This document shows, piece after piece, positions 1 through 64,000 of a stretch of DNA of 64,000 nt. The notes under the pieces were generated by a model that saw only the letters and a list, made by a program, of their open reading frames with translations, ran no database searches and had not been told where the DNA came from. The number at the start of each line of letters is the position of its first letter. Position 1 is the stretch's first letter. Source of the DNA: Agaricus subrufescens (taxonomy: Eukaryota; Basidiomycota; Agaricomycetes; Agaricales; Agaricaceae); assembly GCA_029945375.1 (NCBI GenBank), contig CM057063.1:2415894-2479893 (forward strand), written 5' to 3'. The translations under genes and the position numbers were made by a program.

Positions 1-3000
1 CCTCAGCTTCCTTAGCCAACCTCGCCTTCTCCGCTTCCTCATACTCTTTCACAAGTCTCAACTGTTCCTTCTCCGCTTTCCTCCTCTCCTCCTCTTCCTC
101 CGCCTCCTGTTGTTTCTTCTTCTTCTCCTCTTCCTCAGCAGCTAACGCAGCGGCATTGGCAGCAGCGGCACTGGCCTTTCGTTTCTTCTTCTTCCCACTA
201 GCTCCAGGCCCAGCAGTCGGCGTCGTAGGTGTAGATGCTTCAACAGGCGATGCAACAGATTCAGGAATCGTAGGCGTATTCTTCACCTCTATGGCGGGAG
301 TCTTTGGTGTCTTTCCTCCTCCCACAGCAACCATCTCAGCAGCAGGCGTCTTCGGCGTCTTCCCGCCACTACCAAGTTCAACAACAGGTGTTTTAGGCGT
401 CTTGCCTCCCAAACTCTTTGGCGTCTTCAATCCCGGTGTCTTTGGTGTCATTTTCACCGGTGTCTCTACAGGCGGTGCTGCTTGACTAGGCGAGTCGGTC
501 ACATCAAGTCCTCTACTCTGAGCTTCTTCTCGAGGTGTACCAATCATCGGCGGAGGTGCATCATCAGCACCCTGACTATCCCCAGGTTTAGGCGTATCAA
601 CACCACCCGGTGCAGTATCACCACCATCGCCAACACGAGGACTAGCAACCGCAGAATTCAAAGGGCTCGAAATTCCTCTACTCAAAGCCGGCGACGATGT
701 AACAGGAGGCTGCTCATGACCACCGATCCCAGGAGCTCCAGCTAATATATACGGTGATTCCGGTACACCACCTTGACCATCCCCACCGCCAACCACATGC
801 GGAGATCCGATCTTAGAAGAAGTAGACAGCAGGCTAGCAGCGATTGAGCTCTTCCTCGACCGTCTCGGAATTTTCGATGTCGATGTAGCAGTTGAAGGTG
901 CTGGCGAGGCCGGTGTTCCTGGTCCACCTGTATGCGAAGTAGGGGTTTTGTTGTTATCCCATGAGGAATCGGCAGCGAGAGGAGTTTGTTGATGAGCAGG
1001 GGCAGGGGTAGAGGTACGCATTGATCTAGGTGTACCAACAGCACCTCCCCATCCATCACTACCACCCACATGCTCACTTCCACCACCACCCATAACAGGG
1101 GGAGGAGGAGCATCATCAGCATCAATAGGAATCGCATCCCTCTTCACACTACTCGCTACACTCAAACTCCTACTCAGCCTACCCTGCGACAGCGCAGGCG
1201 ACAAGTCCGCACGAACACCAAGACTGCCGGGTGTATTCGCAGTAGCCAACAAAACCGTCCTATCCTCTCCTCCATGTTGACTCGGCACTCTATCAGCTCC
1301 ATTCCAAGGCGTCTGAGGTGGCTCTCCATAACTTGATTTCGGTGCATCCTCCCATAATCCTGACATTCTACCACCTTCACCCCTTTCACGTTCACCGCGA
1401 TCTCTCTCACTCGGATGAGCACTATGCCCTGAAAGCTGTGAAAGCGATCGAGGAATAGAACCACCGGTCATCGCATCCCAAGGAGGTGAATGGCCCTTCT
1501 GTGCATCGATCGTAGTAGAGATAGTCTGAACATATGGACTTCGGTTTGCCGAAGAGGTAGCACTGCCAACACCGGTACCACCACCACCTAAAGTTCTTGT
1601 CGAGCGATGACTTGGGGTAGATCGATAACTAGGAGCTTGTGATAACGATTGCTGTGGCGGCTGCTGTTGATCCATTCTAGGACTCCTTGACACCGAACCA
1701 TAAATCGAACTACCGCGTGTAGTCTGACCAGGAAGAGATTGATCACCCATATGTCCAGGTGAAGTAGCAGGAGGAACACCAGGGCCCCAAACCGATGATA
1801 AGGTATCACCGATTCTAGAGTTTCTGGTAGACGGAGCTCTAGGTGTGTCCAATCTCTCGCTTCTATCCCGATCCCTTTCTCTCTCTTTATCCCTGCTACT
1901 CCTCGTAGACCTCGTAGACGAAACCGTCCTCCGATCACTTTCAACATCCCTTGACAAAGATGCCATCGAGGGTGTAACAGAATTGGACAACCCTCTCGAT
2001 CTGTCCCTATCCGCTCTAGCCACCTCGGGAACGCTACCGCCTCCAACTGGGCCGCTGGCATAAGAAAGTTCACTAGTACGGCTAGTCGAAGGACGTCGAC
2101 TAGAAGCTCCACTGGGTGGTATACTCGAACCAGGTACGCTGTCACGTTTGTATTCGACTGCGGGTGTACGCGCTCGAGAAACTGGTTCGGAACGGAGTCT
2201 ATCTCCGGACGAGGTAGAGTGATTAGGAGATACGGTGTTGGCTTCATCTTCGGGAAATACGTCTGGTTCATCTTCGTCTGCTCGGTGTCCACGTTCGTTG
2301 TATATGATGGATGCGGGGCCACTGGAATAAGAGAAGAATTTGATTAGTTCAGGTTTTATTGAACCAGATTGAATAATTCACTATTTGACTTCGCCCTAAT
2401 GAAAAAAGAATTGAAAGGGCGACATAAGTAGGAGGCAACCACTGAAAAAAAGAAACATACATTATCAACCCACTTGATCCGCGCTTGAAACTCGGTGAGC
2501 CCAAACTGAATCTCCACCGAAAATACAATCTTCCAATACACTTTTCCACCCTTCCCTGTCTTGGCCTCTGCGCTTCCCGATAAAGGTGACAAATCGGCTC
2601 GTACAACACACAACGTCGAGAAATTTTCTAAGGTAAAAACAATTAGTATGCGTTTTAAAGGGGCTGACTTAGCTGGAAATCGTACCTGCTTGTCGATTGA
2701 TCCATTTGGGTATCGTATTACCACCTCTATAACACCATATCTCGACTTCAAATACAGAGAGCATCGACAGGCTCGTCAATTCTGTACAATATTTCCTCGT
2801 AAACACTGTCGATTCCTTGACTTTAACACCCTAGACGCGTCATCCCATTAGACAAACGAACACGACTTTGTTGGAAACCACTCACCCTTGCTAAAATACA
2901 ATCAAAAGCATCCGGTAATAATTTCGGTCCACTTGGCAGTTCACATAATCTTTCCTTGCGCGCGACGTGATCCGGATCCTGAGGATCCATTTCTCGTAAA

Positions 3001-4815
3001 AATTCGACACCATACATAAATTTGGCGACACGCGCGGAAACGTGGTGGTCACAGTAGAACCCGATAGCGCCATCCGCTACAGCTTTGGAGCTATCACAGC
3101 ATCATATTAGGAAACAAGATAAATTACGGATAAGAGCAAGGTCCTACGTTTGAGTGTCAGGTCGACTAACGGTAACCTTATACCGTGCCAGGCGTTCTTG
3201 GAGTTGGCTAAGTTAGGAAAATTCAACGAACATTAGGGCAGAGGACGGATAGCCGTAAGCATACCTGAACAACCAAGGCGAAGCCGCATACCCACCGACC
3301 AGAAACACAGACTTGATCATGCCCTGCGAGGCCTCGATCTGAGCTTTGATAGCCCTGAACGCAGCTACGGATCATGGAAAAAACAAACAAGTCAACGATC
3401 GGTGAGATTGCTTATATAAAATATAACCGAAAAGGAGATAAAAACTTACCATCTATGGAAGGTTCGAATAAATCGGCAACCTCGTCTCCTGTTAATTTTA
3501 GTTGTCCACCGCGAATACCCGCATCAAGATCACGGTCTAATGGAGAGCCAAAAGGAACAAACTGATAATCGTTACGGTCGCGGAAGAGACGTTTGGTGGT
3601 TTCGTCAAATCGTTTGGTGATGTGATCGAGTGTGACAGAGTCGCCGTATTTCGATTTTCTAAGTTTGCCTATTAGGGTTGCTGTTAATGATCTTGGGTGA
3701 AGGGCGAGATACAGCAAAACACGTGCCTTCTAGAAAATGCCGGAGTCGACGGGATACGAATACAGAGCCGGCAAAAATACAGTCTGGGGGAGCGATTTCC
3801 TCGATAACGAGAGGCGAAGTGCCCTTGATCCCATATGAGCTGATATCGAGGGTACCACCTCCAGCATCTGCAATTAGGAACCCGTGTTTTGAAGGGCTCT
3901 ACTCGAGAAGTAAAGTGGAAACGCGTCATCCAAACAAGGTTAAAAAAAGAATGAGAACAAAAACGTGGCCGGTCAATGACATAGATTAAAATGATGCGCG
4001 AAGTAATAACTTACTGATAAAACATCCGCGGCCAAGCCGTTCAATACGCAAGCGTGCAGACTGGCCTCGCCTTCGGTTACGAATCGGATCCGCGCCTTGC
4101 CTTCATTCGATCCTGGAATGAGGCCGCCGTATATGGCAGCTCTTCTCATTTTGCTCTGTTGGGCGCCCTCCCAACCGTTCGGATGTGACAGGACGAATTG
4201 AACGTCACTTTCGACCTGGTTCCACAGGGACGAGCCATTGGCATGGGTGTCGGTGATAAAGTCGCGAGTGCAGTGGTAGAGGTAGGCCAGAAAGTCGCCA
4301 AAGACGTGGACGGCCGTCTTGCGTTTGGGCAGCGGGCCGAAGCGCATACCGTTCATGTCTAGGCGCATGGTGCGGGGACGTAAACGAAGCTTGAAGCTGG
4401 GAACAAAGCATTTTTTTTTTTTAGTCTGCGGCGGCGGCGGGTGGCAAGGGTACGGACAGTTCAGCCTTTATCCAGCCTTCGTCTTCTGCGCGGGCCTGGA
4501 CGGCACTTGTGTCTGCCTCTGCGCCGGCGGCCTTCATCCTGCCCTGGCGGTCGTAGTAGATGACGGAGGGGATCTTTGTGCTGCCGACGACATGCTCCTG
4601 GCCGGGGAATCTGGCATGTGTGAGCGCAGAGTGGACGAAGAGAGGGAGAGAGAAGTAAACCTGGTCACGCCATGGATCTTGGGGATCTCGCCGGGGTCGA
4701 GGATGGCATAGGAGACGCCGCTGAAGGTGGTGCCGATGTCGATGGCGATGACGAGGGAGCGGTGGCGGCCCTGGTAGGGCTTGCGCGTGTCCGGGGGCGG
4801 CTTTGGCGGGGGCAT
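1..4815 (-). CDS. Hsp70-like ATPase with long disordered C-terminal tail (partial, runs off left edge)
   Basis: The exons, 5' to 3' on the minus strand, are 4815-4661, 4610-4458, 4396-4015, 3898-3727, 3668-3450, 3364-3265, 3207-3148, 3090-2886, 2830-2686, 2627-2474 and 2321 to beyond 1. All phases agree. The first ~580 residues carry the actin-like ATPase signatures: phosphate-1 IDIGTTFSGV, phosphate-2 IADAGGGTLD and adenosine motif FLVGGYAASP. The family (HSPA12-like Hsp70s, common in Agaricomycetes) binds ATP and is presumed cytosolic. The last exon stays open for at least 770 codons and encodes Ser/Thr/Pro-rich sequence, repeated KTPKTP blocks and finally a Lys/Glu-rich stretch likely to form a coiled coil. 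Two splice choices are uncertain: a GC donor at 3726, and the donor before the tail (GTGGGT is the only nearby donor that keeps the phase). An upstream in-frame ATG at 4866 would add 17 residues. Confidence 0.85.
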
Positions 4816-4912
4816 GAGGGGGAAGGGAGAGAGAGAGCAGGAACGTGTTGATTGTTTATCACGCAAATACGGCGGAGGATTAAAGGAGCGCGAATAAGGA
4901 AGCCGGGACGCA
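4816..4912. promoter_or_regulatory. Shared divergent promoter between Hsp70-like gene and A1
   Basis: Only 97 bp separate the two start codons, which face away from each other, so both genes must share or overlap promoter elements. If the upstream Hsp70 ATG at 4866 is used, the gap shrinks to 46 bp. No clear TATA box is visible. The surrounding DNA is GC-rich on both sides. Confidence 0.5.
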
Positions 4913-6386
4913 ATGCTGGCCCTGGCCCTCCGCCTGCTCGCCGCCGTCCGCGCCCTCCTCGCCCGGGCCCTCCCCCAGTACCTCCGGCTCCCCGACTCCC
5001 CACCCGACGCCGGCCCCAGCCACGCCGCGCTCGGCCCCGTGCCACCGCCGATCGCCGATCACTCGCTTTCTTCCATGGGCCGCGACCTCGACCAGGCCAG
5101 GGCCGACCTTGCCCGCTCCAACGACGAGCTCGCCCGCCTCTACGACCGCAACCGCGCCCTCGAGCGCTCCCTCCGCGACGCCCGCGACGCCCTCAGGCTC
5201 AAGGACGCCGAGCTCGACAGGCACAGGCTCACCCGCTCCTCCTCCTCTGCCGCCGCCGCCCCCAGGCCCCGCCGCCGCTCGTCCTCCTTCACCGCACACT
5301 CGGACAACTCCTCGCTCTCCATTGTCGACGAGGAGCTCGCCCGCGCACGCACCGCCGACGCTTATCTCACCCGCACCGACAACTGGTCCGGCGCCCAGAT
5401 CCTCCAGGCCGTCCACGACATCAACTCTGAGATTCTCCAGTTCGCTGCCGGAGCAACCGAGGCCTTCACCTTTGACCGCAATGCCCGCCCGTCATCCTCT
5501 CGTATCATCCAAGCCATGCACGACACCTCTGCCCGCCTCGGCTCCAGCCTAGCACGTATCCTTGCCAACAGGGACCATTCTCAGGATCCCATACTTGTCC
5601 AGCTCGCTCTCCAAGGCTGCCTCACCATCTGCATCACACGCGCCCTATCCACCTTTTGCGTCGGATTTCCTTCAAAATCGGACTCGCTACTCCATCAAAT
5701 CTATCATCGGATGGCCCTAGCAGGTACACTTCTTTACCTCGCTCACATTACTCTGAACCTAATCATTGCTAGAACCCCAACCCACATCCTCAAAATGGCG
5801 GTCACTCACCCATCAACATATCCATGCCATGTACCCTAGCCTAATCGAGTACTCTACCACCGAACTGACAGATACCATCTTTCGCTGGTCTTCTGATATC
5901 CTTCTCATTGCGGGCTGCATATCCTACGCCACGTCATCATCTACCCCCTCCCTCTCATCCTCCTCCTCCACTACCACATCAACTGCACTACGATCTCGGT
6001 TCAACGATCAAATCCATCAACTATCCAAATCCGTCATCAAGCTCTCCAAAGTCCTACGTGAAGAAATCCTGTCAACCTCCTTCGAACTACTAGCTATCGA
6101 TCCTAGTAATTATGCTGTCTCAACACCGTCTACCACCACATCCGTCTCGTCAACAGAAAAACCAGTAGGACCGTTGTTCCACGAACGCACCATGATCGAT
6201 GCGTTCAGCGAATACGGCCAATCAAGAGGAGCAGTCTTAGCTACAACTGAGCTCGGTCTAAGATGTGTCACCAGAATGGGAACACGCGAAGCTGTGGCTA
6301 GCGAAGAGGAAGTGTTACTAGAGCAGAGAGTGCTGCTGATGCCCAAAGTCGTTTTGGAGAGCGTTTTGGATATCTTGGATCGATGA
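4913..6386 (+). CDS. Family A1: conserved basidiomycete coiled-coil protein (intact)
   Basis: Two exons (4913-5723 and 5773-6386) joined by a 49-bp GT-AG intron give 474 aa. Residues ~1-20 are hydrophobic (Leu/Ala-rich). Residues ~55-105 form a charged heptad-like coiled coil starting GRDLDQARADLARSNDE. The centre holds the conserved stretch ILVQLALQGCLTICITRAL and, across the intron, EPQPTSSKWRSLTHQHI. The C-terminal half is mostly helical and ends VVLESVLDILDR. I recall this architecture as a conserved protein of unknown function in Agaricomycetes. The first ~600 bp are strongly GC-rich, while the rest is close to 50 percent. This is the only complete copy; every later A copy in the window lacks the GC-rich 5' part. 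It is convergent with B1, with 172 bp between stop codons. Confidence 0.8.
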
Positions 6387-6558
6387 TTTTGTTTTATTAC
6401 TATAGTTATCCCTTGTATTCCCAGTGCTTGATACCGCTAAACATCTATATACCATTATTGTATTTGAAACTAGATACTTTTTTTGACTAGTCTGGTTGAA
6501 TCACCGAAATCTTGGGGCCGGTTCACTAATACATTCGTGCAAGACAAGATGAATTGAT

Positions 6559-8718
6559 TTACATGTATTCAAGCATGGCAGGTGTGTAGATAGTTACTCC
6601 ACCATACTTTCCCGCACCAACCCCTTGCATTGTATCCTCATATTGTTCCCGAGACGCCATGACCACCAGCACAGTTTGGTCTCCATAGCCAAGTAAGACG
6701 TATTTTGGACATGTAAGACGCTCTTTGCTTTTGTCTTCAAAGTTCTGTAATGGAATGAGTGGAATGCGCACAATATGTAGGTAATAACATCATACATATG
6801 GTTCAGCCAGACCTTGACATTTATCAATGAATTCTCTGTCCAAATTACTGATAGGCTCAACGCGAACAATCCCCGAGGAGTTGTCACCTTCGGCCTTTTA
6901 AACCTTGTTATTTAGCCGCATATCGTTGATTCGAATATCGTACTCACCCCATACAGGACATTGATCAAGTCAGGAAAGTAGTATAAGTCGATATTGTCGC
7001 AGTTGGGTGCCAGGCAACGAAAATCGAATCGGCGTAGCAATACCTTGTTCACTCGCATAATTGGCATTTTACATAAGTCTAAGTGAGCCCCTCTTCTGAG
7101 CCGTTCGAAACTCCCAACTGATGTCTTTAGATCATTTCTAGACATTTGTGACACCAGAGCCTTCAGTGTGATACGGAAATCTGGTAAACGACTGATAAAC
7201 TGTAGACAGGCCTGATATGCTTGAAGACAAGATTCAGATTGGGGAGTAAAGAATTGGCCTGACCGATTGGGGTCTTCTATAAAGCGTCTGAAATATCCTC
7301 TGCATGAATAGAAGAGAGAGGGATCATTGCGAAAGCGTGTGCGGAAAATGTATGGAACAAATGCAAATGTGTCGACTCTTCGGAGAACCAGAATGGGCAG
7401 TTCGGCCTTTATGTGAAGTCCGGTTCCCCACCGGGCCATGCTGAAAAGCTTTTTCACGCCAAGGAAAACATCCGGTGGAATACTGGAAAGCGCGCGGATG
7501 TAAAAGTGATCAAGGGCGCAGTACTGCCGCTCATCCGAAGGTAGAGGCGCATCAACCATATACCCCAAGAATGTCTCCAGGTGTGCCCGCGGCCCACCAT
7601 CTTCCTCCCGGTCGATAAACTGGATGATGACGTCGATGAACTGGAACAACCCCAGAACAACTCTAGCCATCTGTGTGATCTGTTCATTCGATGGCCATAC
7701 TACGTTGTTGTCAAAAGTCCGATTGTATCGGCGGCGAAGGGCGCTAAACTGGTGGCGAAGAATCAATTCTGCATCTCCTATGACCTCATCATAGCAAACA
7801 GGAGGGCGGGTGTAGCGAGGGGTGAACAGCCCAACAAGATCCTGGATGGGAAGTTTGTACTCGGGATCGGCCGAAATGATCCACAGCAATGGTGAGGAAT
7901 GCGGTGACGAGCCAAATTCCAAGATTGTACGAAATAGGTCTTCAGGCCATGGTTCACAATATCTAAGAATGACAACAGGGGGTGCAGTGATGAATCCAGG
8001 ATAGCAGTGTTGGACCACCTTCCAAGGGTCATAGATCAACTTCTTGAAGAGAGCGCGCTGTGGTAGGCGACGAATGCCCGGATAGTTGACTAATATCTGG
8101 GAGAGAATGCGGCGGTATGGAGGATATGCTGCCGCAAGCTGAGCGCTAAGCTGTGTGATTTTCCATTCAGCATACCGGTACCCCTCCTGCATCAAGTTTC
8201 CGAATCGTCGCGAACGAGAACAAATCCTGCCAATGACAGCAGCCCTAGAATATGTTTCAAGGCGGTCCTCCGTACCTGGCACCCATAGTTCACTGATGAG
8301 ATAAATGTTACTTTCTCTTCTCGTGTCACAGAGCCACGAGATGATATCCCGAGTGAGTGCTCTATGAATGTTCAAGGACGGTTCAATAATATCACTCCAC
8401 CTCTTTCCGGCTGGATAATCACCGGCCAAATTGCGAAATACTATTTCCGCTTGTCGGTAATCTCACACTGGTATGGAGAGTATAGCACTCACGAGGATGC
8501 CAATCGTCCCAGAATCTGGGGCTGTTGTGTCTGGAATTCGATATGTAGAGGTAATTAATATACTCTTGCTCCGGACCGTGATAATATTTTGCAAAAATGT
8601 CAATCACTATCCATTGAAGTTTAAAGCTACCAGTCACAGCAAAAAAAATGCTGACCTTACATTCTCGCATTGATGCTCCCGTGTCAAACGCATACTTCAA
8701 CTCTGGGTGCATCGTCAT
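6559..8718 (-). CDS. Family B1: NACHT-like pseudo-NTPase (intact, 649 aa)
   Basis: The five exons are 8718-8661, 8606-8493, 8440-6948, 6894-6796 and 6744-6559, with 51-54 bp introns and consistent phases. The long exon follows the order of fungal nwd2-type NACHT proteins. ISWLC stands at the P-loop strand. AAAYPPYRRILSQIL and LFKKLIYDPWK are the helices before the Walker B strand. LLWIISADPE (~242-251) occupies the place of the usual TSRPE sensor strand. A winged-helix segment LDHFYIRALSSIPPDV is at ~365-381, and RRFIEDPNRSGQFF (~440-454) matches the canonical DFLxDPxRSGxFF. The catalytic residues are missing: YSRA (~121-124) replaces GKS/T, and VVILRY (~212-217) replaces the acidic Walker B. 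The last two exons encode a separate C-terminal module (RVEPIS, PKYVLLGYG, VTIYTPAML). No ATPase activity is expected; the role is unknown. Confidence 0.8.
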
Positions 8719-8950
8719 GATCCAAATATATGGTATTCCTCAAAGGCGTGATGGTATGGATTGAAGAAAAGTGTGGGAACGGGATTGAATCCTGTGCTGG
8801 ATCGATCCGAGCTAGGTCTCTCTGACCACGGACGATTTGTACACCAAGAAGATGATGAACAGAATCAGTATTGTCCCCCCCACCTTTATATCCGGTCATA
8901 CTTATAGAAAACTTCTGTTTATACACACATTTCTGATGTCTGAACCTCTT
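8719..8950 (-). promoter_or_regulatory. Conserved B-family promoter (B1)
   Basis: Immediately upstream of the B1 start the minus strand has GGATATAAAGG (about 8882-8892), ~170 bp before the ATG, and a second TA-rich box GTGTATAAACAG further up. Similar boxes stand at matching distances upstream of B2 and B3, and a related layout precedes B7. The sequence between (TCTGTTCATCATCTTCTTGG on the minus strand) is also shared by the copies. The role as promoter is inferred from position and conservation. Confidence 0.45.
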
Positions 8951-9553
8951 ACCGCTTTAAAAAACATCCGGACACAGGTTTCAAGTCGTGAGAAAGAAGA
9001 AGCAAAACGCTTCAACAGCAGAAGAGATTGGGAAGTTATTTTTTGACATTCTAGAAACTAGAAACTGCTAACTTGATGCTGTTAAAGAGAATCAGCGAGA
9101 ACGAATTAGGCTTGATCTAGACGTAGGTCGACTAGATTTGGAAGTTGGTGAGAAATGGTTCGACCCACGAAAACCTGCTCTGACCATGTCACTCGCCTCC
9201 GCGCTTTCATCTCAAACATGAATGGCATGGAAAAACACTCAATGATGTCTACGAGGCCCATCTCTTCAATTCCTCGTAACTATGTGAGGCGGAGATTGCA
9301 CATGAAGGATCGCCTGAGCTGTCTAGAACGGCTTTTCCATTCATGGAATAGGCCAGTGCTTGATTCAGGTGAAGTTTGAGTCCCATTTGGGCGATCTCAT
9401 AATCTTTGATAGTCATTCAAGTGCTTCTACCTCGGAGCAGGAAGAATCGCTCACCACGCACTCAATGAATTCCCTCTGCTTGAGAGCTATGGATATCACT
9501 GTACTCCCCGGCTTTTCAGCTCCCAATCCTATCCCAGGGCGGAAGCTTCTTCC
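8951..9553. other. Unit spacer, copy 1
   Basis: No gene is seen here. The segment is shared with the other units (about 15840-16200, 26500-26870, 37480-37880). Recognisable shared words include CAGCAGAAGAGATTG, TCTCAAACATGAATG and TTCCATTCATGGAATAGG. A short plus-strand coding-like stretch occurs at its left end and is best preserved in copy 3. Confidence 0.5.
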
Positions 9554-9561
9554 TCATCCAG
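9554..9561. repeat. Probable LINE target-site duplication, left
   Basis: TCATCCAG directly precedes the poly-T tract and recurs at 12110-12117 on the other side of the element. The flanking bases are also similar (CTTCCTCATCCAG versus TTTCTTCATCCAG). Confidence 0.55.
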
Positions 9562-12109
9562 TTTTTTTTTTTTTTTAAATCAAAATTTATTAAGCGCTGC
9601 CCAATCGCGTAGCGCTCCTGACCGGAGGTCAGGAAGAATGTGGTAAAAAACAAATCGCCAAACAACAAAGTGAGAAGAATAAATGAAAACAAAACCCGAA
9701 AGCACACGAAACTATGTAACACGGACAGGAGCCCCAAGCAACATACGAGAAGCAGAGACAGTGAACTGAGTGGGAGAGAGGCTGAAACAGAGACTTAGCA
9801 TATAGTTACATGACCGTATCATGAGACGCATGAATAGCGGAAAAGAGAAAGTGAAAGTGGAACCGAGAAAACAAACCGGGAACCAAAACGAGATCTGAGC
9901 ATGCTCAGGGGGATCCAGGGAGGTTAGGAACCAATTACCGTTACAGAACCTGGATAAGGTTGGCACAATCCGAAGACCGCTAAGCCAATAGGGTCCTTCC
10001 TCGACCACCCTATTCGCAGCTTAGTAAAGCCTAAGCCATGGGGTTGCCGCCCCTGGCTTCTTGATGGTTGTGGTAATCCGCCGCGGGGACTGGTATGATG
10101 TCGACATGGTCGTCTGATCGTACAAAGGTGACGGGGATGAATAGCTGAGCGAAGGTGAGGCCCGGCTTTTCGCGTATGAAGATGGGGTTAGAGTGGGGGA
10201 TAGGGTCTAGACCGATGAGACTACGCCGGTGGTTTTTGAGTCTGTGCATGTGTTCCACATGGACGTTCCACTTGTCCTCTTCCTTCCTGGGGCATGAGGG
10301 GCCTTGGAAGGAGAAGGCCTTGGGGTTGTCGATGAGGAATAATATGACATCCTCGATGCGAGTGTAGTCGTGATCGATGCGTCTGGCGTACCATTGGCAT
10401 TCGTTGAGAATGTGACGTCTGGTTTCGGTGACGTTAGGGTGACCTGGACACGTAGTGGATGGGGGAGGGTCGGAGTTGGCGAAGAATCTGTCGCGGTAAC
10501 TGCCGATAGGGGCGTGATTAGTGACAGCACGGCAAAACCTAGCGTACAGCTGGGTAGATGAGGTGGCTGTGGTGAAGAAGTAGGTGCCCATCCATGGGCC
10601 GTTACCGTGAGTGGTTGGGGCGAGGTGATCGTCGGATTCACCATTCGTCATGGGGAGGAATTTACGTCCTTTGAAGAATCCGGATTTAGGGTTGTGAAAC
10701 TCTGTGATCCATTGAGAGAGGGCTTCATTTTCAATGGAGAGATGTCGTTTTTGTAGAGTTTGGGATGGGGGGAAAACGGTTTTGTGATCGTATTTGGCAT
10801 GTCTGGCTATAGTGGCGGTGCGCTTAGTAATACACGAGGCGCACTTACGATCAAAGGATTTATGAGGGCATTTAGGCATGTTGGCGGCCCTAAAGCCGAT
10901 GATGGAGATGTGGATGTGTGGTGCTACATCGACTAAGTTGCTAAGAGCTCCGGCAAGAGCGATGTTGATTGAGCAGCCTTTATGAGACGTGCTGTTGAAA
11001 ATGTGTCCTCTAAGGACCGGGACGCACGGGGATAGGAGTTGGATGTGTTGAATTTTATGGTTGGGATGTAGGCGTAGATGTTCAGTGATTTTCGTGATGG
11101 CCATGATGGCCGCCCATGTATGAGCGTTTGCGATGGACGTGCGGCGCCCGGCGGGGAGGGTCTTGGAGTATATAAGGGATCCCTTATGTGTGATGGAGTA
11201 GGCGGCGTGAACGTGTAGAGGGAGGGATGGGTCGCCTGACTCTTCTTTTTGCTTCTTGCCGCTCATGACGGCGCATATGGAATGGTCCGCAGGGGATGCG
11301 ATGATTTTATTCAGTAGGTCATGATGAGCGTCGATGACCTCTTTGGGAGCAGAAAGGGAGGGGGGGGGGAGGGTAAGGGTGAGTTTGTCATGATGGACGT
11401 CCATGAATCTTGATCCCGGGGTGGCTTTAGGATGGGTGGGATGGAAAGTTTCAGCGATAAGGTTGAGGTTGGTGACGTCTAAAGGGGACTTAGCATTCTT
11501 CCTTCTCGTTTTGGACATCATCTCAAGGCTATCCGGGTGTAGCTTGGTACCTTGAGCCATATGGCGGTACGTGAGCGCGAGGATGGGGTGACCGCGGTGT
11601 AGGGTGGCCATGCGGGCGACGGATTTGTCGTGGAGTTTTTTGAGCGTGATGTGCATAGGGACAAGGCCTGCCATAGCCATGGCGCCGCCCGTAGGGGTAG
11701 TGCGGAAAGATCCTGTAATCCACAGGGATGCAGCACGATGCATGCTATTGAAGATTTTAGTGTTAGATACGAAGCCCCTGGTGCCGGGGCGATACCAGCA
11801 TCTGAGACTGTATGTGGCGATGGGGATAACGCATGATGTGTAGAGGAGTTTTTTGTGGTGTGGGAGGAGACCCCGAGCGGAGTTACCAAGGATACATAGG
11901 CATTTGGCAGCCGAAAAGGATCTAGTGGCGTATCTTTTGACGTGGTCCTTGAAGGTAAGAGACCGATCAAAGAAGATGCCGAGGTATCTCCAAACGGTTT
12001 TGGCGGGGAGGGGATGATCGCCTGTGAAAGGCTCGACGCCGAGGTCAATGGGAGGGTTTGGGTCGCCTGGTTTCTTGGCGAAGTTAAAAAGCTCCGTCTT
12101 GGAGTTTCT
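9562..12109 (-). mobile_element. 5'-truncated non-LTR retrotransposon (LINE)
   Basis: The minus strand ends in a 15-nt A tract (plus-strand T run at 9562-9576). It is preceded by ~450 bp of 3' untranslated sequence and the C-terminal half of a LINE ORF2. The 5' end is cut at about 12105, inside the coding region, as is usual for target-primed reverse transcription. An 8-bp direct repeat flanks the element. It sits in the spacer between unit 1 and A2, so it arrived after the units duplicated. Confidence 0.8.
10031..12107 (-). pseudogene. LINE ORF2 C-terminal fragment
   Basis: One open frame of ~690 codons lacks the 5' half (endonuclease and most of the RT). The start shows the RT thumb/connection signature of Tad/I-like fungal LINEs: SKTELFNFAKK, WRYLGIFFDRSLTFKDHV, LYTSCVIPIATYSL, then FNSMHRAASLWITGSFRTT. 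Next comes a segment placed like RNase H (around LPAGRRTSIANAHTWAAI), but the usual Asp/Glu catalytic residues are not evident. Near the C-terminus CPGHPNVTETRRHILNEC resembles the CCHC-like zinc motif of these elements. The frame has no stop, so the copy is fairly young, but with its 5' end missing it cannot be autonomous. Confidence 0.75.
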
Positions 12110-12117
12110 TCATCCAG
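12110..12117. repeat. Probable LINE target-site duplication, right
   Basis: TCATCCAG, a direct repeat of 9554-9561 immediately outside the truncated 5' end of the LINE. Confidence 0.55.
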
Positions 12118-13296
12118 ATGCACATGGCACGCGAACAAGGTTGTGCCACGTGACCGCGACTCCTGCCTGAAAATTCAAATTGAATATTGAATATTGAATC
12201 CTCGTCCCTCGAGACCTCGAACACGACTGCCTGAACTTTGAGGCTCAAGGACGCGGAGTCTGACAGGCTCAGGACTAGGGTCGCCCAGTCATCCCCGTTC
12301 TCTGTCACCGTCAGTTCTCCGTCACTGTCAACGTCAACAATCAGTTCTTGTTCTCTGTTGGAGCTTACACGCACTCTCTCAACTGCACTGACAGCTGGTC
12401 CAGCGCCAAGATCCTCCAGGCCGCCCACGACATCAACTTTCTAGTTCGCTGCCAAAGCAACTGAGGCCCTTACCTTTGACTGTAATGCCCGCCCGGGATC
12501 CTCTCATACCGTCCAAGCAATGCACGACACCTCTGCCCGCCTCAGCTCCAGCCTAGCATGATCCCTCCCCAACAGGGACTACTCTCAGGATCCCATGCTT
12601 GCACAACTCTCTCTCGTCGTCTGCGACACACGCGCCGTGTCCACCTTTTGCGTCGGATTTCCTTCAAAATCGGACTCGCTACTCCATCAAATCTATCATC
12701 GGATGGCTCTAGCAGGTACACTTCTTTACCTCGCTCACATTACTCTGAACCTAAATATTGCCAGAGCCCCAACCCACATCTTCGGAACGGCGGTCACTCA
12801 CCTACCAACATATCTATGCAATGTACCCCAGCCTCATCGAGTACTCTACCACCGAACTGACAGATACCATCTTTCGCTGGTCTTCTGATATCCTTCTCAT
12901 TGCGGGGTGCATATCCTATGCCACATCATCATCCACCCCCTCCCTCCTCACTATCACATCAACCACACTACGACTTTTCCAGGGTCCTACGTGAAGAAAT
13001 ACTCTCAACCTCTTTTGAACTACTAGCTATCGATCTGCAACTATGCAGCTTCAACACTATCTACCGCCACATCCGTCTCATCAACAGAAAAACCAGTAGG
13101 ACTATTGTTCTACAAATGTACCATGATCAACGCGTTCGGCGAATATGGTCAATCAAGAGGCGCAGTCTTAGCTACAACTGAGCTCGGTCTAAGACGAGAA
13201 GGTGTGGCTAGCGAGGAAGAAGTATTGCCACAGCAGAGGGTACTAGTGGTGCCCAAAGTCGTTGTGGAGAGTGTTTTGGATATCTCGGATCAGTGA
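12118..13296 (+). pseudogene. A2: degenerate copy of family A
   Basis: Similarity to A1 starts near 12238 (LRLKDAE, then degraded sequence) and continues through QAxHDTSAR, CVGFPSKSDSLLHQIYHRMA, the intron, EPQPTSSERRSLTYQHI and FRWSSDILLIAGCISYATSS. There are frame breaks in the first exon. The region coding for the Ser/Thr run and FNDQIHQLSKSV is deleted, and the later part (ELLAID onward) is frameshifted before it returns to EYGQSRGAVLATTELGL. The GC-rich 5' coding part of A1 is absent; its place is taken by sequence with an E-box CACGTGACC near 12150. It cannot encode the A1 protein. Confidence 0.8.
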
Positions 13297-13480
13297 CTTT
13301 TGTTTTATTACTATAGTTATTCTATGTATCCCTCATGCTTGATACCGCTAAATATCTATATACCATTGTTGTATTTGAAACTATATACTTTTTTTTGACA
13401 TAATACCCATGGTCCAAATAAGTCACTGAAATCTTTGAGGCCGTTTACTTATACATTTGTGCAAGATAGGATGAATTGAT

Positions 13481-15612
13481 TTACATGTAATCAAGCATGG
13501 CAGATGTGTAGATTGTCACTCCACTATATATTCCCCGACCGACTCCCTCCGTCGTCTCATCATATTGTTTCCGAGACGCCATCACCGCCAACACAGTTTG
13601 GTCTCCAAAGCCAAGTAAGACGTACTTCGGACTTATAGGAGGCACTTCGCTTTCGTCTTCAAAGCTCTGTAATGAAATGAGTGGCATGCACAAGGTATGT
13701 AGGTAAAAGCATCATACATATGGTTCAGCGAGGCCTTGACAGTTATCAATGAACTCTTTATCCAAAGGACTGATTGGCTCAACGCGAACAATCTCTGAGG
13801 AGTAGTCACCTTCATCCTTTTAGACCTCGTTATTTAGCCGAATATCGCTGACTCAAATTTCGTACTTACTCACTTCATACAGGTAATTGATCAAGGAAGC
13901 AAAATTATAAAGCTCAATATTGTCGCAGTTGTGTGCCAGGCAACGAAAATCAAACTTGCGTAGTAACAATACATTGTCCGTTCGCATCTCGCAAATGTCA
14001 CATAACTCTGAGGCAGCCGTATGTTTGAGCCTCTGGATCTCCACATCCAATTCCGTTAGATCAACTCGAGGCAATCGTAACACCCCAGACTTGAGTATGG
14101 TACGGAGATCCAATGAGTGACTGAGGAAATGTAACCAGATTTGGTATGTTTGACGGTATTCAAATTCGGGAGTATAGAATTGGCCTGGCCGATTGAAGTT
14201 TTCTACAAAGCGCCTGACAGGTGTTTTATATGAATCTTTCATTCGGAGTGACTCGACTAGGTGGTGAATGTATAGAAGAAATGTGCCAAATCTAAAAGGA
14301 ACCAAGATGAGCAATCCAATGAGTGGGAAGCAATACTCCAGACAAGTGAAACTGAAGGCCTTTGTCACGTCAAGAACATCTGGCGGAATATTGGCCATAT
14401 AGCAGGTGTAGAAGTGGTTAAGAGCGCAGTACCGCTGTTCATCCGAAGGTAGGGGTGAATCGGCCATATACCCCAGAAATGTCTCCAAGTGCGCCCGTGG
14501 TCCACCATCTTCCGCCCGACCAATGAATTGGATAATAACGTCAATAAACTCGAACACCCCTAGAACAACCCTAGACAGCTGTGCTATCTGTTCATTCAAT
14601 GGCCATGCTTCATTGTCATCAAACGTGTCACTATATTGGCGACGGAGAACACTAAACTTGTGATGAAGTATCAATGCTGCATCTGCCGAAGCCTCGTTAT
14701 AGCAAACAGGTAGTCGGATGTAACGACACGCGAGTGGGCCAACAAGGTCTTGAATGGGGAGTTTGAGGTCGGAATTGACGAAAATAATCCAAAGTAACGG
14801 TGAGGACTGCGGTAGCAAGGCAAATTCCCAGATTAAGTGGAATAGGTCTGAATATGATTCATGGTATTCAAAAATGACCACGGGGGTTGCAGTGGCGTAT
14901 CCAGGATGGTAGTGTTGGACCGCTTTCCACGGTTCATGGATCAACTTTTTAAAGAGGGAGTGTGGAGGCAGGTCACAAATCCCAGGATAGTCGATCAATG
15001 TCTGGATGAGAATGCGGCGGTATGGAGAATATGATGCTGCAAGGTCAGCGCTGAGCTGTCGGATAGATCCTCCAAGATCACGAGCATGGAAAAATCCTCC
15101 AAATCGTTGAGCACGAAAACAAATCATGCTCATGACATTAGCTCTAGAGTATTCATCGACAAACTCTCCTGGCACCCCTGATCCATTGATGAGATAGACA
15201 TTACTCTTTCTCTTGGAATCACAGAGCCACGAGATGACATCTCGAGTGAGAGCTCTATGGATGCTCAAGGACCGGTCACTAACAGAAAAAGACACGTTTT
15301 TGACTGTATGAACAGCCAAACTGTGAAATACTATTTCCGCTTGTCAGAAATCTCACACTTGTATACCAAGCATAGTACTCACAAGGATACGAATTGTCCC
15401 AGAATATGGAACCGTAGTGTATGTCTACAGGCCAATGCCAAGACTTGTAAGAAACTTGCTCCTCCTTCAGGCTGCAATGGTATTTCACAAAGATTTCAAT
15501 CACTACCAGCTGAGGTATCAGGCTACCTGCCGCAGCTAGAAGCTTTGGCTTTACCTTCTTGTATTGGTACTCCGGTGTCAAATGCATGCTCCAACTCTGG
15601 GCGCATCGTCAT
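13481..15612 (-). CDS. Family B2: NACHT-like pseudo-NTPase
   Basis: It has the same five-exon structure as B1, with start MTMRPELEHAFDTG and exon 1 at 15612-15555. The long exon is open (~490 codons) and carries HRALTRDVISWLC, EYSRANVMSMIC at the P-loop position, LFKKLIHEPWKAVQ, TPVVIFEY at the Walker B position, LLWIIFVNSD at the sensor strand, and FVENFNRPGQFY for the usual DPxRSG motif. The C-terminal exon ends VTIYTSAMLDYM. Exon 2 differs from its paralogues (SWHWPVDIHYG insert). No break is seen, so it is probably a functional gene. Its neighbours are A2 (3' to 3', 184 bp) and the unit-2 spacer. Confidence 0.75.
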
Positions 15613-16290
15613 GATCCAGATATGTCATTGATGGTATGGATTGAAGAAGAGTGTGGGAACGGGATTGAATTTCACGCTGCATTGATCCGAGCCAGGCCTC
15701 TCTGAGCACGGATGACTTCCACATTGAGCAGATGATGAACAGAATCAGTATTGTCTCCTCCCCTCTATATCCGTTCATACATATAGAAAAACTCTGTTTA
15801 TACACACGTTTCTGATGTCTGAAGTTCTTTCCACTATAAAAAACATCTAGGCACAGGTTCCGAGCCATGGAAAAGAACAAGCAAAACACCTCTACAGCAG
15901 AAGAGATTGAGAAGTTATTTTTTGCCCTTCTAAGAACTGCTGTCTTGATGCTGCTAAAGAGAAGCTGCGAGAACAAATTAGGCCTAATCTAGGTCGACTA
16001 GATTTGGAAGCTGGTGAGAAATGGTTCTGCCCACGCAAATCTGTTCTAATCATTTCACTCGCCTCAGCGCTTTTGGCATCTCAAACATGAATGACATGTG
16101 AATGACATGGTCAAACACTCAATGATGTCCACAAGACCCATCTCTTCAACCCCTCGTAACTAAGTGAGGCGAAGAATGCGCATGAAAGATCACCTGAGCG
16201 CTAGATTGGCTAACTAGAATAGAGCGATAAGCTTGCACATTATGGCAAGTAAACTTAGCAAAGGCAGCCGCATCGACGCAAGCAAGGGGA
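15613..16290. other. B2 promoter and unit spacer, copy 2
   Basis: No full gene is seen. The B2-proximal part repeats the B-promoter words (TATA-like CTCTATATCC at ~15763, TGTTTATACACAC at ~15797 on the plus strand). The distal part repeats the unit spacer, including a degraded coding-like stretch from an ATG at ~15868. Confidence 0.45.
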
Positions 16291-17359
16291 AGCCTGTACC
16301 ACGTGACCGTGACTGCCTTTCGACCACCACGACAGCCTGAAGCTGAAGGACCCAAGGGTCGCCCACTCATTTTCGTTCTCCCTCGCTGCCAACTTTGACA
16401 ACCCGTTCTTGCTCTCTGTCGGAACTTACACCCACTCTCTCAACTGCACCGCAATGCCCGCCCGTCATCTTCTCGTATCATCCAGGCCATGCACGACACC
16501 TCTGCCCGCCTCGGCTCCAGCCTAGCACGCATCCTTGCCAACAGGGACCATTCTCAGGATCCCATACTTGTGCAGCTCGCTCTCCAAGGCTGCCTCACCA
16601 TCTGCATCACACGCGCCCTGTCCACCTTTTGCGTCGGATTTCCTTCAAAATCGGACTCGCTACTCCATCAAATCTATCATCGGATGGCCCTAGCAGGTAC
16701 ACTTCTTTACCTCGCTCACATTACTCTGAACCTAATCATTGCCAGAACCCCAACCCACATCTTCAAAATGGTGGTCACTCACCCATCAACATATCCATGC
16801 CATGTACCCTAGCCTAATCGAGTACTCTACCACCGAACTGACAGATACCATCTTTCGCTGGTCTTCTGATATCCTTCTCATTGCGGGCTGCATATACTAC
16901 GCCACGTCGTCGTCCACCCCCTCCCTCTCATCATCCTCCTCCACTACCACATCAACCGCGCTACGATCTCGGTTCAACGATCAAATCCATCAACTATCCA
17001 AATCCGTCATCAAGCTCTCCAAAGTCCTACGTGAAGAAATCCTGTCAACCTCCTTCGAACTACTAGCTATCGATCCTAGCAATTATGCAGTTTCAACACC
17101 GTCCACCACCACATCCGTCTCGTCAACAGAAAAACCAGTAGGACCGTTGTTCCACGAACGCACTATGATCGATGCGTTCAGCGAATACGGCCAATCAAGA
17201 GGAGCAGTCTTGGCTACGACTGAGCTCGGTCTTAGATGTGTAACCAGAATGGGAACACGCGAAGCTGTGGCCAGCGAGGAGGAAGTGTTGCTAGAGTAAA
17301 GGGTGCCGTTGATGCCCAAAGTGGTTTTGGAGAGCATTTTGGATATCTTGGATCGGTGA
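16291..17359 (+). pseudogene. A3: truncated copy of family A, close to A1 in its 3' part
   Basis: From 16450 on, the sequence matches A1 almost base for base, with the same intron after HQIYHRMALA and the same second exon. Upstream, the coiled-coil coding region and the segment before RPSSSRIIQAMHD are missing; the join is near 16449. An in-frame TAA at 17297-17299 replaces the Gln codon of EEEVLLEQR, so ~19 C-terminal residues would be lost. A shortened protein from the ATG at 16489 is possible but unlikely to be functional. A CACGTGACC E-box lies near 16299. Confidence 0.75.
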
Positions 17360-17789
17360 TGTATGTTTTATTACTATAGTTATCCCTTGTATTCCTCCTG
17401 CTTGATACCGCTAAACATCTATATACTACTATCCTATTTGAAACTATCTACTTTTTTTGACTATAGACACGTAGTCCAATTGAATCACCAAAATCTTTAA
17501 GGCCAGTTTACTAATACGTTCGCACAAGACAAGATGAATTGGTTTACATGTAATCAAGCATAGTAGGTGTGTAGATAGTCACTCCACCATGGGATTCCAC
17601 TCCGACATCTTCCATCGTCTCTTTATATTGTTCCTGAGACGCCATCACCGCGAGCACTGTTGGGTCTCCATAGCCAAGTAAGACGTATTTCGGACATGTG
17701 AGACACCCTTTGCTTTTGTCTTCGAAGTTCTGTAATTGAATGAGTGGAATGTGCAAAGGAAGTAGGTAAAAACATCATACATATGGTTC

Positions 17790-17794
17790 AGCAA
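17790..17794. repeat. Copia target-site duplication, left
   Basis: AGCAA abuts the 5' LTR and is repeated at 24365-24369. Five base pairs is the usual length for Ty1/copia integrase. Confidence 0.9.
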
Positions 17795-18199
17795 TGTTAG
17801 AATAATAATAGTATTAGATGCTTGTATAAGCTCGTACTTTATTTAGATAGATATACTTGTATCTCTCCGAGCATTGAGCGACTCATAGCTCTGCCTAATC
17901 GTGTATGTGGATACCTGTAGCTCATGCTCTTCTAAGCTGAGCAATTATGCTTATAATATGCGACCCACAGTAAAGGATTTACCTGTGGATGGACTAGTAG
18001 TTTAGTATATAAACCCCATGTATTCACTGAAATCTATATCGTCGAAGATACATCTTCTACATCTCTACTACTCCCATCATATACTTCAACTCCTTAGAAC
18101 TATCTCCTACTACTTCTAGTAAGTACTACTCAACCTGCCACTACGCTAGTTAGCTGCTAGCATGATGATTCCCCAGAGGAAATCATTAGTGTCTTAACA
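17795..18199 (+). repeat. Copia 5' LTR (405 bp)
   Basis: It starts TGTTAGAATAA and ends GTGTCTTAACA. A TATA-like TATATAAA lies at ~18006 and is the likely promoter of the element. It reads identical to 23960-24364. Confidence 0.95.
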
Positions 18200-18214
18200 G
18201 GTTATGGGCCCCGA
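18200..18214 (+). promoter_or_regulatory. Copia primer binding site
   Basis: GGTTATGGGCCCCGA follows the LTR directly. It is complementary in large part to the anticodon stem-loop of initiator tRNA-Met (GGGCUCAUAACCC), the internal half-tRNA primer used by Drosophila copia. The tRNA match is from memory. Confidence 0.55.
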
Positions 18215-18438
18215 TCGCCAGCTCACTATGTGCAAGGGCACTTGCACTAGCAGAGTAGGTTGATCATGTAACCTGGAATCGAGTGGTAGTGAGATACCCA
18301 TATCTCCCAACTACAGTTGACCGCTATTCCGAGTCACCCATATAGGTGTACAGACCTATGACATCAGACTACTAGCAGCATCGGCTGATTACCCCTGCGC
18401 TATAAATTACTGATTTCTATTATTAGAATCAAGTAAAC

Positions 18439-21400
18439 ATGTCTCACGTCATCGCTCTGCTCAATTCTGTTGAACAACTTACCGGAGCCGAGAATTACGG
18501 CACCTGGAAGGATGAAATGGCCGATATTCTTATCCTCCAAATCGCTAATGGGTTCTCATACAATGCCTACGACGTCTGCCTTAACAGGTGGACGATCCCG
18601 GCTAAACACAAACTTCCACCCAAGTTGGAAACCCAAACCCAAGAAGCTTATACTGAAGGTATAACCCAGCTTGAAGAAGAGAATAATACTATCGATGAAG
18701 CTATTGAAGAGAGGCATTGTCTCTCCCATACTGCAAGAGCAATGATAAATTCTAGGATTACTAGAGGCTTAGTTGCGCAGAGATTTGACTCTGCTGCAGA
18801 CCTTTGGAACTTCCTCGAGAAGACTTATGGTGTAACCGGTCCATCGGCTATCTATGCCCTGTACCGGCAAACCATTAATTTCCGGATTTCCGGAACAAAG
18901 GAACCATCGGCCGAAATAGCCAGCCTCGAGTTAATCTATTCCAGGCTCCGAAGCACTGGGGTAGATATTCCAGAATTAGTAATGGCGATGTCCCTGCTCG
19001 GTGCCATACCAGAGCATTGGAAAATCGCATCATCCTTCTTAGCCGCCAAAGGAAACGTCCCCGACGTAACCTTCCAAGCTGTCAGAGCTGCGATTTTACA
19101 AGAGTATAATCAGCGCCTGTCCAGCAATCACCCCCAGGCGAACCGCTTCTCTGGTGTCAAACAAGGAGGCTTTAAAAAGCCCCAATGGCAACCATATAAA
19201 GGACAACAGCAGCCTATGCAGCGACCTAATAATGGCCAGCAGCAACAGCAGCAACAACAACCACAGCAGAGGAATTCTGCTGGTCCGCAGAAGAAGACTC
19301 GCCGAGGGAGGAAAAAGCCTCAGCCTCAGGTAAATGAAATAATCGCCTCTACTGGCGTTCTGCAGCTTGACGACTACTCGCCGCAGACCTCGACTCTTTT
19401 TGCCCCTGCCACGGGCCAACCACAGGTTAGCGCTCTTGGAGTTGCAACCTCATCAACGCTCCCAAAGAAGGTAGAGCATAATTCAACTTCGCAGATCACC
19501 CTTGACCCGCGACCCAGACCGTACCCTTCCAGAATGGCACTCGCCAAGGAACGCGCCCTCAAACTCTACGAGGACAGGACGCAATTCAGGAATGGTGGAG
19601 AAACTTCTACTACCCCCTTACCAATTTCGAAAGCAGAAATGCTCCGAAAGTTTTGGGAAGAAGAAGAAGCAACCGCAATGCGGAAACACATGGAAAATCC
19701 CATGTCTCCATACATGCAAAGGTACACAGAGATGCGCAGCGCCTTCCGATACCAAGCTTTCAAAGAAAAGCTGGAAAAGGAGGAGCTCCCCCAAGAGCCA
19801 ATAATCGTCGACCCAATCGACGAGGCAATAAGGGAAGAAGCTCCGAAGAGCTTCGATCTCGAAACCGTGTCCCTGGGAAGCGAAACTGAGGACGTAAAGA
19901 TCGATGATTACAAGTATGTGATCCGATCTATAAATGATTATCAAACAGCTAACCTTATACAGGCCGGAGATGTCCCCTACTATTCAGATGTAGGAAGAGA
20001 CTCTAGTAGTACACCGGCTATATATTGTATTAATACACCTCCCTGCTGCTTCGCTTCTATATCTGAGGAAGTAAATGAGGATTCTGCCGAACCTCAAGAA
20101 GCCAGAACACCAGATAATCATAGTACCGGCAATCTGCCTAGTATAAGTGGCGTTACACCTATAAACGACGACTTTCCGATCAGATGGTTACTAGATTCAG
20201 GAGCATCACGACACTTTACAAATAATCTTGATGACTTCCTAGATTATGTAACTGGTGATTACGGAGATGCGGGAACCGCGCATAACAGCAATGATATAAA
20301 AATAACTGCTGTTGGAACCGTAATGATAGAGTACGAAGTCTATAATACGACTGACGGAAATACATACCTCATGCGAAACACTGTAACCAGGGTTGAATAC
20401 GCAGAGGAATTACGAGAAAGGATACTATCAGTCAACACATATTTAAATATGGGTTGGACATCTATTGGCGAAACAGATCGAACCATTCTATATGATAGAC
20501 AGGGAAACCCTGCTTTAATGGCCCAAAAGGTTCCTGGAGGAGCTCAAAACCTCCATTATGTTCGATCCCGCATCATTAAAAACGATGCTTATAACGTCAA
20601 TAAAATAAGTGTTAATGAAATCACTTATGAAGTCTGGCATCAAAGATTCGGACACTGTTCAGATTTTGCTCTGAGCAAAATACCTGAATGCTCCAGTGAA
20701 CGGATTAAAATCCCGAAAGCTTCTGATCATGTATGCAAGGGCTGTGCGCTAGGCAAACAAAATCAGAAACCCTTTCAACCAAACCCAAAACGAGCTAAGG
20801 CAATTGGAGAAATGACACATTCTGATCTTCTCGAAATGCCGATCAAGTCGTACTCCAAATATAAATGGGTACTGACATTTTTGGATGACTATTCATCCAC
20901 TTGCACAATCGTCCTAATAAGGAACAAAGCTGACGTACCAAGGTACATAGAAGCTTACGTACATAAAATGTGGCATTCACAAAAAGTTCGTTGTTTCCAA
21001 TTTCGGACAGACAATGGCGGAGAATATGTCTCCCAAGGACTCAAGGACTTCTTCCTTGACAATGCGATGGACCACCAAACAACAGTCCCCTATGCACACC
21101 AACAAAACGGTCGTGCAGAAAGGTTAAATCGCACCTTGCTCGAAAAAGAACAGGCAATGCGGCTACATGCCTGCTTACCTGATTCTCATTGGGAATTTGC
21201 TATTTCAGCAGCCGTTCATGTATATAATAATACACCAATGCGTCGCCTAAATTGGCAGACTCCACACCAATACTTCGGATATGAAAAGATTGACTTAAAT
21301 CACCTCCGAGTTTTTGGATGCGGTGCATATGCATTCATACCAGAGGAAAAGCGAATTAATAAGCTTTCACCTCGATCTGAATTCATGACATTCATTGGAT

Positions 21401-23928
21401 ATGCTCCGGATGGGAGCTATTTGTTCTTCCGACATAAATCCAATAGAACTGTGTTTAGATCAAGATCTGCAATCTTTGATGAACGAATCTTTCCGTTCTG
21501 CCCAGATTACAAACCTGGTGAACTAGAGAAAAGAATGCTTCGAGACGATGGAACTGACGATTCATCATCCTCAGAAGAAAATCCTCTAAGACCCTTAGAG
21601 TATGATCCTAATTTCTCAGATTCTTTCACACCAAAACCGATGAATAATTTTCGGCATAGCCAATATCATCACCCTTCTTCCTCTAATCAGGAAAGGCCAT
21701 CGAATCCCACTCCACCTCGTGATAACAGTCCACCACCTGATGATGACCATGAATCCTTCAGTCATGATATCGGAAGTGCAGAAGGACATCGTCAACCAAT
21801 AGACTATCACGATGAAAATAGATTTGATCCGCAACCGCCGCCGTCTACCCCTTCTGACTTAGGTCCAGGAGAAGTTCAGCCTCCTCCCAGTACTCCTCCC
21901 CGCTTCTCTACGCAAGAGAAAGGAAAAATGAGAGTACCTACTCCGAGTCCGAGCTCTTCTCCTAGCCCAAGGTCGATTCCTAAAGAACGACCCCCAGTCA
22001 TAAGAAGAGAAAGGTCATTACCTAATAGACCTCCCTTCATTCTTCCAGAGGGATTCCCTCCGAGAAGATCGACAAGACAACGGCAACCCCCTGTAAGACC
22101 AGGAAATGTCTATGGTGAAAGATCAAATCCTGTAGATATTGAAAGACAAAGTAGCGGAGACTGGCCAAGCTCAATCGCTTTGAAAGAGCAACCAGACCCT
22201 TCCGAACCTCCATCAGAAAGAATCAACCGACCACGTTGGCATTCTGATAGAGAAGATGTCGATGATCCGATGGGAATGGTGATGGGTAAAAATAAACCCT
22301 TACCTAAAATTCCAGAAACAGAAGATCAACAACTAAAACGTCTTACAAGTGAGGGGGGAAAGGAATTCATTTCCATTTTATTGGCAAAAGCCATCATTCC
22401 AGTCACTTATAGAGACCTTGAGAAAATACCTCGGGACGAACAGAAAGACTGGATTGCAGCATGCCTGGAGGAGCTCCAAGCCTTAAAAAAGCGAGGAGTT
22501 TATGAAATAGTTAAACTTCCGGAAGGAAGAAAAGCTATCAAAAATAGATGGGTCTTTAACGTAAAGTCTGATGGCCGGAAACGTGCTCGACTTGTCGCTA
22601 AAGGATTCTCTCAAATCGAAGGAATCGACTTCGATGAGTTATTTTCCCCTGTTGTACGATATGAAACTGCTCGCCTCATCTTCAGTGTTGCAGTACTAGA
22701 AGATTGGGAAATCGAGAGCGTCGATGTCAAAGCAGCATACTTATATGGAAAACTCGAAGAAGAGATCTACATGGAAGAACCGGAAGGTTTCCATGATCAT
22801 CGAGGAAAAGTCTGGAAATTAAACCGTGCATTATATGGCCTGAAGCAATCTGGCTTAGCCTGGTGGCGTGAATTAACCGCCTCTATGAAAGAACTAGGCT
22901 TTAAGCGATGTGCATCAGATGCAGGGGTATATTATTACGTTGACAAAGAAACGAAGCAACTCATCATTGCATTAGTTTACGTTGATGACGTAGCCATAAT
23001 AGGGAAACGAACTGCAGTCTATATAGACTTAAAACGCAGATTCATGCTAAAATGGGAATGCCGAGATTTAGGTGAAACCAAAGAATTCTTAGGAATGAGA
23101 ATTCAAAGGGATCGAGAAAATCGACGACTATTCATAGACCAAGTTGATTATCTCAATAAAATCCTTGAAAGATTCGAGATTTCGTCTAAACCTACCAAGA
23201 CGCCTCTCTCTTCAGGATTCACCTTTAACAAATTCGAAGGCATTGCGACGCCCATCTTTAAACAGAAGTACCAACAATTAGTTGGATCACTTATGTACCT
23301 TATGATCGGTTCTAGGCCTGACATAGCCTATGCAACGGTCAAATTGAGTCAGCAATGTGCTAATCCAGCACAAGAACATTACAACCAAGGTCTACATGTT
23401 CTTCGCTATCTATATGCCACCAGTAAATATAGACTCAATTATAACGGTGCTTCTAATGAAGCCATCATTGCCTATTCTGATTCAGATTGGGCACAAGATC
23501 CAACTGACCGGAAATCTGTTACCGGTAATTATGTCACTTTAGCCCAAGGCTGTATAAGCTGGCTAAGTCGCAAACAAAAAACCGTTGCCTCTTCTTCTAC
23601 AGAAGCAGAGTATATGGCAATTTCTGACTGCTCCAAACAACTTGTTTGGATGCATCAATTGCTAAAAGAAATCGGTTTTAAAGTCCAAATTCCACATTTG
23701 AATGCGGACAATGAAGGAGCTATTTTTTGGGGATCTAATCCTGTCCAAGAAAGACGCTCCAAACATATCGACATCCGATACCATGTAATCCGTGAATATG
23801 TCGAAGAAAAGAAGATTGCTTTGTTATATGTCCCTGGTAATAAAAATCCAGCTGACATATTTACAAAAAATCTTGACACTCGAAAATTTGAATTCATCCG
23901 ATCACTGCTAGGGATTGAATTTTTCTAA
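18439..23928 (+). CDS. Copia Gag-Pol polyprotein (1829 aa)
   Basis: A single open frame holds the domains in copia order. Gag is at ~1-330 (LTGAENYGTWKDEM at the start). The protease core LLDSGASRHF is near 583. The integrase zinc site runs from HQRFGH (~734) to CKGCALGK. Integrase core residues are in LDDYSS, RTDNGGEY (~856) and NGRAERLNRTLLEKE. A Pro/Ser-rich linker lies at ~1050-1290. The RT runs from ~1350 (KNRWVFNVKSDG, LVAKGFSQ) to the YVDDVAIIG active site (~1514). RNase H has YSDSDWA (~1679) and SSTEAEYMA (~1719). Gag and Pol are fused without a frameshift. I see no CCHC zinc knuckle in Gag; a glutamine-rich run and the basic stretch KKTRRGRKK stand roughly where it is usually found. 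Confidence 0.95.
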   Translation: MSHVIALLNSVEQLTGAENYGTWKDEMADILILQIANGFSYNAYDVCLNRWTIPAKHKLPPKLETQTQEAYTEGITQLEEENNTIDEAIEERHCLSHTARAMINSRITRGLVAQRFDSAADLWNFLEKTYGVTGPSAIYALYRQTINFRISGTKEPSAEIASLELIYSRLRSTGVDIPELVMAMSLLGAIPEHWKIASSFLAAKGNVPDVTFQAVRAAILQEYNQRLSSNHPQANRFSGVKQGGFKKPQWQPYKGQQQPMQRPNNGQQQQQQQQPQQRNSAGPQKKTRRGRKKPQPQVNEIIASTGVLQLDDYSPQTSTLFAPATGQPQVSALGVATSSTLPKKVEHNSTSQITLDPRPRPYPSRMALAKERALKLYEDRTQFRNGGETSTTPLPISKAEMLRKFWEEEEATAMRKHMENPMSPYMQRYTEMRSAFRYQAFKEKLEKEELPQEPIIVDPIDEAIREEAPKSFDLETVSLGSETEDVKIDDYKYVIRSINDYQTANLIQAGDVPYYSDVGRDSSSTPAIYCINTPPCCFASISEEVNEDSAEPQEARTPDNHSTGNLPSISGVTPINDDFPIRWLLDSGASRHFTNNLDDFLDYVTGDYGDAGTAHNSNDIKITAVGTVMIEYEVYNTTDGNTYLMRNTVTRVEYAEELRERILSVNTYLNMGWTSIGETDRTILYDRQGNPALMAQKVPGGAQNLHYVRSRIIKNDAYNVNKISVNEITYEVWHQRFGHCSDFALSKIPECSSERIKIPKASDHVCKGCALGKQNQKPFQPNPKRAKAIGEMTHSDLLEMPIKSYSKYKWVLTFLDDYSSTCTIVLIRNKADVPRYIEAYVHKMWHSQKVRCFQFRTDNGGEYVSQGLKDFFLDNAMDHQTTVPYAHQQNGRAERLNRTLLEKEQAMRLHACLPDSHWEFAISAAVHVYNNTPMRRLNWQTPHQYFGYEKIDLNHLRVFGCGAYAFIPEEKRINKLSPRSEFMTFIGYAPDGSYLFFRHKSNRTVFRSRSAIFDERIFPFCPDYKPGELEKRMLRDDGTDDSSSSEENPLRPLEYDPNFSDSFTPKPMNNFRHSQYHHPSSSNQERPSNPTPPRDNSPPPDDDHESFSHDIGSAEGHRQPIDYHDENRFDPQPPPSTPSDLGPGEVQPPPSTPPRFSTQEKGKMRVPTPSPSSSPSPRSIPKERPPVIRRERSLPNRPPFILPEGFPPRRSTRQRQPPVRPGNVYGERSNPVDIERQSSGDWPSSIALKEQPDPSEPPSERINRPRWHSDREDVDDPMGMVMGKNKPLPKIPETEDQQLKRLTSEGGKEFISILLAKAIIPVTYRDLEKIPRDEQKDWIAACLEELQALKKRGVYEIVKLPEGRKAIKNRWVFNVKSDGRKRARLVAKGFSQIEGIDFDELFSPVVRYETARLIFSVAVLEDWEIESVDVKAAYLYGKLEEEIYMEEPEGFHDHRGKVWKLNRALYGLKQSGLAWWRELTASMKELGFKRCASDAGVYYYVDKETKQLIIALVYVDDVAIIGKRTAVYIDLKRRFMLKWECRDLGETKEFLGMRIQRDRENRRLFIDQVDYLNKILERFEISSKPTKTPLSSGFTFNKFEGIATPIFKQKYQQLVGSLMYLMIGSRPDIAYATVKLSQQCANPAQEHYNQGLHVLRYLYATSKYRLNYNGASNEAIIAYSDSDWAQDPTDRKSVTGNYVTLAQGCISWLSRKQKTVASSSTEAEYMAISDCSKQLVWMHQLLKEIGFKVQIPHLNADNEGAIFWGSNPVQERRSKHIDIRYHVIREYVEEKKIALLYVPGNKNPADIFTKNLDTRKFEFIRSLLGIEFF

Positions 23929-23950
23929 ATTATTCCGTAGCTTATTTAGC

Positions 23951-23959
23951 ATGGAGGAG
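23951..23959 (+). promoter_or_regulatory. Copia polypurine tract
   Basis: ATGGAGGAG directly upstream of the 3' LTR, the expected plus-strand primer position; it is interrupted by a single T. Confidence 0.6.
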
Positions 23960-24364
23960 TGTTAGAATAATAATAGTATTAGATGCTTGTATAAGCTCGT
24001 ACTTTATTTAGATAGATATACTTGTATCTCTCCGAGCATTGAGCGACTCATAGCTCTGCCTAATCGTGTATGTGGATACCTGTAGCTCATGCTCTTCTAA
24101 GCTGAGCAATTATGCTTATAATATGCGACCCACAGTAAAGGATTTACCTGTGGATGGACTAGTAGTTTAGTATATAAACCCCATGTATTCACTGAAATCT
24201 ATATCGTCGAAGATACATCTTCTACATCTCTACTACTCCCATCATATACTTCAACTCCTTAGAACTATCTCCTACTACTTCTAGTAAGTACTACTCAACC
24301 TGCCACTACGCTAGTTAGCTGCTAGCATGATGATTCCCCAGAGGAAATCATTAGTGTCTTAACA
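23960..24364 (+). repeat. Copia 3' LTR (405 bp)
   Basis: Same length and, as read, the same sequence as the 5' LTR at 17795-18199. Confidence 0.95.
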
Positions 24365-24369
24365 AGCAA
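24365..24369. repeat. Copia target-site duplication, right
   Basis: AGCAA, the right copy of the 5-bp duplication; the B3 coding sequence resumes here. Confidence 0.9.
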
Positions 24370-26269
24370 GACCTTGACATTTATCAATGAATTCTCTGTC
24401 CAAAGGACTGATAGGTTCAACACGAACAATCCCTGAGGAATTGTCACCTTCTGCCTTTTACACCTTAGTTGCGTATAGTTGATTCGAATATCGTACTCAC
24501 TTCATACAGGACATTGATCAAGGAAACAAACTCCTTGATACCAATATTGTCGCAGTTGTATGCCAGGCAACGAAAATTAAATTGGCGCAGTAATACCTTG
24601 TTCGCCGCTCGCATCATCCGCATATCACATAACATACTTGCAGCCCTGCTGTTTGTATATGGGATCCTCACAAGCGATTCCGTTAGATCATCTTGAGACA
24701 ATTGTGACACCAGAGCCTTCAGTATGATACGGATATCTGGTAAACAACTGATAAACTGTAGCCAGGCCTGATATGCTTGAAGACAAGATTCAGATTTAGG
24801 AGTAAAGAATTGGCCTGACCGATTGTGGTCTTCTATAAAGCGTCTGAAATGTCGTCTGCTTGAATATATGTTATGATATCCCCTTTGAGATGCTAGGCGC
24901 CAGGAAATGTATGGAACAGCTGTGTCAACTCTTCGGAGAACCAGAAGGGGCAGCTCAATCGCATCAAAACCTCCGCGTATCCACCGGACAATGCTGAAAG
25001 CTTTTTTCACGCCAGGGAAAACATCCAGTGGAATACTGGAAAGTGCGCGGATGTAAAAGTGATCAAGGGCGCAATACCGCTGCTCATCCGAAGGTTGAGG
25101 TGAATCAACCATATACCCCAGAAATGTCTCCAAGTGTGCCTGTGGTCCACCATCTTCCTCCCGATCGACGAATTTGATAATGACGTCAATGAACTCGAAC
25201 ACCCCCAGAACAACTCTGGCCAACTGTGTAATCTGTTCATTCGATGGCCATACTTCGTTGTCGTCATCAAGTGGGTAATTGAATTGGCGGTGAAGGTCAC
25301 TAAACTTGTGACGAAGAATCGATGCTGCATCCCCTAGGGCCTCATTGTAGCAAACAGGTGGTCGGATGTAGCGAGGTATAAACGGCTCAGAAAGATCCTG
25401 GATGGGAAGTTTGTACTTGGGATCGACAGAAATGATCCACAGCAATGGTGAAGAATGCAGTGGCAAACCAAGTTCCAAGATTATACAAGATACATTATCA
25501 AGCCATGGTTTACGATATTCAAGAATGACAACAGGGGGTGCAGTGATGTATCCAGGGTGGCAGTGTTGGACCGCTTTCCAAGGGTCATGGATCAACTTCT
25601 TGAAGAGGACGCGCTGTGGTAGGCGACGAATCCCAGGATAGTCAATCAATATCTGGGAGAGAATGTGGCGGTATGGAGGGTATGCTGCTGCAAGCTGAAC
25701 GCTAAGCCGTTCGATTCCGAATCCATCACATACTGTTTGAACATAGATCGAATTTCCGAATCGGTGAGAATCAGAACAAATCTTGCTCATGGCAACAGTC
25801 CTAGAGTATCCCCCAAACTCGTCACCCCGGCCTGGTATACATGATTCACTGATGAGATAAATGTTACTTTCTCTTTTCGCGTCACAGAGCCATGAGATGA
25901 CATCCCGAGTGAGTGCTTTATGGATGTTGAAGGACGGTTCAATGATATCAATGAACCTCCGCCCGACGTCATAGATATCCAAACTGCGAAATACTATTTC
26001 CGCTTGTCAGTAATCTCGTGCCGGTATATCGAGCATGGCACTCACGAGGATGCCAATTGTCCCAGAATATGGAATTGTTGTGTCGTGTATCTGCCCATAC
26101 CTGGTAATCAATTTCCTCCTCCTTTGGACCATGATGATATTTCGCAAAAATGTCAATCACTATCCATTGAAGTATTAGGCTACCTGCCGCAGCAAAAAAT
26201 TCTGACCTTACCTTCTTGCATTGATGCTCCCGTGTCAAACGCATGCTCCAACTCCGGGTGCATCGTCAT

Positions 26270-27399
26270 GGTCCAGTTGCGTCGTATTCTTCAACGGTGT
26301 GATGGTATGGATTGAAGAAGAGGGTGGGAACGGGATGGAATCCTGTGCTGGATCAATCTGAGCTAGGTCTCTCTGAGCACCGACGATCTGTACACCAAGA
26401 AGATGATGAACAGAATCAGTATTGTCCCCCACTCCCCCCCTCCATATCCATTTATACACACATTTTTGATGCCTTTCTCTTCCGCTTTAAAAAGCATCTG
26501 GGCACAGGTTCCGAGTCATGAGAAAGAAGAAGCTTCAACAGCAGAAGAGATTGAGAAGTTTTTTCTATCATTCTAGAAACTACTGGCTCGATGCTATTAA
26601 AGAGAAGCAGCGAGAACAAATAAGGTTTGATCTACACACAGGTCGTCTAGATTTGGAAGCTGGTGAAAAATAGTTCCATCCATGACAATCTGTCCTGTCG
26701 ATTTCACTCGCCTCTGCGCTTTAGTCTCAAACATGAATGCCAAATGGCGTAGATAAACACTCAATCATGTCCACAAGACCCGTCTCTTCAGGCCCTCGTA
26801 ACTAAGTGAGGCGGAGAATGCGCATGAAGGATCACCTGAGCTGTTTACAACAGCTTTTCTATTCATGGTATGGGCCAGAGGGCGGTGTCTGGGAGCTCTG
26901 TGCATGAATAGCAGTCTACAACCACACTCCGATGTTATTTATTCCATTGGGATGATTGGGTCAGATCCATTATGACCAACATCTCGCGAGGGATTCTTAT
27001 TCCGAGGCTTATCAAATCTATTATCGGATGGTTGTGACAGGTATGATCCTTTACCTTGCTCACGCTACGCTGAGTATAATGAATGATTACCAAAAGGATA
27101 TCACGTAGGTGTTTTGAGTGCACTGTTGCGGCTGATGAGTTGTATCATTCAAGTACAGATATGTGCTATCTGGCAGCCTGGGCACATGTATCAGAGGGAG
27201 CGCAAGATTGGCTAACTAAAATAGAGTGATAAGCTCACCCGTTATGGCAATCGTACTTCGGAAAGGCAGACGCTCGCAACTTGGCTGTACACCTGAGTAC
27301 ATGTATCGCAGGGAGCGCTAGATTGGCTAACTAAAATAGAGCGGCAAGCCTGCATGTTAGGGCAATCATACTTAGCAAAGGCAGACGCGTCGTCGCAAA
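26270..27399. other. B3 promoter and unit spacer, copy 3
   Basis: No complete gene is seen. The first 250 bp repeat the B-promoter words. A 51-codon plus-strand ORF at 26518-26673 (MRKKKLQQQKRL, then AIKEKQREQIRFDL and RLDLEAGEK) is the best preserved version of a coding-like stretch found degraded in other spacers. Two ~55-bp direct repeats (GATTGGCTAACTAAAATAGA and following) lie at about 27207 and 27320. Confidence 0.45.
27207..27375. repeat. Tandem repeat in unit-4 upstream region
   Basis: Two imperfect copies of GGAGCGCxAGATTGGCTAACTAAAATAGAG...GGCAATCxTACTT...AAGGCAGACG start near 27199 and 27312, about 113 bp apart. Unit 3 has a single copy near 16196. The E-box CACGTGACC follows the second copy at about 27415. 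Confidence 0.5.
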
Positions 27400-28432
27400 A
27401 AGGGAAGCCGGTACCACGTGACCGTGACTGCCTCTCGAGTCTCGACCACCACGACAGCCTGAAGCTGAAGCTGAAGCTCTGAAGGGTCGCCCACTCATTT
27501 TCGTTCTCCCTCGCTGCAAACTTTGGCTGTCTGTTCTTGCTCTCTGTCGGAACTTACACACAATCTCTCAACTGCACTGCAATGTCCGCCTGCCACCCTC
27601 TCGTATCATCCAAGCTATGCGCAACACCCCTGCCCGCCTAGCACGCGTCCTCGCAACAGGGACAATTCTCAGGATCCCACACTCATGCAGTTCGCTCTCC
27701 AAGGCTGCCTCACTATCCACATCACGTGTGCCCTGTGCACCTTCTATGTCGGATTTTCTTCAAAATTGGACTTGCTACTTCTATCGTCAATGGGTGACTC
27801 TGGCAGGTATACTTCTTTGCCTCGCTCACATTACTCTGAACCCAATAATCGCCAGAACCTCAAAATTGGGGTTACCTAGTCACCAGCATATCCATGACAT
27901 GTACCCTAGCCTCATCGAATACTCCACCATCGCACCAGCTTCCGCTGGTCTTCTGATATCCTTCTCATTGCCGGTACATTATCCTAATTCACGTCATCAT
28001 CCACCCCCTTCCTCTCATATCCCCCTCCACTGCCACATCAACCGCACTACAATCCCGGTTCAACAATCAAATCTATCAACTATCTAAATCAGTCATCAAG
28101 CTCTCCTAAATCCTGCATAAAGAAATTCTACCAACCTCATCGATATCCTAGCAATTATGCAGCTTCAACACCGTCTACCACCACAACATCCTCACCAACA
28201 GAAAAATCAGTGGGACCGTTGTTCCACGAACGAACCATAATCGATACATCTAGCGAATACGGCCAATGAAGAGGCGCAGTGTTAGCTACACCTGAGCTCG
28301 GTTTCAGATGTGTGGTGAGAATAGGCACATGGGAAGTTGTGGCTAGTGAGGAAGAAGTGTTGCTAGAGCAGAGGGTACTGTTGATGCCAAAAGTTGTTTT
28401 GGGCAGCCTTTTGGATATCTTGGATCGGTGAT
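27400..28432 (+). pseudogene. A4: degenerate copy of family A
   Basis: Recognisable A1 blocks in order are a SLSELT-like 5' remnant, ALQGCLT, FSSKLD, the exon-exon boundary region, YPSLIEYST, a broken middle, and ASEEEVLLEQR...LGSLLDILDR at the 3' end. Stops and frameshifts interrupt the frame repeatedly, and the coiled-coil coding region is absent. This is the most decayed A copy. The 3' flank (TTTTATTACTATAAGTATGCCC) is still shared with A1. Confidence 0.75.
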
Positions 28433-28623
28433 TCGTGTTTTATTACTATAAGTATGCCCTGTATTCCTCGTACTTAATACCACTAGACATCTATTTCATT
28501 ATTGTATTCGAAACTATATGTATATATATATATATCTTGGCATATAGCACATAGTCCAATTGAATCACCGAAATCTTTGAGGCTGTTATACACATACATT
28601 TGCGCAAGGGAGGGTGAACTTGT

Positions 28624-30793
28624 TTACATGTAATCAAGCATAGCAGATGTGTAGATTGTCACTTCACCACCCCTTTCTAGACAAATTCCTCTCATAGACC
28701 CATAAAATCGTCCCACAGACGTTATTATTGCCAATACTGTTGCAGACCCGTAGCCAAGTAAGACGTACTTTGGGTCTGTACAAGGCAGAATGTTCATATC
28801 TCCGAGCTTCTGTAAACGAATGAGTGGAATGTTGGAAGTATGTAGGTAAAATCATCATACAAGTGGTTCAGCAAGTCCTTGACATTTATCAACGAATTGG
28901 CTGTCCAAATTACTGACAGGCTCAACGCGAACAATCCCTGGAGAATCATTGGTAGCTTCATCCCACTAGACCTTGTTATTTAGTCGTACGCTGTTGATTC
29001 GGATACCGTACTTACTTTATACAGGACATTTATCAAAAAGAGGAAGCTGAAACTCAAAAGACTGTCGCAGTTTTGTGCCAGACAACGAAAATCAAAATCG
29101 CATAGCAACAACGCCTTGTTTGCTCCTGCTATCCACAGGTCACATAAGCCTAGCTGAGCCAAAAGTTTAAGCTTCTCAATTTTGTCGCCATTTGTGAGAT
29201 CAACTTGAGACCGTCGTAACACTCTAGGCCTGAGTATGATATGAGGATCTGATGAATGATTGAGAAAATGTAGCCAGGTCTGGTATGCTTGAAGACAAGA
29301 CTCAGATGCCGGAGTATAGAATTTGCCTGACAAATTGGGGTCTTCTAGAAAGCGACTGAAATGATTTGTGCGTGATTCTTCGTCGTGATATAACTTGGAT
29401 GAGACTATGCGGTAAAAGTATGGAAGAAATGTGTCAAATCTAAAACAACCCAAACTGAGCAGTTGAGCTGAATGCATGGGTGTGCGTTGCCAACGGATGA
29501 TACTGAAAGCCTTTTTCACATCAAGAAAAACATCCGGTGGAATACTGGAAAGTGCGCGGATGTAAAAGTGATCAAGAGCGCAGTACCGCCGCCCATCCGA
29601 AGGTGTAGGTGAATCAACCATATACCCCAGAAATGTCTCCAAGTGCGCCCGTGGTCCACCATCCCCCTCCCAATCGACGAATTGGATGATGACATCGGTA
29701 AATTCGAATACCCCCAAGACAATTCTGGCCAACTGTGTGATCTGTTCATTCGATGGCCATACTTCGTTGTCATTGAATGTCTGATAGTATCGATGGAGGC
29801 GAAGGTAACTAAATTTGTGATGCAGAACTAATTCTGCATCCGCCAGAGCATCGTTATAACAAACATGTGTTTGGAAGTAACGAGGTACTGATAAGTCAAC
29901 AAGGTCTCGGATGGGAAGTTTGGAATCAGGACCGACTGAAATGATCCAAAGTAATGGTGAGGAATGCGGTGGCGAGTCAAATTCACAGATTAAGCGAAAG
30001 AGGTCTTCTTGAACATGTGATTCATTGTAGGAAAAAACAACCACAGGGGGTGTCGTAATGTATTCAGGATAGCGAAGTTGGACTGCTTTCCACGGCTCGT
30101 GGATCAACTTTTTAAAGAGTGAGCGTGGTGGGTGGTCCCAAACCCCGGGATAGTTGATCAATATCTGGGTAAGAATGTGGCGGTATGGAGGATAGGCTGA
30201 TGCGAGTGCGGCGATAAGCTGGTTGATGTTGACATATCTGCCGTCATGTTGAAAATTGATAGATTGCCCGAATCGCTGAGCATCAGAACAAATACCGCCC
30301 ATGACAGCAGCCCTAGAATAATCTCCGGTAGACTCTATCGGCGGCCATGGCATCCATGGTTCGTTGATTAGATAAACGTTACTGTTTCTCTTGGAGTCAC
30401 AGAGCCATGAGATAACGTCTTGAGTGAGGGCTCTATGGATGTTCGAGGATGGACCATGGTGATCAATAGTCCAACGTTTAGCTAGAGAGAAATATAGTTT
30501 GCGAAATACTATCTCCACCGGTTGGTTATCTCGCACTGGTATATTGAGCATAGCACTCACGAGGGTGCCAATGTTCCCAGAATTCGGAGCTTTTGTGCGT
30601 GGTTTCCGAATCCCAATAACAATCATATCGATACTGATCCTCCGTTGGACCGCGATGATGCTTTGCAAAGATTTCGACAACTATCCATTCGAATATTAGG
30701 CTACCTGTCGCAGTAAAAAAAAACTCGGACCTTACCTTCTTGCATTGATACTCCCATGTCAAACGCATGGTCCAACTCCGGGTGCATCGTCAT
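28624..30793 (-). CDS. Family B4: NACHT-like pseudo-NTPase
   Basis: It starts MTMHPELDHAF and ends VTIYTSAMLDYM, with the five-exon layout of B1. The long exon is open. At the P-loop position it has STGDYSRAAVMGGIC, at Walker B PPVVVFSYNES, at the sensor strand LLWIISVGPDSK, and for the DPxRSG motif FLEDPNLSGKFY. Exon 4 starts WDEATNDSPG and contains RVEPVSNLDSQF. The acceptor of exon 3 lies in sequence that also reads through, so the exon 2-3 join is less certain here than in B1. It is convergent with A4. Confidence 0.75.
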
Positions 30794-30984
30794 GATCCAG
30801 ATCGTTTTATCCCTCTAAGGCGTGATGGTAGGGATGAAGGAGATGCCGGAGAACTGAAATTAATCCGATCAAGCCAGATCAGTTTACGTTTGCCTATTCT
30901 TAGTAACCAAATTAGATACTATCGGCCTTCGGAGTCATGATTCAGTAGGATCAGGGAAAAGTGAAGGATCTATTGGATATTTGA
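30794..30984. other. B4 upstream region
   Basis: Only ~190 bp separate the B4 start from a fragment of an unrelated 7TM gene. The usual B promoter/spacer sequence is largely replaced, so the unit-4 boundary is broken here. No other feature is seen. Confidence 0.35.
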
Positions 30985-31240
30985 ATCCAGTGTCTATGAT
31001 TATTGAGTCATACGCTTTAGAATCAATATGGTTACTGGCTGTGGCGGTAATCTTGAACTACAAAGAAGCTGCAACAACCATCTTTTCGGAGTCTGTACTC
31101 TACATCGGGGTAAGTCAACTGTGATGCTGGTAATATCGGTATCTTGTAGATCATATCTAGATCGTTGCCTACCTCCTTATCCAGTACCGAGTAGCGAGCG
31201 GAAACACTCATTTGATACTCTGGAATATAATTTTTATTAG
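30985..31240 (+). pseudogene. Fragment of a 7TM gene related to 57179-58406
   Basis: IESYALESIWLLAVAVI, then FSESVLYI and a GTAAGT donor, match exon 4 of the 7TM gene (IESYALESIWLLMIIAL, FNETLLYIE) at the same splice site. After an intron, VAYLLIQYRVASGN-like sequence matches the start of exon 5. Nothing matching exons 1-3 precedes it. It is a dispersed, truncated paralogue. Confidence 0.6.
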
Positions 31241-31602
31241 TTACGAACTACGCACTAATGAAAGTATCTTACTATAAGTAGGGCTATGATGCGGTAAATT
31301 GGTATAGACCTTGATGAGATCATCTAATATCACTATAAAGTTATAGTGCACGAGACACCAAGGGTTTTGGTTTTACTGAAGCACGCTTCTTTCACATTTC
31401 ATCTGCTGTAGAAAAATGTTGAGATCTCTCGCATCATGTGCCAGAGCAAGTTGGGTCGTCAGAAGGAAAAAGTTCAAAGGAGAAGAGTTGGCAAAACTGG
31501 GTCACGTACAAAGGTTTCCAGTCAGGGCTAGGCCTGTCTACGTTGTCGGAGTCCACTGTATTGAGCCCATGAGAACGGGCCGGTCAGGGGCTTGTAGCAC
31601 GT
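31241..31602. other. No gene seen
   Basis: AT-rich at first, then a short stretch (31416-31600) with no recognised similarity. The E-box-like CACGTGACC at about 31598 marks the remains of an A-copy upstream region. Confidence 0.3.
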
Positions 31603-31645
31603 GACCTTTCCGCACTCAAGCTCAAGGACGCGGAGCTCGTCGGCT
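31603..31645 (+). pseudogene. A5 scrap (LKLKDAEL coding segment)
   Basis: CTCAAGGACGCGGAGCTCG matches the A1 segment coding LKDAEL. It follows the CACGTGACC upstream motif and is cut directly into B5 sequence, so the rest of A and the 3' part of B have been deleted together. Confidence 0.55.
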
Positions 31646-32243
31646 GAAATGATCCACAGCAATGGTGAGGAATGTGGTGGCGAGCCAAATTCCAAGATTG
31701 TACGAAATAGGCCTTCAGGCCATGGTTCGCAATATCTAAGAACGACAACAGGGGGTGCGGTGATGAATCCAGGATAGCAGTGTTGGACCACCTTCCAAGG
31801 GTCATAGATCAACTTCTTGAAGAGAGCGCGCTGTGGTAGGCAACGAATGCCCGGATAGTTGACTAATATCTGGGAGAGAATGCGGCGGTATGGAGGATAT
31901 GCTGCTGCAAGCTGAGCGCTAAGCTGTGTGATTTTCCATTCAGCATACCGGTACTCCTCATGCATTAAGTTTCCGAATTGTCGCGAACGAGAACAAATCC
32001 TGCCAATGACAGCAGCCCTAGAATATGTTTCAAGGTTGTCCTCCGTATCTGGCACCCATAGTTCACTGATGAGGTAAATGTTACTTTCTCTTCTCGTGTC
32101 ACAGAGCCACGAGATGATATCCCAAGTGAGTGCTCTATGGATGTTCAAGGACGGTTCAATAATGTCGCTCCACCTCTTTCCGACTGGATAACTACTGGCC
32201 AAATTGCAAAATACTATTTCTGCTTGTCGGTAATCTCAGACTG
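31646..32243 (-). pseudogene. B5: 5' fragment of family B, near-identical to B1
   Basis: The fragment covers the intron-3 acceptor and the first ~190 codons of the long exon, ending at LLWIISAD, where A5 begins. It shares nearly every residue with B1 (WSDIIEPSLNIHRAL, ETYSRAAVIGRICSRS, LFKKLIYDPWKVVQH), so it derives from a recent duplication of unit 1. Exons 1-2 are missing; similarity stops just upstream of the acceptor. It cannot give a full protein. Confidence 0.8.
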
Positions 32244-32489
32244 GTATGTACATCAGGGAAATGGGAGAATGACAAATTTGAATAATTCATGTAAATATGG
32301 GATAATATAACGTTGTTAACACTTTTAGAGTATGTGTATTGTTATTGACGCATTGCCAAGTCCATCAAGTTCAAACCGGCTTACTAAAATAGTCAATATT
32401 ATACACAATTGTGTCTAAACTTCGGGCAGAGGATCACACAATATTCGCTAGCAACACATTATGAATTATGCAGAGTACATCTGTAGTCT
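32244..32489. other. AT-rich sequence, no gene seen
   Basis: Low-GC sequence between the B5 break and the next gene fragment, with no feature I can support. Confidence 0.3.
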
Positions 32490-33219
32490 CTATCCCATAA
32501 GACGATATAAGTGCCTGTCAGTAAAGGGGTTTACAAAGAACGAGCTACATTGATCTAATACATTGTCTCATGTCCATTCAACAGGTGCAAAGGCACCAAA
32601 GACCGGGAAAAGATGAACACTTCGGACAATGTCTGACAATGGCACTATACTTCCAATCCCAGCTGTTGATGGACTTGAGCGATCACGTTCTACAGACACC
32701 TTGTACATTTGGTGGTGTGGATCAGGAGTTCGGGTGAACTGTGTGAACCACTCTACATAAACGAGGTGATCCAGGACAACACATTCACGAAATACAAGCT
32801 GCCGGATTCTGGGTGGCATTGAAAATATAGCACGAATACATCCAACACGAAAACCTAGGAACAAGGATGAGCAGTTGGCAATGAAAAAGAGAAGGAATGA
32901 TATACTGTGTATCCCTTCAAGATTGTTGTGTATCCAAAGCAAAGCGGTATCAAACTGCTGTGTTTTCGGGTCAGTGTGGATTGCATCGACTGTACTTGTC
33001 ATTTGAGTAAAAGGATCGAGTGAAAGGAACTTTATTCGATGCCATAGCCAAAAATTTTGCATTGGCATTTCGACTCCCCAAATTGTGCGTTCAAGTTGGG
33101 CTGAGGTGATTGCTGGGTAGCGTAAAAGTGTTATGAAGCGTGAAAAAGCTTCGTGAAAGTAGGTTGCTGCATGTTTAGTGATGAGGTCGTCGAGGGAAAC
33201 TTGTCTTGTACTTGGGCGC
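32490..33219 (-). pseudogene. 3' exon of an unrecognised fungal protein, cut by a solo LTR
   Basis: The frame runs from the LTR boundary through STRQVSLDDLITKHAAT, FITLLRYPAITSAQLERT, DTALLWIHNNLEGI, SFLLFFIANCSSLFLGF and FGAFAPVEWT, then meets TGA (32568-32570). Beyond it the same frame continues CSSFFVNPFTDRHLYRLMG to a stop near 32500. It resembles the C-terminal part of large membrane-anchored orphans expanded in Rhizoctonia-like fungi (possibly DUF6535 proteins, a guess). The 5' exons are absent and the TGA is premature, so I call it a remnant. Confidence 0.5.
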
Positions 33220-34757
33220 TGTTACGGCCCCAGCCGTTTTATGCGTGAAAATATACGTTTAATGCGGCTAGGTGTACATATTAGGCTCGAGAATGAGCAA
33301 TCGGTCACCCCGTTAGTAATAAGATCAGTCGAGGGCATGTGTGAAGGCGGGTTGAACTAGGATTCAGTCGAGATTGCATCTGCGATTCCTAGCAGGAAAA
33401 CCGTACTGCTAGGGGGAATATAATCATGTTTGAGGACTTTAAAATGGAAGTCTCGAGACTGAGCTTAGGGAGACTTTATTGGAAAATATCATCGAGGTTA
33501 GTTATAGGATGGCTCAAGGACTTAGCGGGATGCGGTTCCTTTAGCGGACCTTATGCTAAACCGAATCTATGACTACTACCTGCCTAATAGGGAAAGGGCT
33601 AGAAAGTAGATGGCTCACACAGGTCGAGACTGAAATGAACTGAAGCAGGACTGTCGGAATTATCGGTCGAGACTCTAGATCGGGTAGCGATGATGATAAT
33701 CTCGAAGCAACTAGCGGCGAGATAGAGACTTAGTCTAATCGAGGACATCTTATCGACAGATTGATCAGTGGGGGTGAGTCTCGAGGGTTTCTAGGACTAG
33801 GGTCTAGGGTTGGAAACTTGTCAGCCAATGAGAAGTGGAAGATTAGACAAGTGCGATGTTCGGTCGAGGAGACTGAATAGTCGAGACTGTTGATTGGTGG
33901 AGAAAGATGAGTTGAGGAGACTATACCCATTCAGCACTGGATACGGACTTGGTTAAATGTTTCATATTTGTTTATTTTGTCTCAGTTTTTTATTGTGTAT
34001 CGTATATAGTTGCCAGTCGAGGACGAGGTTCGGGATCGAATCTTTGCCCAAGTGCTGTGTGAGTGAAATCGAGTTTGGTTAAACTTCGCAGTGTTCTAAG
34101 CATTTCTTAAGTTCTTTCTCGACTCGGAAGGTCTTGTGTTCTGCTCGAGAGAGTATCTTCACTGGTCTAATAGGATCGCGATAGCATTTGGTGCTAGCTC
34201 GACTTGTCTTGCAGTCTGTCTCGAAGCGCGAAGGCAGGTCAAGGCTCTCCGAGTTTGTTGAGGCATCACTAGGGCGGACTCGCTACCCCTCCTAGATAGG
34301 TGTCTAACCCATTCTATTGAGGACAGTCGTCACGAGCTTAGCCACTCGTCGCGAAGGTTCTAATCGAAACGGCATAGGTCTGGAAGAGGTTTCTATTCAG
34401 TTGAGACTTGTTTCACATTTCTATTCTACCCCTATTTTCATTTAATATTTAATCGAGACTCTTATTTTCACTTTCTTTCTGATTTATTCTCCCCATGAAC
34501 CGCACTCGAGACTCGGTGTAATTCAAAGGGTTGCATTCGCATTCGATTTATATTTTTATATTTTATTTTTCCACATTCACACCAATCTAGTCTCTTCAGC
34601 GTACAGCCCGCGTCGATCCTCATTGGTCTGCGTGGCCCCGCACATGCCCTCGCCCACCTGCACGGAATCCTCATTGGCTCAGCTTCAGTGCTACGTGTGG
34701 TGCCCACAAAACATACTTTATTGATGCCTAAGGTCCTTTATAGGTATGTAAGTGACA
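33220..34757. mobile_element. Candidate solo LTR (1.54 kb)
   Basis: It begins TGTTACGG and ends GTGACA, so the termini are inverted TGTYAC/GTRACA. The flanks are GGCGC on the left and AGCGC on the right (4 of 5 match). There is no open frame of note. The sequence is full of TCGAGACT words. It abuts the orphan exon at 32490-33219. Type and superfamily are inferred from the ends only; no internal region is present. Confidence 0.5.
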
Positions 34758-34890
34758 AGCGCTTATGATTTAGTATGTGAGCGAGCCTCAGTTCTTATTA
34801 TGTGTTAGTGCATGTTTACTATCTACCTGCACCCTTCCCGCATCAGTCCGCATTTATCCGCGCCCGCACGCGGATTCCGCACATTTGCTG
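34758..34890. other. Short region with CCGCA-type motif cluster
   Basis: CCGCATCAGTCCGCATTTAT and the following bases contain several CCGCA/CGCGG words in 50 bp. No gene is seen. It separates the candidate solo LTR from the A6 3' flank. Confidence 0.3.
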
Positions 34891-35029
34891 TAGCCCTCTA
34901 TATACCATTATTGTATTTGAAATTATATACATATATATTTGACATATCAACCCACTGTGGTCCAAATAAGCCATCGAAATCTTTGAAGCCGGTTTACTTA
35001 TGCACTCGCGCAAGACAAGATGAGTTTAT
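34891..35029 (+). pseudogene. A6 remnant (3' flank only)
   Basis: CTATATACCATTATTGTATT and the following 130 bp match the sequence downstream of the A1 stop and between A1 and B1. The A coding region itself is gone. Confidence 0.5.
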
Positions 35030-37203
35030 TTACATATAGTCAAGCATAGCAGATGTGTAGATAGTGACTGGGACCTCTTCTGTAACGACCCTTGCGTTTC
35101 CCCTGACATTATGATATTGCTTCCGAGGCGTCATTACAGCCAGCACAGTCTTGCCTTCGTAGCCGAGTAAGACGTACTTCGCATTTGTAAGCGGCAGTTC
35201 AGTTTTACCCCTGAGGTTCTGTAGTTGAATGAGTGGGATTTCGGAGGTATGTAGGCAAAAACATCATACATATGGTTCAGCGAGGCCTTGGCATCTATCA
35301 ATGAATTGTCCATCCAGAGTACTCACAGGCTCAACACGAACAATCTTTGGTGAGTTTTCACAGTCGGCTTCGTCCCACTATACTTTTTTGTTTAGCTGTA
35401 CATTGTTAACTCAAATACCAGACTCACTCTATGCAGATCACTGATTAAATCGGCGAAAAATTCTATATGAATGCTATCACAGTTGTGTGCCAGGCAACGA
35501 AAATCAAAACCGCGTAACAATGCCTTATTCACTCGCGCCATTTGCATATCACATACACGTAATGGAGCCAGATGCCTGAGGTCCCCAAGTTGCTTGGCGG
35601 CTTCCGTCAGATCAGCTTGAGAAAATTGTAACACTGGAGGCTTCAATATGATACGGAGGTCCGATGAATGACTGAGAGAATTCAGCCAGGCTTGGTATAC
35701 TCGAAGACAGGATTCAGATTTAGGAGTATAGAATTGGCCTGACCGTTTCGAGTCTTCGATAAAGCGCCTGAAATGCTCTGTGCATGAGTTTTTGTTATGG
35801 TATCTCCGTAGTGAGACCAAGCGGTGAAAATATGGAAGGAATGTGCCGAATCTAAAGGAAAGCAAACTGAGCAACTGAACGAGTTTCAAGCGCCAGATTT
35901 CCCAATGAATGATACTGAAAGCCTCTTGCACATCAAGAAACACATCTGGAGGAATACTGGAGAGTGCACGAGTGTAGAAATGATCAAGAGCGCGATACCG
36001 TTGCTCATCCAAAGGTGGAGGGGAATCAACCATGTATCCCAGAAACGTCTCCAAGTGTGCCCGTGGTCCACCATCCCCCTCCCAGTCGATGAATTGGATG
36101 ATAACGTCGATGAACTCGAAGACCCCCAAAACAACCCTGGCTAACTGCGCTATCTGTTGATCCGATGGCCACACTTCGTTGTGACCAAACGTCTGATTGT
36201 ATTTATGCCGCAGGGCATCAAACTTGTGATTGAGAGTCAGTTCTGCATCCACCAAGCCTTCGTTATAGCAAACCTGGGGTTTTACATAACGAGGCGTGAA
36301 TGGCTCAACAAGGCCTTGCATGGGAAGTTTGAATTTGAACTTAGGACCAATTGAAATGATCCAAAGTAATGGCGAGGAATGTGATGATGAGCCAAATTCA
36401 CAGATTGAGTGAAAGAGGGCTTCGGCGTATGGTTTATGGCAGTAAACAACAACCACAGGGGGTGCAGTGATGTATACAGGATGGCGGTGTTGGACTGCTT
36501 TCCATGGCTCGTGTATCAACTTTTTGAACAGGGAGCGATGTGATAGGTCATAAATTCCAGGATAGTCAATCAAAATTTGGGTGAGAATGTGGCGGTATGA
36601 AGGATATGCTGCTGCAAGCTCAGCGCTAAGCTGTCCGATCTTGGAAATTCTTCCGTATGGTGGTCCGGCATAGAATGAATGCCCAAATCGCTGAGCATGA
36701 GAACAAATCTTGCCCATGGCAGCGGCCCTAGAATATCCTTTGTCATCCTCACCTGGCATCCATGACTCGTTAATGAGATAAATGTTACTTTTTCTCTTGG
36801 AATCACAGAGCCATGAGATGACATCTCGAGTGAGTGCTCTATGAATGCTCAAGGATGGGTCACTAATGTTAATAGACCTCCTTCCGACTTCGTAGACAGA
36901 CAAGCTGTGAAATACTGTTTCTATTAGTCACTGCAGCAATCTCACACTGGTATATTGCGCATAGCACTCACAAGGATGCCAATTGTCCCAGAATTTGGAG
37001 CTGTCGTGTGGGATATCCCCCTCCCATGAACTATAATCAATACTCTTCTCCTCCGGACCGCAATAGTATTTCGCAAAAATTTCAATCACTATGCATGGAA
37101 GTATTAGGCTAGAGGCTGCCGCCGCAAAAGAAATTCAGGCCTTACCTTCTTGCATCGATACTCCTGTGTCAAATGCATGTTCCAACTCTGGATGCATTAT
37201 CAT
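35030..37203 (-). CDS. Family B6: NACHT-like pseudo-NTPase
   Basis: It starts MIMHPELEHAFDTG and ends VTIYTSAMLDYM. The five exons follow the B1 model; the long exon is open for ~503 codons. Key segments are KGYSRAAAMGKICSHAQRF (the Tyr of GYS sits at the P-loop Lys), PPVVVVYCHKP, LLWIISIGPKFK, RALSSIPPDVFLD and RRFIEDSKRSGQFY. Exon 4 (WDEADCENSP, RVEPVSTLDGQF) and exon 5 (AKYVLLGYEGKTVLAVM) are intact. It is probably a live gene. Its A partner is lost. Confidence 0.75.
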
Positions 37204-38089
37204 TGTCCTCATAACATGTATTCCTCAGAGGCGTGATGGCTGGTGTGAAGGAGGGGGTCAGAAGAGAATAAGATCCTGTGCCAGCTCAATTCAAGTTAAG
37301 TCTCTGTGAACGCGGACCTCCTCTGCATCAAGAACATGATGGACAGGATTGACATCACGGTGATCTGTGGGATTTCCCCCTCTGTATGCGTTGATACTTA
37401 TAGATGCACTGTTTATACGCATGTTTCATGTTTCATGTCTGATGTTCTTTCCGCTTTCAGAAACATTTGGGCATGGTTTGTTCATCAGAACGAAGAAAAT
37501 GTCTTTCTTATTGTCATTCGAAAAACTGCTTCATGATGCCAACTTATTGAAGAGAACCTGTGAGAACTAGGCTCTGCCTGAGCGTAGGACTCGATTTGGA
37601 AGTTGGTGAGAAACAATTTTTTATTTTCTTCCCCCGACATCAGTATCCGGCCGAAACAATTGCCACACGTGAACATCTGTTCCGACCATTTTACTCACAT
37701 GCTATCATCTAAAATATGAACAACATGGATAAGCACCCGGTGATGTCCATGAGGTCCATGTCTTTTACCCCCTCATAATTAATCGGGGCTAAGATAGTGC
37801 ATAAAGGATCACCTGAGCCTGACCTGAGCTGTCTCCGAACAGCTTTCCCATTAATGGAATAGGCCAGGGCCTGACTCAAACGGAAACTTGTCCCTTTCAG
37901 GTGATTCCTGACCAGGACCACTAACAGTCAGCCAAGGACTCCTCCCTCAGAGCAGGAAAAATTGCTCACCACGCGCGCTGTGAACCCCTCTACTGAAGCC
38001 CATCGAGCCTATCATCCCGGCGGCACTCAATATGCTACGATTGTCTTCAGAGTTGTTAGCTGTCATTGTAGTTTTTGACCACTGAGCCC
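37204..38089. other. B6 promoter and unit spacer, copy 6
   Basis: No complete gene is seen. The B-proximal part has the conserved promoter words. The rest repeats the unit spacer, including CACCTGAGC and TTCCCATTAATGGAATAGGC near 37810-37865. Confidence 0.4.
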
Positions 38090-38302
38090 CAGTACCGAAT
38101 ATTCATTCACAACGCCTACAACACCCTCAAGGACGTGGAGCTTGCCCGCTTATTCTCATCCTCCTCCGCCGCCACCCACTCTCTTTCACTCAACTCATTC
38201 TCTTTCTCTGTTGGAAATTACCCGCACTTTCTCACCTGACAACTGGTCCGGCGTCCAGATCCCCCCAGGTCGTTCTTGACATCAACTCTGAGATCCTCCA
38301 GT

Positions 38303-38306
38303 TCGC
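38303..38306. repeat. Gypsy target-site duplication, left
   Basis: TCGC next to the LTR; repeated at 52628-52631. Four bases are the longest duplication consistent with TG...CA LTR ends. Confidence 0.7.
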
Positions 38307-39657
38307 TGTAGAGGTAGTAAATGAAACGTTAAGGGTGTAGCTAGTTTAATAAACACACCACACTTCACTAACTAGTACTCGTAAATGCAAGTTCGTGGGG
38401 AGATATTCAAGAGAAAAGGTTATTTCGAAGTTAAAGTTAATAAAGAAGGAATTCCAAATAAAAGAATCCTCAAACTTGTTCTAGCTACGAACGGGCCGAA
38501 GGGCTACGTGAACTTTGAACTCTAGCTACTGCGTTGTAGCCAAACTAAGTCGCACCAATGACGTTTAATGAGGAGCTGCGATGATCTAACTCGCCAGTTA
38601 TCCACCGACTCCGCAATTACAACTCAAGCTAGCACCGACTTACACCTCTGCTGGATATAAGCGTGCGATGGTAGCCTAGCTAGTCTCTTAAACTATCGTA
38701 TCACTGTCAACCTAGTGAATTCTCTGAACGGGTAACGTCTCCGACGTGAACTGCTGAACTAGTCTGAGTTTTTCTAGAAGCTCTCTCGCAAGCTAGTTGT
38801 TATTCACTTATTAGATCGCTACTTTACAAATCACGATCCTCAAAGCTAGACGTGGGCCGGAGATTGCTTGCCTTTCTTGACGCTAGCTAGAGGGTTTTTA
38901 TATTCACATTATGCGTACAAATATTAACAAAGTAGTTCTACTATTACTAAGGGTATCATATGGACTGGGCTGAGGGTACGGATAGATCCTATCCGCACCA
39001 ATCATCATGGTTGGAGCAGGTGCTGCCTGACGTCGCTTAGCACCTTACCCCTTCCAACTAACAATGGTAGCTAGTCCCCATTGTGCTACCCCTGGCATCC
39101 ACATGGGTACGTTGTCAGGTTTCAGAATGCCGAAGGCCGCTTGGCTGAACGTTCTATCCGTTCAGATTCGTTATCGATATGTGATGAGAATCCTAATCGG
39201 TGATATGTCCGGCTAGCTAGTGGGTCCACGATAATCTGATGGGATTTCAGCTCGCTAGTTTGCGTGATAGCCGTTCCCTGTCCGAGCCGATGTCTTCTGC
39301 GGGTCAACTGCTTCGAATAGTATATCTCGGGAGGAGTGATCTGTAGTTTCGCTAAGCATAAATCGACGTTTCGTCTAGGTAGTTAGAGCGTCATCGTCGT
39401 ATTTCGGCCTAATTAGTTGTCACCACCAGATCTAATGCCTCTACTCGGATCATTCCTGGTAGCTAGTGACTATATTTGCCTTACACGGTACAGTTTTCCC
39501 GTATAAGAGTCAAGGCGGATTTATCAGACTACGAGAGATACTATTGAGGTGTCGAGAGATGGTTAGGTTCTGACCCTGCACCTTGGCTAGTGGGTGTTAT
39601 ACCCTTGTAAATACTAGCTAGTACATTTCTACGCGTAAAACGGCGCGGGCCGTATCA
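38307..39657 (-). repeat. Gypsy 3' LTR (1351 bp)
   Basis: On the minus strand it starts TGATACGGCCCGC and ends CCTCTACA. Any promoter reading out of this LTR on the plus strand would face the antisense genes. It contains many CTAGCTAG-type words. Confidence 0.95.
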
Positions 39658-39670
39658 TCTCCCCCTCACT
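39658..39670 (-). promoter_or_regulatory. Gypsy polypurine tract
   Basis: AGTGAGGGGGAGA on the minus strand, directly before the 3' LTR. Confidence 0.75.
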
Positions 39671-40272
39671 ATAAGCTGACTGTCCCCAGTCATCGAACTG
39701 CTGGATATTTCTGAGTTTATCGGGGCTGTTGCCATGCTTCTGGTATACTGACTTGTGCCTACGCGAATCCCTCGGGTGCTTTTAGCCACACGTGTTGCTG
39801 ATGTTTTAGGAACTAGCGGTCTGCCTGTCATTTTAACTACGGGGTGCGGAATATTGGGTACACGTGGCGAATATTTTTAGATCTCGGACCTCGGGGTTAA
39901 CTAGTTAGTTCCCGGGTTGGCGGATCCTCCATCGCTTGATCGGACTCGCTATCTCCGCTTCTATTTTTATACCTTATCCTCCGTTCCTCGATAGCTACTG
40001 ATTCTTCTGTCTTTTTACTGTCTAGCTCACTTGTGTAGAGACAGAAACATCGCTGTAACTGGTATGGATGGACAAAACAGCTCGTCCGTGCTTTTTGTCT
40101 CGTCCGATTTTAATCGTGTTCCTGCGATGGCATAGGATTAGGTAGGTGGCGTTGCTTTATTAGGTACGGCGGTTACGGGCTCGGCCAACTACCAACTCGG
40201 CCGGGAACGCCTTATATAAACGTTTCCTTGGCTTGGTAGCGTGTCCTTTGTTTCTTGCCTCCTGCTTCTACG
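39671..40272 (+). promoter_or_regulatory. Upstream region of antisense gene 1
   Basis: No ORF of note. As the ~600 bp 5' of the ATG at 40273, it is the likely promoter region of the antisense gene. A CTTATATAAACG box (TATATAAA-like) lies near 40210, about 60 bp before the start codon. Confidence 0.4.
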
Positions 40273-42058
40273 ATGCCTGCTGCTAAACCCAAGCCTCGCA
40301 AGTCTACTGTCGCCTCGAAGCCTCAAACTGCTCCCAAATCTAAGTCTCGGCCCCATATCAAACAGGAAAAGGTCGCCGCTTCTTCTGCTACTACATCTGC
40401 CCCTCCGTCGGCGGCGCTTGTGGCTTTGAAGGCCTCTTTGACTGCAAAGACTGCTGCTCGCGTACTCGCACAAGCTCGCGCTGAGGAGACTGCCCTCGCC
40501 GAGAAACTGGCGAAGTTGCAAGCCGCTGAACCGGACCCTCTTCCCGTTGTTGAGGTAGAGGACCCCGTTGCTTCTGATCCGTGAGTCGATCCTTAGGATG
40601 ATACTAACTAGGGATGCTATTGATTGTTCGGTGTCTAGCGAGGATTCCGCCGATGAAACTGCCGAAGGAAGCGTTGACGAATTGGCTAACGATTCTGCTG
40701 AGCGCCCAGCCCGCGGCCAGAAGTGCCCTCGTTCTGTTTCGCCTGAGGTGGTTTCCGCCAAAGCTCCTCGCACCTCTGCGCGTCAGTCTGCTGCCGCTTC
40801 CAAAATCAAAGCTACTCCTCCCGCTTCCACGTCCAAAACAACCCTCCCTGCCAAAACGAAAGCTCCGAAGGCGGACCCTATCGAGCGTCGCAAAGGCGCC
40901 TTGCTTACTATCACTGAGAAGGCCAAATTCGATAAGAAACACCCCCCCCCGGTTCGTGGCAGTGGTATGTTTTGAAGACTTCCGTTTCTTTTTAAACTAG
41001 TTTCGCTGATCTGCTCTTTTACAGGCTTACGTCGTAGCGACGACTTAGTACGGGACTATGGTATTGTTGCTGGCACCCCCATCCTTGATCATACGGCTAG
41101 CCTCTTCACTATGGCTTCTGATATCTGCTCTCGTGCGGTCCCGGATGGCGGTTGTATCTCTTGTTTGTTGAATTTCAACATCTGTGATCATTCTTACGAT
41201 ACTCTTTCTGGTGAGACTCGGGCAGCGACGGCGGACGTGCGTGACGAACTCAGCGCTGCTATAGCTGGTGCTGCATGTTTAACTTGTCGCGCTAAAGGCC
41301 GTTCCCATTGCTCCCACAATAAGCCTGCGCCTGTGGTCCAATTCTTGGCCGAGGCCCTCCGTTCTCATGGTCTCTCTAGCGAGTCCTGTACGTCTTTTCT
41401 CTTTGGTCTTTTTCTGTACTGATTTTGTCGGTTTTACTTCTTTTCTAGCTCTTCGTGTTGCCGCGCGCAATCTTAGCGTTGGTTACACTCAATTGACGAT
41501 GCAACAGAAGCTTCTGTCATTGTCCCAAGCTCGTCTTCTGTCTGATTGTGCCTGTCACGCCGCGGAGATTTTGCAAGCTCGTGCAGTGCATGCCCACGAT
41601 CCCGATTATTTCGTCAACGCCCATCTCGTCAAGGATCGTTCGCAACTCGATACGCTTTTCGAGATTTGTGAACAATTCTTTCCGTCCCCTGGCGCCCCCG
41701 AAGCTTCTCATGAAGCCGCTCTTCGTCTCTATCAGGCTTACGGCGACATGATGAACTTTATTCATGAGACCGACGACTTGCACCGTGGCGGTCATTACTG
41801 GAGTAACCTCCCGGAGAGGCCCCCCCTTCATGCTAGTTTTCAACTCGTAATACGATGGCTCAGGAGATGCACTTTCGCCAGCCAACTGAGGCTTCTGAAG
41901 ATTCTGTCAATGACGAACTTGCTGGAGAGGAGGCCGCCGATGAAGATGCTTCTGAAGAGGAGGTGGCCGCTGAGGCCGTCGTCCCCATTACCTCCTCTTC
42001 TCGCTCCTCGCCGTCCAAAGGCAAAGGCAAGGCTGTGGTGGACGAGTCTGCCGTTTGA
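40273..42058 (+). CDS. Antisense accessory gene 1 of the gypsy element (Cys/His-containing protein, ~523 aa)
   Basis: The proposed exons are 40273-40580, 40639-40964, 41025-41387, 41449-41846 and 41882-42058. All phases agree. The first three introns (58-61 bp) have good donors (GTGAGT, GTATGT, GTACGT); the last (35 bp) is short and uncertain. Residues 1-210 are Lys/Ala/Pro-rich and low-complexity (MPAAKPKPRKS, SADETAEGSVDELAND). The middle has a Cys/His cluster: DGGCISCLLNFNICDH and, ~45 residues later, CLTCRAKGRSHCSH, which could bind zinc. A helical segment follows (MQQKLLSLSQARLL, RSQLDTLFEICEQFF), then an acidic tail ending in SKGKGKAVVDESAV. I do not recognise the family. The gene is on the strand opposite to gag-pol. 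Confidence 0.65.
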
Positions 42059-42879
42059 TCGTCGTCTGCTGGTGGGGTCTCCATTTCTGCCACGGTTTCA
42101 TTTTATTTTTCTGTCTTATCTTGCTGTTGTCTTGTTTTGAATCTGTACTTAACTCGGGTATCCACTCCCATCTCTGTCGTAGTTAAAGTACTGAATTCAA
42201 ATTTCTGTTGTTCCGTTCCTAGCTTGTGTTTCCGCAAACAGCTAGCTGGTGCCCTAATCGGATTCTTGATCCGTAACTACAACTTATCTCCTTCTGGTGG
42301 CAATTATTTCATCGCGTCACACCTTTGAGATTTCGCTCTGTTATTTGAAATTGGGCTATCTGTAATCCGATCGCTCCTCTTTTTAGAGTAGATCGGAAGC
42401 CGATCTCTTCCCAGCATTAGGCTGGTTGCTTTTCTGTCTTTTTGCGAGGTAAAGGTCTTGTATATTCCCTTGCTGCTTATGTAGTTTGGCTTTCGGCCTG
42501 GCCTGAAAAAACCTACGGAGGTTCTCTTTTACCCCTCCCCCCCACTATATGTTTAAGACGCCCTCGTCGAACACTTAGTGCATAAGTTGCCCTTGTGACA
42601 CCAGCTAGCACGTCCTTTACAAGTGTGCAGGTCTAAGCGAATGCCGCTTACATTTTTCCGAACTACCAAGTTACGTGCTCTGGAGCATGTGGTCGGTAGG
42701 TACCCGAGAAGTGAACAAGTCCCCCTACCCATGCTTTATTATCGCTCACTAGCTAGCAGGATGCCATGGGTCGAGTTCGCTTCGTATCTGATTTTGCTGG
42801 TCGAGGCGGCTATAAAAGAGGCCCTCCTCGGTTTATTTTCAGACATCGAACCGCCTACCCTACCCTCGATTCGCCCTAC
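42059..42879 (+). other. Region between the two antisense genes
   Basis: About 820 bp with no convincing coding sequence. It would hold the 3' end of gene 1 and the promoter of gene 2. A GGCTATAAAAG box occurs at ~42810, about 70 bp before the ATG at 42880. Confidence 0.4.
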
Positions 42880-44214
42880 ATGTCTTCGACCCCTTCCAAT
42901 GCCCCTACTGGCCCTTCTGGCGGTTTACGTCCCGATACGCAACTAGCTAAGACCGAGTTGGAAGATAATGTCACTAATTATCACCATCGCGTCAATCGCT
43001 ACGAGTCGAAACAAACCACTCGAGGTTCTGTAGGCAATGCCTTGTCCCTGGTGCCTGATTCTGCTGTGCGTTGTGGCTAGCTTGTCCTATTTTAGTTTTA
43101 TCTAACGATGCCATACAGACTGCCTTGCTACAGCAGCTCAAGTCCGATCCCGCAGCCGTTGACAAGCCCGAGATATTCAAATTGCTGGGCCGTACTAAAC
43201 GCTGTTTCGACCACTGGCAGGACAATTTCGAAAAGGATTACAAGTATCCCACTGTATACTCCAGGCTAGTTGAGATCCTGGAACAGAAGACTCGTACCAA
43301 GGGTCCCTCGTCCGGCAACGCCACCCCTGCATCCAATATCAGCACTAAAGGTTCCTCGGCTGGGTCTGAGGCGTCTAACGTCCCTCCTTCTAAAAAGGTA
43401 AACCTCTAGCTACTTGCTCTATTAGGTGCTGATGAGGATTCAGCGTCGTTATGCTAAGACTATTAAGTCCTCTGCCACTGTCGAGAGTAGCGATAGCGGT
43501 AGCGAAGAGGAGGTCGTTGTCGTCCCTCCTCATAATGCTCCTAAGCTCCCTGCTACATCTAACGTAAGCTGATCTTCTTCTTGTTTCTTAACTAGTGGTT
43601 AATATCGCCCCTAGGCCATGGAGACCGACGATGATGGGTCTATTCCTTCTCTCGTCCCCACTGCCCCAGGTAGTGAAGCCTCTTCCGCCAGAACTCGAAG
43701 CAACTCTTGTTCTGCTGCGGTGCGTGCAACTAACTACTTCTGATATCGCACCCATTCCTGATTAGTCCTCTCTATCTGGTCGTTTCAGGGGCCATCTCCT
43801 ATTCGTCCCCAGACGGTGCGTATTCCTTATGCCACTGTGCCCGGCTTGGATACTAGTAGCTGGACTTACAAACGCGCTGTACAGCTCCTTACTGGTATGG
43901 GTACTGCGGCATCCATAACTGCCCCGTTACATTCTGGTGCGGTATCTGCTACTAGCTAGTTTATGATCTGTACTGATGCATATCTATTAGGCAAAGGCCT
44001 TCTTAGTGTTGTACAAGGACTTGCAGCTTCCGCCCTCGAGGTCGACCATGCCGCCCTCAAGACCTCATCCAAGCACAACTTGGAGGCTAGATACTTGGTC
44101 ACTAATGGCCAATTAGTTTCGGCTGCTCAGGACTTGGAAGTTTCTGTACGCCGTTACGAGTTCCTCGCACAACAACAAGATACTTTGACGGGTATGCTTA
44201 ACAAGGGCACCTAA
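42880..44214 (+). CDS. Antisense accessory gene 2 of the gypsy element (353 aa)
   Basis: The six exons are 42880-43065, 43119-43397, 43444-43563, 43615-43719, 43789-43936 and 43991-44214. Every intron is GT-AG, 46-69 bp, and every join preserves the frame, ending at TAA. The N-terminus is Ser/Thr/Pro-rich (MSSTPSNAPTGPSGG). Exon 2 has a compact helical part (IFKLLGRTKRCFDHWQDNF, YPTVYSRLVEILEQ). Exons 3-4 are acidic/serine-rich and likely disordered. Exons 5-6 end in a helical region (YKRAVQLLTGMG, SVVQGLAASALEVDHAALK, RRYEFLAQQQDTL). No known domain is recognised. The stop lies ~126 bp from the pol stop, in convergent orientation. Confidence 0.75.
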
Positions 44215-44339
44215 CTAGCTAGCCTAGCCCCTGTCCCTTTTCAAGGTTACTGTAGTAGTTCTGTACTTCTGAGACCGTCCTGTCCTTTCCGTTGAAGATC
44301 GTGTCCTAGCTAGTGTTTGTTTCGCAATCTAGCTTTTTG

Positions 44340-47300
44340 TTAAGTGGTTGAGACTACTAGTTCGACGTCTTTTTCCTCATCTAAAGATCTCTCGAGCTCT
44401 TGCTTCTCTAACAACTCCAGTTCTTCCTCAGTAGCGTCCAAGAGGCCGCGAACTTTATCGCTGAATACGATTTTTCGCCTAGCTAGATAGGGCACTATCC
44501 TGTAGGCTGCCACCTTATTCTGCCATACTGAGCCGTCATATTCTGCCACAAGGTATGCTCCTCCTTTAAGCCTTTTGACGATAACCACTGGACCTAAGTA
44601 TCTAGTTTTCATTTTCCTGTCTGCTGACATTTCTATAGCCGAATTTCTTACTAGAGCCAAATCTCCTGGTCCTAGATTGAAATCTTTTATTTTATGTTTC
44701 ATATCTTCTTCCAGCTGCAAGGCCCGTCGAAGTTTTTCTTCACTAATTCTCTGTCGCATTTCTTCTACATGCGAGATGTGCTTAGCTAGCGCTTGCGCCC
44801 GTAGCCCTAGCAATTCTGCCGTGGATATCATCTTATTAGGGTAGCTAACTAGCCATGTTGCTTCTTCTATATCCAGCGGGATGGTTGGTTGGGCTCCAGT
44901 TATCATGAAATATGGTGAGCAACCTGTGCCTTTTCTGACTGTTATCCGGTCGGCCCAGGTTACGTGGTGTAATACCCAGAACCATCGTTTCAGATCTCCT
45001 CCGGTAGCCTTGTAAAGCATCTGCCGCAGATCCCAATGCGGTCTCTCAATTGTCCCATTAGCTTGTGAGTTATATGGGGAGATAGCTACTCCTTTAATCC
45101 CATATTTCTCCTCTAGCCATCGGACTGCTTTCCTAAATGGGGCACCGTTATCTGTGACAATTTTGACTAAGCTACCCCATCGGCATATTATGTCTTCGAA
45201 GAGCCAAGCCCCAATAGACTTGGCATCTTCTTTTCGTAATGCTCTGGCTTCCATCCATGATGAGAGCGCACACCTCCCATGCACTATATGTTTACAACCG
45301 TTGGAGGCTGTAGAGATATGTACCGTATCGGCATGCAGAATCTGAAATATCGATGGTGTATGGGTTACTACTGGCGGTAGTTCCATTGCCATCTTCTGTC
45401 TAGCTTGACACAGGTGGCAGGACTTGACGTACCAGGCTACGTCGCCTTCCATCTCTGGCCACCAGAATCTCTGCGATACTAGCTTGTTGGTTGCGTACAC
45501 CCCTCGATGTCCTAACTTGTCATGACACTGTTTCATAATGTACATGCGCTGATCGATTTCCACAACTAGCTGTGGGTTCCCGGTTCCTGATATCTTCCTA
45601 AATAGCCGTCCTTGATCGTCTATCCAGAAATGTGAGGCTGCCCTGATGAACCTCGCTTGTTCTGGGGACATTTTCGATGTATTGACATTACTAGGGTTAC
45701 TAGCTAGCCATTCTTTTATTCGAGTTAATTGTCTGTCCTGCATCCTTGCTTCGGAAGTACGCCTATCTTGATCATAAGGATCTTCCTCCGCATTAATTTC
45801 GTCTGAATCTTCATCTACTGTCGGCCCTTCAGGTTCTTGATACGTAGCTTGTTCCTCCATGTCTGCTACGTTATTCAGAAATATCCTCAACGGATCCGGA
45901 CAGTCTGCGGACTTAGCCATTTGTCGTCTCTGCTGTATTTCTGATTGTAAAACCTGGTTAGCTTCTGCTATTGTTAACTGTAGCAGACTATCTTCGTTCA
46001 TTATCTGCTGTATGAAGCCTGTTCTGTCATCAATTTCCTCAATGAAGTCCTCTAAAGGCAAGGGATCCTCATCATCCGGGTTTTCCTTTACTAGTTCGAA
46101 GTCTCCTTGGTCATCTTCTGACACATCGTCGAATCGCCGTTCTATGGGATCTCCCGGATACCATTTGCGTCTAGATAACCCATCGGGTCCAAAAGTCTTT
46201 CCTTTCTTATGGAGTAAAACTAATTGGAAATTAGTTCGGATATAATCCGCCCATCTGTTAACTGTTGCATTAGGTAACTTGCCCGGATTGTTTAACATTC
46301 CATGTAGATATTTGGCGTCCGTCTCGACGATGAGATTTCTGCTTCCTCTGAGCAAATAAACTTCTTCTTCTAGCGCCATTCTAAGTCCACACAACTCTCT
46401 CTTAGGTTGTGAATACCTCTGCTGCCTTTCATCCATCAAGATAGAGTTGAATTTCACATAATGGATAATCTTCGGATTTTCCTCATCCCTTTGATAGATG
46501 TAGTATCCCACCGCGCGCCAAGAGGAGTCAACGGCTAACACTATCGGCTGAGTACTTGGAAATTTAGGATTTCGGGTATGAAAGCAACTAGCTATGCTGT
46601 CTTTTAGTCTTTGCTGTGCTAGTTCCTGCTCTGGCCCCCATATAAACGGTACACCCTTCTTACAGATATTATATAAAGGTGCTGCCAAGGTCACAAAGTT
46701 AGGAATGTGATTTCGGCATTGTACTGCCGTCCCTAAGAATGCTCTGACATCTGTAGTGTCGGTACATTCCCCCCAACGGAGTATTTTCCCTATGGCATCC
46801 CTAGAAGGTTTCCTACCTTTATATGAGCACTCAAATCCTACGATCGTGATATAATCTGCACATATCGTAGTCTTGGGACCGGAGAAGGTCCCTCCTGAAT
46901 ATTTCATTCGTTGTAGGATCCTATTAACTGTCTGTAGATGCTCGTATACGAATCGTCTGATGCCATGGTTTTCTTTTAAAACCTCGTAGCTAGTAGTAGA
47001 CCCATCTAGTTCGTATCTGGTAGCGGGTCCTCGAATAGGCACGTCATCTATATAGGGCAACGTATACTGAGGGATCTCTTCTCTGAGTATAAAGGTCACG
47101 TCCTCATGAAAAATAGGAACCGAATTTGTCCATCCCATCGGCAAAGTTACTAGCCTGAGGGCTCCGAAGGGTGACTGAAACGTAGTGAGATCTCTGGATG
47201 AACTAGCTAGTTTACGGTTATCGTACCCGACCCACAGATCAAGTACTCCTGTACAGGCTCTCCCTGCAAAGTGCATAGCTAGTTCCTCAGTAGCTGGAGG

Positions 47301-48148
47301 AAGCCCTGAATGTGCGATCGTAACCCGGTTTAACGGTTCTAAACTGTGTACCAGACGGAGACTTTTTCCATCTTTCTTTAAGACACAAAACCATTTAGAC
47401 CTGTACGACGAGTTTGATGGTTCATAGACTCCTGTATCTATTTTGCGCTTTATTATACGACAGACTTCCTCGTATATGGCTGGGGGTATCCTAAACTGCT
47501 TTTCTACCCATGGGGTATGTGCCACTGTGGGTATTTCTACTGCTGGGAAGTACTTTTCCTTGAAGCTACCTCGTTCACTGTCTTCCCAGGCAAAACACTC
47601 ATTCTGCTGGGCGATCAGCCAGTGCATTAACTTTCGTTCTTCAGGCCATAAGAAATCTCCGCCGTGTGCTGTATCTAGTTTGTCCTTTCTTTCCTGAGTA
47701 TAGCTCCCCTTGGCTTCAAACTCGGGTGGGTTTACCATTAACTTGGGCATTCCTTCTAACGGATCCCCAGTTATATCTCGCTCTATGCGGAATTTCGCTG
47801 GTAGCTCTCCCAGGACTGGTTTTACTTTTAGCGCCACGGGTTTATATTTCTTAGCTAGCACCATGGTTGGTTTCCACTGTTTATCTTCTTCGACTGCGAC
47901 TACTTTATGGTATGGTTGGTAGTCTGTGGTGACGTTTTGCAGGTACTGACTGAAAATTGCCTTCTCAGGAAGGTCTACTTCTTCCAAGCTCTTCTGTAAA
48001 TATACTAGTTTTACTTCTTCATCGTCTAGCTTGTTGGATTGAATCGGCAAGACCTCACTGATATATGGCTGACTAGTGTCGGAGTCTTGACTGATGATGC
48101 AGGCCGCTTCTCCTTCAAGCCAGGGCTCGAATTCCTCGAAGCTACTTA
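44340..48148 (-). CDS. Gypsy Pol: reverse transcriptase, RNase H, integrase
   Basis: The open frame of ~1236 codons counted from 48050 begins upstream at the -1 shift site (48149-48155). The RT has LKKDGKSLRLVHSLEPLN and the active site LPYIDDVPI (YxDD, about residue 333 from 48050). RNase H has VLAVDSSWRAVGYYIY, KRELCGLRMAL and VETDAKYLHGML. The integrase has the zinc site HDKLGHRG...CHLCQARQK, catalytic residues in ILHADTV, IVTDNGAPF and NGTIERPHW, and a C-terminal GPF-like module (TRYLGPVVIVKRLKGGAYL). No chromodomain is seen after it. The C-terminus is acidic (LEEL-type coiled stretch). Confidence 0.93.
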
Positions 48149-49219
48149 AAAATTTACATCTACTGATTTGGGTAATTGTCCTCTCGCGTATGTTGACAAG
48201 GTAGCCTGCTCTTTAGTATTCGGATCTGTGATGTTTATATACTGAAGACCCTCCTGTGAGTTTACTATCTTGCTCTCGGTTATTACATCAAAAGGTCTGC
48301 CCAATAGTAATCTGTATGCTGCACCTTCCAGAATATGAACTTGCAAATGGACTGTGATGTTTCCGAAGGTGAAGGGCACATTTCTAGCTACTCCTTCTGT
48401 TCGCGATACAGCACCATTAGCACCCATCATATTAATACTGAGCTTGGGGTCCCAAGTTATCTTGCATTCGCTGGCAGCTTGTTTAGACATGGACACGATT
48501 TGTGATCCACTATCTAGTAACGCTTCTTCTTCACAAACACGATTTACTAAGGCTGGGATTACTCTGAGATGCTCCATACCTTTGGCGGCTACTGCTTCTG
48601 TACTAGCTACCGCGAAGATCTGTTTTTGTCGTTCGTTGGAATTCAACGTAGACAAATATTGCATGATCGGATCTTCGATACGCCAATTTTGCACGTATAT
48701 CCCCGCCGCGTTTCTAGCTAACTCGCTAGTGCGTTTAGGGATTTCCAGCGAAGCGGTATCTACTACATCCCAACCATTCTCCTGCGAGGAAGTACTGTTT
48801 AGTCCTGTTTCTGATCCTAACTCTGTTTCCACTTCTATGGTGTTGTTTCCTGTAGGGACTCTTCTCTTACTGATCACTTCTTTCCACATTTCTCTGAGTT
48901 TAGGTGCCATAGCTAGTAACTCCTGCTGTGTTAAGGTAACCTCCTTGCCGAATAGACGCGTCAAAACCTCTTTAATATCGACATTTTCCTCTACTTGAGT
49001 CTGATGTTTATAACTAGGAGGCTTTCTGGTCTCATTCATGTATCTGGCTGGTAAAGGTGGTACCTCCACTACTGGTCTCATAGCCGGCACTCTTCTATAA
49101 GGGAACACTCCTCTGTTGTCTGTAGTTCTATTTCTTTTCTCTGTATCGTCCTCGGTCGTCTGATCCTTCTGGAAGCGAACCTCTTTTCCAGAAGTCGACT
49201 TCTTCATTGGACTTTTCAA
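48146..49219 (-). CDS. Gypsy protease ORF (separate frame)
   Basis: The frame lies -1 relative to gag, overlaps its end, and has no ATG at its beginning (TTG at 49219), so it is probably made by frameshifting. The first ~200 residues are charged linker. The aspartic protease core is EEALLDSGSQIVSMS, with the flap-side strands and the late motif YRLLLGRPFDV (Ile/Leu-Leu-Gly-Arg), as in retropepsins. It would mature Gag and Pol. The frame ends at TAA 48146-48148 directly after the slippery heptamer that gives pol. Confidence 0.85.
   Translation of the reverse strand: MKSPMKKSTSGKEVRFQKDQTTEDDTEKRNRTTDNRGVFPYRRVPAMRPVVEVPPLPARYMNETRKPPSYKHQTQVEENVDIKEVLTRLFGKEVTLTQQELLAMAPKLREMWKEVISKRRVPTGNNTIEVETELGSETGLNSTSSQENGWDVVDTASLEIPKRTSELARNAAGIYVQNWRIEDPIMQYLSTLNSNERQKQIFAVASTEAVAAKGMEHLRVIPALVNRVCEEEALLDSGSQIVSMSKQAASECKITWDPKLSINMMGANGAVSRTEGVARNVPFTFGNITVHLQVHILEGAAYRLLLGRPFDVITESKIVNSQEGLQYINITDPNTKEQATLSTYARGQLPKSVDVNF
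48149..48155 (-). promoter_or_regulatory. Slippery heptamer for -1 frameshift, protease to pol
   Basis: On the minus strand A AAT TTT stands immediately before the protease stop TAA. This is a canonical X XXY YYZ heptamer. Slipping one base back continues as LSSFEEFEPWLEG and stays open into the pol frame. The same heptamer type is used in betaretroviral pro-pol shifts (established knowledge). Confidence 0.75.
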
Positions 49220-49225
49220 AAATCC
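49216..49225 (-). promoter_or_regulatory. Probable -1 frameshift site, gag to protease
   Basis: Gag ends GCG GAT TTT TGA. The protease frame is open one base back through GGA TTT TTG. G GAT TTT resembles a slippery heptamer but its first triplet is not a homotrimer, so it is weaker than the downstream site. Confidence 0.5.
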
Positions 49226-51192
49226 GCCTTCTTGGCGGCGGTCCTCTGAGTAAACAATTTCATCATTTGCTGCATGAGCTCATCTTCCTCAGCCGTTTCC
49301 GGTCTGGCTTGTGGCATCAGGTTTTGTACAAATGTTTCCATTGTTGCTAGACGACCTCTCATACGCTCCATTTCCAAAGCCTGTGCATTGGCTTTTTGTA
49401 CATCCTCTCTTTTCTGGATAGCTACAAGTGGGATAGGCCTGGAGGTACTCGAACTAGTTACTGAATACCCGGTATCTGGTTCGTCTTCTCCTTGGGGTAG
49501 CTCAGGCGCTCCAAAGATAAGAGCTGCCATGGAAGCGGGCAAGTATTTTTCAACACTTTTTCTAATCGGTACTCCTGGTTCTCTGGGTATTCCGGAGCCA
49601 TCTGCGAACCTTAGCTTCGACCCATCCTGTACTATTTTTCCGTCCTTCTCGTCCTGAGTTTTATAAGGACAGACTATCCATCGATGCCCTGTTTCATTAC
49701 AATAGAAACAATTCGAATTTGCGTTCGAATTGCCTTGGTAGCTGGTCTGATTTTGTGACGGATTACGGTTCTGCTGATGCGAGTTAGTTGTTCCAAGCTT
49801 AGCGATACTGGCTGTTATATTGGAACTTAACGAGTCTACATAAGCTTGCATGCTCTTCTGGCTCGTTACTAACGATTCTTGCATCTCTTTTCGTCCAATC
49901 ACTATGGAATCTTTTATCTGGCTAATATCTTGTTGCATAGCATCAATTTCCATTTGCACAGAGGAGGACGAACTGCTAGTTTCCTTTTTGATATTAGAAG
50001 TGTGTGATCGAGGGTTCCGTTCTCGGGCTGCGTCTATCGCATATACTCCTGTCAGGCTGTTCCCGTTAACTAGTTCGACCGCTTTTCTGATTACTTCTGA
50101 AATTGTATAAGGATCCTCGGATCTTCCTTGTCCTTGTAATGCTTGACGGGTTCCTTGTAGACTTAGTCTGGCCACAAGTGCATCCCTGAAAGCTGGACTT
50201 AGAGTATTCACGAATTCTTCTACTAGCTCCCTGTTGGAGATAATCGAAGGTGGCGCTTGGCACTTATTTGCTTGCGACTGGAACTGCCGACGGAAACTAG
50301 AGAAGTCCTCCTGATCGGTTATTCCTATCTGTCTGAACTTTCTACAAATTGCCTTTAACTTGGCCACTGACCCTTTTTCTTCGGTCACTAGTTCAGGGTA
50401 TTCCTCTTTTAATCGTTTTAGGAAGTTTGACCAATTCTGATTGGTGTATTCTTCAAAACTGATCCATTCGTCCCTGACGCTTTTGCTGACATAACTAACC
50501 ATCCATTTAAGTTTTTCAGCGTCATCGGTAATACTAGATACTTCGAACTGACGTTCTAGATGCCAGATGAAGTCTCCTAGCTTGTCTATTTCGCCGTCCC
50601 ATTTGGGTGCGCCTTGGGAAAAAGGTGCTGGCATATGTGGTGAAGGCATGTTTTGTGCTGAGTTCGAGTTTGATGATGCTGATGGTGCGGGTACTCTTTG
50701 ATTAAGAGTAGGGCTACTAGCTCGGCTGTTTGGTAAACTAGTTTGCGCTGTATTAGGTAAAGGGGACACGGGCGAATTAGGCAGAGAGTGATAGACTGTG
50801 TTGTCTGCGGATTTAAACTGCCCTGGTATATCCAACTGTGATGAACTTTCGTCGAACACTGCTGGTTGATAAAATGGATTCGGTTCTGTGTCTGTGGGTG
50901 AAGAGATAACCGGTTCACTAAATCTGACCGACCTAGATCCGCTAGCTAGTTCTTCTGATTGGGCGCTCGTTTGGCTTTCGCTAGTTTCGCGAGCTTTTTG
51001 TTTCCTAGCTTTACGCTTTTGGAATAAGATCTGATCAGGATCGTCTAGTCTAGGAACTAGTTCGTTTGACTGAGAATTGTTAGTCTGTCTCGCTCTTGGA
51101 TTGAAACGCGACAGAGTTGGGCTGGTATTGTTTAACTCTATGAAGCTTGGCTTCCTAGAGTGCTGAGGTTGGTTTTTCTGTTGCTCAGGCAA
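49216..51192 (-). CDS. Gypsy Gag (658 aa)
   Basis: The N-terminal ~190 residues are Ser/Pro/Asn-rich. A capsid-type helical domain follows (KWDGEIDKLGDFIWHLERQF, DEWISFEEYTNQNWSNFLKR, FRRQFQSQANKC, LVEEFVNTLSPAFRDAL). A zinc knuckle CFYCNETGHRWIVC (C-x2-C-x4-H-x4-C) lies near residue 490. It would assemble the particle and bind genomic RNA. The start codon is the first in-frame ATG after the leader. Confidence 0.9.
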   Translation of the reverse strand: MPEQQKNQPQHSRKPSFIELNNTSPTLSRFNPRARQTNNSQSNELVPRLDDPDQILFQKRKARKQKARETSESQTSAQSEELASGSRSVRFSEPVISSPTDTEPNPFYQPAVFDESSSQLDIPGQFKSADNTVYHSLPNSPVSPLPNTAQTSLPNSRASSPTLNQRVPAPSASSNSNSAQNMPSPHMPAPFSQGAPKWDGEIDKLGDFIWHLERQFEVSSITDDAEKLKWMVSYVSKSVRDEWISFEEYTNQNWSNFLKRLKEEYPELVTEEKGSVAKLKAICRKFRQIGITDQEDFSSFRRQFQSQANKCQAPPSIISNRELVEEFVNTLSPAFRDALVARLSLQGTRQALQGQGRSEDPYTISEVIRKAVELVNGNSLTGVYAIDAARERNPRSHTSNIKKETSSSSSSVQMEIDAMQQDISQIKDSIVIGRKEMQESLVTSQKSMQAYVDSLSSNITASIAKLGTTNSHQQNRNPSQNQTSYQGNSNANSNCFYCNETGHRWIVCPYKTQDEKDGKIVQDGSKLRFADGSGIPREPGVPIRKSVEKYLPASMAALIFGAPELPQGEDEPDTGYSVTSSSTSRPIPLVAIQKREDVQKANAQALEMERMRGRLATMETFVQNLMPQARPETAEEDELMQQMMKLFTQRTAAKKADF

Positions 51193-51256
51193 GTGCCTTG
51201 AAGAAGTAGAAGTAAAAGGATATGAAATATCGAATAAAACCTTTACACTGAAACTC

Positions 51257-51274
51257 CCCTCGCGGTGGGCTCCA
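51257..51274 (-). promoter_or_regulatory. Gypsy primer binding site
   Basis: TGGAGCCCACCGCGAGGG lies 2 nt inside the 5' LTR. TGG pairs with the CCA end of a tRNA. The tRNA identity cannot be set from the window. Confidence 0.6.
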
Positions 51275-51276
51275 GA

Positions 51277-52627
51277 TGTAGAGGTAGTAAATGAAACGTT
51301 AAGGGTGTAGCTAGTTTAATAAACACACCACACTTCACTAACTAGTACTCGTAAATGCAAGTTCGTGGGGAGATATTCAAGAGAAAAGGTTATTTCGAAG
51401 TTAAAGTTAATAAAGAAGGAATTCCAAATAAAAGAATCCTCAAACTTGTTCTAGCTACGAACGGGCCGAAGGGCTACGTGAACTTTGAACTCTAGCTACT
51501 GCGTTGTAGCCAAACTAAGTCGCACCAATGACGTTTAATGAGGAGCTGCGATGATCTAACTCGCCAGTTATCCACCGACTCCGCAATTACAACTCAAGCT
51601 AGCACCGACTTACACCTCTGCTGGATATAAGCGTGCGATGGTAGCCTAGCTAGTCTCTTAAACTATCGTATCACTGTCAACCTAGTGAATTCTCTGAACG
51701 GGTAACGTCTCCGACGTGAACTGCTGAACTAGTCTGAGTTTTTCTAGAAGCTCTCTCGCAAGCTAGTTGTTATTCACTTATTAGATCGCTACTTTACAAA
51801 TCACGATCCTCAAAGCTAGACGTGGGCCGGAGATTGCTTGCCTTTCTTGACGCTAGCTAGAGGGTTTTTATATTCACATTATGCGTACAAATATTAACAA
51901 AGTAGTTCTACTATTACTAAGGGTATCATATGGACTGGGCTGAGGGTACGGATAGATCCTATCCGCACCAATCATCATGGTTGGAGCAGGTGCTGCCTGA
52001 CGTCGCTTAGCACCTTACCCCTTCCAACTAACAATGGTAGCTAGTCCCCATTGTGCTACCCCTGGCATCCACATGGGTACGTTGTCAGGTTTCAGAATGC
52101 CGAAGGCCGCTTGGCTGAACGTTCTATCCGTTCAGATTCGTTATCGATATGTGATGAGAATCCTAATCGGTGATATGTCCGGCTAGCTAGTGGGTCCACG
52201 ATAATCTGATGGGATTTCAGCTCGCTAGTTTGCGTGATAGCCGTTCCCTGTCCGAGCCGATGTCTTCTGCGGGTCAACTGCTTCGAATAGTATATCTCGG
52301 GAGGAGTGATCTGTAGTTTCGCTAAGCATAAATCGACGTTTCGTCTAGGTAGTTAGAGCGTCATCGTCGTATTTCGGCCTAATTAGTTGTCACCACCAGA
52401 TCTAATGCCTCTACTCGGATCATTCCTGGTAGCTAGTGACTATATTTGCCTTACACGGTACAGTTTTCCCGTATAAGAGTCAAGGCGGATTTATCAGACT
52501 ACGAGAGATACTATTGAGGTGTCGAGAGATGGTTAGGTTCTGACCCTGCACCTTGGCTAGTGGGTGTTATACCCTTGTAAATACTAGCTAGTACATTTCT
52601 ACGCGTAAAACGGCGCGGGCCGTATCA
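51277..52627 (-). repeat. Gypsy 5' LTR (1351 bp)
   Basis: Same length and, as read, same sequence as 38307-39657. Confidence 0.95.
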
Positions 52628-52631
52628 TCGC
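52628..52631. repeat. Gypsy target-site duplication, right
   Basis: TCGC, matching 38303-38306; family A sequence resumes here. Confidence 0.7.
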
Positions 52632-53955
52632 TGCCAGAGCAACCGAGGCCTTTGACCGCAATGCCCTCTTGTCACCCTTTTATATCACATCCTCCTCCTC
52701 CTCCTCCTCCGCCGCCGCCATTCACTCCATTCACTCATCATTCTCGTCCCCTGTTGGAAATTACCCACGCTCTTTCACCTGCACCGACAACTGGCCCGGT
52801 GCCCAGATCCTCTAGGCCGTCCACGACATCACCTCTGAGATCCTCCAGTCCGCTGCTGGAGCAACCAAGGACTTTGACCGCCATGCCCGCCCGTCATCCT
52901 CTCGTCTCATCCAAGCCATGCATGACACCTCTGCCCGCCTTGGCTCCAGTCTAGCACGCATCCTCGCCAGCAGGGACCATTCTCAGGATCCTGTACTTGT
53001 ACAGCTCGCTCTCCAAGGCTGCCTCACTATCTGCATCACACGCGCCCTGTCCATCTTTTGTGTTGGATTTCCTTCAAAATCGGACTCACTACTCCATCAA
53101 ATCTATCATTGAATGGCCCCAGCAGGTATACTTGTTTACCTCGCTCACATTACTCTGAACCTAATCATTTCCAGAACCCCAATCCACATCTTCAAAATGG
53201 TAGTCACCCACCCATCAACTTATCCATGCTAAGCGCCCCAGTCTCATTAGATACTCGACCACCGAACTGGCAGGTACCATCTTCCGCAGGTCTTCTCAAT
53301 GCAGCCATATCTCCTATGCCACGCTATCATCCACCGCATCTTTCTTATCCTTCTCCTTCACTGCCGCCATCATAACATCAACAGTTCCACGATCTTCGTT
53401 CAACAATCAAATCTATCAATTGCTCAAACTCATATTCATGCTCTCTAAAGTTCCACAAGACGAACCCCTCTCAACGTCCCCCAGACTGCCATCTATCAAT
53501 CCTAGCGCTTCCGCAGACACCCCCCGTAAACAGAAGAACCATCGGGATAGTTTTCCGTGAACAGACCCTGACCAACGCACTCAACAAAGGTGGCCAGTTC
53601 AGAGGCGTTGTCTCAGCTACGACTGAGCTCAGTCTAAGAGAATAGAGATGCACAAATCCGTGGCTAGTGAGGAAGGAGTACTACTGGAGCAAAGCGCAGG
53701 GAGTGTTGCTGATGTCCAAGGTCATTTAGAAAGCATTTTAAATATATCGGGTTGGTGATTTGTGTTTTATTACTTAGTTGTCCTCTGTATTTCCTCCTGC
53801 CGAATACCGCCAAACATCTAGATACAGTATCGCTATAGTATTTGAAATTGTGTACTTATTTGGTATACAAATAGATGGTCCACATGAATTGAGCTGTCAC
53901 TCGTGTCTTTGAAGCGGGCGTACTAATACATTTGTGCAAGGCAGGATGAATTTCT

Positions 53956-56120
53956 TTATATATAGGCAAGCATACCAGATGTGTAGATGGTTACTCCACC
54001 CAACGTTTCCACACCGATCCCTTCTATTGTCTCATAATATTGTTCGCGAGACGCCATTACTGCCAACACAGTTGCGGCCCCGTAGCCAAGTAGGACATAC
54101 TTCGGGACTTTACGATGTTGTTTGCTTTCGTCTCCAAGCTCCTGTAATGGAATGAGTGAAATGTTGAAAATATGTGTATAGAAATACCATACAAATGGTT
54201 CAGCGAGACCTTGACATTTATGAATGAATTGTCTGTCCAAGATACTTACGGCTTCAACGCGAACGATCCCCGGAAAGTTGTCAACTTTACTCCCCTAAGG
54301 CCTCGTTATCTTGATGTACATCACAGACTTGAATATCATACTCACTTCATACAAGTCATTTATCAGAGTTACAAATCGTTGAAGAACTATATTGTCACAG
54401 TTATGTGCCAGGCAACGAAAATCAAAATGGTGTAGCAGCAATTTGAATGTTGTGTCTGCCCGTGCCATTTGACATAAACGTGACAGAGCCAGATATCTGA
54501 GCCTCGAAATTTGCGAGGCACAATGGGTTAGATCAGCTTGAGACAGTCGTAACATCGGGGGCTGGAGTATGATATGGAGGTCTGATGAATGATTGCTAAG
54601 AAAGTGTAGCCAAGCTCGATATGCTTGAAGACGGGATTCCGATTTTGGAGTAAAGAATTTACCCGATCGGTTAGGGTCTTCTACAAAACGTCTGAAATGA
54701 TTTGTGCATGAGTTTTTGTTGTGGTATCCCATGTGAAATGGTGAGACCAGGCGATAAAAGTATTGAAGGGATGTGGCAAATTTGAAGGATTCCAAACCAA
54801 GTAGTTGAACGAGATCTAGATGTGAGTGTTGCCAACGGATGATACTGAAAGCCTTTTTTACGTCGAAAAGAACATCCTGTGGAATGCTGGAGAGTGCGTG
54901 GGTATAGAAGTGATCAAGAGCGCGATACCGTTGCTCCCCCGAAGGTGTAGGCGAATCAACCATATACCCCAAAAATGCCTCCAAGTGCGCCTGTGGTCCA
55001 CCATCTTCTTCCCAATCAATGAATTGGATGATGACGTCGATGAATTCAAACACCCCCAAAACAATTCTGGCCAACTTTTTTGTCTGTTCATCCGACGGCC
55101 ATACTTTGTTATCATCAAATGTCTGATCGTATTCCTGGCGAAGGGCGCTAAATTTGTGATGAAGAATTAATTCTGCATCCGTGAGGGCCTCGTTATAACA
55201 AACAAGTGGTGTGGTGTAACGAGGTGTGAATGGCTCAACAACGGCTTGGATGGGAAGTTTGAACTTTGGACTGACTGAAATGATCCAAAGTAATGGCGAG
55301 GAATGTGATAATGAGCCAAATTCATAGATTAAACGAAAGAAGTCTTCATCGTATGGTCTATGGAAGGAAAGAACGACCACAGGGGGTGCAGTACTGTATC
55401 TGGGGTGGATGTACTGGATTGCTTTCCACGGATCGTGAATTAACGTTTTGAACAGAGAGTGCCCTGGTAAGCGACGAATCCCGGGATAATTGATTAAAAT
55501 ACGGGTGAGAAGGTGTCGGTATGGAGGATATGCCGCTGCAAGTTCTGCGCTAAGCCATCCAATGTTATATGCCGTATCATCGGAATTTCGGATATGAAAC
55601 ACATTTCCGAATCGTTGTGCATCAGAACAAATCTTGGCTATGGCAGCAGCCCTAGAATACCCATTGACAGACTTTCTTGTCCTCCATGGTTCAGCAATGA
55701 GGTAAACGCTACTCTTTCTCCCAGAGTCACATAGCCACGAGATAATATCTCGAGCAAGTGCTCTGTGGATGCTCAAGAAAGGTTCACGTACTTCGATACG
55801 CTCAATTCTAGCTTCAAAGACAGATAGCTGGCGAAATACTATCTTTACTAGTTGACAGCTTTATACCGGTATATCGAGCATGTCACTCACAAGGATAATG
55901 ATTATCCCAGAATTCGGAAATGTGATGTCTTCTATTCTCCCATGAATCATGGTATTGAACTTTCTCCTCTATCGGACCACAGTGGTGCTCAGCAAAGATT
56001 TCGATCACTATCCGTTGGGGTGTTACTACGTTACCATTCACGGTAAATTGTTCAGGCCTTACCTTCTCGCATTGATACTCCTGTGCCAAAAGCGTGCTCT
56101 AAGTCTGGGTGCATCGACAT
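53956..56120 (-). CDS. Family B7: NACHT-like pseudo-NTPase
   Basis: It starts MSMHPDLEHAFGTG and ends VTIYTSGMLAYI. The long exon is open (493 codons from its first ATG). At the P-loop position it has VNGYSRAAAIAKIC, at Walker B PPVVVLSFHRP, at the sensor strand LLWIISVSPKFK, and for the DPxRSG motif RRFVEDPNRSGKFF. Exon 4 reads GSKVDNFPG and VEAVSILDRQF. At the position of intron 4 this copy has GTATGG where the others have GTATGA, so it could also read straight through. It is probably a live gene, next to the broken A7. Confidence 0.75.
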
Positions 56121-57178
56121 GATCCACGTATGTTGTATTCCTCAAGTGCGTGATACTTGGGTGAAGGAGAGGGTGGGAATGGGATGGGATCGTGTGCTGG
56201 ACCTATCCAAGCTGACATTCTCTGTGCAAGGACGACATCTGCACCAGAAAAATGATGGATAGAGCTAATTTTATGGTGATCCGTGGGATTGCTCCCAGCA
56301 TATACCGCATACTTATAGGTGTACTATTTATACGCACATTTCAAGTCTTTCCGCCTGCAAGGTAGCATCTGGCCACAGTTTTATTGGTCAGAAAGAAGAA
56401 GCGGAAAATGTAGACAGGAGAATAGATCGAGAGGATTTCTTATTTTTTGAAAGAAAAGGAATTGCTGCAATGGAGTTATTCAAAAGAAGCTGCAACAAGC
56501 TGAGCTCGATTTAGACATATGACTGGAATAAGAATAGGAGCTGTTACCATCAGCAGCAATAAGCGTTGCAAAGACGAAGTGCGTCATTCAATTGCAGAGT
56601 AAATTTTATTAATGCTTTACAAGTTCCGAGGTGCATAGTGATTTTGGGCAATATATTCTTGTTCACAAACACACGGAGGTGCGACCCGATTGTGGCTGTA
56701 CGTTTAGAAATCTATCGACATGAATTCCTTTTTTATTTATGATCGAATAATAAATACCTGGGTGTAACAAGTTTTCGTTTATGAAGAATATGGCGCTGTA
56801 GAAAATAGACAGTGTAGAGATATACATGGGCGTAAGCGATTGTACCTTGTCAACTCGCCTGATGATCAGAACAAGCTTGTTCCAACATCAAAAATCAGGT
56901 TTCCCTCCGAAGCGCTCATAGATAACGAAGCGCTCACAAATGATCATGCCGCATAAAAGATGATACATGCTCATAAATTTGATCGATGGTCCGGTGAAGC
57001 TATTCAATTATGGCTTCCATTCTCATTCGGTGTGTGGTGGGACGAGGAACAGAAGACACTGTGAAACAGACTTGGCAGCCCCGACGTGAGTTATATTTAT
57101 TTTGATGTAGTTCCGAAAACATATAAAATTCTGCTGCTGAGCTATAAATGAACTACATTCACCCTTCTCTTGAACATT
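56121..57178. other. B7 promoter, unit spacer end, and upstream region of the 7TM gene
   Basis: The first ~400 bp resemble the other B-family promoters and spacers (TTTATACGCACATTTCAAGTC near 56325). From about 56550 unit similarity fades. No gene is seen in the rest, which ends in the promoter of the plus-strand 7TM gene. Confidence 0.4.
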
Positions 57179-58406
57179 ATGGACAACAGTACTTCGACAC
57201 CATTAGAAGGAGTTGTCCTTCTTCTCAATCAACTTGATCTTGTTTCCACTTCAACTGTCGGTGGTATTCTCTATGGCATTGCTTTCACTCTCTTCTGCCT
57301 ATACGTCTATTCACTAGTTCCTCGATTTCGTGAGAAAGACAGAAGCCGGCAAGCAAAGTTTATGCTTGCGTATAGCGCTTTCATAATGCTCTGTGGGCTA
57401 TGCTATCTCCTATCGAATGCTTGGGCCAATCAAGATGCCTACGTTAAGCATAGCAATTATCTGGGTGGACCATACTTCTATTTACTATCACTGTATCGTG
57501 GTGGTCCCGTGATCCTTCTTGCTCTCACTTGTCAGGTAATAATTGATACGTTGACACTAACAATTCAAGTGCGTGTTTACTTCCTTTATATGTCCTACTA
57601 GCCGGCTAACAACCATGAACAAGATCTGGCGTGTGTGGGTCATTTGGAGCGCTACTAGATATGCTAATGTGGTCATTGTGCTTCCCATCATGAGTTTCTT
57701 GGCATTCATGGGTAAGCTCTGACACTCTTGGCTTCGATAAACTAACTCATACTCACCCAGGAACAAGGTTGAGAACAATTATAGTTGAAACTACGTTACC
57801 ATCTGCACAAGCTCTTAAGGTGGATCCCAGAGTAGAACTCGCAGCCAACGGACTTCAAGGAGGCACAACAATACTCTGTACGGCACTAATATCTGGGTGC
57901 CTTATTTTCAAGCAGTGGCAACAAAGGAAATTAATCGGTATTGAAATCACATGAACTGGTGATTGCAAGCAACTAATGCGCTGAAATTGACAGGGAGAAC
58001 CCAAGGATCAACGGGATATATGAATGTCGTGGCACTCCTCATCGAGTCATATGCCCTAGAATCTATATGGTTGTTGATGATAATAGCGCTTTGGTGGATA
58101 GCCCCCGGAATTTTCTTTAACGAGACCCTCCTCTACATCGAGGTAAGTTCACCACAATGATGTTGGTACCGACAACACTCCATGAAATTATCCCAGATAA
58201 TTGCCTACATCCTCGTGCAGTATCGAGTTGCTGGTGGAACAGCAGTTGAATCGCAGAGGGGCCAAACGAACATGAGTTCCTTGCATTGGAACCATTCATT
58301 TCATGCCACGACACACTTTAGCGAAGCTGGTGAAATGCAAACTGGCCCGAACATTTTCGCTACACCAGAAGTAACAAAGGTTCCACACGTTTCTGGTATG
58401 GTCTAA
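57179..58406 (+). CDS. Seven-transmembrane orphan protein (337 aa)
   Basis: The five exons are 57179-57568, 57624-57711, 57761-57937, 57994-58142 and 58197-58406. All four introns (49-56 bp) are GT-AG and keep the frame. The start MDNSTSTPLEG has a possible N-glycosylation site. Hydrophobic segments include GGILYGIAFTLFCLYVYSLV, FMLAYSAFIMLCGLCYLL, GPVILLALTCQVIIDTL, VVIVLPIMSFLAFM, ILCTALISGCLIF, VVALLIESYALESIWLLMI and FFNETLLYIEIIAYILVQY, seven in all, followed by a polar tail. This layout matches orphan 7TM proteins common in Agaricomycetes; ligand and role are unknown. Partial copies occur at 30985 and 59280. Confidence 0.8.
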
Positions 58407-59279
58407 CATACACCTTTTTCATTGTTGATAGCGGTTTCACTATCAGTCTGATGTTTTATCCTAAATCACATTTCTGTCAAAAATCGACTTACTACCTACT
58501 CTGTGTTGGATGTATTTTAGGCCCTGTTTTACTTCTTAAGAGCCATGGTTATACATCTGTGCCCTTCCTCACGGCAGGTTATCTTGGTTCTCATTACGGT
58601 CGCTATGGCTATCAAGGACTCACCTCAAAATCTCACTCGTTTGAAGATTCTCAGCACCTTTAAAATACCCGAAGATGGTTTCTCTTCCACTGTCGGCAAC
58701 AGCTGTTCTTGTGAACAGTCTCAACGGGAAACTGAGTCTGTTAGGAGATCTTGAGATATTTGTTGCATCATTACATCTATATGCGGGTGACTTTTCCCGC
58801 ATGTATTGATAGTACCCATCTTGACTTTACCTATCGCAATCGTTACGGATATCTGATGGTCGCATTTTCCTGCCTGGGAGAAACCCCAGAAATGTAGTGG
58901 CGCAATGATGTGGAGGGGAGGGCTGCATTCCTAGTGCCTTACTTTCATTTTTATCTACTTCCGAACCAAATCTGGGAACAAGGACGTTGATAGCATGATT
59001 GTGTCTCGTTTTTTGATTGTAGCAACATTGCGGAATATACTAGTAGAATTTTGATACAAACACGTTGGTTATGTGGCTCGCAGAAAAATGCGGGGACCCA
59101 CACGGGCGCTTTTCCGCGGTTGAGTTATAATCTCTTGATATTTGTAAAATTCGGGTTCTTCGAACTAAGCCTCATACACATTTACATTCCCATACCTCCG
59201 AAAAGGGACAGCCTTCTATCACGGCACTATCTCGCCTCGAGAGTGGCGTTTTTGATTTGTTGATGAATGCTACCATCAT
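58407..59279. other. No intact gene; possible remnant of a membrane-protein gene
   Basis: A short plus-strand frame near 58560-58754 (VILVLITVAMAIKDSP, RLKILSTFKIPEDGF) looks like the end of another 7TM-type protein but lacks the rest. Nothing else is supportable. Confidence 0.3.
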
Positions 59280-59472
59280 GATCTTGTGTAGAATGGTGGG
59301 GCTGTGTAGTGAGCAGGCAGGTGGCATACGCACCACCAATCACAAAGGGGGCAAACAAATATCAGCTCTCTGCGTTGGAACCATTCATATCACGACAGAC
59401 TTTGGGGAAACCGACGGAATACAAAGTCGTCCTCGCATTTCCACCATACCACAAGTCTCTAACATGACTTAA
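59280..59472 (+). pseudogene. Tandem remnant of the 7TM gene's last exon
   Basis: GTIHITTDFGETDGIQSRP and ISTIPQVSNMT match the last exon of the gene at 57179-58406 (HSFHATTHFSEAGEMQTGP, FATPEVTKVPHVSGMV). Only the 3' exon is recognisable, so it is a local partial duplication. Confidence 0.6.
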
Positions 59473-59568
59473 CATGTACCATTGTTTTTCAAATCCCTGA
59501 TAGTTGTGTCATTATTAGTGTAGAGTTTTATATGGACTACGGCTCGAATAACACGAGATCTGGGTGAG

Positions 59569-60366
59569 ATGAGGTTCCCACGGTGCATTATGCTCCTCCG
59601 TGCTGCGCTCGGCGTCGTCGGGGCCCACGGCTTCACGCGCGACGCGCTCGCGCTCTCCGTCACCCAGCTGCCTCCTCCACACGCTCATGCCGCACCCCTC
59701 TCAGACGCAGCCGTCTCTGCCCTCTTCGGGCCTGGCTCCAAGGCAGAACACTCGCTCATCAACTTTTTCTTCGACGAGGGCATCCGGCATATGAGGACGC
59801 GAGCTCAGGCTCTGGCTACATCGCAAGGTCGACCGCCTACAGCCAAGGAAATGTTGGTCGAGCGACTGGAGTTCAACAAGCCAGTGCTGCCGCATCTATC
59901 GAGTGCGTTCGCATCACTCGCTTCCGGTCATGCGCCAAAGTTGGGCCCGCTCCAGCTTCCCCCTACGCTCGACCCGTCTCCTGCTCTCAGTCATGCCCTC
60001 AGGATTGCAGATGAAGTTTGCTATCTCTCTGGGGATACATCCACAGAGGTATTGAAACCGTCTACGGATTATTCTAGACTGACCTGTCCTATGTTATAAG
60101 CTTTCTTGGTATGCTCAGCGCGCTTCCTTGGCTACAGTGTATACAGCCGCAGGTGCGTTCTGTCTTCATTGTATTACTGTAATCAAAATTGAGGCCGTAC
60201 TACAGAACTCCACCAAATAGCATCGCCGCATACAACCCCACAGTTCCTCGATTCTCTTCTCGAGACATCATCGCAGCTGAAGAAATCTGCGGATGAGATC
60301 AATTTGTTTGCTTCGTACCTTGTCAAGAGCGGCAAAGCTATTCTCAAGAGCTCTGGTGCTTTATAA
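59569..60366 (+). CDS. COQ9: COQ9, ubiquinone biosynthesis lipid-binding protein
   Basis: The exons 59569-60048, 60101-60152 and 60206-60366 give 231 aa. COQ9 is a mitochondrial TetR-fold lipid-binding protein that presents coenzyme Q precursors to COQ7. The N-terminus (MRFPRCIMLLRAAL) is basic and fits a mitochondrial signal. Family signatures are SLINFFFDEGIRHM, PTAKEMLVERLEFNKPVLPH, ALRIADEVCYLSGDTSTE, then LSWYAQRASLATVYTAAELH across the introns and KKSADEINLFASYL near the end. The length is typical. It lies ~300 bp upstream of the Sec14-like gene on the same strand. Confidence 0.9.
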
Positions 60367-60669
60367 GACCACGCCAGTAAAATTTCCAACCTATAGTAGC
60401 GTAAATCCATGCGAATATCCAAATTTACTTTACGCCAGTCTTTCAACACTCATATCCCCTGATGTCTGCTGGTGAAGCGTCTCATTCGTTGCTGTTTGCG
60501 CTAATTCGAAATTCTCTTATTTGAATGGGAGAGATTTGTTTCAGGGGTCAATTAGGGGCCATCATTCCGTTAGACCGATCCCGACTTCCGGTCTTGGCAG
60601 ACGCCCAAATTTTAATCTGACGAAAGTGTCCATACTTCTTGGTGACTATCCTCGTGTCAATCAAGAGCT
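60367..60669. other. Intergenic region COQ9 to Sec14-like gene
   Basis: 303 bp with no coding sequence. It should hold the COQ9 3' end and the promoter of the next gene; no specific element was recognised. Confidence 0.3.
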
Positions 60670-61898
60670 ATGTTAACCACACCCGACTCTTCTTCCTCGG
60701 AGTTAACGACCACTGAGTTGTCCAGTGATGACAACAAAGTCTACCTTCCACTTCCGCCCCCTGACAACCTTTATCCGGAAAACCCACAAGAAGAATTGAC
60801 GGAAACGCAGCAAGAAAAATATGATGTTGTGTTTTCTCACTTCAGCAAGTCAAATTACAGGCTTCCTGGATTCGAAGATTTGGATAGCGTGAAGAAAAGA
60901 CTAGAGGAGTTGAGTAAGAAGGAACAATTAGAGGGTGAGAGGAGACAGTGGACATGCGAACTCATTGAAGAAGAAAAGTTTTGGCTGTCATATGAGTGTA
61001 TCTTGCGGCTAGTCTCTTCCATTGCCTTCGTGAAACCACTCATCCAGAACGCGGTCTTTCCTTTAGATACTTGAGAGCGTCTAAATGGAAAACTCAGGTC
61101 GCCATTGAGAGGCTTGAGAACACCCTCAAATGGAGAAGAGAATATGGCATATACGACTTGATCACCAATGGTCATGTTTCCATCGAAGTGAATACGCTCC
61201 ATCACAATAGCGGTTCTTTCAGTTCTAATAAACCTTACTCCTCCGCACTGGCTCCTTTACAAATGACAGGGCGAAACTGGAAAAACTATACTATTTGGGC
61301 ATGATATTAAAGGTCGCCCCTGCTTTTACATGATACCCAGTCGTCAAAATACCGAAGAAGGGCCAAGACAGATGCAATGGACTGTTTGGTTATTAGAACG
61401 CTGCGTTGAAATGATGCCCCCCGGTGTAGAGTGCGTTGATCATTTTCCTCCACGATGACTTATTCATAGCATATGTCGAAAAGGAACATCGCGCTCATGA
61501 TTAATTTTGCTGCAAATGGCAAAAATACATCGTTTTCGCAATCTCGTACTTTCCTCGGCATCGTTCAAGACCATTATCCGGAACGCATGGGTATATCATT
61601 GATAATTCACCTTCCTTTTATCATCCACGCGTTTTTCAAGATGATGATGCCATTCATCGATCCGGCGACAAGGGAGAAGATGAAGTTTAATCCGAATGTT
61701 GTTGAAGATAATTTTGTACCGAAGGAGTGGTTGATCAAAGATTGGTGGGGTGGGGAACAGGATCTGGAATATGTACACGAGAAATTTCATAAGGCGCTTA
61801 TAGAGATGGGGGAGGAGAGGATGAAGAGGTGGATGGGGAAATGGAGAGTGTTGGGCGGGTGTGTTGGAATTAAGGAATGGGATTACAAGAGGGAGTGA
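60670..61898 (+). CDS. Sec14-like CRAL-TRIO phosphatidylinositol-transfer protein (344 aa)
   Basis: The exons are 60670-61007, 61067-61187, 61270-61430 and 61484-61898. The N-terminal CRAL-TRIO segment (YECILRYLRASKWKTQVAIE, LKWRREYGIYDL) precedes the lipid-binding core: GHDIKGRPCFYMIPSR, MMPPGVENIALMINFA, FLGIVQDHYPERMG and PFIDPATREKMKF. Sec14 proteins exchange phosphatidylinositol and phosphatidylcholine and act at Golgi and plasma membranes. Intron 1 appears to be GC-AG (CG|GCTAGT), because only this donor keeps the strongly conserved ECILRYLRA. A GT donor at 60996 would also be in phase but would delete CILR. The acceptor of intron 3 was chosen to give PGVENIALMINF. Confidence 0.9.
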
Positions 61899-62427
61899 GT
61901 TCTCATACTTGAGCACCACTTTTTCTCGGCATTCCGTTACTATTCGAACACAGTAATTTCCATATTCTAAAATGAGTCTAGCACGTATACAGCGAGAGTT
62001 ATGATAAGATACCTGGATCGATTTCCGACAGATAACATTGATAGGGAGTACTATGCATTCTGTCATTTCTCGCCGACAGCGATTAATGATTCAATCAAGT
62101 GCAATGTCCCTAAATTTACACGGGTGCCTGTGATCGGGGACCAGATTGCAAGGCTCGAATGTGATTCGACCAAGGGACGCAATCAAGCTATTCGTTGACT
62201 CGAGGGTCAACTCACTGACGCGAACTGAGTACCGACCCTTTCGGTTAAACTATCGCAGATCGCACGTAATTGAATTCCACATGAAAAACACACGTCAGAT
62301 ATGCATGTCGTCCAGATCATTTTTAGTGAGTAAATATTCCTTTCGGTTCCTAAGAGGCTATAATGTAATCTAAAACCGCCAAATATGTTCCACAAACCAA
62401 AAGATTCAGGGTGACGAAAAGTTTTTT
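61899..62427. other. Intergenic, no gene seen
   Basis: About 530 bp between the Sec14-like gene and the end of B8. No A copy is recognisable here, so B8 has lost or never had its convergent partner. Confidence 0.35.
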
Positions 62428-64000
62428 TTACATGTAATCTAGCATCGCCGATGTGTATATAGTTACACTACCTGGTTCGGTGGCAAGACTTGGGTCCAGC
62501 ACCACCAGTACAGTTTGACTTCCATAACCAAGTAAGGCGTACTCGGGACTGGAATCTGGCAATAACATGTCCGTAGGCTTTCGTGCAGGGATTTTCTGTA
62601 GTGGAATCAACTGAATGCTCCAAACGTTATGGTATTGAAACTCCATACCATTGGCTTAGCGAGGCCCCCACACTTATCAATGAATTGTTTGTCCAAGGGG
62701 CTGATGGGCTCCACGCGAACGACATTCGGTGAGTTTGCTTTGTCCAGCTAAAAGATGATTATCAACACCATACTACTTGCTCAAATAGTGGACTCACGCT
62801 CTACAGGTGTCTGAGAAAGACGACGAGGGAATGAAGCATAAAATAGTTGGAGTTATATGCCGGGCAACGGAAATCAAAGTCACGTAGTAATGACATCCAC
62901 TCCACATCCGGATGTCGAGAGCTGCATAACTCAGTACAAGCTAGACGTCTGAGCCGCTGAGTTAGTTTGGCGTATTGCTTTTTATCAACTTCAATCCATT
63001 GGACTGCCTGCGGCTTGAGAAGGGCACTCAGTTTTGGAGATTGGCTGAGGATATCTAAATAAGCTTGAATTCGTTGAGATTCGGATCTTGGTGTGTAGAA
63101 AATTCCCGACCGACGGGGATCTTCTATGAAGTGCCCGAAGCACACGCGTGAACCTCTATTACGAGATTTCTTGACCCCATTCATAACCAGACGTTTGAGA
63201 TAAGGAAGGACTTTATCGTTCGAAAGGGAAAGCGCACAGCCTATGTCGACCAAGTCTAGAGATGGGCGGGACTTTGTATGAAAATAGCGAATGAGGCCAA
63301 AAGCCCTTTGCACAATCGGAAGAATGTCTGAAGGAGTATCGGATAATGCACGCATGTAGAAGTGGTCAAGAGCGCAGTATGGCTGTTCATACGATGGTGA
63401 AGGAGAATCAACCATATACGCCAAAAATGTCTCCAAGTGCTCCCGCGGTCCACCATCTTCCGTCCAATCAACGAATTGGATGATAACATCCACAAACTCG
63501 AATAACCCCGAAACAATCTTGATTAGTTGTGACATTTGTTTCTCTAAAGGCCACATTTCATCCTCATGAAATATGTCCCTGTGCTGGCGGCGAAAGGCAC
63601 TAAATTTATGTTGAAGAATTGATGCTGTGTCCGCCAGGACCTTGTCATAACAAAGTGGTAGTCGAATATATTGACAAGATGCCAATGGGTCAAAGATGTC
63701 TTGAATAGGGAGTCTGAATTTTGGGTCAACTGAGATGATCCATACCAATGGTGAGGATAGTGGCCGCCAAGTATATCAACCGAAAGAGCTCCTCACTTTC
63801 AGGTAATTTGGCAGAGTTAAAACGGAGGAAGATTACCGGTGGCGTAGTGACATAGTCAGGATGAGATTCTCTGAGAGCTAGCCATGGTTCATGAACGAAC
63901 TTCTTGTAGCGAGCACGCAGTGATAGTTTATGAATCTCCGGATCATCAATCAACATCCTAGTAAGAACCCGGCGGTAAGGGGGGTAGACTGCTGCTAGTT
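62428..64000 (-). pseudogene. Family B8: divergent NACHT-like copy, frameshifted, partial at right edge
   Basis: The end is VTIYTSAMLDYM and exon 4 reads LDKANSPNVV, VEPISPLDKQFID. The long exon shows ESEELFRLIY and, after a frame change near 63750, VWIISVDPKFRLPIQD, HFYMRALSDTPSDIL and GHFIEDPRRSGIFY. Aligned to its paralogues, bases are missing around the ICEFGSPPHSSP segment, which breaks the frame. It is the most divergent copy (for example the C-terminal module reads SPEYALLGYGSQTVLVVL). The 5' part lies outside the window. The frameshift could also be an assembly error. Confidence 0.65.

Follow-up and report, generated by a model that had tools for sequence, protein, structure and literature searches.

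How can a retrotransposon keep introns, and what would hold two intron-bearing genes on the strand opposite to its own gag and pol? Retroelements are expected to lose introns. The window analysed here, a 64,000-nucleotide stretch of Agaricus subrufescens DNA on contig C7 of the searched genome (44.65 Mb in 44 contigs), contains a Ty3/gypsy element with such a pair of antisense genes. We consider it quite probable that this pair is an inherited module of a Ty3/gypsy clade, made up of two antisense protein-coding genes whose transcripts would be spliced and whose products would be nuclear accessory proteins. Copies of the window element are referred to below as family A, and two diverged families with the same gene pair as families B and C.

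The element and its antisense gene models

The window element lies on the minus strand and spans 14.3 kb from LTR to LTR. Its two LTRs are identical across 1351 nt, end in TG..CA, and have TCGC at each outer flank. The parts of the element on the minus strand are:

38307..39657, minus strand: 3' LTR, 1351 nt, TG..CA, identical to 51277-52627
39658..39670, minus strand: candidate polypurine tract adjoining the 3' LTR, read off the sequence
44340..48050, minus strand: pol, with RNase H and integrase zinc domain (Pfam)
48146..49219, minus strand: aspartic protease ORF (Pfam)
49216..51192, minus strand: gag ORF, with a weak match to the Ty3 capsid family that stays below its cut-off
51259..51274, minus strand: candidate primer binding site adjoining the 5' LTR, read off the sequence
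51277..52627, minus strand: 5' LTR, identical to 38307-39657

Two LTRs, a protease, an RNase H and an integrase zinc domain, together with the weak gag, place the element among Ty3/gypsy LTR retrotransposons. The protease, RNase H and integrase zinc domain pass their Pfam cut-offs and gag falls below its own; Pfam returned no separate reverse transcriptase model for the element. The name Ty3/gypsy also leans on the order of the domains, which we take to be typical of this group. A 13-mer of the candidate primer binding site occurs 35 times in the genome.

The interval between pol and the 3' LTR carries two multi-exon genes, read on the plus strand and antisense to gag-pol. This placement is that of antisense accessory ORFs of the aORF-3R type. 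The gene models and the putative promoters are:

40213..40219, plus strand: TATA box TATATAAA, 60 nt before the gene 1 ATG
40273..40580, plus strand: gene 1 exon 1, ATG at 40273
40639..40964, plus strand: gene 1 exon 2, 3' boundary in phase 1, matched to within one codon by families B and C
41025..41387, plus strand: gene 1 exon 3, Cys/His invariant in the three families, 3' boundary in phase 1, same alignment column in B and C
41449..42058, plus strand: gene 1 exon 4, one-base frameshift in the window copy; frame intact in 17 of the 20 young copies
42811..42817, plus strand: TATA box TATAAAAG, 69 nt before the gene 2 ATG
42880..43065, plus strand: gene 2 exon 1, with the gene's start at 42880
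43119..43397, plus strand: gene 2 exon 2, ends at PPSKK
43444..43563, plus strand: gene 2 exon 3
43615..43719, plus strand: gene 2 exon 4
43789..43936, plus strand: gene 2 exon 5, ends in phase 1
43991..44214, plus strand: gene 2 exon 6 with the stop, conserved C-terminal region

Gene 1 has four exons and three introns of 58-61 nt. Gene 2 has six exons, five introns and 353 codons, and its stop at 44214 lies tail to tail with the end of pol at 44340. The eight introns, 46-69 nt in length, all have GT..AG ends and each contain a match to a loose YTNAY branch-site motif. The donor of the fifth intron of gene 2 is GTGCGG at 43937; a donor 5 nt further downstream was rejected, as it breaks the frame. 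These models and the identical LTRs bear out the initial annotation, which had described two spliced genes antisense to a gypsy element between pol and the 3' LTR, with five consensus introns in frame over the 353 codons of gene 2.

Each gene might be transcribed from its own internal promoter. On the plus strand between 39658 and 44340, the motif TATAWAW occurs only at the two sites listed above, and the minus strand likewise has two occurrences. When the sequence was resampled 3000 times under a first-order Markov model, the motif turned up in one upstream window in 0.5% of cases, in the other in 0.8%, and in both together in 0/3000. TATA boxes close to the ATG were found in family A only, in a check that for families B and C covered the sequence upstream of gene 2. 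The TATA boxes support a putative antisense promoter for each gene, from which the transcripts would then be spliced and translated. A scan for bacterial-style promoters and terminators gave results at chance level, and an Rfam search found no match.

Copies, related families and selection

A DNA search of the genome with the antisense region gave 24 matches, corresponding to 23 loci. Twenty of these, including the window, are 97-100% identical and represent young copies; the other three (L028, L029 and L030) are 89-95% identical, decayed, and carry stops. All 20 young copies have an intact gene 2 frame and every splice dinucleotide of that gene. For gene 1 the frame is intact in 17 of the 20 and shifted in three, namely the window copy, L026 and L027. 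Each of the 20 contains the full set of eight introns, the first being 4 nt shorter in L027. Introns could be assessed only in part in L029, which is interrupted, and in L030, which is without gene 1. L027 also has many small indels, which resemble local assembly noise. Having 20 very similar copies in one genome makes expression, splicing and function directly testable.

The presence of all eight introns in all young copies agrees with the proposal that antisense introns escape loss on copying. The genomic RNA is the other strand and lacks the antisense splice signals, so copying would never remove these introns. The survey of other copies for open frames and introns, suggested as a check on the original reading, thus came out in its favor, although gene 1 of the window copy itself is broken by its frameshift. 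The argument that a young element implies maintained genes fared less well. Among 19 young copies, coding variants comprise 7 nonsynonymous and 5 synonymous changes plus two single-base indels (a count that leaves out L027 and the decayed L028, L029 and L030). Because of this 7:5 ratio, youth alone does not prove maintenance: by themselves the young copies show no purifying signal and are too young to show selection. dN/dS on L028, L029 and L030 was set aside as uninformative on selection, these copies being decayed with stops. Maintenance itself does find support, from introns shared across families and from dN/dS in a related family.

Searching the genome with the spliced proteins gave weak matches (27-33% identity) in which both genes again lie side by side. 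Family B comprises L031-L033, and the family C locus L034 was reached through the pol search. In L031, a pol 67% identical to that of the window lies on the opposite strand directly beyond gene 2. L034 and L035 have the same layout, with a pol 71% identical to that of the window. The position and order of the pair in families B and C are those of the window element. Between the window and these two families, pol is 69-72% identical and the antisense proteins 21-30% identical. When all families are compared with one another, pol shows 69-78% identity, gene 1 21-44% and gene 2 30-49%.

The intron positions of gene 2 recur across these distances. Each of the five introns has the same phase in every family (0,0,0,0,1). 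Introns 2, 4 and 5 fall in the same alignment column in the three families and intron 3 within one codon. Intron 1 of family B has two good acceptors, the choice of which leaves the phase unaffected: with the upstream acceptor the intron lines up with that of A and C in one column, and with the other acceptor it sits next to a gap. The sets used for dN/dS take the acceptor that places the intron in the alignment gap. The fourth intron of gene 2 in family C fits only as GC-AG (GCAAGT), the sole GT-AG choice listed sitting elsewhere. In gene 1, the three families have two phase 1 introns in common; one aligns to a single column and the other is offset by at most one codon. A further intron is common to B and C and is not in A. 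No counterpart of the first gene 1 intron of A, which lies near the N-terminus, was found in B or C, where this end of the protein is covered only in part. In B and C several GT..AG pairs left the frame open, and the window genes guided the selection of splice sites among them.

Judged from these alignments, the recurrence of introns and frames in two further families at 21-30% protein identity is more than chance. Seven intron positions appear to predate the divergence of families with 69% pol identity. Introns inside a retrotransposon thus become datable through the positions that families share.

Selection on gene 2 can be gauged within family B. In L031 and L033, where gene 2 is open in both, 54/1341 exon sites differ, distributed over the three codon positions as 8/6/40 (binomial P about 1e-9), and dN/dS is 0.13. 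The introns of the same pair differ at 29/271 sites, approximately the rate of silent sites. Between B and C, dN/dS is about 0.28 for gene 1 and 0.22 for gene 2, with dS near saturation and third positions differing most; between family A and B or C, dS is saturated. Gene 1 offers no pair as clean as L031 and L033 are for gene 2. It is not open in L031 (11 nonsynonymous and 15 synonymous differences), and L032 is decayed, with an excess of C-to-T and G-to-A changes and 103 nonsynonymous and 114 synonymous differences in the gene 1 comparison. The codon pattern indicates that gene 2 is under purifying selection. The maintenance of both intron-bearing genes by selection is supported by the conservation of intron positions across families and the dN/dS of gene 2 in family B. 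This amounts to long-term selection on an antisense accessory protein, a kind of protein known from plants, fungi and retroviruses.

The antisense transcripts could instead act as RNA, through double-stranded RNA or natural antisense control, with the frames being incidental. Antisense control of retroelements is known (PMC7264820, in the part of the text available), and both genes lie wholly inside the element. However, the excess of third-position differences, the low dN/dS and the conservation of frames and intron phases across families all point to protein-coding genes, and we regard an RNA-level role as very improbable.

Spread of the gene pair in the genome

Relatives were sought in the genome of A. 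subrufescens itself and in viral contigs, and the viral contigs contained no relative of gene 1 or gene 2. Outside family A there are 23 gene 1 loci, and 22 gene 2 loci among 94 scored of 112 candidates. In 20 of the 23 gene 1 loci the gene is paired with gene 2, on the same strand and in the same order. Five loci are unpaired, three with gene 1 and two with gene 2. A DNA search with pol (40 scored of 55 candidates) found 23 family-A loci and 15 others among the matches listed. The 23 listed family-A pol loci all coincide with loci of the antisense-region search, and at each of the 15 listed non-A pol loci gene 2 lies antisense, immediately past the end of pol. Among the pol loci listed, then, the antisense genes accompany all or most copies and related families, as aORF-3R genes do.

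The genome's gypsy elements as a group are less uniform. Of 260 candidates for the gypsy integrase zinc domain (Pfam), 150 were listed; 28 of these bear the module (20 in family A, 8 in B or C), and the other 122, compared by eye, lie apart from every listed locus of either gene. Two of these (C2:3576963 and C26:18305) have family-B-like scores but short frames. Because 28 of the 150 listed loci bear the module and 122 do not, the module seems to be a trait of a single clade among the gypsy elements of the genome.

Another possible origin, raised by the initial annotation, is that host genes were captured in antisense orientation and are carried as passengers. The intron-rich structure of the pair is host-like, and the five unpaired loci could be host copies. 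Against this, the pairing of most non-A gene 1 loci and the presence of gene 2 at every listed non-A pol locus tie the genes to the elements, and genome searches with the A, B and C proteins led mostly to paired loci, many of them beside a gypsy pol. Three families with diverged pol carry the module; therefore any capture must be old. A recent capture is not favored, and we find it improbable that the genes are passengers of host origin.

Predicted products and possible functions

Since the exon layout is kept across distantly related elements, the two genes probably code for proteins that assist the element. Domain searches place few limits on what these proteins might do. Pfam gave no match for gene 1 or gene 2 of family A, nor for gene 1 in any of the three families, and gene 2 of B and C had two marginal matches (E 0.04 and 0.055, in one member each). 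A PDB profile search found no match for gene 2, and five matches for gene 1 (best E 0.024) were taken as chance. Fold models of gene 1, each from a single exon and a single sequence, are helical and of low confidence (mean pLDDT 55.7 and 53.7).

Two CxxC pairs and an HC are kept in gene 1 of all three families, and these invariant Cys and His residues may bind metal. The fungal Zn2Cys6 zinc cluster has six cysteines with a short loop between its halves. This class was rejected for gene 1: 37 residues separate C46 from C84 in the window family, the third Cys is not conserved in family C, and there is no Pfam match. Gene 2 is basic and keeps PP.KKR, RSNS and the C-terminal region, and its N-terminus is RG-rich in families B and C. 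We read PP.KKR as a presumed nuclear signal and the RG-rich part as presumably RNA-binding; on such motif resemblance the products would be nuclear accessory proteins. An envelope-like ORF was ruled out, as the genes are antisense and without a membrane-like stretch. The best 19-residue hydropathy is 0.98-1.21 in the six proteins, with the gene 1 N-termini of B and C only partly covered.

One function suggested by the conserved PP.KKR of gene 2 is that the proteins aid integration or nuclear import of the pre-integration complex. A nuclear role has been suggested for plant antisense ORFs in the available part of PMC7264820. Nothing specific counts against this function, but the 122 of 150 listed gypsy integrase loci that lie away from listed gene 1 and gene 2 loci indicate that the module is not generally needed, and we consider the proposal unlikely.

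A second function is the suppression of silencing: the proteins would counter the host's RNAi or chromatin-based repression of the element, and an arms race would drive their rapid evolution. Between the window and B or C, the antisense proteins have only 21-30% identity and pol has 69-72%, a much faster divergence of the former. In addition, overlapping sense and antisense transcripts could form double-stranded RNA, and the element would therefore gain from a suppressor. However, the proteins have no similarity to a known family, and loose constraint fits fast divergence too. We regard suppression as possible, with the chances somewhat against it. A broader version, which we hold to be doubtful, concerns two-strand coding as such: introns would mark the antisense mRNAs as spliced, exportable and less complementary to the genomic RNA, and the pair would be fast-evolving nuclear suppressors or regulators inherited clade-wide.

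If the pair is an inherited module of nuclear accessory proteins, its most likely task would be to act from the nucleus on how the element is expressed, or to counter silencing by the host, by analogy with HBZ, which acts on the expression of HTLV-1. The simplest model would be that of HBZ itself, a nuclear protein that is translated from an antisense message and reduces viral expression. Both HBZ and the APH proteins resemble the pair in being encoded antisense by spliced transcripts, and HBZ is a nuclear regulator of viral expression (PMC10186651). As described in the available text of that paper, they differ in having a promoter in the 3' LTR, a bZIP domain (in HBZ) and one antisense gene per virus. 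Pfam found no bZIP domain, the mark of an HBZ-like retroviral antisense factor, in the genes studied here.

Antisense genes between pol and the 3' LTR are already known in plants and Botrytis (PMC7264820, PMC11963269, PMC8365987 and PMC4227169, as far as their available text goes). The plant aORF-3R genes (Grande gene23, RIRE2, Retand TRP28 and PvRetro13) share the location and orientation of our pair. They are reported from most copies and several species, and in Grande there is an own promoter and a nuclear product (PMC7264820, PMC11963269). In contrast to the pair described here, the available parts of these sources describe ORFs, with no multi-intron gene pair with shared intron positions; the word "intron" is absent from the text of PMC11963269 (0 occurrences). 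Pfam found no TRP28 domain in gene 1 or gene 2 of family A.

In fungi, the retrotransposon Boty/BcGypsy1 of Botrytis cinerea carries an antisense gene, brtn (PMC8365987, PMC4227169 and PMC7264820, citing Zhao et al. 2011, Virology), which the available text of PMC7264820 places among the genes between pol and the 3' LTR. Boty is thus likewise a fungal retrotransposon with an extra antisense gene, a likeness drawn from description, not sequence. One gene is named there in the text available, whereas the A. subrufescens element has two genes, eight introns and conservation across families. In the literature searched (titles and abstracts of the top-ranked results), no multi-intron antisense gene pair was described in a fungal gypsy element. 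An eight-intron pair, intron positions common to diverged families and a measured purifying selection are apparently undescribed in that literature.

Two further systems bear on the comparison to different degrees. The extra ORFs of rotifer elements, as presented in the available part of PMC5408684, are not relevant to antisense genes. An antisense homing endonuclease gene within an rDNA group I intron (PMC9548176) is similar in that it has a spliceosomal intron and is expressed and spliced, although, in the text available, it belongs to another class of element and encodes a known enzyme.

Composition and decay of older copies

The antisense region of L028, a decayed copy on contig C21, is of mosaic make-up. 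A stretch corresponding to window positions of about 41850-42990 is almost identical to the young copies of the window's element family (family A), but past the equivalent of window position ~42990 gene 2 diverges clearly from them. This combination suggests recombination or template switching between subfamilies.

L028, a second decayed copy (L030) and a decayed family B locus (L032) all have a decayed appearance in which C-to-T/G-to-A changes are over-represented; this excess was counted for L032 and judged by eye for L028. In L030 it was likewise judged by eye, with respect to arginine losses. The decay of these three copies looks like methylation decay or the outcome of a RIP-like process.

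Gene 2 intron 4

Intron 4 of gene 2 is GT-AG in families A and B, whereas in family C (L034, reverse strand) it appears to be GC-AG, with donor GCAAGT.

Repeats around the gypsy element

The window contains several diverged direct copies of one reading frame, each of roughly 300-570 aa and 60-97% identical to one another, varying by stretch:

6912-8429, minus, repeated-frame copy
13853-15319, minus, repeated-frame copy
24465-25982, minus, repeated-frame copy
28980-30680, minus, repeated-frame copy
35392-36903, minus, repeated-frame copy
54295-55776, minus, repeated-frame copy
62801-63748, minus, repeated-frame copy

Five of the seven frames were scanned against Pfam, with no matches. Two copies flank the gypsy element, one on either side. 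The frames may belong to a family of tandem genes or to a repeated element of some other kind. Also near the gypsy element is a plus-strand Ty1/copia polyprotein of 1829 aa (window 18439-23928), with gag, integrase and reverse transcriptase domains.
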